64,000 nt of DNA, taken from Fusarium oxysporum f. sp. lycopersici 4287. Its lineage: Eukaryota; Ascomycota; Sordariomycetes; Hypocreales; Nectriaceae. Of the stretch, positions 1 to 64,000 are shown piece by piece; position 1 is the stretch's first letter; each line of letters opens with the position of its first letter. Below the pieces are notes generated by a model. That model was not told the DNA's origin and did no database searches. It saw only the letters and a program-made list of their open reading frames with translations. Position numbers and translations under genes: made by a program. The stretch covers positions 3,915,351 to 3,979,350 of the forward strand of contig NC_030988.1 of assembly GCF_000149955.1 (NCBI RefSeq), in the 5' to 3' direction.

Positions 1-80
1 TTATCAACACATTCGGGTCATCCGGACTTTCTGATTTATTGCAAGCCCATTGCTCTGTGGCCTGCCAACCAAGTCTTGAG

Positions 81-560
81 ATGAACCTTCACTATATCTG
101 CCACGAGGCTGACACAGAGCCTCCGAGGAGAGAGCCGAATGGGCCTTTGACTCGTCCTGAGGAGGCGAGCAACCCATCGAATCAACAACCCCTTAGCAAG
201 AATATTTCACTTCATGTTCCCGACGTTCAACTTCAACGTCAACTTCGATCAGCATCGCGCAAATCAAAGAACCGAAAACGTTGTAGCGCAGCTCCCAGCA
301 ATCAAGAACACGCCCGAAAAAGCCATAACTTTGTCGAGAAACATTACCGTGCCCGACTCAAGGCGCAGTTTGAAAGGCTCCTCGAAGTTCTGCCAGCGGC
401 ACAGGCACGGAGCCTTGCTGACAGGGATATCGCAGCCAATCTTGGCCAGGTTCTAAGCAGAGGACAAATATTGGATATGGCAAGAAATCGAATCCTTGAG
501 TTGGAAGGAAAGATTGAGGTTATACTGAAAAAGAGAAGAGATGGCTATCACGTATCATGA
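81..560 (+). CDS. bHLH transcription factor, 5' end uncertain
   Basis: Likely nuclear E-box-binding regulator. The open frame runs to a TGA at 558-560 and is open back to the window edge; the first ATG is at 81 and gives 159 aa, but an upstream exon outside the window is possible. A basic stretch (RKSKNRKR) is followed by SHNFVEKHYRARL, which has the His-Glu-Arg spacing (H-x3-E-x3-R) that contacts E-box DNA in this family. Helix 1 continues to LLEVLP, then a loop, then helix 2 (LSRGQILDMARNRILELE). The protein is short, with little outside the DNA-binding domain. The bHLH call follows from the motif; target genes are unknown. Confidence 0.75.
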   Translation: MNLHYICHEADTEPPRREPNGPLTRPEEASNPSNQQPLSKNISLHVPDVQLQRQLRSASRKSKNRKRCSAAPSNQEHARKSHNFVEKHYRARLKAQFERLLEVLPAAQARSLADRDIAANLGQVLSRGQILDMARNRILELEGKIEVILKKRRDGYHVS

Positions 561-853
561 CGGACATAAGGCGAGCGATTTATAGTAAGGGTACAGCATG
601 AAAATCTTATTATCGTAATCGTATGGTCTTAGAAGGAATTTGATTTTATTCGGGACTATCAGATGGTTTTAAGAGCAATTAGTCCACGACATTAAGCATA
701 TATAATAATATAAAATATGAAAAAAAAAAAAGGCTGCTCTTCAAAGCGCGATCTATGGTCTTGCAAGAGGTAGACTATCGTTGATCGTGAGAAGGTAACC
801 AATAAACTCATATCTACAGCTTCAATATACGTATATATATAACTTATAGAGTA
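561..853. other. intergenic, no gene seen
   Basis: AT-rich spacer between the bHLH gene and the first transposon ends, with an A12 run near 720. No coding region is supported. Confidence 0.5.
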
Positions 854-900
854 ACGTACATGATAAGCGTGCGGGATAAACATTTCTCAACATTACATCT
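854..900. repeat. solitary pogo-type terminal repeat
   Basis: ACGTACATGATAAGCGTGCG follows a TA dinucleotide (852-853) and matches the outer part of the pogo ends elsewhere in the window, most closely the type without the doubled 14-bp word (20174, 51832). It stops after about 25 bp, and the complete element at 902 starts 48 bp further on. It is probably the relic of an older related element. Confidence 0.55.
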
Positions 901-901
901 A

Positions 902-2766
902 ACGTATATAATAAGCGAGTGCACCAACCAAGCGAGTGCACCAGAAATTCCCACTATCAAGACAGAATAGAGCTTAAAATCACAGCAAAGCATCTAAGTA
1001 ATTGAAACTAATCTCTATACTCTTCTTCAGATATTCGTACAGCTATCTGACTTGTTCTTGTATTATGTCCAGTCTTTCCACAGGTTCTACAGCGCCTTTC
1101 TCTCGCCAGCTCTGTCCTTCCCCTACCACCACTTCTCGATAATTCGGCCACCATCTGCGTATCAACGTCTTTCTGATCAATTACATCCATACCCTCACCT
1201 ACAGTCATCTTTCCTCCATTACGTAGGCGGCTTTTTTTTTTTGCTCTGCGCCTTTTGCTAAGAGTCTCATTTGCCTGTCGAAGGATCTGATTCTCACACT
1301 TTAATAATGCTATCTGATGCATTATCGCCTTCGTTCCCTTAGAAAATGACTTGAGCGCGTTAACAATAGATGCTGGAGAGCTGTACTGGTGCCTTCTGAT
1401 TCGTCTTTCAAGGTATTCAGACTGAGAAGTGGCCTCGAGGACAGTCTTTGCCGTCTTGGGCACCCAAAGGTCGGGAAGGCTAGCCTCCTCCTTGATTGGC
1501 GTTGGAGTTCGTAGCTGCACATCAAGCTTCGATATAACACTTTCCGGGTCTAAAGGAACAAGCCCGGACCCTCTAAGCCCCCCCCCTGATATTACTTTCA
1601 GTTATAGCGGCTTGGTGGGCGGCATAAAATGCCGGAAAGAAGTCCGTCTTTGGAACATGGGTTAGAGAGCACCTAATCAGATGCTCTATTTCTCGACCAT
1701 ATGCCTTTTTGAGCGGCCCAAAGCACCCGACATCAAGAGGTTGAAGTAGATGAGATGAATGAGGCGGCATACATAGCGTAATGATGTGGTTCTCTTCGCA
1801 ATATTTTTCAAAGTCAACCGAGTGGTGACTTTCGTGTCCATCGAGGATTAGAAGACGATAGCGACCAGTTGATCGGGTTTTTGTGCATTGATCAAAGTGC
1901 TTGAGCCACTCAAGACCAGTCTCATTATCGGTCCAGCCATTTTGAGTTGTCGCAATAGCCCAATCCCCGGGGAGATTGCTTTCTTGGTACCAGCTGGCGA
2001 GGTGATATTGGCCCGCAACGACGATAAACGGCGCGATGGCCCAGCCTTCCGCATTGATCGCCTGAATCACTGTAACCCACTCTCGGTTTCCAGGCTGCAC
2101 TGAATTCACCTTTCCACGTTTTTCTACGCCTGTGATAACCATTCCGCTTGCAATAACGCCCATCATAAAGCCGGTCTCGTCAAAGTTATAGATATCAGCG
2201 AGGCTGATACCATATTTCGCGATTGTATTCTCCACGAGCCTAAACCAATCGCGGATAATAGTTGGATCTTCGCATTTGGCCCTCTGATAATCGTATTTAC
2301 GAAAAGAACGCGCCTTGAGGTCTAGTTGTCGCCTGACGAAGTTGGAAGCCCAGCGCTTGCCAACAGGTGACGCGTCGCGGTCGGCGAGCAGTCGGTTGGC
2401 CATTTCTTCAACACCACGCAGTCGCGGGGGGAAATCCTCGTGAATCCAGGTCAAGAATGAACTGAACAATGATCTGCTCTTCTAGATCAGATAATCTGCG
2501 TGAGTTAGGAATGGTATCGCGTCGAGACTGGATGCCTTTCTGTCGGCGACGAAGGGCATAATAATCCACCTGGTACAACCTTGCGGCGGGTCGGAGACCC
2601 AGTTTCGGGTCATTTTGAAGGGCTCGAAGAGCGAGAAGCATGTTAGCTTCATTATTTGATTGTGGCATATTTAATGGTTGAGGAGTAGTTAATTAGATGT
2701 GAAGAGGAGAGATTGGGAGATTTTTGGTGCACTCGCTTGGTTGGTGCACTCGCTTATCATATACGT
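902..2766 (-). mobile_element. pogo/Fot1-type transposon, copy A
   Basis: An 1865-bp element flanked by TA target duplications (900-901 and 2767-2768). Its inverted ends of about 42 bp start ACGTATAT and contain AAGCGAGTGCACCA twice, 17 bp apart. It encodes one transposase on the minus strand. Size, TA target site and gene type fit the Fot1/pogo group of Tc1-mariner elements. Confidence 0.9.
1008..2668 (-). pseudogene. pogo-type DDE transposase of copy A, two frameshifts
   Basis: Transposase starting at the ATG at 2666-2668 (MPQSNNEANM). It has an N-terminal helix-turn-helix ending RRDTIP, a CENP-B-like second HTH, and the DDE catalytic core with NFDETGFMMG, LILDGHESHHS and HLLQPLDVGCFG carrying the acidic residues. 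A C-terminal CCHC knuckle (CRTCGKTGHNTRTS) has Ser in place of the last Cys. The frame breaks twice: near 2425 in a run of six C and near 1578-1586 in a run of nine. Each needs one base removed, so these may be sequencing errors rather than decay. Compare the intact 546-aa relative at 22307-23947. Confidence 0.85.
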
Positions 2767-2768
2767 TA

Positions 2769-3462
2769 CGACCTAATTGAAAAGGAACTCACAGAATCAT
2801 CTAATCTTCGACATCCTTCTCAAGGTCATTGAGCTGTAAATGTGCTTTACTCAGCCAACGATCATGAATCTGTTCAAGCTCTGGAAGTACTGCTGATTGA
2901 CCTCTGCGCTCTTTAAGTATTCTTACTCGAGGATTTATTAAGGGACCTGACGTGCCGGCAAGTATGAAGGATAAGAGGACCGATGGAGAATAGACTATAA
3001 TAATGGATCTAAAGAAATAATCTCTATAGTATCTATGCGCAAATGAGGCAGGGCTTGCTGCTCTTTAAGTAATAGCGTTTCATATTCTCTTCTAGCATCT
3101 TCCTAAGTAAAACAAATTCCAATATTAGGTATATATCCTGGCATCATATGCCCTATTGTCTTGTTACAATTTTACTAGAGGTGAGACTCCTGTCAGACAT
3201 TGCGTGTATTCAGTCCATTGATCCAGATTGGTACATTCATGTCGTGTTCTGTTTTTATTCTGCCCCTTCAAGGTTTTACCTTTTTGGATGTAATCTTAAA
3301 GTACCCCAGCTTGCACGTAACACCTATTGCCTGTTCAACAACTCCACATAAATCGTCGATATCGTAACCTGCTAGGATATCATTATTTTACCGCCTAGCC
3401 AGCCAACTTACTATAACCACATCAAGCGAAGATACTGAACGTCCTAATATATTAAAATATAG
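2769..3462. other. spacer holding a diverged dispersed repeat
   Basis: No gene seen. Bases about 3198-3345 resemble about 24290-24450: both run from GTGTATTC through a TGTGTTCTG core, a GGTTTTACC box and TGTAATCTTAAAGTA to CTGTTCAA. Both copies lie a few hundred bp beyond the right end of a pogo element. Confidence 0.5.
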
Positions 3463-3499
3463 TTATATTTCCGACTGCTTCAAACCTTTTATAGGAATC

Positions 3500-5350
3500 T
3501 CATTCTCCACCATGCATTGCCCGAAAGACCTTTGCATTGGCATCGCCAACGGCCTGTTCAAAAGCATTCCTATCGGCTTTGCAAACCATGCCGAGCTTCG
3601 GAAGCTCATCCTTTTCAAAATACCTCTGCACAACTTCGTTCGTGCACTTGGATACTCCATTCTGGAACCCATGCTATATGGTGTTAGTTTGAGAGCAGGA
3701 AGGGAGGGAGTTTCAACTTACGCCGGCACCCTCGTGGACCAGAAGTCTGCTTTCACCGAAGCGCGAAGATACGTCCCAAGCACCACTCAGAGGCGTGACA
3801 GGATCCCATTTGCCATTCACAAGAAGAATGGGGTTCTTAGTATTAATTTGGTCAAAGCTGCCACCGTATGTTTCGGCCGCGGTGAAAGGCCACTGCGCAC
3901 AAGGCCAGAACTTGCCGCTGATAGAATCCGCGAAAGAGCCCTGTGCCACCTGAGCCTGAAGCAGTGAGTACATATCTTCGGGTTTCTCTGCTCTATACTT
4001 GGAATCGGAACATGCGATTGCGTGGAAAGCGTCGACACCTAGGTTCCATGGTAATCCATCCTCTTTCTGCTTCTCTGGTGCCTCTTTGGCGGCTTGAGCT
4101 TGGATTTCGATAGCTTCAGGTCCAATCAGGCTGCTAAAGTTCCCAACAAGTACCGGGCCAAGTATCGAGCTGAGACGTAAGAACTTGGCGGGGCTATACA
4201 AATTGGCTTGGATCACACTTTTAATGAAGAGTGATAGATCCCACTTTCCAGGGCTAAACCAGAAGACCCGCGGGGCCTGGAGCTCTTTTGGCACCATGAT
4301 AGGATCATCCTTAAGCTTCTGAAGAACATCGGAAAGTTGGCTCATCAGGCTCTCGGCCGTGGTTTTAGTGCCGGTGAAGTTAGCCAGCGGGCAAACTTCT
4401 ACATCAGCGTCAATACACTGCTCGAAAAAGTGGAACAGTGCAGATTCCGTATCGCGTGTAGCACTAGCCCAATTACCGCGGTAGTATCCATCAGGCTCGA
4501 CGACAGAATCCAGGAGCAAATGACCAATGCGTTCAGGGAACATGGCTGCAAAGGTCTGTCCGAGAATGGTGCTATACGAGCGGCCCCAGAATCGTAGGAG
4601 ACCATCCTCTTTTAAGGCATCGACGATGGCGAGCAGATCTTTAGCAACAAAGGTGGTTCCATAAAAGCGGCCGGTGTCTTTATGGTTCTCATAGCAACCC
4701 TTAAAGTACTCTTTGGCACCGTGCCAAGTCTGATGTTTGAGAATATTGTAGGCATCAACCTGAGGGTTAGGTAATTGTGAATAGGGGTTGCGCCGGGACA
4801 GGCTGCCCGAGTCTGAGTCGGCGGTCTTGTTTCTGACTGCGCAGGAGAAGGGGATCGTACGTCCTGTGCCTCTGGATCTTTATGAGCTTACTGTTGCTTG
4901 CTGAAGACGACTAGAACCTACCGTGCATCAAAGCCAATAACGTTGAAGCTGCCACCTAGAATACTACAGACATTAGAATTATGTAGCACAATAAAGTGCT
5001 TAAGCAACTTACTCTCGATACATAGGACCAAGAACTGCGACCTCTTCAATACCAGAAGACCCAGGACCACCGGGGTTAAAGATAACACTAGCCCTAGCAG
5101 GCTGCCTGGTTGCATTAACCTTGATCAGCTGGAGATCAATCTCTCCGCCGGACTTTGGATTCGTGTAGTCGAGGGGAACTTTGATTGTCGCGCAGTCGAT
5201 GGCTTCTTTGATCTGCTCTTGGCGCGACTTGGGGAAGGGCAGGTCGCACGGCTTCCAGTCCAGGCCATCGACATTGTCGTTGCGTGGTAGCACGATTGCT
5301 AGGCTTAGTGGTATAAGAAGGAGAAAGCTTATTGCAGTGAGTCGAAGCAT
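3500..5350 (-). CDS. secreted TAP-like serine peptidase (alpha/beta hydrolase)
   Basis: Predicted extracellular exopeptidase of the tripeptidyl-aminopeptidase-like alpha/beta hydrolases. Four exons (5013-5350, 4922-4963, 3722-4871, 3500-3673) joined by 48-50-bp GT-AG introns give 567 aa in a consistent frame. A signal peptide of about 19 residues (MLRLTAISFLLLIPLSLA) is clear. NPGGPGSSG forms the oxyanion region, GFDARGTG follows exon 2, the nucleophile elbow is GRSYS, the Asp lies in NGKWDP, and the catalytic His (HEGAGHGF) is completed across the last intron. The elbow differs from the usual GxSxG at the last Gly. The C-terminal part matches the TAP C-terminal domain in layout. Substrate unknown. 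Confidence 0.85.
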
Positions 5351-5922
5351 GATAAGATTGTTGTAAAGGTTTGATGTAGAAGAAATGGCTCTGGAGAGAC
5401 TATGTCAAAATGTAGGGGAAATCGCAAGCTCTTTAAGCTTCATTTCTGAACTCAGTGGCTATGCACAGCCTAGCTCAAGCAGCCGTTGAACTATCCTTGG
5501 CGGGAGGAGAATGACGCAGCATCTTCACCGGTTTTCCAGTAACTGAAATGAAGTGACGCTGATCTGGTAGTATGGAAACTTGGAATAGATCTCATGTCAA
5601 TGTTTTAGTGAGGCCGTGATATTCACACAGCGGCCTATTATACTTAATTTAGGAAGTAGATGAACGATCGTTTGGAGGGCTATATGTACCGGCCAATGAA
5701 TGAGCTGCCTTGGATAGGGTGGGGTTCATATGCTTGGCTAGCTGGGCTAAGTCCTACCTTCACCAGACCATGCCCTTTTCTTGCTAGATGCGCCGCGCTT
5801 TAAAGCTTGGGAAGAACCAGAAGCGGTTAGATACGCACGAATACAATGGAGTGAGTGTATCCAAGTGTGGACCAGAATGTTGTGATGTTATTGATCGTCG
5901 ACTTGATTCTTTGATCAGTCTG
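5351..5922. other. intergenic, upstream of peptidase gene
   Basis: Promoter side of the peptidase gene. No coding region and no specific regulatory site could be supported. Confidence 0.4.
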
Positions 5923-5949
5923 CCAAAGAGGGGTGAAACCCCTCTTTGG
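5923..5949. repeat. perfect 12-bp-stem hairpin
   Basis: CCAAAGAGGGGT, a 3-base GAA loop, then the exact reverse complement. It lies about 40 bp before the LTR-like repeat at 5989 and may be part of the same old element. Confidence 0.6.
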
Positions 5950-5988
5950 ATACAAGAATAATATTGCAATAAGAGAAGTGGAGCCCAT

Positions 5989-6222
5989 TCCTGTTGGGTT
6001 AGTGATAGTGCCTCGATAAAAGAAACATGTATTTTGTGGGTCCCCGGATATATCAATACCGGGTAGCGGGGAAAACACGTAAGAGAAGAAGAACAGAAAA
6101 AGAAGAACAGAGACAGAAGCTCCTGGGGACTAGATTGATCCTCAAGTGTGAAAATTAACCCTATTTTAATTGGATATTAACCCTACTCGCGTATCTGACA
6201 ATTCCCAGCCGCCAATCTAACA
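5989..6222. repeat. LTR-like repeat, copy 1 (left end lost)
   Basis: Closely matches 15905-16142: shared blocks include GTGGGTCCCCGGATATATCA, a GGGTAGCGGGGAAAACAC box and an AGAAGCTCCTGGGGACTAGA box. The right end (AATTCCCAGCC...CTAACA) is kept, while the first 23 or so bases of the left end are replaced by other sequence. Confidence 0.65.
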
Positions 6223-6945
6223 GAAGCCAACCCCGCTTAGCCAACCTATCAGAGTATTGGTACCTAGTCTGGGCAAGGCGGTAAGAGGGTTAGACTGGGG
6301 TTTGTTCCATCTTCCTGACCAAGGTGGGACACTCTTGGAGCAGCAGGGAAATAACTTAGCGCAGCCACTGGCCTCGTGAGATTAATCGTCCAGTCATTTT
6401 GAATAATACCACCACTACTTAAATATCTGCATGACAATTATAAGAGTAATATTAAATAGAATTCTTGATTTTGAATCCAAACCCAGTTCCTGTTGCAGGG
6501 TGCAGCTCAAGCCCAAAACAAATGCCAAGAACTGAAATCAGGATTTCCGTGTCCTCGAGTGACGCAATTTTGCTATGCGCCTAACGCTAATGCTTTAGCT
6601 GCTATCGGCAAGACACAAGGCTTACAAATGCATAGCCGAACAAACGATCCTTCCAACTATCCACTCCATGTTTGGTTGGTAGCTGGCTGCTGTGCCTCAG
6701 GCCACCGAGATAGCTATTGGCTTCGCGACGACCGTAAACTCACCTCTATCCAAGGATACTTTCGTCACGTATCCACAAATGTGCTTTACAGCACAAACTA
6801 TGTATAGCGCGAATGCGGCGAATTAAGGCGCTCCAGTGACTACCTAATAGCATAATTTCAAACTAGATAAATTGCTGCCGGAACGTACGACTAACGTCTC
6901 TCACCTTGGGTTTTTAAGAAACATTTAACTCAAAGTCTCTTCACA
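6223..6945. other. intergenic, no gene seen
   Basis: Contains open frames without an ATG start and without recognisable domains. Upstream region of the FAD oxidase pseudogene. Confidence 0.4.
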
Positions 6946-8296
6946 ATGGCTGTTGAAACATCGAATTTGTTTGCTAAGCTGAAGGCTCACTTAGCTCATA
7001 CACAAGCCAAGTTTTACCAACCCGACTCATCTGACTACAAACAAGTTGAACAATGCTTCATTGAGAAGCCAGTTAAAACTCTCGGTATCGTTAAACCGCA
7101 AAATGCAGATGAAGTTGCCGCAGTGCTTCAATTCTGCATTAGGAATAATGTCAAGTTCAGTGTACGATCGGGGGGGCATGATTGCGCAGCCCGCACGCTT
7201 GTCAATAAAACACTTGTGATCGATATGCGAGATATTAATGGGGTTGCCATCTCTAAAGATAAACAGAGCGCAAAGGTTGGAGGAGGTATCCTGACTGGCC
7301 AGGTGGCCAAAGTTTTAGGCGAAGAGGGATTAACTACGCCGGTGTGAGTACCTAGACTGCTAACAAGCTGCCTCTCTTGCCAATGCTAATTAAATAATCA
7401 AGGGGGACTATCGCCTCTGTAGGATACACTGGATGGAGTACTCTTGGTGGCTATGGACCATTGACGTCACATTACGGCCTGGGAGTTGATCAGATCACTG
7501 GTGCTAAGATCGTCAAGGCTCGCGGAGAGATCCAGACTGCTGATGGAGAGTTGCTTGTTGGCATCAGAGGCGGGGGTGGATCACTCGGCATTATTGTCGA
7601 GCTCACTATCAAGGTTTATCCAATTGACAAAGTGAGTCATTCAACTGTGTAAATAGGGTCCCTTGCTAACTCGATTCGGCTCAGATTCTTTCTTCTACTA
7701 TTATATATGAATCGAGTAATTTGGAAGCTGCCCTGACTTCATACACTCAACATTACGAAGGGCTGCTCTCCACTCAAATGCTTCCAATTTGCCTTCAGCT
7801 CCAGCCAGCGATTATGCAAATGCCAGGCCAAGGAGTGGTTTTTGGAATAATCGCCAACTGGCACGGAAAGAACAAAGAAGAGGGGCGCTTCTGGATTAAG
7901 AATATCGCAGGAGCGGGGAAATGCGTCATGGAGGCTACCCAGGAAACCACAGTTGCCAAGATGCTCCAAAACAATGAAAAATTAGTTACTTGGCCATCAT
8001 ATGGTCGGGTCTTCACCCTAAATGTCAAGAAACTAACAACGAAAACGATAAAAGTTCTTGCCAGACACTGTTCTGATGCACTTGGAGGTGGCTTGATCTT
8101 CTCATATCACACGTGACATTCTTGACAAGAGCCGATACAACAATCAGTCTTCGGTACAAGAGCAAGGCATCATATGCTCGAGATTTACGCCGTTGTTCCA
8201 GATAGCAGCATTGTGGAAGAGCGAGTGCGATGGGCTGCGCAAGTCAAAGCCGATCTCGAGATGGCGGATGCTAGTGTTCAGCAGCACTGCCAATGA
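6946..8296 (+). pseudogene. berberine-bridge-type FAD oxidoreductase, truncated
   Basis: FAD-linked oxidase of the FAD_binding_4/BBE family. Exons 6946-7343, 7403-7631 and 7685-8116 join over GT-AG introns in a consistent frame. The FAD-binding motif VRSGGHDCAART (the His is the usual flavin-attachment position), VGGGI, and the second block GWSTLGGYGP...GIRGGGGSLGIIV are all present. The frame stops at TGA 8114-8116; the following bases in another frame still read HMLEIYAVVPDSSIVEERV and end at 8296. The BBE C-terminus (family about 450-500 aa) is absent. I read it as frameshifted and 3'-truncated. Confidence 0.8.
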
Positions 8297-9429
8297 ATCA
8301 AATCCAATCAAACAAGCGGTCAACAAATCCAGCATCGCGGACTATCAAATTTCTGAAATATGACCCCGGATTTGATTTGTTTGATTTGAGGGCAGCGCTG
8401 CTGCTCAGGAAGACTAGTGCCCAATTGGACAGCCAAGGCAGCCGGAAGCTAAGGGCATAGTAGACGAGCTGTAGGTCGTGTGGTTAGCGAGAAACTTTGC
8501 GGCGCAAGGATTCACAGGGTCGACGAACGAAGGCGAGGCTGAAGCAGGCCATAATAGCCCAGAGCCAGTCAGAGCCTTCCTCGGAGAGGTGAGATTGGCC
8601 GCCCTGAGGGTTGACGTGGAGAGCGTCATTGCGGGAGTAGATTAAATCTATAACTGCCAAGGTGATGAAGTTACTAAATGTTGTTTTGAAGTTGGTATGG
8701 CCTTATTAGGGCCGTGTTAACCCGAATAAAATGGTATCGAGTTTCGCGTGAGTTGCAAGTAGATAGCATATGACCGGGGGAAGATTGAGCGGAAGCGGAT
8801 GATACCAGTCCTTCTCTAATAAACCCAAGTCCCTCGTCGTGGCCTGCTTGTCGATGTCACGAGCCCTGATTTGCTAATGTGTCTTATGGAATGCGTATAT
8901 ATTCTTGGTTGAGCTGTTTCCCCGCTCTAAGTCCCAGGAATCTCTTTATACTTGGTCCGACTGCAGTATCACTGCTATAACGATCGCACGCCTCATTATG
9001 TACAATACATAACTGACATCGACGTGGCATTTGCATCTGCCAAGATTAGACTCACACCAAGCTCATCACACCGTCATAAATTCGTGCGTAGCCATCAGTC
9101 AATCGACAAAACCAGTCTAGGACATAGGCAGTGTCTTGTTGCATTAACCAATTATTTACTATTCAAGTTGCATATCAGTGATAATTCACGTGTCAGGTCT
9201 GGCTGAGTGCTGCAAGTACAGTGTCCTGCTGCGTAAGTATGATCACACTTATGCCGCTGAAAGCTCTGACCTGGCGACATTCGATATGTGGCGTTCAGCC
9301 TCTGGAATGATGAACGGTTAATGACCGACTGATTATGTTGTTGGATCACGCATGGATGCTGATGCAGTTGATAATTAAGTGTTATTATTCTCTCCTTGCA
9401 GTCGGAAGGACCTTTGAGGCCTTATATCT
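8297..9429. other. intergenic, no gene seen
   Basis: More than 1 kb with short open frames only and nothing recognisable. The first 100 bp hold AATCAAAT/ATTTGATT repeats in both orientations. Confidence 0.4.
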
Positions 9430-9561
9430 TCGACTGATTCTTTCTAGGACTTGAGTCCTTGAGTCCTAGATCCTACGATTTGAGTTTTAGGACATCAAAC
9501 TTTAATTTTAATCTTGAACCTTAATCCTGAAGTTCAGGGGGAACCATCAAGTCTTCCAACA
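9430..9561. repeat. end of TGTTGGAA...TTCCAACA repeat, diverged
   Basis: Resembles the right end of the element at 12823-13778: repeated CTAGGACTT and CCTAGA motifs, then AATCCTGAAG, a G run, and TTCCAACA at 9554-9561. No matching left end was found nearby. Confidence 0.4.
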
Positions 9562-9793
9562 CTGCCTCCTCTCATGTATATGTCTGTCCCTTCCATGTTA
9601 AAAACACCTTGTTCGTACAGCCGCCATTCTGCTGACTCTGGACAACCCCACCAACTACCCGAACCGTACCACTCGCACTAGCGTCACCAACAGCACTCGT
9701 CCTATCTTAAAGGGATCGTCTCGAGACGTCATATTTCAGCCATCTTTCTCCTCAAATTATCCCCATTTTTCATCTAGTGCCAGCTCCCTCGAC

Positions 9794-11028
9794 ATGATTT
9801 CTTTTGTGGAATTCCGGAAGCCGGCCGACGATCATGAACCTTCGAACCGCCAATCGCTTCCTCCGGTCCCTGAGGCCATTCAGGGAACCAAACCAGGCCA
9901 TTATCCTCCTAGACCTCCGTCTAGCATTCAGCTGGGGCTCAGTCTTCCATCGCCTTTCGGTCCCGCTTCTAGATCGTTCCCCGAGGCTGAGAAGCACTTC
10001 TCTCTGCAGCCACGGCACACGGTTTCACCTTTTCCTCCCCGACAGGATGCTCTTCCCGCCTTCTCGCATACCCCTGGGCCTCCTTTCACCAACCGGCCGC
10101 TACCGTCTCCTGTTTCTGACCGCCGCCAGAGGTTCTCAGCTAAGCCAGAGATCCTTACTCAACACCGCCGTCCTGAACAGCAGAAGCCTCCTGAGCTTCA
10201 TCATTCCCTCAACGGAGTGTATGCGCATTCTCCTCCGCCACTTCCGCCTCCGGCTCCAGCTGCCTACCAACCCGGTCAACTATCTCCTCGCCAGATGCCT
10301 CTGCCCGCTTGTATGAGCTATCCCAGGCACGCGGTTCCTACTCATGTCCCAGGTCTTTGTGATCCAAGGGCACCTCCTCACGCTGAAGAAGCCGATTATG
10401 CTACCCGAGCTCTATATGATGCTACGGTCAGGATATACTTTGAGAACTGGAGCTATCAAGATTCCTTGAGCCGAGTAAGTCGAACTAAGCGAGTATGCAC
10501 GGTCGTTAATGCTGACTATCATTAGATTGGGTCCTCATCCCGCATGCTTTTTAACTTTGTCGAAGCGTACAGCCGAACTGCTGGTGAGCAGCACGGAGCT
10601 CACCTCATCCCCGAAAGACTGCCGACGGAACAGGAAGTTAGCGACATGCTCAGCAACATTGACATCATTAAGCGTTCTCTGGAACAAGTGAGAGACTTGG
10701 TGCAAACATCAATTCAGAACGAGCGAACTTGTGAAGGAGCCAAGTTGAAGGGCCCCAACGAAGAGGAGCACGACGTGCCTAGTCACAGAGATGCAATGAA
10801 GCCCCAGTATGGTATGACGGAGGTCAAGAAGCGACAAAGGGTAAGGCCCGTCACGCGAGGAAAACAAGACAAAGCTCACGTGAACGTTGGCAGCGTGCGG
10901 TTCCACCTGGCGGATGCCATAGCTGCGACCGAATCGACACCCCTGAATGGCGACGCGGACCTGATGGAGGGAGGACGTTGTGCAATGCATGCGGCCTCCA
11001 CTATGCAAAATTGTTAAGGAAACTATAA
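9794..11028 (+). CDS. NsdD-like GATA transcription factor
   Basis: Nuclear regulator related to NsdD, the GATA factor for sexual development in filamentous ascomycetes. Three exons (9794-10474, 10526-10840, 10894-11028) with 51- and 53-bp introns, both phase 0, give 376 aa. The N-terminus is Pro-rich. The NsdD-type block (RMLFNFVEAYSRTAGEQHGA, then ERLPTEQEVSDMLSNIDIIK, then QYGMTEVKKR) precedes one GATA finger: CHSCDRIDTPEWRRGPDG followed by LCNACGLHYAKL. A TAA at 11026-11028 ends it; the frame after that stop still reads LEAMSIRSKPEEAYQP, so about 17 residues of the normal tail appear lost by a CAA-to-TAA type change. Probably a duplicate of a core nsdD gene. Confidence 0.8.
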
Positions 11029-11732
11029 CTTGAAGCGATGTCGATCCGCTCGAAACCCGAAGAAGCATATCAACCATGAGGCTCACACACGGTCCCCAAA
11101 GACTTGACCCATGAGCAGTCCAGCTACATCTACTGTACCAGTTACCAGCAGTAGTTTGACGACGTACACAGTTTTCGTCCGTGCGGGGTATGAAGCTCTT
11201 CGCCTTAACAACTCTAAACTAAACCATCCGTGCTTGGTCTTCAAAATGACACCGACAGCATGGGGTTGAAGCCTGTAGTCTGAGAATCATCTCCACAAGA
11301 AAGAAACTTGTGATAGAGTACGCGAGAACAATCTTGGCCGCCAATCGAGCACATCAACTGATCTCAACTAGATTTGAATCCCCAGAGCAGGCCACGTTCT
11401 TCCCAGTTCTGGTGTTTCTCGGGGCCTACGCAACTCTGCCGTTGCCAGGTAAACAATACAGCCTCTCGTTCAGCGCGGTAAATACGGAATCCAGAGCTTT
11501 TGAAATCCCTTGGGCTCTGGGTCGAGCCTGGGGTGCGCGTCCTGATTTGCTGCCCATGACGAGCACAGGTACGCTCTCTCGCTTGATGTGTCGCGTCCTA
11601 CGACACACCCCGGGGATGATCACAAGCTCTCTTTGAATCTAGAAAGGGACCCACGAAACTCCTTCGGACCCTTGAATTGCGGAATCCAGATCATGTTCTT
11701 CACACAACTCGGCCACTTCACCACGATACAGA
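11029..11732. other. 3' region and spacer, no gene seen
   Basis: Includes the untranslated remnant of the NsdD-like tail to about 11079. No other gene is supported. Confidence 0.4.
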
Positions 11733-11890
11733 ATCATGGTGGGGAATCTATCTACCGATGTAGACGAAATGTAGATAGACGCCAAGATGAAGACGGAAAG
11801 GAGAGGGACTTTTTTTATTACGCAATTCCCTTCTAAAGCAAGGTACCGGTGCTCCCACCTTACTACCATCCAAGACCACCTAATGCATAA
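11733..11890. repeat. direct repeat DR1 (left of pogo remnant)
   Basis: Shares with 13832-14060, in the same orientation: GGGGAATCTATCTACC, TAGACGCCAAGATGAA, a GAGGGACTTTTTTT box and CGCAATTCCCTTC. The two copies bracket the pogo remnant and the inserted TGTTGGAA element. Confidence 0.65.
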
Positions 11891-12033
11891 ACAAAATTTC
11901 GCTCCTCCCATACAACATCCAAATTTTAATATCTACAAAAATAGGCCCCATTCTCAATTATTAAATTAGGTTTTGGAGAAAGTTTCTAGAAAATTCTTCA
12001 AATTTTACTGTCTGCGTGGTTTGTTTTAGCCTC

Positions 12034-12806
12034 TCAATCGCTCCGTGTGCGCTGCCAGTGCTTTGTTACGACCATAAAGTCATCACTTTCGTCCTCTGAT
12101 CCGACACCCACGCCAATCACCGACTCGACCTCCTCGTCTACACCCAACTCTATTTCTGCCTCTGTTGAATCAGGAAGAGCTTCCCCAGTCGCTAGAGCTT
12201 CTGCTAGAGTCATAAATCGTCGGTTCCGGTTCGGTATCGCCTTCCTTTTACTACCTCGCCGCACCTGGGCCACCTGCTTTTCGAGGCCAGCAATTCGCTC
12301 ATTCTGAACGTCCACCTTCATCTCTGAAGCTTCTAAGCCCTTTTTGATCTTACTGTGCTTCCACCTGGTCGGTCGGCTTCGGTGTTTGGCCATATCCCTC
12401 ACTTGCCGGCTCGTTTTCGGGGTATCATCTGAGTGCAGTGGAGGAGGGCTTGGTGTCTGGAACTGTTCCTGCAGTTTTTCTTTGTCCGGTTGAATTTCCG
12501 GATGTGTTAAAGCTTTTTGACGGCTGAGAGGCGAATTTCCAGTATATCTCCAGCCGGATAAGATAATCTCCTTCCTCATGGCCGCCTCCCTGGCTTTCGG
12601 ATATGCCCGAATAAAGTTGACTTTGTCAACCGGCACAGAATCGGTCAAACTAGCCAGCATTTGGAGTTCTTTCCGATACGCACCTTTGATGACATTAAAA
12701 ATTCCATTGTATAACGGTTCTAAACCATGGGAACAATGTGCTGATAGGTAACAGCAGTAGACGTTGTTTAGAAAGCACGTAGCCATCCATTCATCCCGGA
12801 TGCTTG
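12034..12806 (-). pseudogene. 3' part of a second pogo-type transposase (remnant H1)
   Basis: Reads MATCFLNNVYCCYLSAHCSHG followed by EPLYNGIFNVIKGAYRKEL, clearly homologous to the copy at 61377-63101 but lacking its N-terminal half. The third catalytic position differs: QPLDNG in the other copy is EPLYNG here, so the Asp is lost. A C-terminal coiled-coil with a basic stretch (RRGSKRKAIPNRNRRFMTL) is kept. The 5' side is cut by the element starting at 12823. Confidence 0.75.
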
Positions 12807-12822
12807 TCAGCGATCTTATAGC

Positions 12823-13778
12823 TGTTGGAAGATCCGGGAGTCCCCCTCTCCTTCAGGATTCAGACTGTTAGTCTGAAAGTCTTAGATTAAAAATTCAAAG
12901 TCCTAGATACAATCATCTAGAGATATTAACCCGTGAATAATTCTCAGCTCAATAAAGTTTTACAAAAATATATTTTCACCAAGCACTACCGCGCAATATA
13001 AACAATACAATGAGGTCTTTAGGAACACTAGATGTGTTGACTGTGCAGAACACCGGTGCTGGAGTTGCCGATCGGGCCGCAGACGAAGAGTGACTGGACA
13101 TGCTAGTGGACGTTATCCTGGCTGCGTCTGTATACGATTGAACTGACGACCGTGGTGTCTCAGTCTTGCTCAGCATGCCTAGCTATAGTTAAGTCTGCTC
13201 CAGCTCGCCGCAAACCTGGGTGAGCTGGTCTCGGATTTGCGATAATTCTTGTGCCATCTGGGCCGTGGCCCTGGTCGCTTCCTCAGTCATGTGATCTCTA
13301 AGCTTGGTGAACTTAAGCTCAAATTCGGCCTTCATTGCTTCGACTTTCTTATTGAAGTCCTGCTCAAGCTCTAGACTGCCTCTACTGTACCCCTGGATGA
13401 CTTAGGGGCAGTTTGCTTCTGAGCTCGGTTTTATCCTAGAGCTCCCTCACTAGTCTCACATTCCTCCTGCCATTCTATATTACCGTTTTAATTCTCTATC
13501 TCTAATACCTTTATTATCCTGACCCTCTTCTGCTGAGGGCAATAATATCCCCCGCCCGAACCATCCGGATTATCTCCCATGACGTGTTGTTTATATTGCG
13601 CAGTAGTGCTGGGTGAAAATGTATTTTATGAAACTTGGTTATTCATTAGTGAGATGAGAGTTCTTCTCAGGTTTATATCTCTAAATGATTTCGTCTAGGA
13701 CTTTAAACTTTAAATCTAGGACTTTCAGACTGTTAGTCTGAATCCTGAAGGGAAGGGGGATCCCCGGATTTTCCAACA
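12823..13778. mobile_element. 956-bp element with long inverted ends (TGTTGGAA)
   Basis: Begins TGTTGGAAGATCCGG and ends CCGGATTTTCCAACA; the inverted repeats extend about 80 bp and include CAGACTGTTAGTCTGAA, itself palindromic. No clear target duplication was found. A minus-strand stretch at 13195-13380 would encode a charged coiled coil (KKVEAMKAEFELKFTKLRD). Related ends occur at 9430-9561 and 51482-51562. Family not recognised; probably non-autonomous. Confidence 0.65.
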
Positions 13779-13831
13779 GTAGGCACAAGTTTAGATATTT
13801 TCTGTCGGTTGCAGCGGTTGCAATCAGGGTG

Positions 13832-14060
13832 GGGAATCTATCTACCAATATGGACGAAATGTAGATGTAGATAGATGTAGATCTACATCTATCTATCTAC
13901 CAGGGGGCCATGTGGGTCATCTATCTATCTATCTTACCGTCGGATATGTAGGCGAAATGTAGATAGACGCCAAGATGAACACGGAAAGTAGAGGGACTTT
14001 TTTTGGTGCGCAATTCCCTTCCAGAGCAAGGTACCGGTACCCTCACCTTACTACCTACCA
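13832..14060. repeat. direct repeat DR2 with GTAGAT palindromic tract
   Basis: Second copy of the DR1 sequence, expanded by an insertion of GTAGAT/ATCTAC units around 13860-13935 that forms a near-perfect palindrome centred near 13881. Confidence 0.65.
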
Positions 14061-14235
14061 ACACCCCCTGTCGGATCATTTCCCTTCCACCTTTTCCTCA
14101 AGCTCATCGCAAATTTTGGTCAATCTCTTGATACAGCTCCCCCTTTTCAAATGTCAAGTGGCATACCATACAGTCGACTCACAGTATAGAGCATCTGCCA
14201 CAATGCCAACTCCAAGCGACTTGTTCAGTCAATCG

Positions 14236-14335
14236 NNNNNNNNNNNNNNNNNNNNNNNNNNNNNNNNNNNNNNNNNNNNNNNNNNNNNNNNNNNNNNNNN
14301 NNNNNNNNNNNNNNNNNNNNNNNNNNNNNNNNNNN
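14236..14335. other. assembly gap, 100 N
   Basis: Exactly 100 N, likely a default gap length. The expected left end of the adjacent MITE falls inside it. Confidence 0.95.
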
Positions 14336-14742
14336 TGAGTGAGTCAATCTTATTTCCACCTTAATCCGGGGTTTAAAAAATTCTTTAAAAATTCAAACTA
14401 AGCCTAAATTGGCTGTAGTTTTAGTAGCATATATATAAGTCTTAAAATATATTATATACATTTTTTAAGATTTTTAGAAAAATTCTATATAGCTATAAAC
14501 CTTAAAAGCTATTTATACTGTATTTTATACTGTATAATTAAGCTTTACTATATAAAATAAAATAGCAAAAAATCTTAAAGAAATATTTTATAATAAGGTT
14601 AATTATACTATTCTTAAAAATATTTTCTTTAAATTTTTATCTATTTTATTTAGAATAAAAAGATACTATAGGGTAGGTTTTTTAATACTATACAGTGCAG
14701 TGACTCACTCACTTGGATGACCCACTCACTTATCAAACACGT
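14305..14742. mobile_element. pogo-derived MITE 1 (left end in gap)
   Basis: AT-rich non-coding element. The right end is complete (TGACTCACTCACTTGG...AACACGT, then TA at 14743-14744). On the left only the last 11 bases of the end, TGAGTGAGTCA, emerge from the gap at 14336-14346; counting back by the length of the other copies puts the start at about 14305. Confidence 0.7.
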
Positions 14743-14831
14743 TAAACTTAAAGTTATAAGTATTTTTATAAATATTTTTATTTTTATTTTAAAACTTTAA
14801 AATTTATATATAATTTAAGAATTAAATATTA

Positions 14832-15270
14832 ACGTGTATGATAAGCGAGTGGGCCAGACAAGCGAGTGAGTCACTACATTTCTCACCTTAAAAGCCCTTT
14901 TTTAAACTTTTCTTAAAAGGTCAATTTAACTCTGAAATAGCTAAAGAATATAATATAATATATTTAACTACTAAATCTTTATATATTACTTTTATAAAAA
15001 CTATAACTATTTTCTTTATAAAGTTATATAGCAAAGTCTATTTACACTGTGAAATACACTGTATTTTAAGGTTTTATATAGAAAATAAAATAGATAAAAA
15101 TCTTTTAAAAATATCAATTATTGTAATTAACTATACTAAGTATAAAAATATTCTTTTAAGATTTTTAGATATTTTATTTACGAGTTAGAACTCTATAGGG
15201 TAGGCTGTTTTTATACTATACAGTATAGTGGCTCACTCGCTTGTCTAGCTCACTCGCTTATCATATACGT
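14832..15270. mobile_element. pogo-derived MITE 2
   Basis: 439 bp between TA duplications (14830-14831, 15271-15272). Ends have the doubled AAGCGAGTG word. The interior is extremely AT-rich with no coding sequence; ACTATACAGTATAGTG and CTATAGGGTAGG lie near the right end as in MITEs 1 and 3. Confidence 0.85.
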
Positions 15271-15272
15271 TA

Positions 15273-15904
15273 AATTAAATTAAAATAATTATTAAAGTAT
15301 TTTAATACTCCTTATAATATATAAAGCCAAAATAAATTAATTAAAATACTATAAAAATTAAACCTATTTTATAATAATTAAAAAAAGCCTATTATATTTA
15401 ATTTTTCAACTTTTATCTTAAGGCTATTATATATATCTATAATAAAAGGTTATATTTTAATAATATAAATAAAAAAAAGTTATATTTATATAATTTAATT
15501 CTTAACTAGCTTAAATAAGAAAAAGCTAAAATTTGAGATTTTATCTTATATTTTTAAACCTTTTTAAAAAAGCTGAATTTTGGTGAGGAAAGTGTGCGGG
15601 GTCTAGGGGTGTAAGGGGTGTGTCACGGGTCAGGCTCGGGAATACAGGTGAACAGGGAACGCTTTAGGCGGATAGGTTCTATTGCTACGGATAGGCACTG
15701 CCGGCAGGTCAGGCTCTATTGACAAGACGTAGCTCGAGGAGCTACGTTCGGGAGCTATCTGGCGGTCGGTCAAGATCTTCTGCGATAACGTATCGCCACG
15801 TGACTGAGATCCACTTGGCCTATCGGTCTAGGGTAACCTGGTCTGGTCTTACGCTGTGACAGGGTGGTGGGGAAATACGTTAGTCGGTAACGGGGGCCCG
15901 TTAC
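15273..15904. other. AT-rich then mixed spacer, no gene
   Basis: About 300 bp of very AT-rich sequence, followed from about 15590 by sequence of normal composition. No coding region is supported. Confidence 0.5.
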
Positions 15905-16142
15905 TGTTAGATTGGCGGCTGGGAATTGTTGGATAAGTGATAGCGCCTCGATAAAAGAAACATTTATTTTGTGGGTCCCCGGATATATCAATACCGGGTA
16001 GCGGGGAAAACACCTAAAAGGACAGAACAGAGACAGAAGCTCCTGGGGACTAGATCGATGCTCAAGTGTGAAAATAAACCCCATTTTAATTGGGCATCAA
16101 CCCTACTCGCGTATCCAACAATTCCCAGCCACCAATTTAACA
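15905..16142. repeat. LTR-like repeat, copy 2 (complete)
   Basis: 238 bp from TGTTAGATTGG to CCAATTTAACA. The ends are inverted repeats over about 25-30 bp, including GGCTGGGAATTGTTGGATA. Flanking 5-mers are GTTAC and GTGAC, a near-match that would fit a mutated target duplication. It could be a solo LTR or a small TIR element. Confidence 0.55.
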
Positions 16143-16318
16143 GTGACCTCCTGAAGGGCTGTGGCACTCAAAGGGAGAGGAAGAATTGCAAGCCACAAGC
16201 ATAAAAACTTCAGCCGCTAACAAAGAACGCAGTATTTAGTAATCTATGACGTTAACATACCAACCCCTTCTACAAAGTGAACTTTGTTTTAACATCATTT
16301 CAATCCTCCCTTAAAGCA

Positions 16319-19300
16319 ATGCAAGGCTTGCCAACCAGGACTGTCAGGTGGTTGCTCTTTAGTGACCTTCATTTTAAGCATCATGACTTGAATCGAGTCT
16401 GGCAGACAGCGAAGTGGATTGTTGCTGAGGCGGAGCGACATCAGGTCAGGAGGGTAGTAGTATGCGGCGATCTGCTAATGAGCCGCACCATGCAGCCAAC
16501 GCATGTTTTGTCTACATGTTATCGCTTCATTGGCTTGCTCAGTGATATCATACCCCAAGTCCATATCTTACTTGGGAACCATGACCTTGCCTACCGTCGT
16601 GACTACCAAACCACAGCCCTCGACGCCTTCAACATTAATCGCCTAGCCCCCTACGTCTCTATTCATAAAGATATTGCCCAACACGAGTGGGATGGCCGAC
16701 GTGTTATAGTTTTGCCATTTCGTGAAGAGCAGAGTGAGTTGACAGATGCTGTGGCTTCTCTGAGTCCTATAGAGGCGAGCAAAACCGTTGCCTTTGCCCA
16801 TCTTGCGATCAACAAGGCCATCACACAGCGGTACGTGGTCGGTGCTGACTTCAAAAACCTATCGGCGGCGAAATCTATCACATACAATGGATTGACGAGT
16901 CCGGATCAGTTTGCCTCACTGGCCCGTACCTTTACGGGACATTTCCACAGCCACCAGACCATCACTCAGAAGCAACCAAATACCAACAAGATGGATCTTC
17001 GGGGAAGCATCACGTACCTGGGCTCACCATTGCAACTGAACTGGAGCGACCTTTACGACGAGAAGCGTGGCATTCTGTTATTCAATCCAGAAACGCTCGA
17101 GCACGAAACGCTTATTAACCCATATGTCATTGGCTATACAACTGCAGATTTACATGAAGTCCTCAACGACCAGGCTAACGAAGAAGCCGTGAAGGACAAG
17201 CACGTAATGCTTCTAGGTGATTTGAGCCATCTCAAGTATGTTATGGCTCGTGACAAGCTCCTCTCACTTGGGGCGCGGAGTGTACGGGACTGGAACCCTA
17301 TGGGCTTTAAATCGCATTCTGGCCGCGCGGCTTTGGGATCATCGGTCCCAGCGAGCGATGCATCCGTCCAGCCCTTAGAGGAGCCCATGAAAATCGACGA
17401 CATAACAGGCGATNNNNNNNNNNNNNNNNNNNNNNNNNNNNNNNNNNNNNNNNNNNNNNNNNNNNNNNNNNNNNNNNNNNNNNNNNNNNNNNNNNNNNNN
17501 NNNNNNNNNNNNNNNNNNNNNNNNNNNNNNNNNNNNNNNNNNNNNNNNNNNNNNNNNNNNNNNNNNNNNNNNNNNNNNNNNNNNNNNNNNNNNNNNNNGA
17601 ATTGGATAACTCTCTCTCCTTGCGACAAGAAGAGTTAATCCGAGTTGGCCAGCGAATGATTCAAGTTTCCCGCGGGCTGGTAGATCAGGATGAAGAAGAC
17701 GTCCAGCTGAACTATGAGGACTTTCTCGACAGGTCAACTCAGGCTATCAGCACGAGAAGCGCTACCGATCTGAAAGGTGCCTCTGATCATACCTTCGCCG
17801 CAGTGCCATCCACTCTTACGATCACCAATTTCCTGAGCGTGCAGAACACCATCACCATTGACTTCCGGTATGATCTTGCGCGTGGACTAACCTTCCTGGT
17901 TGGCGAGAATGGCTCTGGCAAGAGCATGCTGATTGAGGCCATGGTTTGGTGCCAGTTTGGGCAGTGCATTCGCAGTGGCATGGCGGCCGACGATGTTGTC
18001 AACGATATTATAGGTAAGAATTGCTGCGTCACGCTGGAGTTCGCCAACGGTTACGCGATCTCGCGTCATCGCAAGCACAAGAAAAACGGTAACCGTGTTA
18101 TAGTCCTTTTACATGGCGAGGCCCAGCTGCAGTATGATCACCCAGACAAAGGCACGACACAGGAGGCTATCGTCGAGTTGCTTGGTATCAACTACGAAAC
18201 ATACATCAAGACAGTCGTATTGAGCCACGAGAGCGCTGCGAGCTTCTTGAGCTCAAAGGCAGCGGAGAAGCGTAAATTGACAGAGGCAGCTCTTGGAATG
18301 TCAATACTAGATACCTATGGGAAGGTATCGAGATTTCTCCTTAAGGACGTTGATGAAAACGCGAACGCGGTAAATAAGAATATGCAGGACATGGCCCACA
18401 CAATGGAACATACTGAAAAACGTATCGAAGTTTTGGACCGGAAACGAAGAACATGTGAAATGGAGGCGTATAACGCTGCGGCATCTCTTGAGTTGGCGAT
18501 ACAGGACCATGCAGCCGCTAGATTACGAAGTGATGGGCGGTTTGGACACGGAGACCCTGAGCTTGCTATAGACTCCGCAGAGTATGAACAGAAGATGTCG
18601 GCCTCAAGCCAGGGAGTTCAGAATGCAATGGAAACGGCACACTTCGCCGAGCTTACAATGCGTTCCCGCGCAGAGGTCTCGGCATTGACAGATCAGATCA
18701 GCATGGAGGAGAAAAGCCGACAACGCCTAGAAAAGGAATATACCCAAATACGGGGAATGGGGAATGCCGATTTCATGTCATGGCTCGCCGGACTGCAACA
18801 GAAACTCGGTCAACAATTGGAGGCCGTGCCAGCAGATCGTCCCGCCATACACCAAAGGCTCTTATATGCCATGAGAACAGTGGTTATCAGGGGTGCGATG
18901 GGCATATTGGAATTCTTGATAAGCAACTATCAAGCAATCGACACCAAACATCAACAACGAAGAGTGGCCATTGACCGTCTCTGTGAGGACATTAAAGACA
19001 GCAAGTTGCGGCTGCAAAGCCTCCATCTCGAGGTAACGGATATTATTCATCGAAACCAGCTTGCCACTAGCCAGGCCCTTCTGGTGGTCGACAAGCAGCT
19101 TATGGCGGTCGAGCAGGCTCAAAACACATGCGCAGATGTTATGTTCAAGCAGCAGCAGGCCATGTTTAGGCAACAGGAAGAGCTCATATTTAAACAACGG
19201 CAAGAGGCTAAACACAAGCAGCAGCAAGAAGAGGTGATGCTCAAGCGGCACGAAGCAACTACCTATACATGCCTTATCGAAGCCGAGCAGTCATCTCTAC

Positions 19301-20007
19301 ACTCGACTAGTCAGAAATACGATAACCTGGCTCTCAAACTTAAAGAGCTTGCAGCTGATCGCGAGGTTTTTGCCTTCTGGTCCTCTGCTTTAACAAAACG
19401 TAATAAGCGCACTAGTTCCTCAGCCAAATCCAGGGGGGGATCAACGGCCAACTTCCGCGAATATGTCCTCGAAAAGTCAATATCAGATCTCAATAGGTTA
19501 CTTGCACAGATCCTTACGGCGCTGTACGACGACACACGCCACACAAACGCCATCGCAACGGGAATGCTGAGTTCATTGTTCGACTATGAATCAATTGGCG
19601 CCATGGAACATGAATCTGGTTCGCCTGTGCCTGTTCTCGATCAGAGCCTTGCTATCCACCACTCGCTCGCCTATGGGAAGCGATCGGGTGGCGAGCGCAA
19701 GCGTCTCGACCTAGCACTCTTCTTCGCACTGCTACATCTGGATTGGGCAGAGAGCGCGCATCGGGCACATTACCTGCTCATCGATGAGGTGTTTGACAGT
19801 CTCGACGAGGCGGGTCAGGAGGCAGTTGTCAGGTGGTGCATGATAATGCTACAGTCGATGGTCGGTTGGATTGTGATCGTTACTCATAGCCGATTCTTGG
19901 CTGAGCGAGATCCGGAAAGGGATGCGGGTAAGGCCATGGTTATGCGGATAAAGATGGGGAGCCAAGGTACGGAGCTTGTTAATGATAAACAGAGGATTGG
20001 TATCTAA
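16319..20007 (+). CDS. SbcD/Mre11-type nuclease fused to SbcC/Rad50-type ATPase
   Basis: Predicted DNA-end nuclease/ATPase. From the ATG at 16319, the first 370 or so residues are a metallophosphoesterase with every metal-ligand motif: SDLHF (D16, H18), GDLL (D51), GNHD (N87, H88), FAHLA (H161) and GHFHSH (H208, H210). After a 185-N gap (17414-17598) the coding continues as an SMC-like ATPase: GENGSGKS (Walker A, near 17900), a Q-rich coiled coil, FGKRSGGERKR-like signature (YGKRSGGERKR near 19680), LLIDEVFDSLDE (Walker B and D-loop) and VIVTHS. No CxxC hook is visible in the coil. The ATPase part has no good start of its own close to the gap, and the nuclease has no stop before it, so I infer one protein of about 1230 aa. 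With the stated gap length the two frames do not match, so an intron or wrong gap size is needed. Two adjacent genes remain possible. Confidence 0.7.
17414..17598. other. assembly gap, 185 N, inside the fusion gene
   Basis: Falls between the nuclease and the ATPase halves; its true length decides whether they share a frame. Confidence 0.95.
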
Positions 20008-20173
20008 GAGAGGGCTTAAGACGGTTAAGGATAACAATATACCTATAGTATTTAAAAAACTAACTATTAAAATGTATTTTACTTGTATAGCTAGGAGTTA
20101 TTCATAGTTTAAGATATAGGATTTAGCAGGCCCGGCGGTGGTTATTAGGTAGTGTAGAATAATACTATAACTA

Positions 20174-22190
20174 ACGTGTTTGACAAGTATGCGCCGCACT
20201 TTTCTGAACCCTTTAACTAGTAATCAATTTAAAACCACTACAAACTATCTAATTAGATAAAACTACTCACTATACTCTTCCCCAGAGATCTCAATTACTA
20301 CCTGACAGGTCCTTGCATTATGCCCGGCCTTGCCGCATAACGTGTATGATAAGCAAGTGGGCCATCCAAGTAAGTGGGCCACTTCTTGTATACCCTTAAG
20401 GTAAAAATTAAAATAAAAACAACACAAGCTATCTAATTAATTAAAACTACTCGCGATACTCTCCTCTAGACGTCTCAATCACTACCTGACAGGTCCTTGC
20501 ATTATGTCCAGTCTTTCCGCATACACCACAGCGCCGAACGCCCGGTCGCGCCCGACCTTTCTTGACCACTACTTCTCGACGATTCGGCCACTACCTGCGC
20601 ATCTACATCCATCTGATCAACTACTTGCCTTGATTCCCCTGCAGTCATCACCCCTCCTTTCTGTAATCGAGTTCTTTTTGCCCTTCGGCGTCGACTAAGT
20701 ATCTCATTTGCTTGTTCAAGGTCATTCATCCTAGCCTCTACTAAGGCTAGCTTATGCATGACTGTGCTTGTTCCCTTCTCAAAACACTTCACAGCTTGAA
20801 TAAGTGACTCTGGAGAGCTGCTATGATGTCTTCTGATTCGTTTCTGTAAGTAGGCAGATTGAGATTGGACCTCAAGAACTGTCTTTGGGGTCTTTGAAAC
20901 CCATGGGGTTAAGGGTTCAGCAACCTCCTCGGAAGGCGTTGGAGTCCGCAGATTCATATCAAGCTTTGAGATCACGCTTTCCGGGTTAAAAGGAGCAAGC
21001 CCAGCTCCTCTAAAACCCCCTTTGATATTTTTTTCGGTTATAGTGGCTTGGAAGGCGGCGTGGAAGGCGGGAAAGAACTCAGTCTTCGAAATATAGGTTA
21101 TAGAGCATCTGATCAGATGCTCTATTTCTCGACCATATGCCTTCTTTAGTGGCCCAAAGCACCCGATATCAAGAGGCTGAAGTAGATGAGACGCATGAGC
21201 CGGAATACAGAGCGTGATGATATTATTCTCCTGGCAATATTTCTCAAAAGCGACGGAGTGGTGACTTTCATGACCATCGAGGATCAGAAGACGATAAGAA
21301 CCAACTGATCGGTCAGTTGTGCATCGGTTGAAGTTCTTAAGCCACTCAAGGCCCAGTTCATTATTTGTCCAGCCATTTTGGCTCGTTGCAATAACCCAGC
21401 CGTTTGGGAGGGTAGGTTCTTCATGCCAGTTGGCAAGGTGATATTGGCCCGCGCCAATGATAAACGGCTCGATCGCCCAGCCTTCCGCATTAATCGCTTG
21501 AATGACTGTAATCCATTCACGATTCCCAGGCTGCACTAATTTTGGTCTTCCAAGCCTTTCTGAACCTGTGACGACCATGCCGCTTGAGATAACACCCATC
21601 ATAAAGCCAGTCTCATCAAAGTTCCAGATATCATCTGATCGGACACCATACTTCGCGATTGCGTTCTGTACGAGCCTAAACCAGCTACGAATAATCGATG
21701 GATCTTCGCATTTAGCTCTCTGGTAGTCATATTTCCGAAATAAACGCGTCTTGAGCTCTGGTTGTCGCTTTACAAAGTTATGAGCCCAGCGCTTGCCGAC
21801 AGGTAACGCATCGCGGTCAGCAAGCAGAGAATTAGCCATTTCTTCCACAAAACGTAATTGTGAGGGAAATCCTCGCGAATCTAGATCAAGAATGAATTGG
21901 ACTATTATCTGCTCTTCCAGATCAGATAGTTTCCGTGACTTTGGAATCCAATCGCGTCGTGATTGAATGCCTTGCTGGCGGCGACGTAGGCGGCGCTCAT
22001 CAATCTCATACATCTTTGCAGCGCGTCGGACACTTAATTTCGGGTTATTCTGAAGGGTCTGAAGAGCAAGAAGGGTTTTAGCTTTAATTGAAGGTTGTGA
22101 CATGATAAATGGTTGAAAACTAATTGATTAGGATTCAGGTAAAATGTATGATGTAAGAGGGAAAGTGTGGCGCATGCTTATTAAACACGT
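20174..22190 (-). mobile_element. chimeric pogo element D/E
   Basis: Outer ends match each other: ACGTGTTTGACAAGTATGCG on the left, and the inverted form ACGTGTTTAATAAGCATGCG on the right, with TA at 20172-20173 and 22191-22192. Inside, at 20340 after a TA, lies a second left end of the other type (ACGTGTATGATAAGCAAGTG, doubled word with GGC triplet). The zinc-knuckle-coding tail occurs twice, at about 20266-20337 and 20447-20523. This fits insertion of E into D at a TA in that tail, followed by loss or exchange of the remainder. Confidence 0.8.
20502..22103 (-). CDS. pogo-type DDE transposase, knuckle frameshifted
   Basis: 533-aa transposase from the ATG at 22101-22103 (MSQPSIKAKTLLALQTLQNN). 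N-terminal HTH (RAAKMYEIDERRLRRRQQG), CENP-B-like HTH, and catalytic motifs NFDETGFMMG, LILDGHESHHS and HLLQPLDIGCFG are all intact. It ends WCMRKDWT because of a frame change near 20550; in the other frame the DNA encodes CGVCGKTGHNARTCQ, the CCHC knuckle of its relatives. Catalytically plausible but without the knuckle. Confidence 0.85.
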   Translation of the reverse strand: MSQPSIKAKTLLALQTLQNNPKLSVRRAAKMYEIDERRLRRRQQGIQSRRDWIPKSRKLSDLEEQIIVQFILDLDSRGFPSQLRFVEEMANSLLADRDALPVGKRWAHNFVKRQPELKTRLFRKYDYQRAKCEDPSIIRSWFRLVQNAIAKYGVRSDDIWNFDETGFMMGVISSGMVVTGSERLGRPKLVQPGNREWITVIQAINAEGWAIEPFIIGAGQYHLANWHEEPTLPNGWVIATSQNGWTNNELGLEWLKNFNRCTTDRSVGSYRLLILDGHESHHSVAFEKYCQENNIITLCIPAHASHLLQPLDIGCFGPLKKAYGREIEHLIRCSITYISKTEFFPAFHAAFQATITEKNIKGGFRGAGLAPFNPESVISKLDMNLRTPTPSEEVAEPLTPWVSKTPKTVLEVQSQSAYLQKRIRRHHSSSPESLIQAVKCFEKGTSTVMHKLALVEARMNDLEQANEILSRRRRAKRTRLQKGGVMTAGESRQVVDQMDVDAQVVAESSRSSGQERSGATGRSALWCMRKDWT

Positions 22191-22208
22191 TATAGGCTAT
22201 TAATTATA

Positions 22209-24066
22209 ACGTGCATGATAAGCGAGTGCTCCAGACAAGCGAGTGCTCCAAAAATCCCTCAACCTACACTATCACTATTCAATCAGATATTTCTCAACAA
22301 CCTAATATGCCAGAGTCTTCAAATGAAGCTAAGATTATTCTTGCCCTTCAGGCCCTCCAGAATGACCCAAAATTAAGTCTTCGAAAGGCCGCAGCTATAT
22401 ATCATGTTGACCGCTTTACCTTAAGTCGCCGCCGGCATGGCATTCTTTCAAAGCGTGATACTCTCACAAAGTCACGGTTATTATCTGATCAGGAAGAGGA
22501 TATGATAGTCCAATTCATCCTTGACCTAGATTCGCGAGGATTTCCCTCGCGACTATTATATGCGGAAGATATCGCGAATTCTTTGCGTGCCAACCGCGGC
22601 GCGCCACCTGTCGGCAAGCGCTGGGCTCATAGCTTCATCAAGCGACAACCAGAGCTAAAGACACATAAATTTCGCAGATATGACTATCAGAGAGCTAAAT
22701 GCGAAGATCCGACTATTATTCGTGGCTGGTTTCGGCTTGTAGAGAATACAATCGCGAAATACGGTATCCGATTAGATGATATCTGGAACTTTGATGAGAC
22801 CGGCTTTATGATGGGCGTGATTGAGCCCGGAATAGTCATCACAGGCTCCCACAGGCAAGGAAGACCAAAGCAAGTACAGCCTGGAAACTGCGAATGGATT
22901 ACTGTAATCGAGGGGATTAATGCGGAAGGTCAATCGATCCCACCGTTCATCATTGGTGCAGGCAAGGATCACCTTGCAAATTGGTACCAAGAATGCGACC
23001 TCCCCGGCGATTGGGTTATTGCATTGAGCGAAAATGGATGGACTAATAATAATCTAGGTCTCGAGTGGCTAAAGCACTTTGATCGGGCTACAGCTAAGCG
23101 AACGAACAGTCGCTATCGCCTCTTGATCCTTGATGGTCACGAAAGTCACCACTCCGTCGAATTCGAGGAATATTGCAAAGAGAACAAGATTATCACGCTC
23201 TGTATGCCTGCTCATGCCTCTCATCTACTTCAGCCTCTTGACGTAGGGTGCTTTGGGCCGCTGAAAAAGGCATATGGTCGACAAATAGAGCATCTGATTA
23301 GATGCTCTATAACCTACATTTCCAAGACTGAGTTCTTTCCTACCTTTCACGCCGCCCACCAAGCTGCTATTACAGAAATTAATATAAAGGGAGGTTTCCG
23401 AGGAGCTGGGCTTGCTCCCTTTGACCCAGAAAATGTTATCTCGAAGCTTGATGTGCAGCTACGGACTCCGACGCCTCCCGTAGAGGTCACGATACCATCG
23501 ACCCCTTGGACTGCAAGGACCCCAAAGACAGTGCTAGAGGCCCAATCGCATTCCAAGTATCTGCAAGGAAGGATCAGAAATCATAAGAGCAGCTCCCCTG
23601 AGTCAATAATTGAAGCCGTAAAGCATTTTGAGAAGGCAACAACTGTTCTTATGGATAAGATGGTCTTACTATATGATAGGAATCAACAACTTGAACAACA
23701 AAATAAGACAGTAGGGCGACGCCGGAGGGGAAAAAGGACTAAGGTACAGAAAGAAGGGCCTTTAACTATAGGGGAAACATCACAAGCAATTGATCAGATA
23801 GATATTGATGCGCAGGTAACAGCTGAATCCTCAAGAGGTGGTCGCGGAAGGTCACAAGGATCAAAGCCTCGGCAATGTAGTATTTGCGGAAAGACCGGGC
23901 ATACTGCAAGAACCTGTCAGGAGGCAATTGAGGTCAGTAGGGAATAGGATTGTAATTAATTTTAATTGATCAGATAGGTTGTGGTGTTTTTATTACTCTT
24001 TTTGAGTCTTTAGGTGTAGATTGGTGGAGCACTCGCTTGTCTGGAGCACTCGCTTATCATGCACGT
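22209..24066 (+). mobile_element. intact pogo element F
   Basis: 1858 bp with TA duplications at 22207-22208 and 24067-24068. The ends are identical over about 42 bp by eye (ACGTGCATGATAAGCGAGTG, with AAGCGAGTGCTCCA twice, 17 bp apart). It starts 18 bp after element D/E ends. Perfect ends and an intact gene make it the best candidate for recent or current mobility. Confidence 0.92.
22307..23947 (+). CDS. intact pogo-type DDE transposase
   Basis: 546 aa from the ATG at 22307 (MPESSNEAKIILALQALQND); an upstream GTG frame extends into the terminal repeat and is not used here. Domains: psq-like HTH (KAAAIYHVDRFTLSRRRHG), CENP-B-type HTH to about residue 150, and the DDE_1 core with NFDETGFMMGVI, LILDGHESHHSVEF and HLLQPLDVGCFG. 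A Lys/Arg-rich C-terminus ends in a complete CCHC knuckle, CSICGKTGHTARTC. It acts on the element's own ends in the nucleus. No stop or frameshift was seen. Confidence 0.93.
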   Translation: MPESSNEAKIILALQALQNDPKLSLRKAAAIYHVDRFTLSRRRHGILSKRDTLTKSRLLSDQEEDMIVQFILDLDSRGFPSRLLYAEDIANSLRANRGAPPVGKRWAHSFIKRQPELKTHKFRRYDYQRAKCEDPTIIRGWFRLVENTIAKYGIRLDDIWNFDETGFMMGVIEPGIVITGSHRQGRPKQVQPGNCEWITVIEGINAEGQSIPPFIIGAGKDHLANWYQECDLPGDWVIALSENGWTNNNLGLEWLKHFDRATAKRTNSRYRLLILDGHESHHSVEFEEYCKENKIITLCMPAHASHLLQPLDVGCFGPLKKAYGRQIEHLIRCSITYISKTEFFPTFHAAHQAAITEINIKGGFRGAGLAPFDPENVISKLDVQLRTPTPPVEVTIPSTPWTARTPKTVLEAQSHSKYLQGRIRNHKSSSPESIIEAVKHFEKATTVLMDKMVLLYDRNQQLEQQNKTVGRRRRGKRTKVQKEGPLTIGETSQAIDQIDIDAQVTAESSRGGRGRSQGSKPRQCSICGKTGHTARTCQEAIEVSRE

Positions 24067-24068
24067 TA

Positions 24069-25099
24069 CCCAGTCATGTACCTTGGTCGACTCTACTATT
24101 TCCACTAATCATATGTGGCTCGAGCTGCTTGCCCTCACAGCTTGCTCCGACGCTATGAGCCCAATATCTCTACTAGATATTTAAAGTCACAAACATCTAC
24201 ACTGTCCTCTCCGTAAACAGCGACTGTCAACTGTCAAGCCATTAATAAAAAATCTTAGGAGAATAAGCTTTAATCATACTTCAGTCTACTGTTGGAGATT
24301 ACGTGTATTCGGTTCATTGATGTGAATTGGTATATTCATGTTGTGTTCTGTTGAAATCTACCCTTTAGAGGTTTTACCATTTCGGCTGTAATCTTAAAGT
24401 ATCCCTGCTTGCACGTGAGGCCCCAGCACCTGTTCAAGATCTACCAAGGGATGTGAAATTTCTTTTCCTACACTTAGAGTTCACCCAAATCTACCAATCA
24501 GAGCCTGATTAATGTACTCAGTTCCCCGCCCGTAGCGCGATGGCCAACGAAAGCTAATGAAAAGCACACGTAAAGTGGAGACTGTAGCGTTGCCTGGAAT
24601 ACAGGATGCTCAACAAACAAGTATTCACCTACAAAATGATGCATAACGTGTTGTATACAGGGTCAGCGAGCCAAAAAGAAAGAAAAAGAGAAGGGGCGAA
24701 AAAAAGGCTGAGCATTCGAGAGAGATATGATCTGGCGCAGTTACGGCCCCTCTGCCTTGGGCAAAATCTGGGCGTTATTTCTGTTGACCCTTTTGAGGTG
24801 TGACAGCCAACAGCAACGTTGTCATGTGACTTATGACCATTGATTGTTGGTCAATTTTGACGCGTCTCGAGCTTTTTAATTGAACATCCTACGATAACAA
24901 TCGACATCCCTCTTCATTCCTAATCACGCGCTACGTTGATCTTACGTAAAAACAAGACTGTATTTTACTGTGCTAACACACCGCCACAGCGCGACCGTAG
25001 AGCCGTAGCTGGACGGCTAGCTATCACCTCAAACGCTTCTTGCACTCCCAAGACTCAACCGTTACACTTATTGATCTACGTCCTCGAACGCTCCACGAA
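24069..25099. other. spacer with second copy of dispersed repeat
   Basis: About 24290-24450 is the relative of 3198-3345. Beyond it, the upstream region of the next gene. No gene is supported; the short frame near 24606 has no recognisable domain. Confidence 0.45.
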
Positions 25100-26486
25100 A
25101 TGGCACCTACAGAATTTCTGCAACAATTTGAGAAGATCGAAGAGGTAGTTGCTCGATATGCTTTCAAGCTATCAAGCGTCAGATCTCCGGCTGAAATTTA
25201 TAAAGAGAAGACGGACGAAATCCGGGGCCGCATCGCTCAATTATGGACAAGCTTGGAACTAGCCCCAGCGCCAGAAAAACTAAGTCTCCAAGACAGTATC
25301 GTGAAGTTAGGGGGGCAATTAAAAGAGCTGGAAATAAAATACGAGGCTGGCGTGCAGGACGAGGAGAAGGCGTACAACCGGGCATTACAAGAATTTGCAG
25401 ACGCGCTCCGCTATGAACTCTTGGAAATTATTGGGCCTACGAAAATAGAGTCGTTTCTACGGAGCATCTCGAGCGAGAATTCTGACCGGCAAGACTCAAA
25501 CAATGCAGTCGTTACTTGTCAGCCACACGATGCAACTCCCCAAGCGATCGGCGCCAAAGAGGCGTGCGTACCTAAAGGAATGCCCGAAAACAGGCACACA
25601 AGTCCGACGACCACTCCCGTCAGCGTAAGCGCCCAATCCATCACCCATATTCATGCTTGCCTACTGACTGTCATAGTACAAACGAAGGAGAACATCGCCA
25701 GAATCCATGGGAAGGAAACGACGTCAGGTTGAGAAAGATGACCCTCGTACCAAACTCAGCAATTCTCTTGTCTCTTGTCCAGCTGTGAGGTCTTTGCGAA
25801 GACGAACACGGCATAGCCACAGGCGACAAGGCGACAAGAGATCTACCACGGACGAAGACTTTGAGGGCATCACAAACCCGGATGCCGGCAGCATCTATCT
25901 CGCATTTTGGGAAAAGTCCAAGGACTGGTTCGCTGTACTCCTACTTCCGATGCAAGATCTCGAAAGCGTCGGCATTTCAGGTTCGATAGAAAGTCTTGGC
26001 TTAGCAGAGGTTCTCCCTAGGTGCTACTGCGATAAGCAACATGGCTTTTCCTGGGCGGAGGGATTTAACGACGGCGAGCCTCTGGTCATGGAGCGAGAGT
26101 TCCCCGTAATGTACTTTGATGGCCAAGACTTTCCCGCCAAGAGCGCCGTCGGCTGGGTCTCTGCAAGAGATTTGAGGCAGTTCGATGCGAACAACAAGAA
26201 CTCACTTGTTCCTCACATACGGTCGGTTCGCAAGTTTCTTAAGACTCGGGCAGAAAAACGTTCGCCAGAACGAGAAGTAGACAGGTCAAAGTCTGAGGCG
26301 CCTGATGCGACAGAACAGTCATCAATAGAGGCCAACGGCTACCCGTCCACGCCTCTGAAAGGTAAATTGGTAATATACTCCCTTGATGAACTGGATCGCT
26401 TACTATGTACAGTTCCTCTTCAACATCGCAGTTCTCAGATGGCGGCTCCTGACCAGGGCCAAGCAGACCTGCGTATTTGGATATGA
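25100..26486 (+). CDS. unknown coiled-coil protein, 3' end replaced by hAT terminus
   Basis: Family not recognised. Two exons (25100-25624, 25677-26486; 52-bp GT-AG intron, phase 0) give 444 aa. Residues 1-110 look like a coiled coil (QFEKIEEVVARY, LKELEIKYEAGVQDEEKAYN). After a basic linker, about residues 225-330 form a compact domain rich in aromatics: GSIYLAFWEKSKDWFAVLLL, then FPVMYFDGQDFPAKSAVGWV and SARDLRQFD. The layout reminds me of PWWP/Tudor-like readers, but that is a guess. The last seven codons (ADLRIWI, stop at 26484-26486) are read from the hAT terminal repeat at 26464, so the native C-terminus is lost. Confidence 0.6.
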
Positions 26487-29466
26487 TATATCGATATCAA
26501 CTGTGCTATCTGGATATATCGATATCGATATAACTCTCTGCCTCTTAAATTGATATCGAGATTGATATCCACCTAAATACCGCTCTCTGATTGGCTGAAA
26601 AGATCTTGTCAATCGATTAGATGATGCAAAGGCTTCTGTCGCATATCACCACTAGGTTCGTGCGACTGCATATGAAACACGGGGCGTACCTTGGGGTCGC
26701 GTATCCGCTTTCACATCTGGCCTGTCGCATAATCCTAACATGAGCTCAAATAGTTGTTCCCAAACACATGGCTGTTCGATTTCTTTTGTTCTTTAGATAA
26801 CTCTCATCAATTGACGGGTGCCATCAATGATCCCTGTGGAGCCAGTTGTCTGACAACTTCTCTCAATTTCAACATCAGCACCACCATCTCAGTACTCGTT
26901 CAAACGGCCCTAGGTATTCTAGCATAATTAGCTTATCCAGGTGATTTATCGACCATGGCATCATCTCAGACCACCGCCGCCTCTACGCCCTCGATTTCGG
27001 ACCAGCCCATTACTGGGACGTCTCTGGACTTTTCCCTCTTCTTCAAAGCAACATATCCTGATGAGGACACCCAGAACACCACCGGCGGGTCACGTAAGCG
27101 CAAATCCAGGGGTATGGTGATGTATCGATGTCTCCATTGCCCTGCCGATAAGCCCTAGGCGAATCGGAAGCGGGACAACGCATGGCATCACGCCCCGCGG
27201 TGCCATGCCGATATTATCTCTTCCCTCGATCGCACGCTCATTGGGGGCAGTTCTGATGTTCTAGATGATGAAAGGGAAGCCACACGCCCTCGGATTGATG
27301 CTTTCTTTCCCTCTCGTTACTCGGATGTCTCTCTCCGCCGTATGTTCGACCGCGATCGGTATTTAGATGCGATAATCAGCCTAATCACACGCCGCCGGCT
27401 TGCCTTCTCAGCAATTAACTGGGATGAGATGCAAGAGATTATGCTAGCAGCTAATCCTGCTATAGAGGACCTTTTAGTGACCAACCGAAGTGCTCTAATG
27501 CGACTGATTGATGCCACATATGAGTTATATTCTTCTCAGCTCATGGCAACTCTTCAAGCTTCCATCTCAAAGGTCCATATCCTCTCTGATCTCTGGACAT
27601 CGCCACATCGCCATGGGATACTCGCCATCTCTGCGCGATGGGTTGATCAGGATCATCGGCCACAAAGGGCACTGCTAGCGATGCCGGAATGTCGTTATAG
27701 CCATAGTGGTGAAACCCAGGCATCTCTAATTATCGATACACTGGCAAAGTACGGCATTGCTTCTAAAGTGGGCTACCATGTAGGGGATAATGCCACTTCA
27801 AATGATACCTGCTTGTCTTATCTCTCACGGCGGTTACGAGAAGACTATGGGGTACGATAGCCCTTCCCTTATCTCTGGATTAGGATTAATTGGTTGCTAG
27901 TTGACGTTTGATCCCTCTAAGCGCCGTATCCGCTGCGTCGCCCACATTATTAACCTATCCCTCCAAGCATTTCTTCTCGCGTCTTCGAAAGAGGCACTAA
28001 TCGCCGCTCTTGATGCCACCGATGATACCTCAAACGATCAGTTGTTTGCACAGTTCTACGACACCTTGCACGACGCCGGACAGACAACAAGAACAGATGA
28101 AGCCCATCAGAGAAGAAGAGCTTTGCGAAGAGGCAATCGTATACTTGAGAACTTCACTGGATGGCAGCATATCGTGCCCCTACGGAAAGTACACAACATC
28201 GCTGTCTGGATACGTAAATCTACGCTTCATACGGCTATATGGGACGATGAAATAAAGCTCCGACTAGGTATAGATAATGCCACACGCTGGATTTCATGGT
28301 ATCGATTGTTGGATAATTTTCTGCGTTACCAATCCCGTGTAAAACAGTTCCTAATTGAACATGATAGAGAGCTTCAAGACGATATCCTGCTAGCTTCAGA
28401 GTGGGAGTTTATTGAACGGACGCATCGTTTCCTACAGCCGTTTGCCTCAACTACGTTGTTGGCCGAAGGGGCGCGATCTACACTCTCCCAATCACTCTCG
28501 ATAATGGATGTTTTATTGCGACAGTACGAGAAGTATAAGGTCGGTGGCGATGTTTTTTCTTTTATCTAATTGATCGGCTAACTAATTGTCTTATTTAGGA
28601 GCTTTATAGTTCAAAGGAAAACCATGATCCCCACATGGTACACTGCATCGATATGGGCTGGTTTGTACTTAATAAGTACTACACCTTATCAGACCAGACA
28701 CCTGTATATGCCGCCGCACTCCTTCTCGATCCCTCGAAACGAAGAAAATACATTGAGCGGAATTGGCAAGAATCCTGGCACGCGCCTGCTATTGCTGCTG
28801 CCCAGCAAATTTGGCTAGATGAATATAATGCCGCGCCAATCCCAGAATCCTTGCGGGTGCCTCTAGATGTGTCCTCTTCCTCTGGGAGGCAGCACAACGA
28901 GCTGGATGAGTTGTTGAGCGATATTGCTGTTACTGGTCCTATCTTAGACGACGCCGATGACTTCGAAATCTTTATTGATGCACCACCGACCCGAATAACT
29001 GGCTCTCCTCTCCAGTGGTGGCTACATCGAGATCAAAGGAAAGCATATCCGCGGTTATCCCGCATGGCAATTGATATCCTCTCAATCCCTCCTGAATCAT
29101 CTGATGTTGAGTCTAACTTCTCATCGGCGCGGCGTACGCTATCATGGGATAGAGAGAGCATGACCTGCGAGAACCTGGCGAAGGTTGAGTGTGTGGGCAA
29201 CTGGATGCGCGAGGGTATCATTGTACCCAAGTCTCACGGTGGCAGGGGCGTTATTTCCAGCGTTGCTGTTGAATTTAGCGTTGAAACAGAGGCAGAGGAC
29301 TTTCTAGATTAGGGTACTTTCTTGTTCTTTCTTCTAGCCTACAAGAATTATATGTGGTTTATCTGGATATCAACCTTGCTAAAGTGGCTATGTGGCTGTA
29401 TGGATATCTACCTGGATATCGATATAAGGGCCAGAATTTCGGTGGATATCGATATACGCAGGTCTG
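26464..29466 (+). mobile_element. hAT element 1
   Basis: Short inverted ends CAGACCTGCGTAT (26464) and its complement ending at 29466, with many ATATCGATATC subterminal motifs on both sides, as expected for hAT transposase-binding regions. No matching 8-bp target duplication was found (GGGCCAAG against AGTTATTG). Confidence 0.7.
26955..29312 (+). pseudogene. hAT transposase 1, one in-frame stop
   Basis: Exons 26955-27851, 27901-28539 and 28599-29312, with 49- and 59-bp GT-AG introns in phase 0, give a 749-codon frame. A BED-type zinc finger (YRCLHCPADKP, then AWHHAPRCH) is interrupted by TAG at 27156-27158; the frame continues untouched on both sides. The catalytic region has HILSDLWTSPHRHG, HVGDNATSND and RCVAHIINLSLQAFL. 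The hAT dimerisation domain (SSDVESNFSSARRTLSWDR) is complete. A TGG-to-TAG change (TpG to TpA) would explain the only defect. Confidence 0.88.
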
Positions 29467-31232
29467 AGTTATTGCAAGCCTCTTAGATAAGAGGAAAAGT
29501 AGGGGCAGGCGAAGCTGGATTGGAAACCATGGCTGGTTCCTAGCAGAGTTGAGGAAAGATAATACGTCCAGTGGGGATATCTGGTGTTGCCGGCTCTGCG
29601 ATGATAAGAATGCACCGCGATTTTTTAATGCTCAGTCGACATCATCGGCATCAGCTCATCTTTTCAAGTTCGTGGTACTTCTCATTTCCGGGCTATCACT
29701 AACGGTTCTTAGAGCTCATGGGATCACCGAGACCTTTGAAGCGGGTTCATCTGGTGACTCTTCAGTTATCGATCTCCAGAGAAATGCATCCAAGAAACGG
29801 CCCGCCTCTTCTTCCTTCCTTCTTCCTCGAGCAAAGATGGCACGGATTAGAGAGCTCTCTGTTGGTTATATCGTTGATTCTAATCTCCCCTTTACTACCT
29901 TTGAGAGTACCTATCTGCAGGAGCTGTTCCGTCAGCTGGACTCTGATCTTTATGCTCAGGTGCCCTGGGGTCGAACTGCAACTAAGAAAGATCTAGAGGA
30001 CATACTCGTTTCAAAGAAAGCGGCTATCAAGGAGGAACTCAATAATACTGTTACCCAGATACATCGACCTCTGGACCTCTCCCAACAGATTAGCTTTTAT
30101 TTCCATTTTTGGTCACTTTATCGATCGGAGACACTTACATCAAAGCCGGCTGCTGGCTTTCAAGAGGCAGATCGGATCTCACGCCGGCGAGAACATCGCT
30201 TACACCATAAGGAACGTGGTCCGTGATTGGGGTATCGATGGTAAGCTCGGGGTCTCGATCTGTGATAATGCGGCCAGTAATGATGTTTGCTTGCGAAACC
30301 TCTACACAACTCTCGATGCCTCGATAACTCGAGCGGACACGGAGGCACGAAGGATGCGATGTTTCGGTCATATTCTAAACCTTGTTGCTCAAGCCTTCCT
30401 CTACGGCGATGATGCAGCTTCTTTCGAATTTCAGTCTGAGGCTTATGACATGTTAGAGCGGGTTGAAGAAGACCTCGAACACTGGCGAGCCAAGGGTCCG
30501 GTTGGGAAGCTTCACAATATCGTCAAGTTCATCCGAGCCTCTCCGCAACGCACCGAAGCTTTCAAAGCACATGCAAGGGAGCAGGAGGAGGTAGACACAT
30601 ATAAGCTTGCAGAAGAATCAACTGCCGAGCTCGAAGTCATACAGAACAACGCTACGAGATGGAACTCGACTTACATGATGATTGAGCGTGCCTTAGTCAA
30701 GCAGTCTGAGCTCAACAGCTTCATTCAGGAGTTAGGGCTAGAAGCAGACGCCTCAAAAAGGGTTCCCACGGCTGATGTTCTGACGTCTGATGACTGGAAG
30801 GTCCTCAGGGAAGTTAGTCATATCTTGGAGCCGGTCTACAATATGACGATGAGAACACAGGGATGGGGTACAAGCGGGGGTCACGGCCGGCTCTGGGAAG
30901 TCATGACAGGAATGGAGTTTGTCCTAGAACATCTCGAAGACTGGAGGGTTCTCTATGAGGATCAAACTGCTGATCCGGCTGCGGAAGAAAGGTATACAAC
31001 CCAGGGGGAGGAAGCTGGACCGGCCATGGGTGTGACACCAACACTTTCGCGGCAACCGACAGTCGGACAAATCCGGGAGCGACCCTCACGGCAGTCACGA
31101 TTACCATCACGACTTCAAGGATACGAAATTACACCATTGCGCCGCCGTCGCGAAACGACTCTTCCAGCTCGCCCACCCGCCAACTCACAGTTTAATGAAG
31201 ATGCGCTTCCTGTAAAGCGTGTCTTGCCTTAA
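29467..31232 (+). pseudogene. hAT transposase 2, truncated and frameshifted
   Basis: Starts without its own terminal repeat directly after hAT 1. A BED-like finger (WCCRLCDDKNAPRFF) leads to AKMARIRELSVGYIVDSNLP; the region that should hold the DLWTS motif is damaged near 30120-30215. The frame then resumes with GVSICDNAASNDVCLRN, RCFGHILNLVAQAFL and NNATRWNSTYMMIERAL. The C-terminal dimerisation domain is missing; the frame drifts into RQPTVGQIRERPSRQSR and stops at 31232. Confidence 0.8.
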
Positions 31233-31261
31233 TTTTATTGTATTTTCTGTTCCAAGGCTTT

Positions 31262-32271
31262 TTCTAGATAAGTCATGTCATAAATAAGCTTGCCTGACGA
31301 TAGAGGCTCGCCGAGCATGTATCATTGGATGAGGCTTTATCGCAGACATCCGCGCCAGTCCTATCTCGTATCCCATACTCGCCCAAGATATCATATATTG
31401 TCGCTGCTTGGTTGTCTCCGGAATGAGGTCCCCATACACGGCGTAGAGCAAGGAGTCGCGATTGGACTTGATAGGAGGCGTCGAGATAGTGGGCGTGGAG
31501 GCCAAGGAAAGCATACTGGTTTGGAAGTCCATAGGTCAAACCTAAAGCTAATCCTTGTGACCGCCTTCTGCAATTGACTTGATATTACTCCCTTCTTTAC
31601 CTCGAATAATTTCCGCATAGTATCACGCACTGACTGCCGACTCCACGGTACCTCTTTTGCTAATAATGCATCATGTAAATCGAGCATTCGGCGCAAGTAC
31701 GGATTCGATGGCGCCGTGAATGGAAGATTGGCAGTAACGATCCAGCCGACCGTCAACTCTTTCGCTTTATTGACATTCGATCTTGCAGTAGGAGACTCCA
31801 AGCAACGCCGCTTCGAGGCTAGGTGAATGTCAGCGCGAGACGAATACGAATCTTTATCTGCATTGTTATCCGCCTCGGTGATCATATGAGACCTACATCC
31901 CGTAAGACAATGGAGAAGGGATAAAGATCAGGCTCGTATAGATACCATTTACCTTCGGAGGTGCTCAATTGGCGATGTTGTATTTGTGGCGACGAATAAT
32001 GAGCTTTTGCCTCGTTTATCACATTTCGAGCATACCGGTACCCAGTAGGTCTGCAACGTCCGTAAATCAGGACTGACTTCTGTAAGAAAGAAGCCATGGG
32101 CTTGGATCTAACTCCTTCGACCTTTGCGATTCTTATTGGCAATTTATTCTTCTGGTATATATTTCTTGCAGCCGATCTGGACAGTTGGGAGGTCGGCGAG
32201 GGTCGTTCTTCCAGCTTCAGTCTTGATGGACGCAGCGTCAAGCTGCCGCTTGAGTGATTTGCGCTGGCCAC
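31262..32271 (-). pseudogene. hAT transposase 3 fragment
   Basis: Minus-strand pieces in different frames: AKELTVGWIVTANLPFTAPS, ISFRFDLWTS, and DRTGADVCDKASSNDTC. These match the N-terminal half of hAT 2 (ELSVGYIVDSNLPFTTFES). It lies tail to tail with hAT 2 and stops near 31270, so the C-terminal half is absent. The N-terminal stretch before 31885 is a weaker call. Confidence 0.65.
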
Positions 32272-32416
32272 TAATTCCCAGAAGCGATTCTAACGACTGT
32301 TGTTGTGCTGCCATAGCGGGTTACCGGCGAATCGCGGATTACAGATGCTTCTCGTCAGGGAGCGACGTTAATTCTGAACTAGGTGTTTCCACCACGCGAG
32401 CGAACGCAAAACACGT

Positions 32417-32790
32417 ACTTGGGTAGGGCCTAGAGATCGGCCGACCCCGTACTATTCATCAAGTCACCAGTGACCGTGCCTATAGCACGGGGGGTACGGT
32501 GATAGGGAAAAGGGTCGGCTGACTGGGGAATAAAAATACATATATTTCCATAGCAATTAGTATGAGATAGAAGGTATCTCTGTGTCCAAATTTCTCCGTG
32601 AATATCACATGGTTTTTTAAAATCTAGATATTTTCTTTTATTAAGCTATCTCTTATTAAATAAGGTATCTTTCTTTTCCTCAGTCAACCGACCCTTTGCC
32701 TGGTCAGGCTACCCCCGGTGCCTGACCCTCTGGCACCATGGGTGGATAGGGTAAGGCAAAGGGGGGCCGGTCTCTAGGCCCTACCCAAGT
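32417..32790. mobile_element. small hAT-like MITE
   Basis: 374 bp with inverted ends ACTTGGGTAGGGCCTAGAGA, followed by TCGGCC or CCGGCC, on both sides. No coding potential, and no clear target duplication. It abuts the 3' side of the decayed zinc-cluster gene. It could instead be two unrelated hAT ends. Confidence 0.55.
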
Positions 32791-33596
32791 AGTCCACTTT
32801 GAAGGAACAACTTCACCTATTCTAGGGTCGGCAATAGAGGCTGCGTGAACCGGCCTCAAGTACTGGGCTTTATAATTTTCTTCGGATTCCGACAGCCCGG
32901 GGACACTGAGATTGCCGGCGTGATCGTTTTCATTCCGCTCGTGAATCAAGGAGTGTATAAAAGGTTCGTCGGAGTTTGGAAGTATAAGGGCTTCAGGGGT
33001 GATTAAAGAAACTGATAGCGACACCTGGTTTCGGGTCCAGGTGAACTTGAAGAAGGAGATCGGCTGTGCTGAGTTGACGCGCGATAGCCTCGGCCTCAGC
33101 ACCGGCTCGAATGCGACGGACAATCTCGTGGACTTCGGCCTCTGGCCGAGTCTGTATAGCACGATAGACAACGGCAGCAGGATGCGACACTTCAAGCGCT
33201 TCTAACCTCTCCCTAAAATTACCCTCAGATGTTTGCCGGTAAACACAATCGATGTGCTTTGCTCGACACTGAGAACATGTCGGCCGAGCACCGTTGCACT
33301 ATGCAAACCATTCAACCCACGTTTATATGAACCTCCAAGAGAAGGGCTACTTCCTGAGGGCTAAGAGACAGAGTTTGGTAGTGGCATACCTTGCTTTTCC
33401 GTCGTCGACAGGACTCGCAAGCTAAAGATGTAGAAACTCTTCTTCGTGCTAAGGAAGCTGTTCGATGCCCGGCATGGGTCACTGCCGGATGAGAGCGCGG
33501 AGCTGGGAGCAAAGGTCGGAGATCAGTCCCCTGACTTGATTCCTGTGTTGACAAGGTCGAGGAATCTGAGAAATTGGAAGTTCTGTTTGCCATCAT
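32791..33596 (-). pseudogene. Zn2Cys6 transcription factor paralogue 1, truncated
   Basis: Start at ATG 33594-33596. Exon 1 (33390-33596) ends LACESCRRRKSK; a 91-bp GT-AG intron (33299-33389, GTATGC donor) follows; exon 2 starts CNGARPTCSQCRAKHIDCVY, completing all six Cys of the zinc cluster. A TGA near 32993 stops the frame, while another frame continues LILPNSDEPFIHSLIHE, which aligns with SPDNPYLGSTVFE of the intact relative at 40759. Everything beyond is missing. Copia inserted about 120 bp upstream of its start. Confidence 0.75.
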
Positions 33597-33716
33597 ATTT
33601 GACGTTAGTGACGGGTTGCGGCATTGAAATATATGCAAGGCTACGGCCTCCAGCTATTCAACGGCTGGGCCCCAAAACATCGAAAGCGTGGGAGAATCAG
33701 AGAGAGGCTAGATAGG

Positions 33717-33869
33717 TGTCGCACTAAGCGTGCTTAAAGGTAGAGTGAATATGATGAGCAGCAGCAAAATGTGTTGATTGATGTCTTAAGTTGTCTCTTG
33801 TGCGGGGTATTCCATCCCGCAGAGTTACTTAAAGCATACAGCTAGATTACTAATGCCTACCCTGCGACA
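33717..33869 (-). repeat. Copia 3' LTR
   Basis: 153 bp, TGTCGCAC...CTGCGACA. A purine-rich tract (TGAGGGGGTG on the coding strand) sits immediately before it, as expected for the polypurine primer. Confidence 0.95.
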
Positions 33870-33883
33870 CACCCCCTCAGATT

Positions 33884-36800
33884 TCACTCTGTATCAGATG
33901 AGATCTGTATATCATCTTGATCAATATCCTCTCCTGAAACGTATTCTGGATCAATCCGCGATGAGATATCAACCAGACCTAATTGTTTCACGAAATGAAA
34001 ATGCTTTTCTGCTGAAAGGGGTTTTGTGAAGCCATCTGCAGGCATGTCTGTTGTAGAAACCCATTGAACTGTAATTTTGCCGTCTTTATGGATCTGTCTT
34101 AGCCAAAAGTTGTGGATATCGATATGTTTTAACTTTGATGTTAGTTGTGGTCGCTCTTTCTGGACCAGTCCTACTGTTTGTTGATTGTCACAGAGGATGC
34201 GTGGTTGGTGTTGTGGATCGAACTGTATCTGTTCGAACAGTCGGTATAGAGCTATAGTCTCTCTCGCTGTGTGAGACAGCGATAACAGTTCCGCTTCAGT
34301 CGTTGACGTGGTTACAGTCTTCTGCTTCGAAGACTGCCACATGATCGCCCCGCTAAACAACTTCATGAGATAGCCCTGGGTGGATTTTCGAGTCTCTGGA
34401 TCATCCGCGAACGATGCGTCGCTTGACTGCTGTAGTACTTCATCATCGCCTGGCTCTACCTCTGTAGCATTATCTACAGAGCCTGAGAACTCGATGGCAT
34501 AGTACTGTGTGGTCTGGAGATATGAGAGAACTCGGTTTGCATACCGCAGGTGTTCAGGTGAAGGGTTCATTGTGTGCTGGCTTAACTGGCTAGCTGCATA
34601 AGAGATATCTGGTCTTGATACTACTGCTGCGTACAGAATCGATCCTACCTTTTCTTGCATCTCTGTGATCTGTTGTATAGTGGCTTGTCCTTCGAAAGAT
34701 TGGGGACGATAGGATGAAGTGAGAGGCGTTGCCGTTCTCATTGACTGATCGATCCCGAACTTGACACCGAGTTTGTTGATATATCCATCTTGGCAGATCC
34801 AAAGCTTCTTAGCATTGAGGTCTCGGAGGATTCTGATGTTGAGGAAGGAGATTGCTTCGCCCAAATCTTTGATCTCGTATTTGCTGTGTACTGCTGCTTT
34901 GAAATTGTTGACTTGTTGAAGGCATTCAGGTTGCGCGATGATGAGAAGATCATCTACGTATAGAAAGAGAATGAGTTGAGTCTCATTATTAATGAGGATA
35001 CAGGGTTCATCTGGGCAATGTTGAAATCCCAGATCTTTAAGAAACGATGCAAGCTCATTGAACCAGAGCTTTGGTGACTTACGCAGACCGTAGAGCGCTT
35101 TGAGCAGTCTCCAGACCTTTCCTGATTGACCATATCCCGGTGGGCATGTGGTGTAGATCTCCTCGTCCATTTCAGCGTTAACGAAGGCGTTCTTGAAGTC
35201 AACTTGGTGACATATCAGCCCAAACGCACAGACGAGAGCCATCAGAATCCGGAAGCTTCGATAAGCACCGGTTGCTGCGTAGATGTCTTCACCAGAGTGG
35301 TGTTGGAGATCACCTCTGACACAGATGCGAGCTTTGTGACGAATGAGGTAACCTGCATCGTCCAGTTTGTAGGTAAAGACCCATTTGAGTGGTAGAACTT
35401 GTTTGCCTTCAGGGTAATCGACTAGCTCGAATGTCCCTTTCTCCTTGAGTGACTTGATCTCGGCGTCTGAGGCTCGTTTGAAGCCTTGTCTCTCAGGATG
35501 CCATTTCAATTGATGCCAAAAGTCAGGAGGTGGAGGCAAGTCCTTTCGTTGGGTTCGTATTGAACGTGCTGATGCGAAAGCGTGGGCGAGTTGCTGTCCC
35601 AGCTTAGCGCGTTCCAATCGTAGAGCATGAGCGTGTCTTCGCGCTTGCTTATGGATTTGTTGCCGAGTAAGGCGTGGTTTGAATGTTTCGATTGCATCTT
35701 GTCCTTTCTGTGACAATTTGATAATCCTTCCAGAAGTTGTTCTGAGATTCTGGAGCACTGAAGCGTCCGTTATCTTTTTCTTTCTGGGTGATCCTAGTTG
35801 TATTGTTGTCTGAGGACGTGGTGATGCTTGGTGGAAAATTACTGGACTCGTGGGCCGCGGCAATGTTGGCGGTTCATCTACGGGTGGTGCAACCTGTATC
35901 TCTCCTGCTATTGATCGTTCAGGTGAGATTTGTGGTGTAAGAAGCAATCCTGGTCGGGATAGTTCTGCTTCCGGTTGTATCGAAACAGGAACCGAAGTTG
36001 CTGTATTCTCCATGATAGACAATGGCTCGATATCCTCTTCTTCGAGATCAACTTCATTGATCGTGATCGCGAGAGTCTGTCCCGATTCGGGAAGAGTTGT
36101 GGCAAGCTGTGGATCGTACATGACTTTCTCATCAACTTGAACATCCCGAGATACAATTACACGATCAAGGTGTGGAACCCAAACTTTATAGATATTGGTT
36201 GCGTCCAACCCGACAAGCCATCCCATGACTGCATTTTCTTGTAACTTCGCTTTGGCTGGTCGGGCCTTCTTGTTCTTGATTAAGACGTAGGCAAGCGAAC
36301 CAATGATTTTGAGATTAGAGAGGTTGGGCTTTCGGCCATGAACCATTTCAAATGGAGTTTGCCATTGTTTTCGTTGAACTGGGATGCGATTGAGGAGGCG
36401 AGTAGCATGAGCAACGATGTAGGGCCAGAGTTTCTGAGGTAGATTTCCCTGTATTCGAAGCTTGCGAGCGATAGCTATGATCACCCCCCCAGAACGTTCG
36501 GCAAGACCGTTCTGATCTGGCGTATCTGGTGGAGATGAGTTGAATGTAATTCCATTCATTGCAATGAAATACTTCCATCTCTTTCCCAGACCCTTTTCGC
36601 CATCCGATTGGATGTATCGCGTAGTGAAACCCCAGTTGTCATTTGTAATGGCTAGAAACTCTTGTGTTATAGAAAGAAGTTCATCTTGATTCTTGTTTGG
36701 GAGGTTAAAGGTGATATGGTAAGCTGAGTAGTCGCAATAGAAATGAGCGACCCAGGAGTCAGCGTTGAATGCTTCCTCCATGTCGATAAGATCAAGGTGT

Positions 36801-38257
36801 ATCTTCTCGAAGGGGTAAGATCCTCTCCACGGTGGTATGCGGGAGATTTGTTGATACGCTTGTCCGAGTTGACATTCAGGACAGAGTTCCGACTTTCGTT
36901 CGAAGTTGCGAGTCCCGAGTGCGACTCCCTCGACTGCTTGAGGCATGTGTTCAAGAGCCTCCTTTCGAATATGGCCTAGCCTTGCATGCCAGGTATCCAT
37001 AGAAGCTGTCGCAACTTGAGGCGTTCTCGATTTAGTAGCCATTGCAAAGGATTGCGCTGCCTCTTTATGAGATTGAGCCCTGAATATAATGTCCTTGATG
37101 TGGGATTCGGCGACTCGAAAAGCACCATGTTTAGTTACTTTAAAGGCATTTGATCCATCTGAATATTCCATCCAACAAGTCCTCGTATTGAAATAAAGTC
37201 CTTGTTGTTCGAGAGAGTGCGTATTGATGAGGTTCCAATGGAATCCAGGGACATAAGCAACGTTCTCGAGTTGAATTAGACCTGCGCCTGTTGGAGTGTC
37301 GACATGGACCGTGACATTTCCTATGCCTGTGAGGTGCGTGCCTGAGTTGCCAAACTCTATGGTTTCATCATCGAGTGGTGTGTAATTAGTGAAGCGAGAC
37401 AGGTCATTGCAGACATGTGTATCCGCACAATTGTCAAGTCGGAAACAATCACCGTACTCGTCTTTTGCGGTTGTGCCAAACGCAAACCTTGACGTAACAA
37501 ATGCGGCTCTTGATTTGGATAGAAATTTATCTGTGCTTGAAGTCTCGTCCTCTGCTAGATGCTTGGGTTGATTCTTTGTAATATCTGACGGCCAGAACTT
37601 AGGCAAGTCAATATTGCTTCTCTTGAGGTTCCTTTCGATGTTTTCTTTAAGGCGTTTGCTTCCCTTGACTGTAGTGATGATTTTCGACTGTATTTGAACG
37701 ATTGGTGTCCATCCCTCTGGCGCACCCGAAGGATTAAGATAATAACACTCAGTGTACTTGTGGGACATGCCGCAGACGCAATTTCGGAAACCCATGTTCG
37801 AGGATGGATGCCCCGTCCGCTGTCTTTTCTGTTGCGGCTGATCCTCTTCGTTCTGCGAATCTGAATCATTGCTATGCTTTCTTCCTTGAAGAGTGGCGTG
37901 GGCTGCTCGTCCTCTAATAGCTTTTTCCTTTGGTGGTGCCATTGTCCTGAACTGCTTAATACAGAATCCGATAGTAATCTTCTTCTCGGAGAGGGTTGGA
38001 CTGAGTTTGCGGAAGGTCTTGAGTGCTCTATTTACTGTATTCTGAGCTTTCTGAACAATGGTGACATCGTCATCTTCACCGTTTTCTTCCTCTTCAGAAT
38101 CAGTCAAACTTGCGACAGTGGCGGAACCGCTACTGGCATGGTCGGGATTAATCTCGTTGAGCGCAGTGAGAAACGCATTTGAGATCTTCTCCATGGTTTT
38201 TGCAGCCTCCTTGACGAGGTTTTTCTCGCTTTCAACCTGAGCTTCCTTGGACTTCAT
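33884..38257 (-). CDS. Copia pol polyprotein
   Basis: 1457-residue open frame. In order: a knuckle-like CVCGMSHKYTEC, an aspartic protease region (LDNCADTHVCND), GAG-pre-integrase with the integrase zinc motif (WHARLGHIRKEAL, CPECQLGQ), integrase core (HLDLIDMEEA, YIQSDGEKG, DQNGLAERSGG), reverse transcriptase (RHKARICVRGDLQ, HQVDFKNAFVNAEM, FLYVDDLLI) and RNase H (SSDASFADDPETRKSTQGYL, TTEAELLSLS). No internal stop. The true start is probably in the gag part upstream; see the next entry. Confidence 0.93.
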   Translation of the reverse strand: MKSKEAQVESEKNLVKEAAKTMEKISNAFLTALNEINPDHASSGSATVASLTDSEEEENGEDDDVTIVQKAQNTVNRALKTFRKLSPTLSEKKITIGFCIKQFRTMAPPKEKAIRGRAAHATLQGRKHSNDSDSQNEEDQPQQKRQRTGHPSSNMGFRNCVCGMSHKYTECYYLNPSGAPEGWTPIVQIQSKIITTVKGSKRLKENIERNLKRSNIDLPKFWPSDITKNQPKHLAEDETSSTDKFLSKSRAAFVTSRFAFGTTAKDEYGDCFRLDNCADTHVCNDLSRFTNYTPLDDETIEFGNSGTHLTGIGNVTVHVDTPTGAGLIQLENVAYVPGFHWNLINTHSLEQQGLYFNTRTCWMEYSDGSNAFKVTKHGAFRVAESHIKDIIFRAQSHKEAAQSFAMATKSRTPQVATASMDTWHARLGHIRKEALEHMPQAVEGVALGTRNFERKSELCPECQLGQAYQQISRIPPWRGSYPFEKIHLDLIDMEEAFNADSWVAHFYCDYSAYHITFNLPNKNQDELLSITQEFLAITNDNWGFTTRYIQSDGEKGLGKRWKYFIAMNGITFNSSPPDTPDQNGLAERSGGVIIAIARKLRIQGNLPQKLWPYIVAHATRLLNRIPVQRKQWQTPFEMVHGRKPNLSNLKIIGSLAYVLIKNKKARPAKAKLQENAVMGWLVGLDATNIYKVWVPHLDRVIVSRDVQVDEKVMYDPQLATTLPESGQTLAITINEVDLEEEDIEPLSIMENTATSVPVSIQPEAELSRPGLLLTPQISPERSIAGEIQVAPPVDEPPTLPRPTSPVIFHQASPRPQTTIQLGSPRKKKITDASVLQNLRTTSGRIIKLSQKGQDAIETFKPRLTRQQIHKQARRHAHALRLERAKLGQQLAHAFASARSIRTQRKDLPPPPDFWHQLKWHPERQGFKRASDAEIKSLKEKGTFELVDYPEGKQVLPLKWVFTYKLDDAGYLIRHKARICVRGDLQHHSGEDIYAATGAYRSFRILMALVCAFGLICHQVDFKNAFVNAEMDEEIYTTCPPGYGQSGKVWRLLKALYGLRKSPKLWFNELASFLKDLGFQHCPDEPCILINNETQLILFLYVDDLLIIAQPECLQQVNNFKAAVHSKYEIKDLGEAISFLNIRILRDLNAKKLWICQDGYINKLGVKFGIDQSMRTATPLTSSYRPQSFEGQATIQQITEMQEKVGSILYAAVVSRPDISYAASQLSQHTMNPSPEHLRYANRVLSYLQTTQYYAIEFSGSVDNATEVEPGDDEVLQQSSDASFADDPETRKSTQGYLMKLFSGAIMWQSSKQKTVTTSTTEAELLSLSHTARETIALYRLFEQIQFDPQHQPRILCDNQQTVGLVQKERPQLTSKLKHIDIHNFWLRQIHKDGKITVQWVSTTDMPADGFTKPLSAEKHFHFVKQLGLVDISSRIDPEYVSGEDIDQDDIQISSDTE

Positions 38258-38334
38258 GTAGTTGTAGAACGGTGGGTTTACTTCGCGAGATGATTCAATG
38301 AATGCATCACAGATCTGCGACTCGCTGAGGTTCT

Positions 38335-38832
38335 CTATCTTGTAACGTTTAGCGTTGTTAACGAGAGCAGGCCAGCGGCTGAGCCATTTATCGAGACTGG
38401 TGTTGATAAGGCCCTTCTTAAGCTTTCAAACTCAGACCTAACATTCTGCTTCTGGTCTTTCGCAGTGGGTTGGATGCTATCAGCCAGCGCAATAAGTTTG
38501 CCGCGGACATCATGGATTCCGAGGTAGTGCTGCTTGAACTCCTGACACACTGTGAGGTCAATGCGATCAGAGACCTTGTCGTATTTCTTCCTTTCGCTAT
38601 CATAGATAGCCTGGAGGCTGTGATATTTCTGGATCGTGTCCTTGCTTGCTGAGTCCGATGGTTTGGTCGCAGTGAAGACTAAGTTTTCAATCCCTTCTGG
38701 ATCACAGTAGCTCCAGACGTCATTGCGCACAGCAAGATCCTCAATAGAGTTGATCCAGTTGGTCCAGTCCTCGCGGGAGTTAAGCAAGGTGAGATTGTGA
38801 TCTTTGATCGACATTTTGTGACATTTAGTCAA
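38335..38832 (-). CDS. Copia gag N-terminus
   Basis: 165 aa (DHNLTLLNSREDWTNWINSI...), typical Copia gag start with the W-x2-W region. It ends LTTLNVTR in an overlapping frame; in the next frame the DNA reads LINTSLDKWLSRWPALVNNA and leads on to the pol frame. The switch, near AAAGCTTAAG around 38415-38430, is a one-base slip: either a mutation or a frameshift site. Confidence 0.8.
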   Translation of the reverse strand: MTKCHKMSIKDHNLTLLNSREDWTNWINSIEDLAVRNDVWSYCDPEGIENLVFTATKPSDSASKDTIQKYHSLQAIYDSERKKYDKVSDRIDLTVCQEFKQHYLGIHDVRGKLIALADSIQPTAKDQKQNVRSEFESLRRALSTPVSINGSAAGLLSLTTLNVTR

Positions 38833-39174
38833 GAAAAGGATAGCGTCCTTTTTGAATTGACTTCTGATTAATGTGTTAGCTTCTTGCTGATTAAAGAGAT
38901 CATGATTGTTAGATTTTAGGAGTCTTCTCTGTTAAAATCTTTTGCGGGTTTCAAGTTGCTGTTTCATATCGCTTCATCTGATACATCCGACTATGAACCG
39001 GAAACCAGCATTGCGTCAGTCGGCTCAACTTCGTGCCGATTCCCCTGAGGAGATTTTCAATTTGAGAGAAAGCTCTCATTACGACGAAGTTGATAGCAGA
39101 AGAAGCTGATGGCGATGGACTTGGCTTGCGGCAGAGAAGATGCTGATCATGATGGAGAGAGGCAATGAAAGAGT

Positions 39175-39189
39175 CTCCGGGCTCATAAC
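39175..39189 (-). other. Copia primer-binding site
   Basis: Immediately inside the 5' LTR the plus strand reads CTCCGGGCTCATAAC, which contains GGGCTCATAAC, the anticodon arm of eukaryotic initiator tRNA-Met. Drosophila copia is known to prime from a half-molecule of that tRNA at the same arm. Confidence 0.7.
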
Positions 39190-39342
39190 TGTCGCACTAA
39201 GCGTGCTTAAAGGTAGAGTGAATATGATGAGCAGCAGCAAAATGTGTTGATTGATGTCTTAAGTTGTCTCTTGTGCGGGGTATTCCATCCCGCAGAGTTA
39301 CTTAAAGCATACAGCTAGATTACTAATGCCTACCCTGCGACA
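39190..39342 (-). repeat. Copia 5' LTR
   Basis: Same 153 bases as 33717-33869; it would hold promoter and transcription start for the minus-strand RNA. Confidence 0.95.
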
Positions 39343-39347
39343 ATAGG

Positions 39348-39879
39348 AAAGACGGAGATGCTGATTCAGAGCGGGGGTAAACTTGCATGACGGGAGGTAC
39401 AAGGATGTGGGCTCCCATTGGCTAACTGCTGACGGAGTTAGGGTCCGTGGTCTAATTCGTCGGACGTCTAGCAGTTATGCCCCACCTCGTTTGGCAACCG
39501 ACCAACTCCTTTAGGTGGGAAATAAAAGGGCGCTAGCATGATATTGAGCAACTGACGAACTCCAGTTCACCCGCGACAAGTGGTACGATACATCTAAAAA
39601 CTCGTAAATATGTAAAACCAGCCCCAGATTTTGGTTATAGATTTTGTTACTTAATAAAGTATAGTAAACGCGATGATAGCTGGTATTTGACTGGAGACTC
39701 TGCTTTTGATGTTCTTTAGTTGACAGGGATGGCCTGCACAAAATCCCCAATCAGAGCTTCACATGAACTGCTGTAGAGAAGCATACCGGCGTAGGTTAGT
39801 TATAATATATCCAGAAGTGAATAAAAATCGCAGAAAGCCAGGATGTTATCTATTTAGATGCTCAGATATATACAGGTAA
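39348..39879. other. spacer, no gene seen
   Basis: Host sequence that was joined to 33711 before Copia inserted. No coding region is supported. Confidence 0.4.
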
Positions 39880-40317
39880 CGTGGTTGATAAGCGAGTGAG
39901 TCAGACAAGCGAGTGAGTCAGCGCACTGTATAGCTAAAAATAGCCTACCCTATAGTGCCTAGCTACCTTAAATAAAATAGCTAAGAATCTAAAAAAACTG
40001 TTTTTACATAATATGTAGCTATTTATTTATAGAAATATTTTTTTTTAAATTTTTAGCTATTTTATTTTATATAGAAAAGCTTATTTACACAGTGTAAGTA
40101 GTGTAAATAAGGCTTTTTTCATTTTACTTATATAATAAATTAAATACAATTCTTTAATTTAGAAAGAAGCTGTTTTAAATAGTTAAATATATAATATCTT
40201 AATTCTAGCTATTTTAGGGTTAGCTTGAATTTTATATAGGCTTTTTAAAAGTAGCTTTTAAGGTATAGGTTAAGCTGACTCACTTGCTTGTCTGACTCAC
40301 TCGCTTATCAACCACGT
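39880..40317. mobile_element. pogo-derived MITE 3
   Basis: 438 bp with TA at 39878-39879 and 40318-40319. Ends ACGTGGTTGATAAGCGAGTG with the word AAGCGAGTGAGTCA doubled; one repeat at the right end has A for G. The AT-rich interior matches MITEs 1 and 2 in inverted orientation (CACTGTATAG, CCTACCCTATAG on the left). Confidence 0.88.
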
Positions 40318-40319
40318 TA

Positions 40320-40758
40320 TTTTCATATTAATTATAGCATGCGAATTGACCGCATTGCAGTATAAACCTGGATTTACGTGTTTCATCAGCCCGTCTCCAG
40401 CAGGAGGGGGAGCTGTATGTATTCGAGGTCCTCGAATGGGCCATTACCTCGAGTATCCTTGATAAGGATCTTGTCGAAGCCCCTCGGCTTGATTGTTGAG
40501 CTCTCTTCCTCTGCTGTTGGTCGACAGCGCTGCGGCGTGAGCGCATATTGACGTCACTTCCTGCAACACCGCCCCGCTCCATTACGCTGAGAGGCTGTCG
40601 GTGTTGATGTGGGGTATCATATTCGCCAATCACCAATCACGCAAATAAAGATGGCGAATCCCTGCTCGTTATTACAGTATTGAGTTGATTCACTTCTATA
40701 AAATTGTTGCATTTTTACCTAGTCCCCTACTGCTCTCAATGGTGTTACGCACTCTCAA
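40320..40758. other. upstream region of Zn2Cys6 gene
   Basis: No gene seen; presumed promoter. No specific site is supported. Confidence 0.4.
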
Positions 40759-43185
40759 ATGTCCTCCTCCCCTCCACTACAATCTCTCGCCAACAACGGA
40801 ATACTTTCGAGTGTCCCCGGATTTCGTAGACTTGTACCACTTCCAGTTTCGACTTCTGAGAGCACCAGCTCTGGCTCCGACCAGGGACCATCTCTACTAT
40901 CCCATCTCCGTCCTCGAGCCAACCTGACAAAGATCGCCTGTGAATCGTGTCGGAAACGAAAGGTCAAGGCACGTGCAGAGTTTCACATTTTCATGTTTCT
41001 TCTAGATAGAAATCTGACAAGTTCGGCCCCGCTAACTCGCCATCTCTCCCACGCAGTGCTGTGGCGAACGTCCGAAATGCAGGGGTTGCATCAACAGGGG
41101 TGTCCAATGCCATTACCAGGCTGCAAGCTGGGACCTAAAGCGGAAGTACGATGAGATACGAGAAAAATCCAATATCTATGAACAACTCTGCTACCTCTTG
41201 ACGTATCTGCCGGAGCGAGAGGTCCAGGGCATCCTCCGCAGACTTCGCGAGGGCGCCGATGTTGCCACAACCATGCGGCAGGTGAAAGACGGCGACCTTC
41301 CGCTACAACCAGCATGGGCACCAGGGACACGCCTTCATTATGAGTTTCCTTATTCCACTTCCATGCCTGCTGCTCTATTATCACCGGACAACCCGTATCT
41401 CGGCTCCACAGTATTCGAAATTACGTCTCACGCTCTGCCGCAGTCAGCAGAGCAAACGGAGGCTTGGGCAAGCCAGCCTGAGACCATCTACATGACGCCG
41501 TATAACATAGCAGAACTGATGGACCCTTACATACCGAACATCCAAATTTCCAGGTGGACATCAGTTGAGACAGACGATGAGTTGCTGCGAGCACTCTTGC
41601 GAGCATACTTTCTCTATGACTATGCAAATTACACTTGTTTTCAGAAAGACATCTTCCTCCAGGCCATGAGAGACAGCGATACTCGATTTTGTTCTCCCTT
41701 ACTTGTCAACGCTGTCCTAGCTGAGGCATGCGTAGGTCACAAGAACGCAATAACACGTAGATTTGCTAATCCGTTACTCAGCATAGTTATCGTAAAGCCA
41801 CTCACCGTGCCCAGTACTGGAGACCAGAAACTCTGGGCTACAGGTTCCTCGCAGAGGCGAAACGACTCTGGGCGCTAGAGAGCGGTAAGTGCAAGCTCAC
41901 TACTCTACACGCCGCAATGGTGTTGCATGTCATCTATACCATGAATGGGATGGATCAGGTCGGCATATCTTATCTGCTTCAGTCGGTTCAATTGGCGCAG
42001 AGCCTGAAGCTTTTTGCACCGGAGCAAACGGAAGGGAGAACGAAGACTGCCCGTGTATTTACTGCTTGGGCCCTGTATCGCTGGCAATCGTGGGTCTTCT
42101 TACTCTATGTTCTACACAATCTGGGAAAGGCTGATGAATAGGCGATAGATTGCAGGCCTTCCACAATATGAGGGCTTCCCTGATCAGAGGACCTCCAGCG
42201 ACGCCTATGCCAGACCTAGACGAGGAACCGTCGTGGTATGGGGAACTCTGGTTAAGATACCCGCCCAGTTCGACACTGGTACCAATGCACTTTGGATATG
42301 TCTATCGAGCTCAAACGGAACTACGCCGTATTTCAAATGGCATTACCTGTATTATGTTTACGGGCCAAAAAACAGCTCGGAGTTTGCCATCAAGCGAACT
42401 TGATCGTTTACAAAAGGTACTCGACGACTGGTACATTGCTCTCCCAGAACCCATCAAGTCGCACAAGGCAGTGCTACCGTGCCAGCTCATAATGCAGTAA
42501 GTTCCAAAACAGCAATAAGACTATATTGCGCGGGCCTCGAGGTTGACATATAGGCAGCATGGAGTACTGCGTCCTGCTCTTTAAAGTCGCTCAAATGGTG
42601 CAAGAAGGGATGAAGCCGCCACGCCTATCGACAGGTGTTAAAGCACTTAATAATAACACTCAACATTCTAGAGCTGTTGCATACGCTTTAAGATGCCTCG
42701 AAACTGTACTTCGTCTCTACTACCTACGCCACAGCTTCGAGCACGGCGACACATACCTGACCTATTTCCTCTCCATCCTAGCAAATACGACCATCGAGAA
42801 CATGAATAGGGACTCAGTATCCCCGGATGATACGGAAACTCTTAAAATCCTACGTGCAACGCTTCTCCTCGCTGTTAAAGGCCTCTACGACCAAGGCCAG
42901 CACGTATACGTCTCGTCCGCCATGTGCCGGCTGATAAGGGACCGCATGACGAAGGAAGACATGGACGCGCTGAGGCGACACACGACGTGGAAGGACGATC
43001 AACCGCTGGTCCCACAATATGTTAGATCGACGTTTCCGGTGACAATTGTGATGCTGGAAGAGGATTGGCAGATGGAGACAGTGGAGAATCTGGCCAAGAA
43101 GTATGATCAGTTGGCACTCGAGGCGAATGAGGGTGAAAGTAGTATGGTCATCACGCCGGATGGGAAGTCTGAACAGACTGGATGA
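40759..43185 (+). CDS. Zn2Cys6 transcription factor, intact
   Basis: Five exons (40759-40968, 41057-41731, 41782-42089, 42149-42496, 42558-43185) total 2169 bases in a continuous frame, 722 aa. The zinc cluster spans intron 1: IACESCRKRKVK, then CCGERPKCRGCINRGVQCHY, with all six Cys. A short coiled linker follows (RKYDEIREKSNIYEQLCYLL), then the fungal middle homology region (VLAEAC, RFLAEAKRLWALESGKCKLT, VIYTMNGMDQVG, FTAWALYRWQSLQAFH). This arrangement resembles nitrate-regulator-like (NirA/NIT4-type) family members; the regulated genes are unknown. Intron 1 (88 bp) has a GC donor (AAG/GCACGT), the only start that keeps the frame; the others are GT-AG, 50-61 bp. Confidence 0.85.
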
Positions 43186-43234
43186 AAGCTATTAATCGAC
43201 GGACTTGTCTTCCCAGTCAATAAACGCCCATCTG

Positions 43235-43334
43235 NNNNNNNNNNNNNNNNNNNNNNNNNNNNNNNNNNNNNNNNNNNNNNNNNNNNNNNNNNNNNNNNNN
43301 NNNNNNNNNNNNNNNNNNNNNNNNNNNNNNNNNN
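43235..43334. other. assembly gap, 100 N
   Basis: Default-length gap between the intact zinc-cluster gene and the decayed third paralogue. Confidence 0.95.
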
Positions 43335-43479
43335 CGTTCCAGCCACGTAGTCTTTATTAGATATCGCCCCTCTGGACCGGACCTCTCTTGAACAACACGA
43401 TCTCGCCTCAGGGGGCAACACTACTTCACTCGGCGGAGCAAAATCAAATCAGGGTCACTTATGATATCTTTCTCGTCAT

Positions 43480-43830
43480 GTGGAAAGCCTTAGCACGCCT
43501 GCAATCCCATCCAGGCTGCTTATGTCAAGTAAATACCGGCCACTGGTTCCTAATACTATACCAGAATCGAGTTTGACGGAGTATATCTCTTGCTCCCAGT
43601 CTCAGTCTTCGCTTTCAGGCCACATCAAGATCCCCCGAGCGGGAACTCGTACGGCCTGCGAATCGTATCGAAAGAAGAAGATGCGAGTAAGACCTCCCTG
43701 AATGCGGTTATTGATTTTATATAAGAATTATGTAGCCTAAGATAAGTGCAGTGCAATGGCGGCAAGCTTATATAAGCGCTGTATTAAAACTACTATAGAT
43801 TGCATCTACTGTACCGATAAGTAGGGAAAG
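43480..43830 (+). pseudogene. Zn2Cys6 paralogue 3, decayed
   Basis: First exon to 43686 reads GTRTACESYRKKKMR: the second cluster Cys is Tyr. A 65-bp GT-AG intron (43687-43751) sits at the same codon position as in the two relatives. The second exon starts TGC AAT GGC GGC AAG (CNGGK) and then needs two extra bases to continue KRCIKTTIDCIYCTDK; a stop follows. Nothing of the middle homology region remains. Confidence 0.75.
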
Positions 43831-44204
43831 GGCATACTAGCCCTGGAAGGGCGCAATAGCGAGTTGATGACCGAGTTAGAATAGCTATGTAATTTACCTA
43901 TTGAGACGTCGTAACATAGACCTACGCTAGTAGCACACACGCCAACTGAAGTCCCCAATTGGACACTCCATTTCTTTACGTACAGTAGGTGAAAGGGCGA
44001 CTCGTGCTGCCTTGGAGCTTCTGAAGCTGGTTGCCAATCAATCCAATCCAGTCCAATCCTTCGAGAAACCCAAATTCAGTCCCGCCAGTCCAATCCATAT
44101 TGCCTCCAATCCAATCAGATCACTGACTGAGAAGCAATAACCAAACTCATAATCATTGAACAAGGGGCCAGTGTAAAGACAAGGCAGGACCAGCTGCTAA
44201 AGTA
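43831..44204. other. spacer, no gene seen
   Basis: Contains a run of diverged CCAATC/CAATCC repeats at 44030-44115, function unknown. Confidence 0.45.
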
Positions 44205-45254
44205 CTACTTAGTCGCCTCGGAAGTGACAGCAGATACCTTCATGAATTCCTTAAACATACCCATTAATGAACCCATGTTATTATCCATCTTCGTAGTCAT
44301 ATCCTTCATATCCTTCAGCTGGCTTTCTAGGCTCTCGACCCTGTCCTCCAGCTTCCGGAGCATTCGAGTGATGCGCTCCTCCTTGAGCTCCTCCTTGAGC
44401 TCCTCCTTGGGTGTCCCCTCGGTGGCGAGAGTAAAGGTGGCCTCCTCAGCCTTGGCCTCCTCCTTGGGAGGAGGAGGCTTGAAGCTCTCAATGGTCTTCT
44501 TATAAGCCTCAGACTCGGTGACGGTGGTAGCGAGCTCCTTAGCCTCAGCGATCTTGAGTTTCAGCTGGGCGACCCAGTTGTCACGTTCAGCAGTGTTGGC
44601 AGCCTTGAAGCTGTGCTTATTGCCCTTGGAGGTGAAATGGAACTTGTGGGAGGCATCTATCTCGGGCTCAGTGGCGTCGGCCTGTGGGGCACGTCATTAG
44701 AATAAACTATGCACTCTGCAGAGGGTTTTCTTTTGTGGATCCGCGGGAGCTTAGCTTACCAGGCTGATGATGCCGGATGGGTTCATTTTGTCGCCGAAGA
44801 AGAGGAGACCCTGACCGGTGTGAGAGGCCCAGGCGATGTTGCTGTGGGCAGTCTCGGCCGACTTCTCGGTCTTAAGGTACTGTGTGAGCGCTTTGGGCTC
44901 GAAGGCGTCGGTGCCGAAGAAGAAGAACTCCTTGCTGGCAATCAGGCTCCTGTGGGGGAATCAAGGTCAGCAAACGGGACATGTGCATCGTGATGCGACG
45001 TCGCGGCGTGACGCACGTGCAAGGGCTTACCTGGGGAAGCTGAAGTCATGAGCCTTGTGGCCCAGATGGCCCTCCTCAATGGGCTTGATCTCCTTGTTCT
45101 CAGTCTTGGACTTCTCAGTCTCAGTAGGCTTGTCCTCCTCGGCGGGCTTGTCCTCGGTGGCGAGAGCCTCGGTGGGGGTCTCGTTGACGGGAGCGGGAGC
45201 GGTCTCGGGCTTGATCTCCTGAGGGACCTCGACGTTCTTCTGTTCCTCGGCCAT
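44205..45254 (-). CDS. PH-domain protein (Meu6/PH_6-like)
   Basis: Three exons (45031-45254, 44760-44949, 44205-44681; introns 81 and 78 bp, GT-AG) give 296 aa. A Glu/Pro/Thr-rich acidic N-terminus (MAEEQKNVEVPQEIKPETAP) leads into EGHLGHKAHDFSFPRSLIAS and a pleckstrin-homology fold: KEFFFFGTDAFEPKALTQYL, GLLFFGDKMNPSGIISL, HKFHFTSKGNKHSFKAANT and the C-terminal helix AERDNWVAQLKLKIAEAKEL. A coiled coil near the end (MLRKLEDRVESLESQLKDMK) may mediate oligomerisation. It matches the PH-like family named for fission yeast Meu6, common and probably core in ascomycetes. Likely cytoplasmic; ligand not known. Confidence 0.85.
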
Positions 45255-46440
45255 TTTGAATAGAGTTGTAGTGAGAGTAGGTTTTTTTTGTCACAAACAA
45301 ATGCGGAGGTATAATAAAGAAAAAGATCCTAATAGATCCAGGCACAGAAAAAGCGTTGGATGTTTTAGTGTGGTCTTGGGACAGAGTGGCGAGGAAGAAA
45401 GAGTAGGGAAAGGCTGCTGGAGGACGGGGACGCGGGGGGTTACGAATGACCAAAACATCACAAAAGTAGCTCAGCATGGATACATACTTTCCACCAGCTC
45501 AACCTACAACAGATCTTGGTCCCATGCTAGTTCCCGGTGATCATCGCCACATTTCACCCTTGTCTGCACCAAAACGACTCGAGTGCTGAATAGAAGGTGG
45601 GCTTCTTGTGACAATCTGCAAAGAAGTTGCCCCAACAGAGGGGCATCCAGAATACGTATCCAGCCGCTTCTAGCAGACAAGCAAGCAAGTAGGCTCATGC
45701 CGATTGATAGCAGAGAAGTCAAAATTACATCGCGACAAGCAAAAGGGATGGTTTCGACGACATAAATGGATGACTTTCTGCGGGGTATTCTACTACTTGT
45801 CGCACCACCCGATATCTATTGCTCTGACTATGTTCAGATGACAAGAGTTCCCGATTATCGATGATGGGAAGCGGCGTCATTAGGCGTCATTACAGATCTG
45901 TGGGAAGGTTCTTGCTCAAAGGCAATGTTTTTGCTTCTGGGAGGGAGAGAAGGGAGTGGATTAGTACGTAGCCTAGCCACAGTATTGGCTTCTCTAAAAT
46001 GATAATTGATCTCTTTTCAATTCCAACGATGTCGTCCCAGCCGGGGTGAATATTCAGCCTTGCAGGACAGATGGCTACGGCTCAAAGGTGCTGGCTCCAA
46101 GCGGATAGGAGCAGCTCAATGTATATCGTTTTGGGAGAAAAGTGGGGTTGTTCAAATATCCAATAGATCCGAATCGATCATTTTTGTATCCAAATCGAAT
46201 CAAATTAGAGACTCGATTTGATATGATTTGTTTGTTTGCAAGCCTGAGCTTGATTTTGAGGAAGCAAGCCTCTTCTGGGTCTCAACTGCCTTATTCGATG
46301 ACCTCCCAATAGTGCCAGTACTTATGGCTCGATATGGGATGGCAATAAGCTTCATGGCTCTGATGTGATCCATGTGATCAATCCACACCCTCAGCAGTCA
46401 TCGGTGGTGTAGGGAACAAGTCGCCGCTTGAGGCGTCATC
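45255..46440. other. intergenic, upstream of PH gene
   Basis: Promoter side of the PH gene followed by about 900 bp without recognisable coding sequence. ATTTGATT/AATCAAAT motifs recur at about 46195-46230, as near 8300. Confidence 0.4.
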
Positions 46441-46449
46441 GTGACGTAT

Positions 46450-48139
46450 CTACCTCGTACTCCTCCGCTCATTTTCCTTTACAGACTTGTATGTGTTGTG
46501 TCGTGTCGTCGACAGGGGGTTGATGGCGCCAGCAGCCCTCTGGCTCGAATGCATGACGATGAACCAAGCTTCTCGTGTAGCACCGGTGGCAATGCGGAAG
46601 GTACGGCCGCTCAGGTCGAAATAGATGCCCTGCACGTGCTTTGCACTATACGGGGCACTCCAATGGCGAAACNNNNNNNNNNNNNNNNNNNNNNNNNNNN
46701 NNNNNNNNNNNNNNNNNNNNNNNNNNNNNNNNNNNNNNNNNNNNNNNNNNNNNNNNNNNNNNNNNNNNNNNNNNNNNNNNNNNNNNNNNNNNNNNNNNNN
46801 NNNNNNNNNNNNNNNNNNNNNACCGACGATGCTAACGAAATCGAGTCGAAAGACGGGGTAATAATCGTCTTCCTCGCTTGCCGGCTTTGAGCCTGTCTTC
46901 TTGCTCCATAGTCCCAGGCAACTCGGCGCTGTAGGAGGTCAAGAGCACGTGCCCTAGACGATATGTGAAGGTCTTAATCGGCCTCTTCAGAGGATTCATC
47001 GTCTCAATGGCCATCCTCGTCGAGTGCTATGAAGCAACCATTCTTTTCGCCTTCATCTGTGTTGTAGGCGCACTCATCACTTCGAACTACCCTTTGTGGA
47101 GGCTCTGTCTGAAAGAAAACATCGCAGAAGCGGATCGGCTTGATGGCTTCCAGCCGTGGCTGTAGCTTTGACATGCAGATGACTACGAAGAGCGAATTGG
47201 CCCTCGTTGTTGTCAAAAACCTTGTCCATCCATTGGATTTGTTCCCGAGTTCGTTCACAAAGATCGGGTACGGATTCAACGACATTAAGCAACCATATCA
47301 TGTTATGTCGGGTAGGTAGCAGTAATGTCGATCAAAGGTGCTTGGTCCCTTCGTACTCCTCCAAGATGATACCGGCTGAAATGGGCAGAAGTAAGAAATA
47401 CTCTCTTCCGCGTTCCCGGTCCTCCCAATGTGGCAGGTGCCATGGGAGCAGATAGGGTCGTCCATGTTCTGCATACCATCGTGGACCGACAAGTTTCGAG
47501 AAGTGCTCGACAGACGAGCATATCAAACTCCGCTGTGCTAGTCCGGTATTACACAAGCGATCCGTCTCGTACATGCATTTCCACCATAATCTACAAAGCA
47601 CGCTTTCCAAGGAGTGGAAGTATTCCACTGTCATATCCTCGGACTTCGTGTCTGGTGCGATGTCTGGGTGTCGGGTATTATGATCACTCACCCATTGCCA
47701 TGGAATACGGGCGTTATCTTCTGGTGGAGAGAAGTATGGCGCCCAAAATTGAATCTTGAAGAATGTTGGGTTTTCCATGGTACCAAAACTTGTCGTGTTG
47801 ATAGGTGCCGACCTCGTTTTTCTGACTACTGTGGAGTGCAACCATGATATAATCTCCAATTACATGACGAAACCGGCAATCGAACGGCCTTGCATACTGC
47901 TGAACTGTCTCCCAAGACTCTTTGAACGCCCGGTAGAGTCTGAGGAAGCAAAGATGATTCCACGACGGTGGGCTGGGTCGGTGGAAAATACGACGGAACA
48001 CGAAAGACGACCACCCATCATGAGGTGGCAAGTACTTTTGTGTAGTTATCCAACAGGGTAACTCTTGGGGTAACTTATCTGGGTCGGTATCTGAGTAGAG
48101 TTTAGCATAGAGAGCCCATAGGTATCTAAAGTCGGTCAA
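46450..48139 (-). pseudogene. unknown protein, multiply broken
   Basis: Minus-strand frames that look like one gene: TDFRYLWALYAKLYSDTDPD at the start, then WNHLCFLRLYRAFKESWETV, then after a frame change WAPYFSPPEDNARIPWQW and RLWWKCMYETDRLCNTGLAQ. A TGA at 47332-47334 interrupts GTKHL/STLLLPTRH; the same frame then runs IWLLNVVESVPDLCER, shifts again near 47190 to LQPRLEAIKPIRFCDVFFQT, and crosses the 149-N gap before IYFDLSGRTFRIATGATREA. No domain recognised. Some breaks could be introns. Confidence 0.5.
46673..46821. other. assembly gap, 149 N
   Basis: Lies inside the broken unknown gene. Confidence 0.95.
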
Positions 48140-49147
48140 TTTCGTTTACCTACCTCAGGTCGGCTCTCTATTCTGTCCCAAGGATGCTCTCGGGGGTTAG
48201 CAGGGATTGTGTTGGTACTGACCACCATGCTGTGATTGGCCCGCTGTAGGGTTCTCAATTGCCACGGGTGGTATAATGACCAAGAGCTGGAGTGACACAA
48301 TATTGCTATAGGTTAGACAACTGGTATTGATGGCTCATACGAAATCTAACATTCTCGTTGTGCGCGCACCGTGTCATTCCCACCTAGACTATACCTCAGC
48401 TCAGCTCTAAATCTGATCTCGTCTCATCTTTTTGGCCGGTGAAAGCCCTTTCTTTGCTTATCTTTCCCCTCAGCTCAGTCCTCATGTCTGATGATAATTG
48501 TGGGGCCCCAAAAGCCGCACTTTAACCCTTGTGTTGGATTGACATCTTGTTTAGTAATACTTAAGTCGATTTTTAAGTACTGTCTGAGTACCAATAGGCC
48601 TTTTCTTTGGAAGTAGTGGAATGGTATTTCCAGTTAACTCCGGTTAAAAGACGGAACACTATGTGAAGGTTGGTTCATTTGACGCATAAACAAAATACTA
48701 AAGGTGATTCAGACCCTTACTTGCCCCTCATATTACATTTAAGGTTTTCAACCTCGGTAACTGCGCGGTCGTTGAAGATTGAATCGAGGTCGTCGAAACG
48801 TGAGAAAAGAATTCCTCTCATCCGAGTCGCCCAGCTGCAACTGTGCATCCAATGAACCAGGTTATCTCCAGGCTATCCCCTGGTTATCCTCATCTGACTG
48901 TTGATCTACGATTTTCGGATCTTGGACTGCAAAACAGGATTGCGATGAATTAAGATGTGTACACACAGAAGAAGTCGTCGCTTGAAATTCATGATGCTCA
49001 TCGCCAATCACAAACACGGCAACTATGAAGCACCATTGAACTTATACGTCATTTTATATCCTGAATTTCTCTCTCACTAGGCTGAAGATTTTGAGTTGAT
49101 TTCTGAGTGATGATATTCCTAAGGCCATGACCTATCTGGTGCCACTG
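48140..49147. other. intergenic, no gene seen
   Basis: About 1 kb with only short frames and no recognisable motif. Confidence 0.4.
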
Positions 49148-50187
49148 TCACGCTGCCATGTTTTGGAGCCCAGAAGAACCCTGAACAACCCCTCGTCGAT
49201 CACTGGTGCTGCTGTCACTGTCATACGGCCGCGGGGCTGTGGTGGTGAATGTAGTGTCTGTACCCCAATTCTCGGAAGAGAACGCTTGCTTTGTCAACTT
49301 ATCCACTGCTTTATATGCCTGTTTCGCAATGTACTGTTGAATCAGAGTACATTCGCATTCGCCATGCCTCAGAATTTCGAATTTGAGTTGGGAAACCTCC
49401 TGCTGAAGGTCGCTATAGCAAGAAGAAAGTAGTCGATGTCGATCTTGCAATTCTTCCATCCGAGAGGTCAACTCGTTTGCTTGATCCTTTTTGCGATCAC
49501 GACATTTGGCAGCCGCCCTCCGGTTTCGTTCCCGAACTTTCATCTGTTGTTCGCTCTTAGCATCATCCAGCTCTGTTCTTGTCTCCCGACAATTTCTTTT
49601 CTCGCATAGCAACCTCCTGTTTACAGACTGCTTCCCAGCCTTTCTTCTCTTTGGCGGCTCTGGTGTCGATTGGTATCTGGTAAAATCTGATGTAGTGAAG
49701 GGCTCTAGGCTTTCTTGATCATTATCACGATTCCTAATAGAGCTTTGTGTGTCCTCCTTGGTTGTGGTGGTCTGTGATGTGGGAAAGCTGAATCCAGCTG
49801 ACTGCTGGTTTTGGAAGATATGGGCGATAGTTGAGTAGTGCCGAAGCTCGGATCATCCATCCAGCCACCAGCCATTTCATCATGGAAGTAATGCTCTGAA
49901 GTTGGGGTTGGAAGAGACGGAGTTTGAGAACTCGACGAGTTTGTTGGGAAGGATTGATTAGAGGAACTCATCCAATGCCATGGNNNNNNNNNNNNNNNNN
50001 NNNNNNNNNNNNNNNNNNNNNNNNNNNNNNNNNNNNNNNNNNNNNNNNNNNNNNNNNNNNNNNNNNNNNNNNNNNNNNNNNNNCAGGTAGAATCAAAGAA
50101 ATATTGAGTATCAATAGGTGTATTACTTTCAATTAAATAATCAGTTGGGAAGTAGTTGTTTTCTGCTAGGGTTTCCGCAAAAGCCAT
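49148..50187 (-). CDS. bZIP transcription factor, frame break and gap
   Basis: Nuclear regulator of the ATF/CREB-like bZIP class. ATG at 50185-50187. The N-terminal part is Ser/Thr/Pro-rich (SQTPSLPTPTSEHYFHDEM). The C-terminal part has the basic region RNRRAAAKCRDRKK (N-x7-R spacing) followed by a leucine zipper (ELTSRMEELQDRHRLLSSCY, then LQQEVSQLKFEIL). Between about 49790 and 49850 the frame must change from ...FGTTQLSPISS to ...NQQSAGFSFPTSQTTTT; no plausible intron is visible, so I suspect a one-base error or mutation. 100 N at 49984-50083 removes about 33 residues. Without the break the protein would be near 345 aa. Confidence 0.7.
49984..50083. other. assembly gap, 100 N
   Basis: Inside the bZIP coding region; default gap length. 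Confidence 0.95.
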
Positions 50188-50630
50188 AATTCGTACGTGA
50201 TGGAATTTTTCCTCGACCTGTTGTCAATTTATTCCGTGAATTAATGTGTGACACTCGGTGGTTACAAATTGAGTGGTTAGACGTGATGAAGTGTGCACAG
50301 GGATTCGAATTAAACCAGTCGTGGGTCGAAAACAATAACTTATGACAAAGAAGACTTGCCTTTGGCATATAATACGTCTCCTCTCAGTTGGTCTCATCCA
50401 GAGTATGTGGGGGGCTGTTAAAAATCGCCAAAAAGCCCTCTAGCCAAAGTAACATCAGGTAATATCAGTGATGCTCGACTGAAGGCAAGGGGCCGAGTCA
50501 GCCTAGTCATTCGCTTTCACAAATGTCTCTTTGAAGCCATTTAAAGTTTGAAACACTCGAATGGTGTTATTTACTTAGGCCTTGAGGTGTCTGTTTTCGT
50601 TACGATGCATGGACCCTTCAGCTTTTGGAG
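50188..50630. other. upstream region of bZIP gene
   Basis: No gene seen; presumed bZIP promoter. Confidence 0.4.
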
Positions 50631-51461
50631 CTAAAAATGGTGGAGTACGTCACGCACTGCATCGTTATTACTGTTCGGCACCAGAGGACTGTAAGGCTCA
50701 ACTTCGCATACATGATACCTTTGGCTTTGAAAGAACGATTGGTCTGTGAGAATCATGAGTTGAGGTGTTTCAAGATCAAATGGTGGTGATCTGATGTGCT
50801 CGCAACACCTTCTGTTGGGTTGATGCGCATGCATCGATGAATCAACAGACTCACCAAGTGCCATGTGATATTGGGTCGTTACATTGGGACTAGACTTTCT
50901 ATTGCTCCTAGTACGCGAAATCATACGAGCCCCATTTTGCGCCGGAGGTCTCGGTGAGGCGCCAAGGAGATATGATTATGATCTGACGTAGCATGTTCGC
51001 GTGGACTCGACTCCAACACTGGAGCCGACTTTGAGGGTCTCTGGCCAGGTAATAAGTCAAGTTGTGCGTAAGCTTTTAGTTTATCGGCCGCACCAACACC
51101 TGCAAGCCACAGACCTGGCTGACTGGATCCATTCGGAGAGTCAGACTAGTGTTCCATTTATCCCAAGAATAGAATAGGATTGATCGTGAGTCAATATATC
51201 TTCTAAATCCACCGTGAAGTTGATATCAGAGATATTATCCCAATATTCCTGGCCATATATAACATCGCACAGAAAAGAACAAAGAGTTTGAGCCAAGCCC
51301 ATCCAATTCAGAGAGCCCGATGCCGAAAACGAACTTGTTGTAACCTTGCCCTCCTTTATGCTTTCCCTCACGATAATGCGGAGCTGAAGATTCTGAGACT
51401 GTCTTCCAATAATCCCGCGTAGAATGGCAGATAATGGACTGTTCAAAGGCCATGTTGGCAA
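50631..51461 (-). other. possible remnants of an unknown gene
   Basis: Two minus-strand frames look protein-like but match no family I know: 51141-51461 (LNWMGLAQTLCSFLCDVIYG, then NISDINFTVDLEDILTHDQS) and 50631-50924 (FDLETPQLMILTDQSFFQSQ, then RYHVCEVEPYSPLVP). They may be parts of one gene cut by the repeat that starts at 51482. Confidence 0.3.
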
Positions 51462-51481
51462 TTATAACGAAACCAAAGATA

Positions 51482-51562
51482 TGTGGGAAAATCCGGGGAT
51501 CCCCCTTCCCTTCAGGATTCAGACTAACAGTCTGAAAGTCCTAGATATAAAGTTTAAAGTCC
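51482..51562. repeat. left end of TGTTGGAA-type repeat, cut by pogo end
   Basis: TGTGGGAAAATCCGGGGATC, CTTCAGGATTCAGACTAACA and GTCTGAAAGTCCTAGA match the left end of 12823-13778. It stops at a TA (51563-51564) where a pogo end begins, so the pogo-type element inserted into it. Confidence 0.6.
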
Positions 51563-51564
51563 TA

Positions 51565-51831
51565 ACGTACATGATAAGCAAGTGGACCAGAAAAGTGAGT
51601 GGACCAAAAATTAATTTCTTAGCATTTACACCTGAAGGTCTAACTAGTATCTTTATTAAGCTTCCAAAAATCAGAATTAATTTACTAGAAGCTCATAATT
51701 GTAGGGTATATTGAATGGATAATATATTTTATATAACTTAGTTTTTAAAATTCTGAAATTCTTTTACTTAAGAATAAATAAAAAATCTTATTCGCACTGT
51801 CTTTTTCAAGACTTTTAAATTTGACCAGCTA
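51565..51831. repeat. doubled-word pogo end plus AT-rich stretch
   Basis: ACGTACATGATAAGCAAGTG with triplet GAC in both words (AAGCAAGTGGACCA, AAGTGAGTGGACCA), preceded by TA. The following 220 bp are AT-rich and resemble MITE interior; the partner end may be the one at 53535. Confidence 0.55.
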
Positions 51832-53535
51832 CCGTACATGATAAGCATGCGCCGCGCTTTTCTTCCTTGCCGCATCTCCCACAGCGCCGAACCCCCGGTC
51901 GCACCGACCTCCCCTAACCACCACTTTTCGACAATTCGGCTACTACCTGCGTATCTATATCTATCTGATCAGTTAGATTCCGACCTTCCTCTACTGTCAT
52001 CTTCCCTCTATTCTGTAGGCGGGTTCTTTTTGCTCTGCGCCGTCGGCTGAGTATCTCATTCGCCTGTCGAAAATCTTGGATCTCAGCCCTCATTAAAGCC
52101 ATCTCATGCATAACTGCCTTTGTTCCTTTTGAAAGAGACTTTAGTGCTTCTAAAATTGACTCTAGAGAGCTTCTTTGATGCCTTCTAACTCGTCTTTCAA
52201 GGTATTCAGACTGCGATTCAGCCTCAATAATTGTCTTCGGGGTCTTTGAAGTCCAAGGTTGTGCCTGGCCTGCTTCCTCCTCAGCAGGTGTTGGAGTCCG
52301 TAGCTGCACATCAAGCTTTGAGACTACACTTTCTGGATCAAAAGGGACAAGGCCAGCTCCCTAAAACCTCCTTTAATATCCTTCTCGGTCATAGTAGCCT
52401 GAAAAGCGGCATAAAAGGCCGGGAAGAACTCGGTCTTGGAAATATGTGTTATAGAGCTTCTGATTAGATGCTCAATTTCTCGACCATATGCCTTTTTCAG
52501 CGGCCCAAAGCACCCGACGCCAAGAGGTTGAAGTAGATGAGATGAATGAGGCGGCATACAAAGCGTAATGATATTATGCTCCTCACAATATATCTCAAAG
52601 TCGGTCGAGTGGTGACTTTCGTGACCATCAAGGATCAGAAGACGATAGGAACCAACTGATCGATTGGCTGTAGATCGGTCAAAGTGCTTTAGCCACTCGA
52701 GACCCGTCTCATTATCTGTCCAGCCATTTTGGGTCGTGGTGATAGCCCAATCGCCCGGGAGGTTGCTTTCTCGGTACCAATTGGCAAGGTGATATTGGCC
52801 TGCAACCACGATAAATGGATCAATTGCCCAGCCTTCCGCATTAATCGCCTGGATAACTGTAACCCATTCCCGATTTCCAGGCTGCACAGCTTTTGGCTTT
52901 CCACGCCTTTCTGCGCCTGTAGTAACTATACCGCTTCCAATCATGCCCATCATAAAGCCGGTCTCATCAAAGTTATAGATATCATCTGATCGGATACCAT
53001 ACTTTGCGATTGTATTCTGTACGAGCCTGAACCAATTGCGAATAGTAGTCGGATCTTCACATCTAGCCCTTTGATAGTCATATCTCCGCTGAAAACGCGT
53101 CTTGAGGTCTGGTTGCCGCTTGACAAAATTGATAGCCCAGCGCTTGCCAACTGGTGATGCATCGCGATCAGTAAGCAGTCCATTGGCCATTTCTTCAACA
53201 CTACGATGCCGGGGAGGAAATCCTCGCGAATCGAGGTCGAGAATATACTGAACTATGATCTGTTCCTCTAGATCAGATAGTTTCTGCGACTTTGGGATAG
53301 TATCATGTATAGAGAGTATGCCTTTGCGTCGGCGCCATAGCTTCATAGGACCAACTTCATATATCTCTGCAGCTCATCGGAGCGTTAACTTAGGGTTATT
53401 TTGGAGCGCCTGAAGAGCAAGAAGAACTCTAGCCTCTTCATTTAATTGTGGCATATTAGGTGGTTGAGAATTAATTGATCAGATATAAAGTGAGGTGTAT
53501 GAGGGATTTTTATAACACCCGCTTATCGTCTACGT
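51832..53535 (-). mobile_element. pogo element G, degenerate
   Basis: Left end CCGTACATGATAAGCATGCG (after TA at 51830-51831) is of the same type as D; right end (TAACACCCGCTTATCGTCTACGT, TA at 53536-53537) resembles the doubled-word type with one word lost. The two ends are therefore mismatched. Confidence 0.65.
51914..53454 (-). pseudogene. pogo-type DDE transposase of element G
   Basis: Starts MPQLNEEARVLLALQALQNN at 53454. A TGA replaces an Arg codon in the first HTH (TLR*AAEIYEV). The core is otherwise intact (NFDETGFMMGMI, LILDGHESHHSTDF, HLLQPLGVGCFG). In the last motif Asp is Gly, so one catalytic acid is lost. A one-base loss in a G run near 52363 shifts the frame, after which QLRTPTPAEE continues to a stop at 51914; the knuckle is cut off by a deletion that joins its coding region to the terminal repeat. 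Confidence 0.85.
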
Positions 53536-53621
53536 TATATTTCCTCTGATCTAATTTCCCCTTATCCCGAGCACTACAAGCCTAATATCTTAATATATCA
53601 TAATCGCTGATAAAACCTCGG

Positions 53622-54219
53622 CTAATGAACGCCTTTAGCATCACCGCGCCTATCTGGAATAAATATCGACTTGCATAGTGGGCAGTCGATATGGTGTTTC
53701 TGGAACCAGGAGTCAATGCAACTCGTATGGAAGACATGTTTACATTTCAACCGTCGGACATCGTCCTGGTCCCCCAGAACTTCGATGCATATTGCACTAT
53801 CCTGATGTCAGTATGGGCAGAAAACTCTCTCATTTCAACTTGGAACTTACCAGACTTCAGCTGAACTAGACTGCGTTGAAGCCCAGGTTGCCTGCTTCTT
53901 TAGCCCCTTTGCTGCTTCGTATTTTTGTGACGGGTTTGCGTCGTTTACCGTCCGTAGATCGACTGTATCCTTGGGTGAAGGTTTCGCCGCCTCGATGTCT
54001 CCCTGGGGTTGGGGATGATGATATAGTGATTTCACAATGAAGCTACCTTTATTAACATGGACACGGACCGCACATCTACGAAGGAAACGCGTACAAAATG
54101 ATGATTACCAAAGGTACACCGATGATGCCGCCCACTAACCCAGAGAAAATAGGTGTAGGCGTCGATGGGGTGGAGGCGTCACTCTGATTTGTTAAGTTGT
54201 CTCGCGGGATGTAAGCCAT
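53622..54219 (-). CDS. membrane-anchored RING-H2 protein (E3 ligase-like)
   Basis: Assembled by hand: exons 54080-54219, 53851-54042 and 53622-53796 give 168 aa. A short Ser/Thr-rich N-terminus (MAYIPRDNLTNQSDASTPST) precedes one membrane segment (FSGLVGGIIGVPLVIIILYA), then a basic/acidic linker, then a RING-H2 domain whose first Cys is split by the last intron: CAIC, CKHVFHTSCIDSW, CPLC, matching C-x2-C...C-x-H-x2-H-x2-C...C-x2-C. The layout resembles plant ATL and fungal membrane E3 ligases. The first intron is only 37 bp (54043-54079), the second 54 bp (53797-53850). Confidence 0.7.
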
Positions 54220-55205
54220 GAATCGTGGTTTTCAATGAAGATTTTGTGTCAAATTTCTCGCAATGCCAAGTGGAATACAGCGAGTTATAAAGGCTGCGTT
54301 TCGCATCAGTTGCGGTCTCTATCGATGTTTTCTGAGCATATGATTGTGGGTTCCCGCGCCAAAGATCATAATGGAACCATGTTTAAGCCACTTGTTGGCG
54401 ACTGTTTTCACTGCATATCGAGCGAGAGGGTGCGCTTGAGAGCCAAACAGGAGGGATGTGCGATTTGTGCTTGATCATACGTTAACCCTGAGGTTCGATC
54501 TAGACTAGACTCAGATGAGCCTAGCGGCATCCACTACAAGTCCGATGACGTGATGCCAGTGATCATGGTCGCCAATTAATGTCAAGACGCGACCACATGT
54601 GAATGCAACTAATAAACAGATTAGCCCAGATCCAACCCTGGAGAGATTCCGTCTTCAACGTGGTGTCATGGTGGGCTTATGTGGCTTATCTGGTCCTGTG
54701 GCTTTACAGTGGTGTACTGTGCGGCCCTCTCCTCTAGGCACTTTCAGCATCTAGGAATCAGGTCATAGCCACGTGAGCCGATAAATTGACACTCGACCAT
54801 TCCCCACTGGCCAGCCCCGAACTGTGACGGTTGGGTTTTCCAACTGGATAAACTAGACCTACGCTACTATACTACTAATGAGTGATGGATGAATGAACGA
54901 ATTTATTCCGCCCGGGGAGGATACGCCTCATAAGGCCTAGAACGTTAAATCTCGTTACATTCTTTTCCCCGACTTCTGGCTCAGACCTCACCAATCCCTA
55001 CTCCCCGCCACATTTCCCAGCCTCGCTTGTCCCTGCGATAGGCTTGCTTGAAGGCGGACTTCTCCGTGTTCAGCATCCTATCTTCAGCAGCTGAAGCATG
55101 GTCTGTCAACTTGAGGCTGTTCAATGTTAGTAGTCAACTGTGATGTTCATGTTTAATATGTTCTGTTTTCCCTTTCTCAACTCAGTCTTCCCGTCGCCAT
55201 CACAA
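54220..55205. other. intergenic, no gene seen
   Basis: Upstream of the RING gene and downstream flank of the LINE fragment. The frame at 54235-54474 has no recognisable domain. Confidence 0.4.
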
Positions 55206-55211
55206 ACTTAT

Positions 55212-56205
55212 GTATGTATGTATGTATATTTTTCGTCCGGGGGCCGTGAGGCCCGTAAAGGCCCCTATTGGGGCACAGGACGTGCTAAGCTAGAGTCTCT
55301 AGTGCTAAAATCTAAGTAAAGCTTTCGCAAATTACAGAACAGACCACTATCCAGCATATCATCGGCTCAAAAGCGCGTCCTGTCGAGCCTGTTACCCGTC
55401 AGCGGGATGACCAGGTGCGGCTATCATAATGGTAGCCGCTCTATCGGTCAGTCTTTAGTGAGACTGGGGAGAGGGCGGCGGCATGACCGCACGAGCCGGC
55501 CAAGCCCATGAGAATAAAGAAAAGAAACAAAGAAACAGAAGGGAAAGGAAGCTAAAAGGAGAGGAGGAGACGCAAATGCATCTCCGATCTGCCTCGTTTA
55601 GTAACGAGTGCATATCCTTTCGAAGAAGGCGCTTGACTTGGTCAACTTGATGTACTTGTCGAAGTTCCTTCCTATTGCTCAGGAACGGAGGTGATCTACT
55701 AGGTTTCGAAAGCTTCTTTTGGTTTCTGTCTCGCCACCTTTCGCAGGTATGCTAGTGTCGGCTGAGCGCCTTCCGGTTCTGGTAGCGAGGACGCCGCCTT
55801 TGCTAGTTTATCGGCTTGTTCGTTGCCGGGAATGTCCGTGTGTCCAGGTATCCAGCGCTTTTGTGTAGCTCCGTGTGATGCAGCTATCGCCCGGAACTCG
55901 ACAAGGACTGCTTGTGAAGAATCAGACGGTGAGCCCCGTAGGCATGTGGCGGCTGCCAGGTTGTCTAGACAGACTACAATGTCCCGTGCCGCCGATCCTG
56001 GGGGGTTGAGAGCGGCCTTAAGGCCCTCCAGTGCTCCTGTAAGTTCAGCATTAAAGACCTCGGCAGGTCCAAGACGGCCCGAGCCGTCGCAGATGGAGAG
56101 GTGCTGCTGGTGAATGGCGAAGCCATAGCTGGCTGCTCCCTCGATGATAGAGACTGGTTGCGGTTCAAAAGTAGTATAGGGGGGGTTATTTTTAGTGCGA
56201 CGCAT
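55212..56205 (-). mobile_element. 5'-truncated LINE with RNase H
   Basis: Minus-strand non-LTR fragment. The 3' tail is (TACA)n, seen as TATGTATGTATGTATGTATA on the plus strand at 55210-55229, in place of a plain poly-A. Six-base ACTTAT occurs on both sides (55206-55211 and 56206-56211), a likely target duplication. About 490 bp of untranslated 3' sequence precede the coding remnant. Confidence 0.75.
55699..56205 (-). pseudogene. LINE RNase H domain fragment
   Basis: 168 residues ending the LINE ORF2. RNase H acidic and His motifs are seen: FNAELTGALEGLKAA (Glu), IVVCLDNLAAATCL (Asp), KRWIPGHTDIPGNEQADKLA (His, Asp). This is the C-terminal domain of Tad/I-clade fungal LINEs. Reverse transcriptase and endonuclease are missing because of 5' truncation. 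Confidence 0.8.
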
Positions 56206-56236
56206 ACTTATACACGTTAGCTAGTTACCATTAAAA

Positions 56237-57934
56237 CTAATCCTTCTTCGGCCCTCGAACATTAGCAGCAGCTACAAAATGCCCCCAAGTAATCAACTCC
56301 CGACTACAGTCGTCTTGATGGATAATACAATTAATGAGCGTTGGACCATCAGTATGCGCAACGGCTCGTTCCAAACCATTCGAAAGTTCCTCAGAAGTGC
56401 GAGCTTCAAGACCAAGCGCGATCTTTCCTTCATCCTCACAACTAAACGCCTCGACTAAATGACCATAATCCCAGTTCTGAACTCGATTATATAGTCCATC
56501 GTGAATTTCCACCTCGATAGTGTAGCCTCGGTTATTCATGAGGAGTATAATGATAGGCACTCTGTATCTTACCATTTGAGATACTTCCTGGGCTGTCATC
56601 TGGAAGGCACCGTCTCCAACCATGACGATAATCTGTCGTTGCGGCCTTGCAAGGGTGTAACCGAATGATGCGGGAATAGACCATCCAGGATGGCCCCATT
56701 GCATTTCAATCTCAAATTCAGCTCCAAATGGAAGACTCAACTTCAGTCCGTTAAACCATGAGTCACCAGTGTCCGCAAACACCGTAGTATCAGGGTTAAG
56801 TGACAGCAGGGCTTGCGTTTGTCGAGCAATCTCCTTTCTCGTTAACTTCTCAGGACCACGTGAGGGTTTTCCCAGAGATGGATCAGGACGTAACCTGTTA
56901 TACTCAATCATGGTAGTATCATTCCAGCCAACTGTCGCAGCTAGTCTCGACAGAAAGTCGTGCATTTCAATAAGGCTGCAGTAGAGCTTGGAAGCCACTG
57001 TTATATTGTTCATATCAACAACAAGCTGCGGGACACTTGGTAAAGCTGTCCAACCAACAGTGCTGTAGTCGGTGAAGACAGTGCCAATGCAAATAAGCAG
57101 ATCAGCCCAATTTACGATAGCGTCAGCCGCTAGGGTGCTGACCTGACCCCAAAACATGCCAGCAAACTGTGCATGATCTTCAGGAAATGAGCCCTTGGCA
57201 GCTGGTTGGATGACGACAGCACATCCGATCGCCTCTGCCAATTGAAGGAGAGCATCCTGAGCTTTGGCCCTACGTACCAGGGGCCCAACAAGGATAATGC
57301 ACCTGTGTTTGGTACCAATAAGCTCGCACGATTTGGATACAGCAACATCGAGTGCGTGTTGGTTGCATGGAGCTGATGTAAGAAGCGAGGTTATAGGTCC
57401 AGGACGAAGACAGGTCTCGCCCGCAAGGTTAACTGGAACCTCTATGTAAACAGGTTTCGTTTGTGTGAGGGCAGCTCGGATAGCTGTATCGATAATCCCA
57501 GGAGCGTTCAATGCCTGACGCACACGAGCCGCGAAACAAGTGATCTTTCTGGCCATCTCAAGCTGATATGTCGTGTCATATTCACTAAGAGTGTGATGGA
57601 GTAGGTGTTGGCCCACATCGTTGGTATTAGGCGCTCCACTAACAAGGATAAGAGGAAGTCTCTCAGCGTAGGCACTGCCGATTCCATTGAAGGTAGAGAA
57701 AGCGCCGACGCTGTACGTCACGATACAGACACCAATGCCATTCGCGCGAGCATAGCCTTCAGCGGCGAGAGAGCAGTTGAGCTCATTCGTGCAGCCTATT
57801 TCAGTCAGGGACGGATGAGCCTCAAGCTTGTCGCGGAGAATTAGGTTGTAGTCCCCTGGGACAATGAAATGATGACGGATTCCGATCTGGACAAGCCTCT
57901 CAGCAAGATAATCACCCACGGTGAAGGGCGACAT
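56237..57934 (-). CDS. pyruvate decarboxylase (thiamine-diphosphate enzyme)
   Basis: Non-oxidative decarboxylation of pyruvate to acetaldehyde and CO2 in the cytosol. One 565-aa exon, the normal PDC length. All catalytic positions fall at or within one residue of the yeast Pdc1 numbering I know: D28 (VPGDYN), E51 (CTNELNC), H113-H114 (GQHLLHHT); the C-terminal Glu is in NNRGYTIEVEIH. The cofactor motif GDGAFQMTAQEV...LLMNN binds Mg-thiamine diphosphate. An indole- or phenylpyruvate decarboxylase is an alternative within the same family. It diverges from the PEP synthase gene across 801 bp. Its stop lies about 30 bp from the LINE fragment. Confidence 0.88.
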   Translation of the reverse strand: MSPFTVGDYLAERLVQIGIRHHFIVPGDYNLILRDKLEAHPSLTEIGCTNELNCSLAAEGYARANGIGVCIVTYSVGAFSTFNGIGSAYAERLPLILVSGAPNTNDVGQHLLHHTLSEYDTTYQLEMARKITCFAARVRQALNAPGIIDTAIRAALTQTKPVYIEVPVNLAGETCLRPGPITSLLTSAPCNQHALDVAVSKSCELIGTKHRCIILVGPLVRRAKAQDALLQLAEAIGCAVVIQPAAKGSFPEDHAQFAGMFWGQVSTLAADAIVNWADLLICIGTVFTDYSTVGWTALPSVPQLVVDMNNITVASKLYCSLIEMHDFLSRLAATVGWNDTTMIEYNRLRPDPSLGKPSRGPEKLTRKEIARQTQALLSLNPDTTVFADTGDSWFNGLKLSLPFGAEFEIEMQWGHPGWSIPASFGYTLARPQRQIIVMVGDGAFQMTAQEVSQMVRYRVPIIILLMNNRGYTIEVEIHDGLYNRVQNWDYGHLVEAFSCEDEGKIALGLEARTSEELSNGLERAVAHTDGPTLINCIIHQDDCSRELITWGHFVAAANVRGPKKD

Positions 57935-58735
57935 GGCGACGGAAATGGGGATTCCTGTATACTGGTGGCACGAATATATCGGCCTTGTACAAAAATGAGG
58001 AAAGCAGCCAAGGTAGTCTTGAATTGCTGGTCCTTGACATCGAGTTGTCTAAATATTCGACCATATGTACTGCAGCGGGGGATTGTCCACTAAATTTGCA
58101 TGATTACAATGCATCGCGTAGTCATACCCTCTTCGATATCACCCTGTAATGGAGTCATAGAATGATCATTTGAGAAGATATGGAGGTGTTCTGGCTGGGA
58201 GATACTAGACGTGTATTCCCAGTGCCTTTGACGTCTTACTGGCTGCGAACTGGAGATTGCAAGCCTCTGATTACGTGCTAGTAGTTGTAACATACTAAGG
58301 TTCAAGCCACTATCGTAATCAGGCCACCATAACATGACCGGCAAATGAGCTGACCGGTTATGTCGTTATGGATGTCTACTCGGAAACTTCCCGGTATTGA
58401 AGCAGTAGTCCTTAGAGACAAGCGAAAGCCACTTAACATGCGTGGCGTCATGAACAACTTATATGTCCCAAGATTCACCAGGTCAAGTCGCATTCTCATA
58501 ATGTATTGTCCACTGTACCTCCAGGTCGTAAAGTCTTGAGTTTACCCCACTTTTAGGATAACATGATGAGTTCCAACGACACTAATGTAAACTCAAAAAG
58601 GTTAGGGAAAGAGGAGATTCATGCTGTTGAGACAATGGAAAGATGACAGTATAGTGACACATCAAAGTCTCCCATCATAAATGGGGAAACTCAAGAATGA
58701 AAGACTGATTCACTCGTATCTGACGGTCTACGCAA
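57935..58735. promoter_or_regulatory. divergent PDC / PEP synthase promoter region
   Basis: 801 bp between two start codons pointing away from each other, so it must carry both promoters and could allow joint control. I could not support individual binding sites. Confidence 0.5.
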
Positions 58736-61216
58736 ATGTTTGTGCTCATAAAACAAGCCTCAACCCCCATTACATCTTTACTCTATAGGGCTTCTGCGTC
58801 ACGTTCAAGCAATTATTCAATCATGAATGACGATTGGACTGCTGAACCTCTGGTTCTCAACTTTGAGCACCTGGCTCGAAGTGATGTCGGCCTAGTCGGC
58901 GGCAAGAATTCCTCCTTGGGCGAAATGGTTCGAGCCCTCGGACCCAAAGGGATTCCAGTGCCACCAGGCTTCGCGACATCCTCCTATGCCTACTGGCACT
59001 ACGTCGATGCCAATAACATCCGCGGCAAAATCGATGAATTGGTCAATGAATGGCAGGCTGGTCAACAGACACTCGCCGAGGCAGGCCATGCCATACGTAG
59101 CTTGTTCCTACGTGGGACATGGCCAGCTGATACTGCAGAGGCCATTTTGTCAGCCTATCAAGACCTTTGTGATAAAGCTCAGGTTGATAATCTGAGTGTT
59201 GCAGTACGATCTAGCGCAACAGCTGAAGATCTTCCTGATGCGAGCTTCGCTGGACAGCAGGAGACGTACCTGAATATTCAAGGTAGAGAAGCACTGCTAG
59301 ATGCCTGTCGACGATGCTACGCTTCACTCTTCACAGATCGAGCCATCAGCTATCGCCAAATCAAGGAGTTCAGCCATGCAAGCGTGGCTCTTTCCATTGG
59401 AGTACAACAAATGGTTCGCTCTGATATCGGTGGTTCGGGTGTCATGTTCTCTATAGATACCGAGAGCGGATTCGACAAAGTTGTTCTCATCAATGCTGCT
59501 TGGGGTCTTGGCGAGAACGTTGTTCAGGGCACGGTCAACCCGGATGAATACCAATCTTTCAAGCCTCTCTTGTCCAACAAGAATCTTTCACCAATTCTAA
59601 GCAAGAAACTTGGCGATAAGTCAATCAAAATGGTTTATGGGGATAAGTGCAGACCTACACGTAATGTCCCCACGTCCAGGGCTGAGCAAGCCGCTTATGT
59701 TCTCGAGGATGAAGAAATTCTCCAGCTGTCACGATGGGCATGTCTCATTGAAGAGCATTATGGTTGCCCGATGGATATGGAGTGGGCCAGGGATGGCTCT
59801 TCGGGAAAGCTTTTCATCGTCCAGGCCAGACCCGAGACTGTGCAGTCTCGTCGTGACACAGCTGCCTTTAAAACCTACAAGGTTGGTGAACGTGGCCATA
59901 TATTGACCACTGGACTATCCATTGGTGATAAAGCAGTTGCTGGGCGTATCTGCCTGCTCAATACGGTCTCGGACATGGATAAGTTTATCGATGGATCTAT
60001 TTTGGTCACCGAGGCTACAGATCCTGACTGGGTGCCTGTCATGAAGCGCGCCGCCGCTATCATCACCGACCAAGGTGGGCGTACTTCTCATGCCGCCATT
60101 GTCAGTCGCGAACTAGGTATTCCAGCAGTCGTGGGTACAGGAAATGCCACATACGTTCTGCACACCGGTCAGGATGTCACTGTATCGTGTGCAGAAGGTG
60201 ATTCAGGTCTTGTCTATGATGGAATCTCGGAAATCACCACCCAGATGGTTTACATATCTGAACTCCCTTCGGTCCGAACAAAGATCATGCTGAATCTGGC
60301 CAACCCTGCAGCTGCATACCGCTGGTGGAGACTCCCAGTTGACGGCATCGGACTTGCTCGTATGGAATTTGTCGTCAGCAATTCTATCCAAGTCCATCCT
60401 ATGGCTCTTATTCACTTCGAACATCTCAAGGATGGAGAAGCCAAGAGAGAAATTGGCAAGTTGACGGCAGGCTATGCCTCCAAGCCTGATTACTTTGTTG
60501 ACAAGTTGGCATCCGGCCTTGCAACTCTTTGTTCCGCTGTCTACCCTAAACCAGTCATCATCAGGATGAGCGATTTCAAGACCAACGAGTATGCTCGTCT
60601 GATAGGTGGTGCTGAGTTTGAACTGAAAGAGGAGAATCCCATGATTGGATTCCGCGGGGCCTCGCGCTATTACTCACCTCGCTACAAAGAGGGGTTCGCT
60701 CTGGAATGCCGGGCTGTCAAGAGGGTACGAGAGGAAATAGGTCTCACCAATGCCATCGTCATGATACCCTTCTGCCGAACAATCAAAGAAGCCCGAAAGG
60801 TGCTAGACGTTATGGAGGAGAACGGTCTAAAGCGAGGAGAGAATGGTCTTAAGGTCTATGTCATGTGCGAGATTCCATCCAATGTCATTCTGGCCTCGAG
60901 CTTCACTGAACACTTTGACGGTTTTTCCATTGGGTCTAATGACCTGGCACAGCTTACGCTCGGAGTAGACCGGGACTCTGGAGAGTTGGCGAGTTTGTTC
61001 AACGAGCAGGATGAGGCTGTTAAGTGGATGATCGCCAGAGCTATTGAAGTGGCTCGTCGGGAGGGATGCAAGATTGGGCTTTGCGGTGAGGCACCGAGCA
61101 ATCATCCTGAGTTTGCTAAGTTCTTGGTTGATGCGGGAATCGATTCCATCTCTGTTAGTCCGGATAGTTTTGTTCAGGTTATGAAACACGTGGTGGCTAG
61201 TGAACAGGGCTTGTAA
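58736..61216 (+). CDS. phosphoenolpyruvate synthase
   Basis: Converts pyruvate + ATP + water to PEP + AMP + phosphate. 826 aa without introns. ATP-grasp domain (VGGKNSSLGEM, VRSSATAEDLPDASFAGQQE), swivelling phospho-His domain (ITDQGGRTSHAAIVSRELGI, H452) and C-terminal PEP/pyruvate barrel with catalytic Cys (IGLCGEAPSNHPEFAKFL, C783). H452 and C783 sit 31-32 positions beyond the E. coli PpsA residues I recall (His421, Cys751). The first 29 residues (MFVLIKQASTPITSLLYRAS...) precede a second Met (58823) where bacterial-like sequence starts; they are basic, Ser/Thr-rich and free of acids, like a mitochondrial presequence. PEP synthase is typically prokaryotic; fungi normally make PEP with PEP carboxykinase. 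Confidence 0.9.
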   Translation: MFVLIKQASTPITSLLYRASASRSSNYSIMNDDWTAEPLVLNFEHLARSDVGLVGGKNSSLGEMVRALGPKGIPVPPGFATSSYAYWHYVDANNIRGKIDELVNEWQAGQQTLAEAGHAIRSLFLRGTWPADTAEAILSAYQDLCDKAQVDNLSVAVRSSATAEDLPDASFAGQQETYLNIQGREALLDACRRCYASLFTDRAISYRQIKEFSHASVALSIGVQQMVRSDIGGSGVMFSIDTESGFDKVVLINAAWGLGENVVQGTVNPDEYQSFKPLLSNKNLSPILSKKLGDKSIKMVYGDKCRPTRNVPTSRAEQAAYVLEDEEILQLSRWACLIEEHYGCPMDMEWARDGSSGKLFIVQARPETVQSRRDTAAFKTYKVGERGHILTTGLSIGDKAVAGRICLLNTVSDMDKFIDGSILVTEATDPDWVPVMKRAAAIITDQGGRTSHAAIVSRELGIPAVVGTGNATYVLHTGQDVTVSCAEGDSGLVYDGISEITTQMVYISELPSVRTKIMLNLANPAAAYRWWRLPVDGIGLARMEFVVSNSIQVHPMALIHFEHLKDGEAKREIGKLTAGYASKPDYFVDKLASGLATLCSAVYPKPVIIRMSDFKTNEYARLIGGAEFELKEENPMIGFRGASRYYSPRYKEGFALECRAVKRVREEIGLTNAIVMIPFCRTIKEARKVLDVMEENGLKRGENGLKVYVMCEIPSNVILASSFTEHFDGFSIGSNDLAQLTLGVDRDSGELASLFNEQDEAVKWMIARAIEVARREGCKIGLCGEAPSNHPEFAKFLVDAGIDSISVSPDSFVQVMKHVVASEQGL

Positions 61217-61223
61217 ATATGTA

Positions 61224-63440
61224 CCATACACAACCCCCCTTTCGACAGCCCCACCCTTTCGTCAAGCAAAAAAAAAAAGAGGACCACCAAAAATGGACAA
61301 CTTCACTTGTAAACAACTCGGCCAAAATGAGGGACATGTGCAAAATATCTCATCTCACAATAGCGAACAACTATCTCTATTGGAATTTAGGTCTTTCGAT
61401 AAGCCGTCCTGACCGCGTGGTCCGTTGGTGGGGTACGGCTTCCTCTCTCACTTCAATGACCGAGCTAGCCTCTGATTCTGACTCTCGCTCGTCTGAACAG
61501 ACAGATTCCACCACGACAGACTCATTTTGAGTCTCCCCTTGAGGTATGGCTTCTCCAACAGCTAAAGTCTCCCCGAGAGTCATAAAACGCCTGTTAGGAT
61601 TCGGTACCGCCTTCCTCTTCTTCCCTCTCTTCAGCCGAGCCAATTCTTCCTCTAGGCTGGCAATCCTCTGCGTATGCGCCGCTACTGTCTGTTGTTGAGC
61701 CTCAAAGCCCTTGGCTATCACGTTGTACCGTCTCCGCGTCTTTGGTGTTTTGTTCAGCCCAAGATCTCGAATTTGACGGCTCGTCTGTGGTGTATCGTCC
61801 GAGCCAAGATACGGCCTAGGTTCAGGAGTCACTCTTGGGCCGCTGTTTGGCCTGTCTTGTTGGATTTCAGGGTGTCGCAGCGCTTTGGAACGCGAAATCG
61901 GCCAGTTGCCAGTGACCCTCCAGCCTGACAGTATGTTCTTCTTAGTCATTCCAACTCGGCGAGCCTTGGCGTAGGCCCTGATGAAATTGACCTTGTCCAT
62001 CGGAGCGGAATCAGTCAACGAGGCCAACCTTTCCAGCTCTCGTCGATATGCAGCCTTTAACGCGTTGAAGACTCCATTGTCTAGTGGCTGGAGTCCATGA
62101 GAGCAGTGTGCTGGTAGATAGCAGCAATAAACGTTGTTCAAAAAGCACGTGGCCATCCATTCATCCTTCCACCACTCAGCACTGATCGTGAGATGGGGGA
62201 AATGGAGGACATACTGTTGCATGGCTTCCGTGACCATCTAAGATGATCAGTCTCGCGTCTGACTCGTCGGCAGGTGTAGTCTGGGGCAGATAAACTCTTT
62301 CAAGCCATTCAATGCCTATGTGGTCATCAGTCCACTTGTTTGGGCGAAGTTATGTAATACCAGTCTGCTATCTGCTTGAACTCGTCAAGGAACCATTGTT
62401 TCTGCAGTTCCTTCCCCTTGAAGATTATGCCAGGAACTAAAGCGCGGCCGTCAGCAGTGACAGCTTCGATGAATGAAGTCCAATTCCGAGTCTGTGGTCC
62501 CTTGAGGAAGGCCTTGCGCTTCGGGTCCGCGCTTCCAACAACTAAGCTATCTAGGCCTGAATGAAGAGAATTAGTCGGTCAAAATGCAAGCACCGACAAG
62601 TAATAGAGGTGAATACTTGCCGAAACCAGTCATAATACCGCCTTCATCAACGTTGACGGTGTTTTCAGGCTTGATCCAGCCATACTGGCCATCCCGGATA
62701 TCAAAGTACCAATGAACCGCTCTAGGTGTGAAAGAGTCGAACCTTTTAGCTTCTTGACGTCTACCCATCTTGATCTTTAGGTCTGCGCGGCGATTGATAA
62801 ACTTAATCACCCAGTTACGTCCTAAGTCGGGATGTTCGCCCTGCTGTCTCAGCAGGCCCATGACGCAAGCGCGGATCTGACTGTGGGACGGAGCATAGCC
62901 CAAAGACTCCTGACGGAGTATCCAGAAAGCGAGCCTATCTTCTTGGCTCTTGGACAAACGTCGGCGAGGCTGGATCTGGTCTTCAGCGGCCCCACGGCCG
63001 TTAAGTCTATCGATGAGGGTCGTTCGGGGCACTCCTCTTCTCTGGGCCGCTTGAGGGGGTGAAAAACCATGATCGGTAATGTCCAATATGGCCTCAGCCA
63101 TATCGTCCTCTGTATATTCCCATTTAAGTCATGATTTAGGCATTTTTCTGCTGTTGTCGAGGGTAAAGATCAAAAATCACGAGAAAGAGTGGTGAGGAGG
63201 TTAGTGACCATATTGAAAATATTTCAATAGCATGACTTGCATATATCGCGTGCCCAGCACATCCTCAACAGGTCAAAATAATTATCTCCACTCATTTATA
63301 TAATCAATAAAAGAAGCTTCTTTTAGGTAGCTATTTATTCTGGCCAAATTTCGTATAAGTGAAGTTGACGAATTTTGGTGGTGCTATTTTTTTTTTGCTT
63401 GACGAAAGGGTGGGGCTGTCGAAAGGGGGGTTGTGTATGG
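61224..63440 (-). mobile_element. second-type pogo element (H2)
   Basis: 2217 bp with long inverted ends of about 80 bp (CCATACACAACCCCCCTTTC, CCACCCTTTCGTCAAGCAAA) and TA on both sides (61222-61223, 63441-63442). It sits 7 bp after the PEP synthase stop codon. Its ends and transposase differ from the doubled-word elements; relative of remnant H1 at 12034. Confidence 0.85.
61377..63101 (-). pseudogene. pogo/Tigger-like transposase with two introns, one frameshift
   Basis: Start at 63101 (MAEAILDITDHGFSPPQAAQ), HTH RRGVPRTTLIDRLNG, CENP-B-type HTH, then NVDEGGIMTGF. Intron 1 (62557-62620, 64 bp) has a GCAAGT donor and gives MTGFGLDSLVVGSADPKR. Intron 2 (62166-62214, 49 bp, GTATGT...AAG) restores LDGHGSHATDEWMATCF, the canonical family sequence. 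HGLQPLDNGVFN follows, so all three catalytic acids are present. Between them, near 62340, TSPKQVD/stop must shift by one base to read NKWTDDHIGIEWL; the shift lies in CCC. A coiled coil and basic tail end at 61377. Confidence 0.8.
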
Positions 63441-63843
63441 TATGTAATTAATGTTAGTGATATACATATTGTATTAATGGCTGATCAGTTTGACTGTTAC
63501 TGCAGATATCTCATGAGCTGTGTAGATCTGTTGAGTCAACAAAGGGTACGAACTGTCAATGGCAACAGCTGCAAAGAAAATGGAAATCGCTATTAGTGGT
63601 GATTGTACACGACCACTACAAAAGGGAACACGGGTTCTTTTAATGGTCTGAAACTATCAATAGAATGGGTATCTCGCAGCCCAGCAGATCCTACTTTTCC
63701 GGAAGAGATTACTCTTCACTGGGAAAAGGCATGTGTCCCATTACTTGACATATAAAGATGAGCGTGTCTAATCATTATCGTGATGGATTTTGTCAGAATC
63801 ATATAACCTATTACTGTAAACATTGTGAAAGTAAATATCACTA
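63441..63843. other. 3' spacer between transposon and dehydrogenase
   Basis: Convergent 3' region. No gene seen. Confidence 0.45.
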
Positions 63844-64000
63844 TTACCAGTCTCGTTGTATCAACTCAACGCTTTCTTTCAATGGTTTCCCCAACGTCGT
63901 CACTGTAGCCTCTTCCTTATCATTCAAAGAGAGCGGGACTGAACTTAGAATTCCCTTTCTGCCAACAACAGCAGGCATGCTGAGACAACATCTATACTGC
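63844..64000 (-). CDS. L-lactate/malate dehydrogenase-family protein, C-terminus only
   Basis: The minus strand entering from beyond the window reads CCLSMPAVVGRKGILSSVPL, SLNDKEEATVTTLGKPLKES, then VELIQRDW and a TAA at 63844-63846. The phrase xxLSxPxVVGRxGIL followed by an acidic LNxxE and a closing helix is the end of the NAD-dependent L-lactate dehydrogenase fold (malate dehydrogenases share it). Lactate dehydrogenase fits the wording best, but 51 residues without the catalytic His or the Arg pair cannot decide. If it is LDH, it makes or uses pyruvate next to PEP synthase and PDC. Confidence 0.6.
   Translation of the reverse strand, partial: QYRCCLSMPAVVGRKGILSSVPLSLNDKEEATVTTLGKPLKESVELIQRDW

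Follow-up and report, generated by a model that had tools for sequence, protein, structure and literature searches.

The window analysed here, a 64,000-nucleotide stretch of contig C3 (positions 3,915,351-3,979,350) in the 61.24-Mb genome of Fusarium oxysporum f. sp. lycopersici 4287, carries a metallophosphoesterase frame followed, across a run of N, by an ABC/SMC-type ATPase frame (Table 1). This arrangement, first recognised in a sequence-only reading of the DNA, is confirmed by the sequence and its motifs, as is the order of nuclease then ATPase. A capping and helix-loop-helix region is predicted to lie between the two in the model of a homologue (P0057), with helices within residues 389-427 after a disordered linker; the modelled protein is 61% identical, its whole-chain pTM is 0.46, and the coiled-coil length of about 350 aa is taken from it. 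In the window copy the frames of the two halves differ across the gap and are not joinable by reading the window alone. The annotated gene model, FOXG_19270 (870 aa), starts downstream of the nuclease core and omits one internal piece, leaving the fusion hidden in the public annotation.

Table 1. Features of the fusion gene, in window positions. Counts out of 98 refer to full-length family members and carry a selection effect.
Feature	Position	Strand	Evidence
Nuclease half: Mre11/SbcD-type metallophosphoesterase and start of linker, 365 aa before gap	16319..17413	+	
D-x-H motif, metal ligands D16 and H18	16364..16372	+	sequence; at least 90% of 21 aligned rows
GD motif, metal ligand D51	16469..16471	+	sequence, 21-row alignment; GD[LV][LF] in 95/98
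GNHD motif G86-D89, metal and catalytic residues	16574..16585	+	invariant in 21 rows and in 56 rows; strict GNHDL in 95/98
H161, metal ligand of third block	16799..16801	+	invariant in 21 and 56 rows; motif in 98/98
GHFH motif G207-H210, metal ligands H208 and H210	16937..16948	+	sequence, 21-row alignment; 97/98
Assembly gap, 185 N	17414..17598	.	C70 copy: 87 coding bases, in frame and without a stop, for part of linker and helix-loop-helix
ATPase half: end of helix-loop-helix, N-lobe, hookless coiled coil, C-lobe, stop	17599..20007	+	
Walker A, GENGSGKS	17902..17925	+	sequence; 21-row alignment
ABC signature, RSGGER	19681..19698	+	sequence; pattern in 91/98
Walker B LLIDE and D-loop SLD	19774..19806	+	sequence; D1118, E1119, D1122 and L1124 (P0057 numbering) in at least 90% of 56 rows
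H-loop histidine, VTHS	19885..19887	+	sequence; tight pattern matched only 57/98
Stop codon, TAA	20005..20007	+	

The sequence-only reading had placed the gene among transposons, and it does lie in a transposon-rich part of the contig. DDE_1 transposases, which I take to be Tc1/pogo, Fot-like elements, occupy 20502-22103 (-), 22211-23947 (+) and related frames, and a transposase frame lies directly downstream of the fusion and antisense to it in all four copies found in this genome. Further on, at 27342-31232 and 33884-38257, are hAT-like frames and a Copia-type polyprotein frame with RVT_2, the hAT assignment being model-scanned for a single frame (28635-29312, which matches Dimer_Tnp_hAT). 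The stretch directly upstream (14001-16000) is AT-rich, at 26-33% GC, and is possibly RIP-mutated repeat DNA.

Four copies of one gene

A genome search identified four copies of the fusion, with ATPase halves that agree at every one of 801 aa. The copy on contig C70 is the only one free of gaps, the two remaining copies carrying their own N runs in the nuclease half. It is a single frame with no stop, 1,196 aa from its ATG, and shows no mismatch to the window at any of the 1,095 + 2,409 bases known there for the two halves. Between the positions that flank the gap in the window, C70 has 87 bases, or 29 codons. Because this copy reads through the gap in frame, the locus is one gene, as originally proposed, and an intron is unnecessary; two separate genes with an intergenic gap are ruled out, and the stop codon that might have divided them is absent from C70. 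Furthermore, with 87 bases in C70 against 185 N, the N run in the window is 98 bases too long.

The four copies are large segmental duplications. This follows from comparing the 64-kb window with the surroundings (60-70 kb) of each of the other copies, where collinear blocks of 98.1-100% identity, most of them near 99.9%, span the window at all three places (in the case of C70 up to window base 55,962, the end of the DNA compared). The same blocks rule out independent movement of the fusion gene as the cause of the four copies. Chromosomes 3, 6, 14 and 15 of strain 4287 are described as lineage specific, and in an onion strain duplicated genes concentrate in lineage-specific regions (PMC6131394); I infer, judging by their numbers and lengths, that contigs C3 and C6 are the lineage-specific chromosomes 3 and 6.

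A fungal family without a zinc hook

Homologues were collected with two single-protein searches (48 matches, and the best 120 of 153) and one profile search (the best 120 of 303), which gave 191 proteins when the three pieces of the window itself are set aside. By a strict pattern test, 98 of the 191, the C70 protein counted, have both halves in one chain among the matches listed; one-protein homologues in other fungi, which the original reading had suggested looking for, are found. The other 93 failed the two-halves test and are partial, split, or missed by the patterns. In Ilyonectria robusta, for example, the halves stand under consecutive locus tags (AUP68_10060 and AUP68_10061), and either the annotation splits the gene or some family members are unfused. 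Many rows of the family are metagenome proteins, and the named fusion carriers among the matches listed are filamentous ascomycetes. I take the named sources to be Hypocreales, Sordariales, Diaporthales, Xylariales and relatives, Magnaporthales and Colletotrichum, together with Phyllosticta of another class (Dothideomycetes).

In a family tree of 45 rows, the window protein groups (99%) with F. tricinctum, F. heterosporum and one metagenome protein, and lies at a great distance from F. globosum and F. fujikuroi. Nested with Diaporthales is Phyllosticta, and Fusarium copies appear in several places; because of this nesting and scatter, the pattern reflects lateral transfer, old paralogy followed by losses, or a mix of the two.

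The CxxC zinc hook is missing, by pattern count, from the window protein and from 94 of the 98 full-length members, only four having any CxxC in the coil, while all six controls have the hook there. Hook loss is, judging by these patterns, a new feature of the fungal branch. At a steady position in the coil (median 0.61 of its length) the members have instead a hydrophobic stretch of moderate strength: its 19-residue Kyte-Doolittle mean reaches at least 1.6 in 10/98 members and has a median of 1.27. The E. coli SbcC coil is comparable at 1.41, and a membrane anchor at the rod tip is not claimed.

Could the fusion be dying, a duplicated accessory gene without a maintained function in strain 4287? 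Its four copies do lie in duplicated DNA, and many partial homologues are on record. However, all four copies are open wherever sequenced, their aligned bases showing one mismatch in one copy and none in the other two, and across the deep divergence of the family the active-site columns are conserved. Such decay is improbable.

Relationship to phage, bacterial and canonical proteins

The best PHROG families of the fusion are phage SbcD and SbcC. At E values up to 0.1 it does not match PF04152 (Mre11_DNA_bind), TIGR00583 or TIGR00606, the last of which, the rad50 model, does match the canonical Rad50 control, and on TIGR00618 it scores 70 bits against a cut-off of 478.5. These family models argue against either half deriving from the resident Mre11 or Rad50. 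Canonical fungal MRN resembles the fusion in the fold of each half and in its active-site logic, but its genes are separate, its Rad50 has a CLLC hook, and its Mre11 has the Mre11_DNA_bind domain that the fusion lacks. Bacterial SbcCD differs in being two proteins, on whose family models the fusion scores weakly; S. aureus and E. coli SbcD and E. coli SbcC are nevertheless among the fold matches of the homologue model, so that for this homologue the predicted fold is similar to that of Mre11/Rad50-type proteins. Sequence relatives are also found in the T4-like gp47/gp46 and herelleviral SbcD/SbcC-like pairs, the listed rows from named phages being about 23-30% identical. T4-like gp47 and gp46 are two proteins with a short, hooked coil, whereas the fungal fusion is one hookless chain; four control phage ATPases measure 571-633 aa and have the CxxC hook, compared with about 800 aa and no hook in the fungal ATPase half.

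A viral collection yielded at least 400 relative-encoding stretches among 600 listed, of which 80 were kept, and in a prokaryote collection 2 of 184 pattern matches encode a relative. The prokaryote scan is narrow because its patterns came from the fungal alignment, and patterns of the same type chose the 80 viral loci. A pattern search found both halves in one frame at none of these 82 loci (80 viral, 2 prokaryote), nine of which have no matching frame at all. For their viral rows the trees draw on part of the 56 nuclease frames and part of the 42 ATPase frames that were retained.

In the nuclease-half tree (41 rows, with the long row P0040 and row P0176 left out), the fungal fusions form one clade (100/100), and three canonical Mre11 rows form a separate one (100/99) with the fusions outside it. 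Two metagenome proteins, P0037 and P0038, branch beside the fungal clade (100/100) and may show that the family reaches beyond ascomycetes. The fusions adjoin T4-like phage proteins with modest support (93/77), and AU tests rejected neither their pairing with canonical Mre11 (p 0.127) nor that with herelleviruses (p 0.158). The ATPase tree has 29 rows; GAP32 gp46 and one viral row of 12 lacked a usable head and were dropped. A quick version joined the fungal clade to Bacillus phage Goe3 at 95%, but this link is missing from the careful tree, which included a second herellevirus. AU tests again rejected neither herelleviruses (p 0.533) nor T4-like rows (p 0.424) as partners of the fusions.

The alternative raised with the original reading, that trees might place both halves inside the ordinary fungal Mre11 and Rad50 clades, is contradicted by the nuclease half. 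In the ATPase tree, which does not decide the matter, a weak branch (81/70) puts the fusions on one side together with the sole canonical Rad50 row, whose end branch measures about 6 changes per column. The family models and, for the nuclease half, the tree speak against an origin from the fungus's own Mre11 and Rad50. A viral or phage kinship of the fusion is likely on these sequence comparisons. The prokaryotic or phage origin first suggested therefore stands in part: the family models are SbcDC- and phage-like and make such descent plausible, but no donor is claimed here, as across both trees no AU test rejected an alternative.

Fusions of this kind have been known since 2011, when Yoshida, Claverie and Ogata described Mimivirus R555 and twelve others (PMC3175470). 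The carriers were mimivirus, a phage, bacteria, a moss, two slime moulds, a diatom and two prasinophytes (PMC3175470), so the generalization in the sequence-only reading that eukaryotes keep Mre11 and Rad50 separate is not universal. Like the fungal fusion, these are single chains with the nuclease first and the ATPase second, joined by a helix-loop-helix and short linker; they are distant from canonical forms, sporadic and suspected of lateral transfer, and their hosts keep a canonical pair (in all cellular cases but one). The same paper argues that a short linker can join Mre11 to Rad50 because the end of the one lies about 28 A from the start of the other (PMC3175470), and the fungal helix-loop-helix and linker agree with this. 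By term search, its main text names no fungi and has no occurrence of the word hook (PMC3175470), whereas the fungal family is large and 94/98 of it lacks CxxC. No report of a fungal fusion was found among titles and starts of abstracts in the open-licence literature. Measured against that literature, what is new, and apparently undescribed, is the fungal, mostly hookless, family-wide version.

Possible roles of the fusion

At this point, I give a probability of roughly 0.6 to the reading that the fusion is a one-chain Mre11-Rad50 (SbcD-SbcC) machine of the non-canonical, virus- or phage-like sort, accessory to the fungus's own Mre11 and Rad50. Its activity is best read as that of a predicted ATP-gated, Mn-dependent DNA-end or hairpin nuclease working beside canonical MRN. 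Two chains would pair through their nuclease domains and, when ATP is bound, through their ATPase heads, giving a putative head of two nucleases and two ATPases as in SbcCD. The nuclease half ends in a helix-loop-helix that would dock on the root of its own or its partner's coiled coil; because this docking would take place within a fused chain, fusion would fix both stoichiometry and assembly. On ATP binding the heads may close over the nuclease, and on hydrolysis they would open and free the presumed Mn-dependent nuclease for nicking or trimming its substrates, be they DNA ends, hairpins or ends blocked by protein. Near the rod tip, helices with the hydrophobic stretch would stand in place of the zinc hook and the rods may pair by other contacts; since the hook is missing, long-range tethering through zinc is not expected.

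Known elsewhere from viruses and a scatter of eukaryotes, the fused form is common in a major group of fungi. If the accessory-machine reading holds, it would be there a second, probably independent DNA-end machine and a genetic variable possibly uncounted in fungal repair studies. If active, it would also offer a natural single-chain, hook-free Mre11-Rad50, a simple test object for the roles of the hook and of separate subunits.

The original reading had also mentioned an organelle- or defence-type complex, which finds no direct support here. One version is that a captured viral or phage recombination enzyme serves a genome-defence or mobile-element toolkit and, instead of acting in repair, attacks hairpins or the foreign ends of viral DNA and transposon intermediates. 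The fusion sits among DDE_1, hAT and Copia-type elements, and its patchy, multi-paralogue spread, with Phyllosticta beside Diaporthales and Fusarium copies scattered, would suit such a life. SMC-like nuclease systems occur in bacterial defence, and a Lamassu structure is among the fold matches (rank 49). In PADLOC, however, the best matches (mad3 at 4.2e-19, LmuB of Lamassu at 3.9e-12, then weaker ones) lie in the ATPase half alone and possibly reflect shared ATPase features, the nuclease half reaches no better than E 0.029, and no partner gene turned up. This toolkit role is unlikely.

Mitochondria contain other phage-type enzymes, and an end-processing enzyme of phage-like descent might act there. 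Signs of a targeting peptide are confined to a few relatives: the N-terminal extensions of the distant relative P0037, of P0176 from Phyllosticta and of P0186 from Discula span 65, 51 and 41 positions with 0, 1 and 0 acidic residues, respectively, are rich in R, K, S and T, and resemble mitochondrial presequences, and those of P0176 and P0186 share a similar stretch. Yet the first motif stands at most 12 residues from the start in 110 of the 120 proteins that have it, the window protein included, the long extensions of P0131 and P0124 have 3 and 5 acidic residues, and some extensions may be translated leader DNA. Furthermore, a basic KRxRR-like stretch, a candidate nuclear signal, is present in 46/98 members. 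A mitochondrial role is thus quite improbable.

The canonical genes of this assembly deserve a separate observation. Rad50 is kept and is open in two exons. Canonical mre11 (G000:C1:577248-578717, locus L031) matches TIGR00583 only at model positions 1-175 and 236-404, and no other place matches this model among the matches listed in the assembly. In place of the unmatched central block (176-235), which I take to be the region of the later catalytic histidines, stand 195 bp of repeat DNA of subtelomeric type, non-coding and identical to sequence found close to contig ends. Of this insert, 186 bp recur with 100% identity at six other places, including one no more than 1.9 kb from a contig end with telomere repeats. 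The interruption may be a real lesion or a misassembly.

A more far-reaching proposal is that filamentous ascomycetes pass around a hookless fusion of viral descent, an accessory cargo able to take over end processing, and that in strain 4287, with its apparently broken mre11, the four-copy fusion supplies the nuclease; this I consider a long shot.

Finally, the far end of the window has features of its own. A phosphoenolpyruvate synthase of bacterial type, apparently unusual for a fungus, is encoded at 58736-61216 (+) and scores 1110 bits, above the cut-off, on TIGR01418 (pyruvate, water dikinase); adjoining it at 56237-57934 is an indolepyruvate-decarboxylase-like TPP enzyme that scores below its model cut-off.
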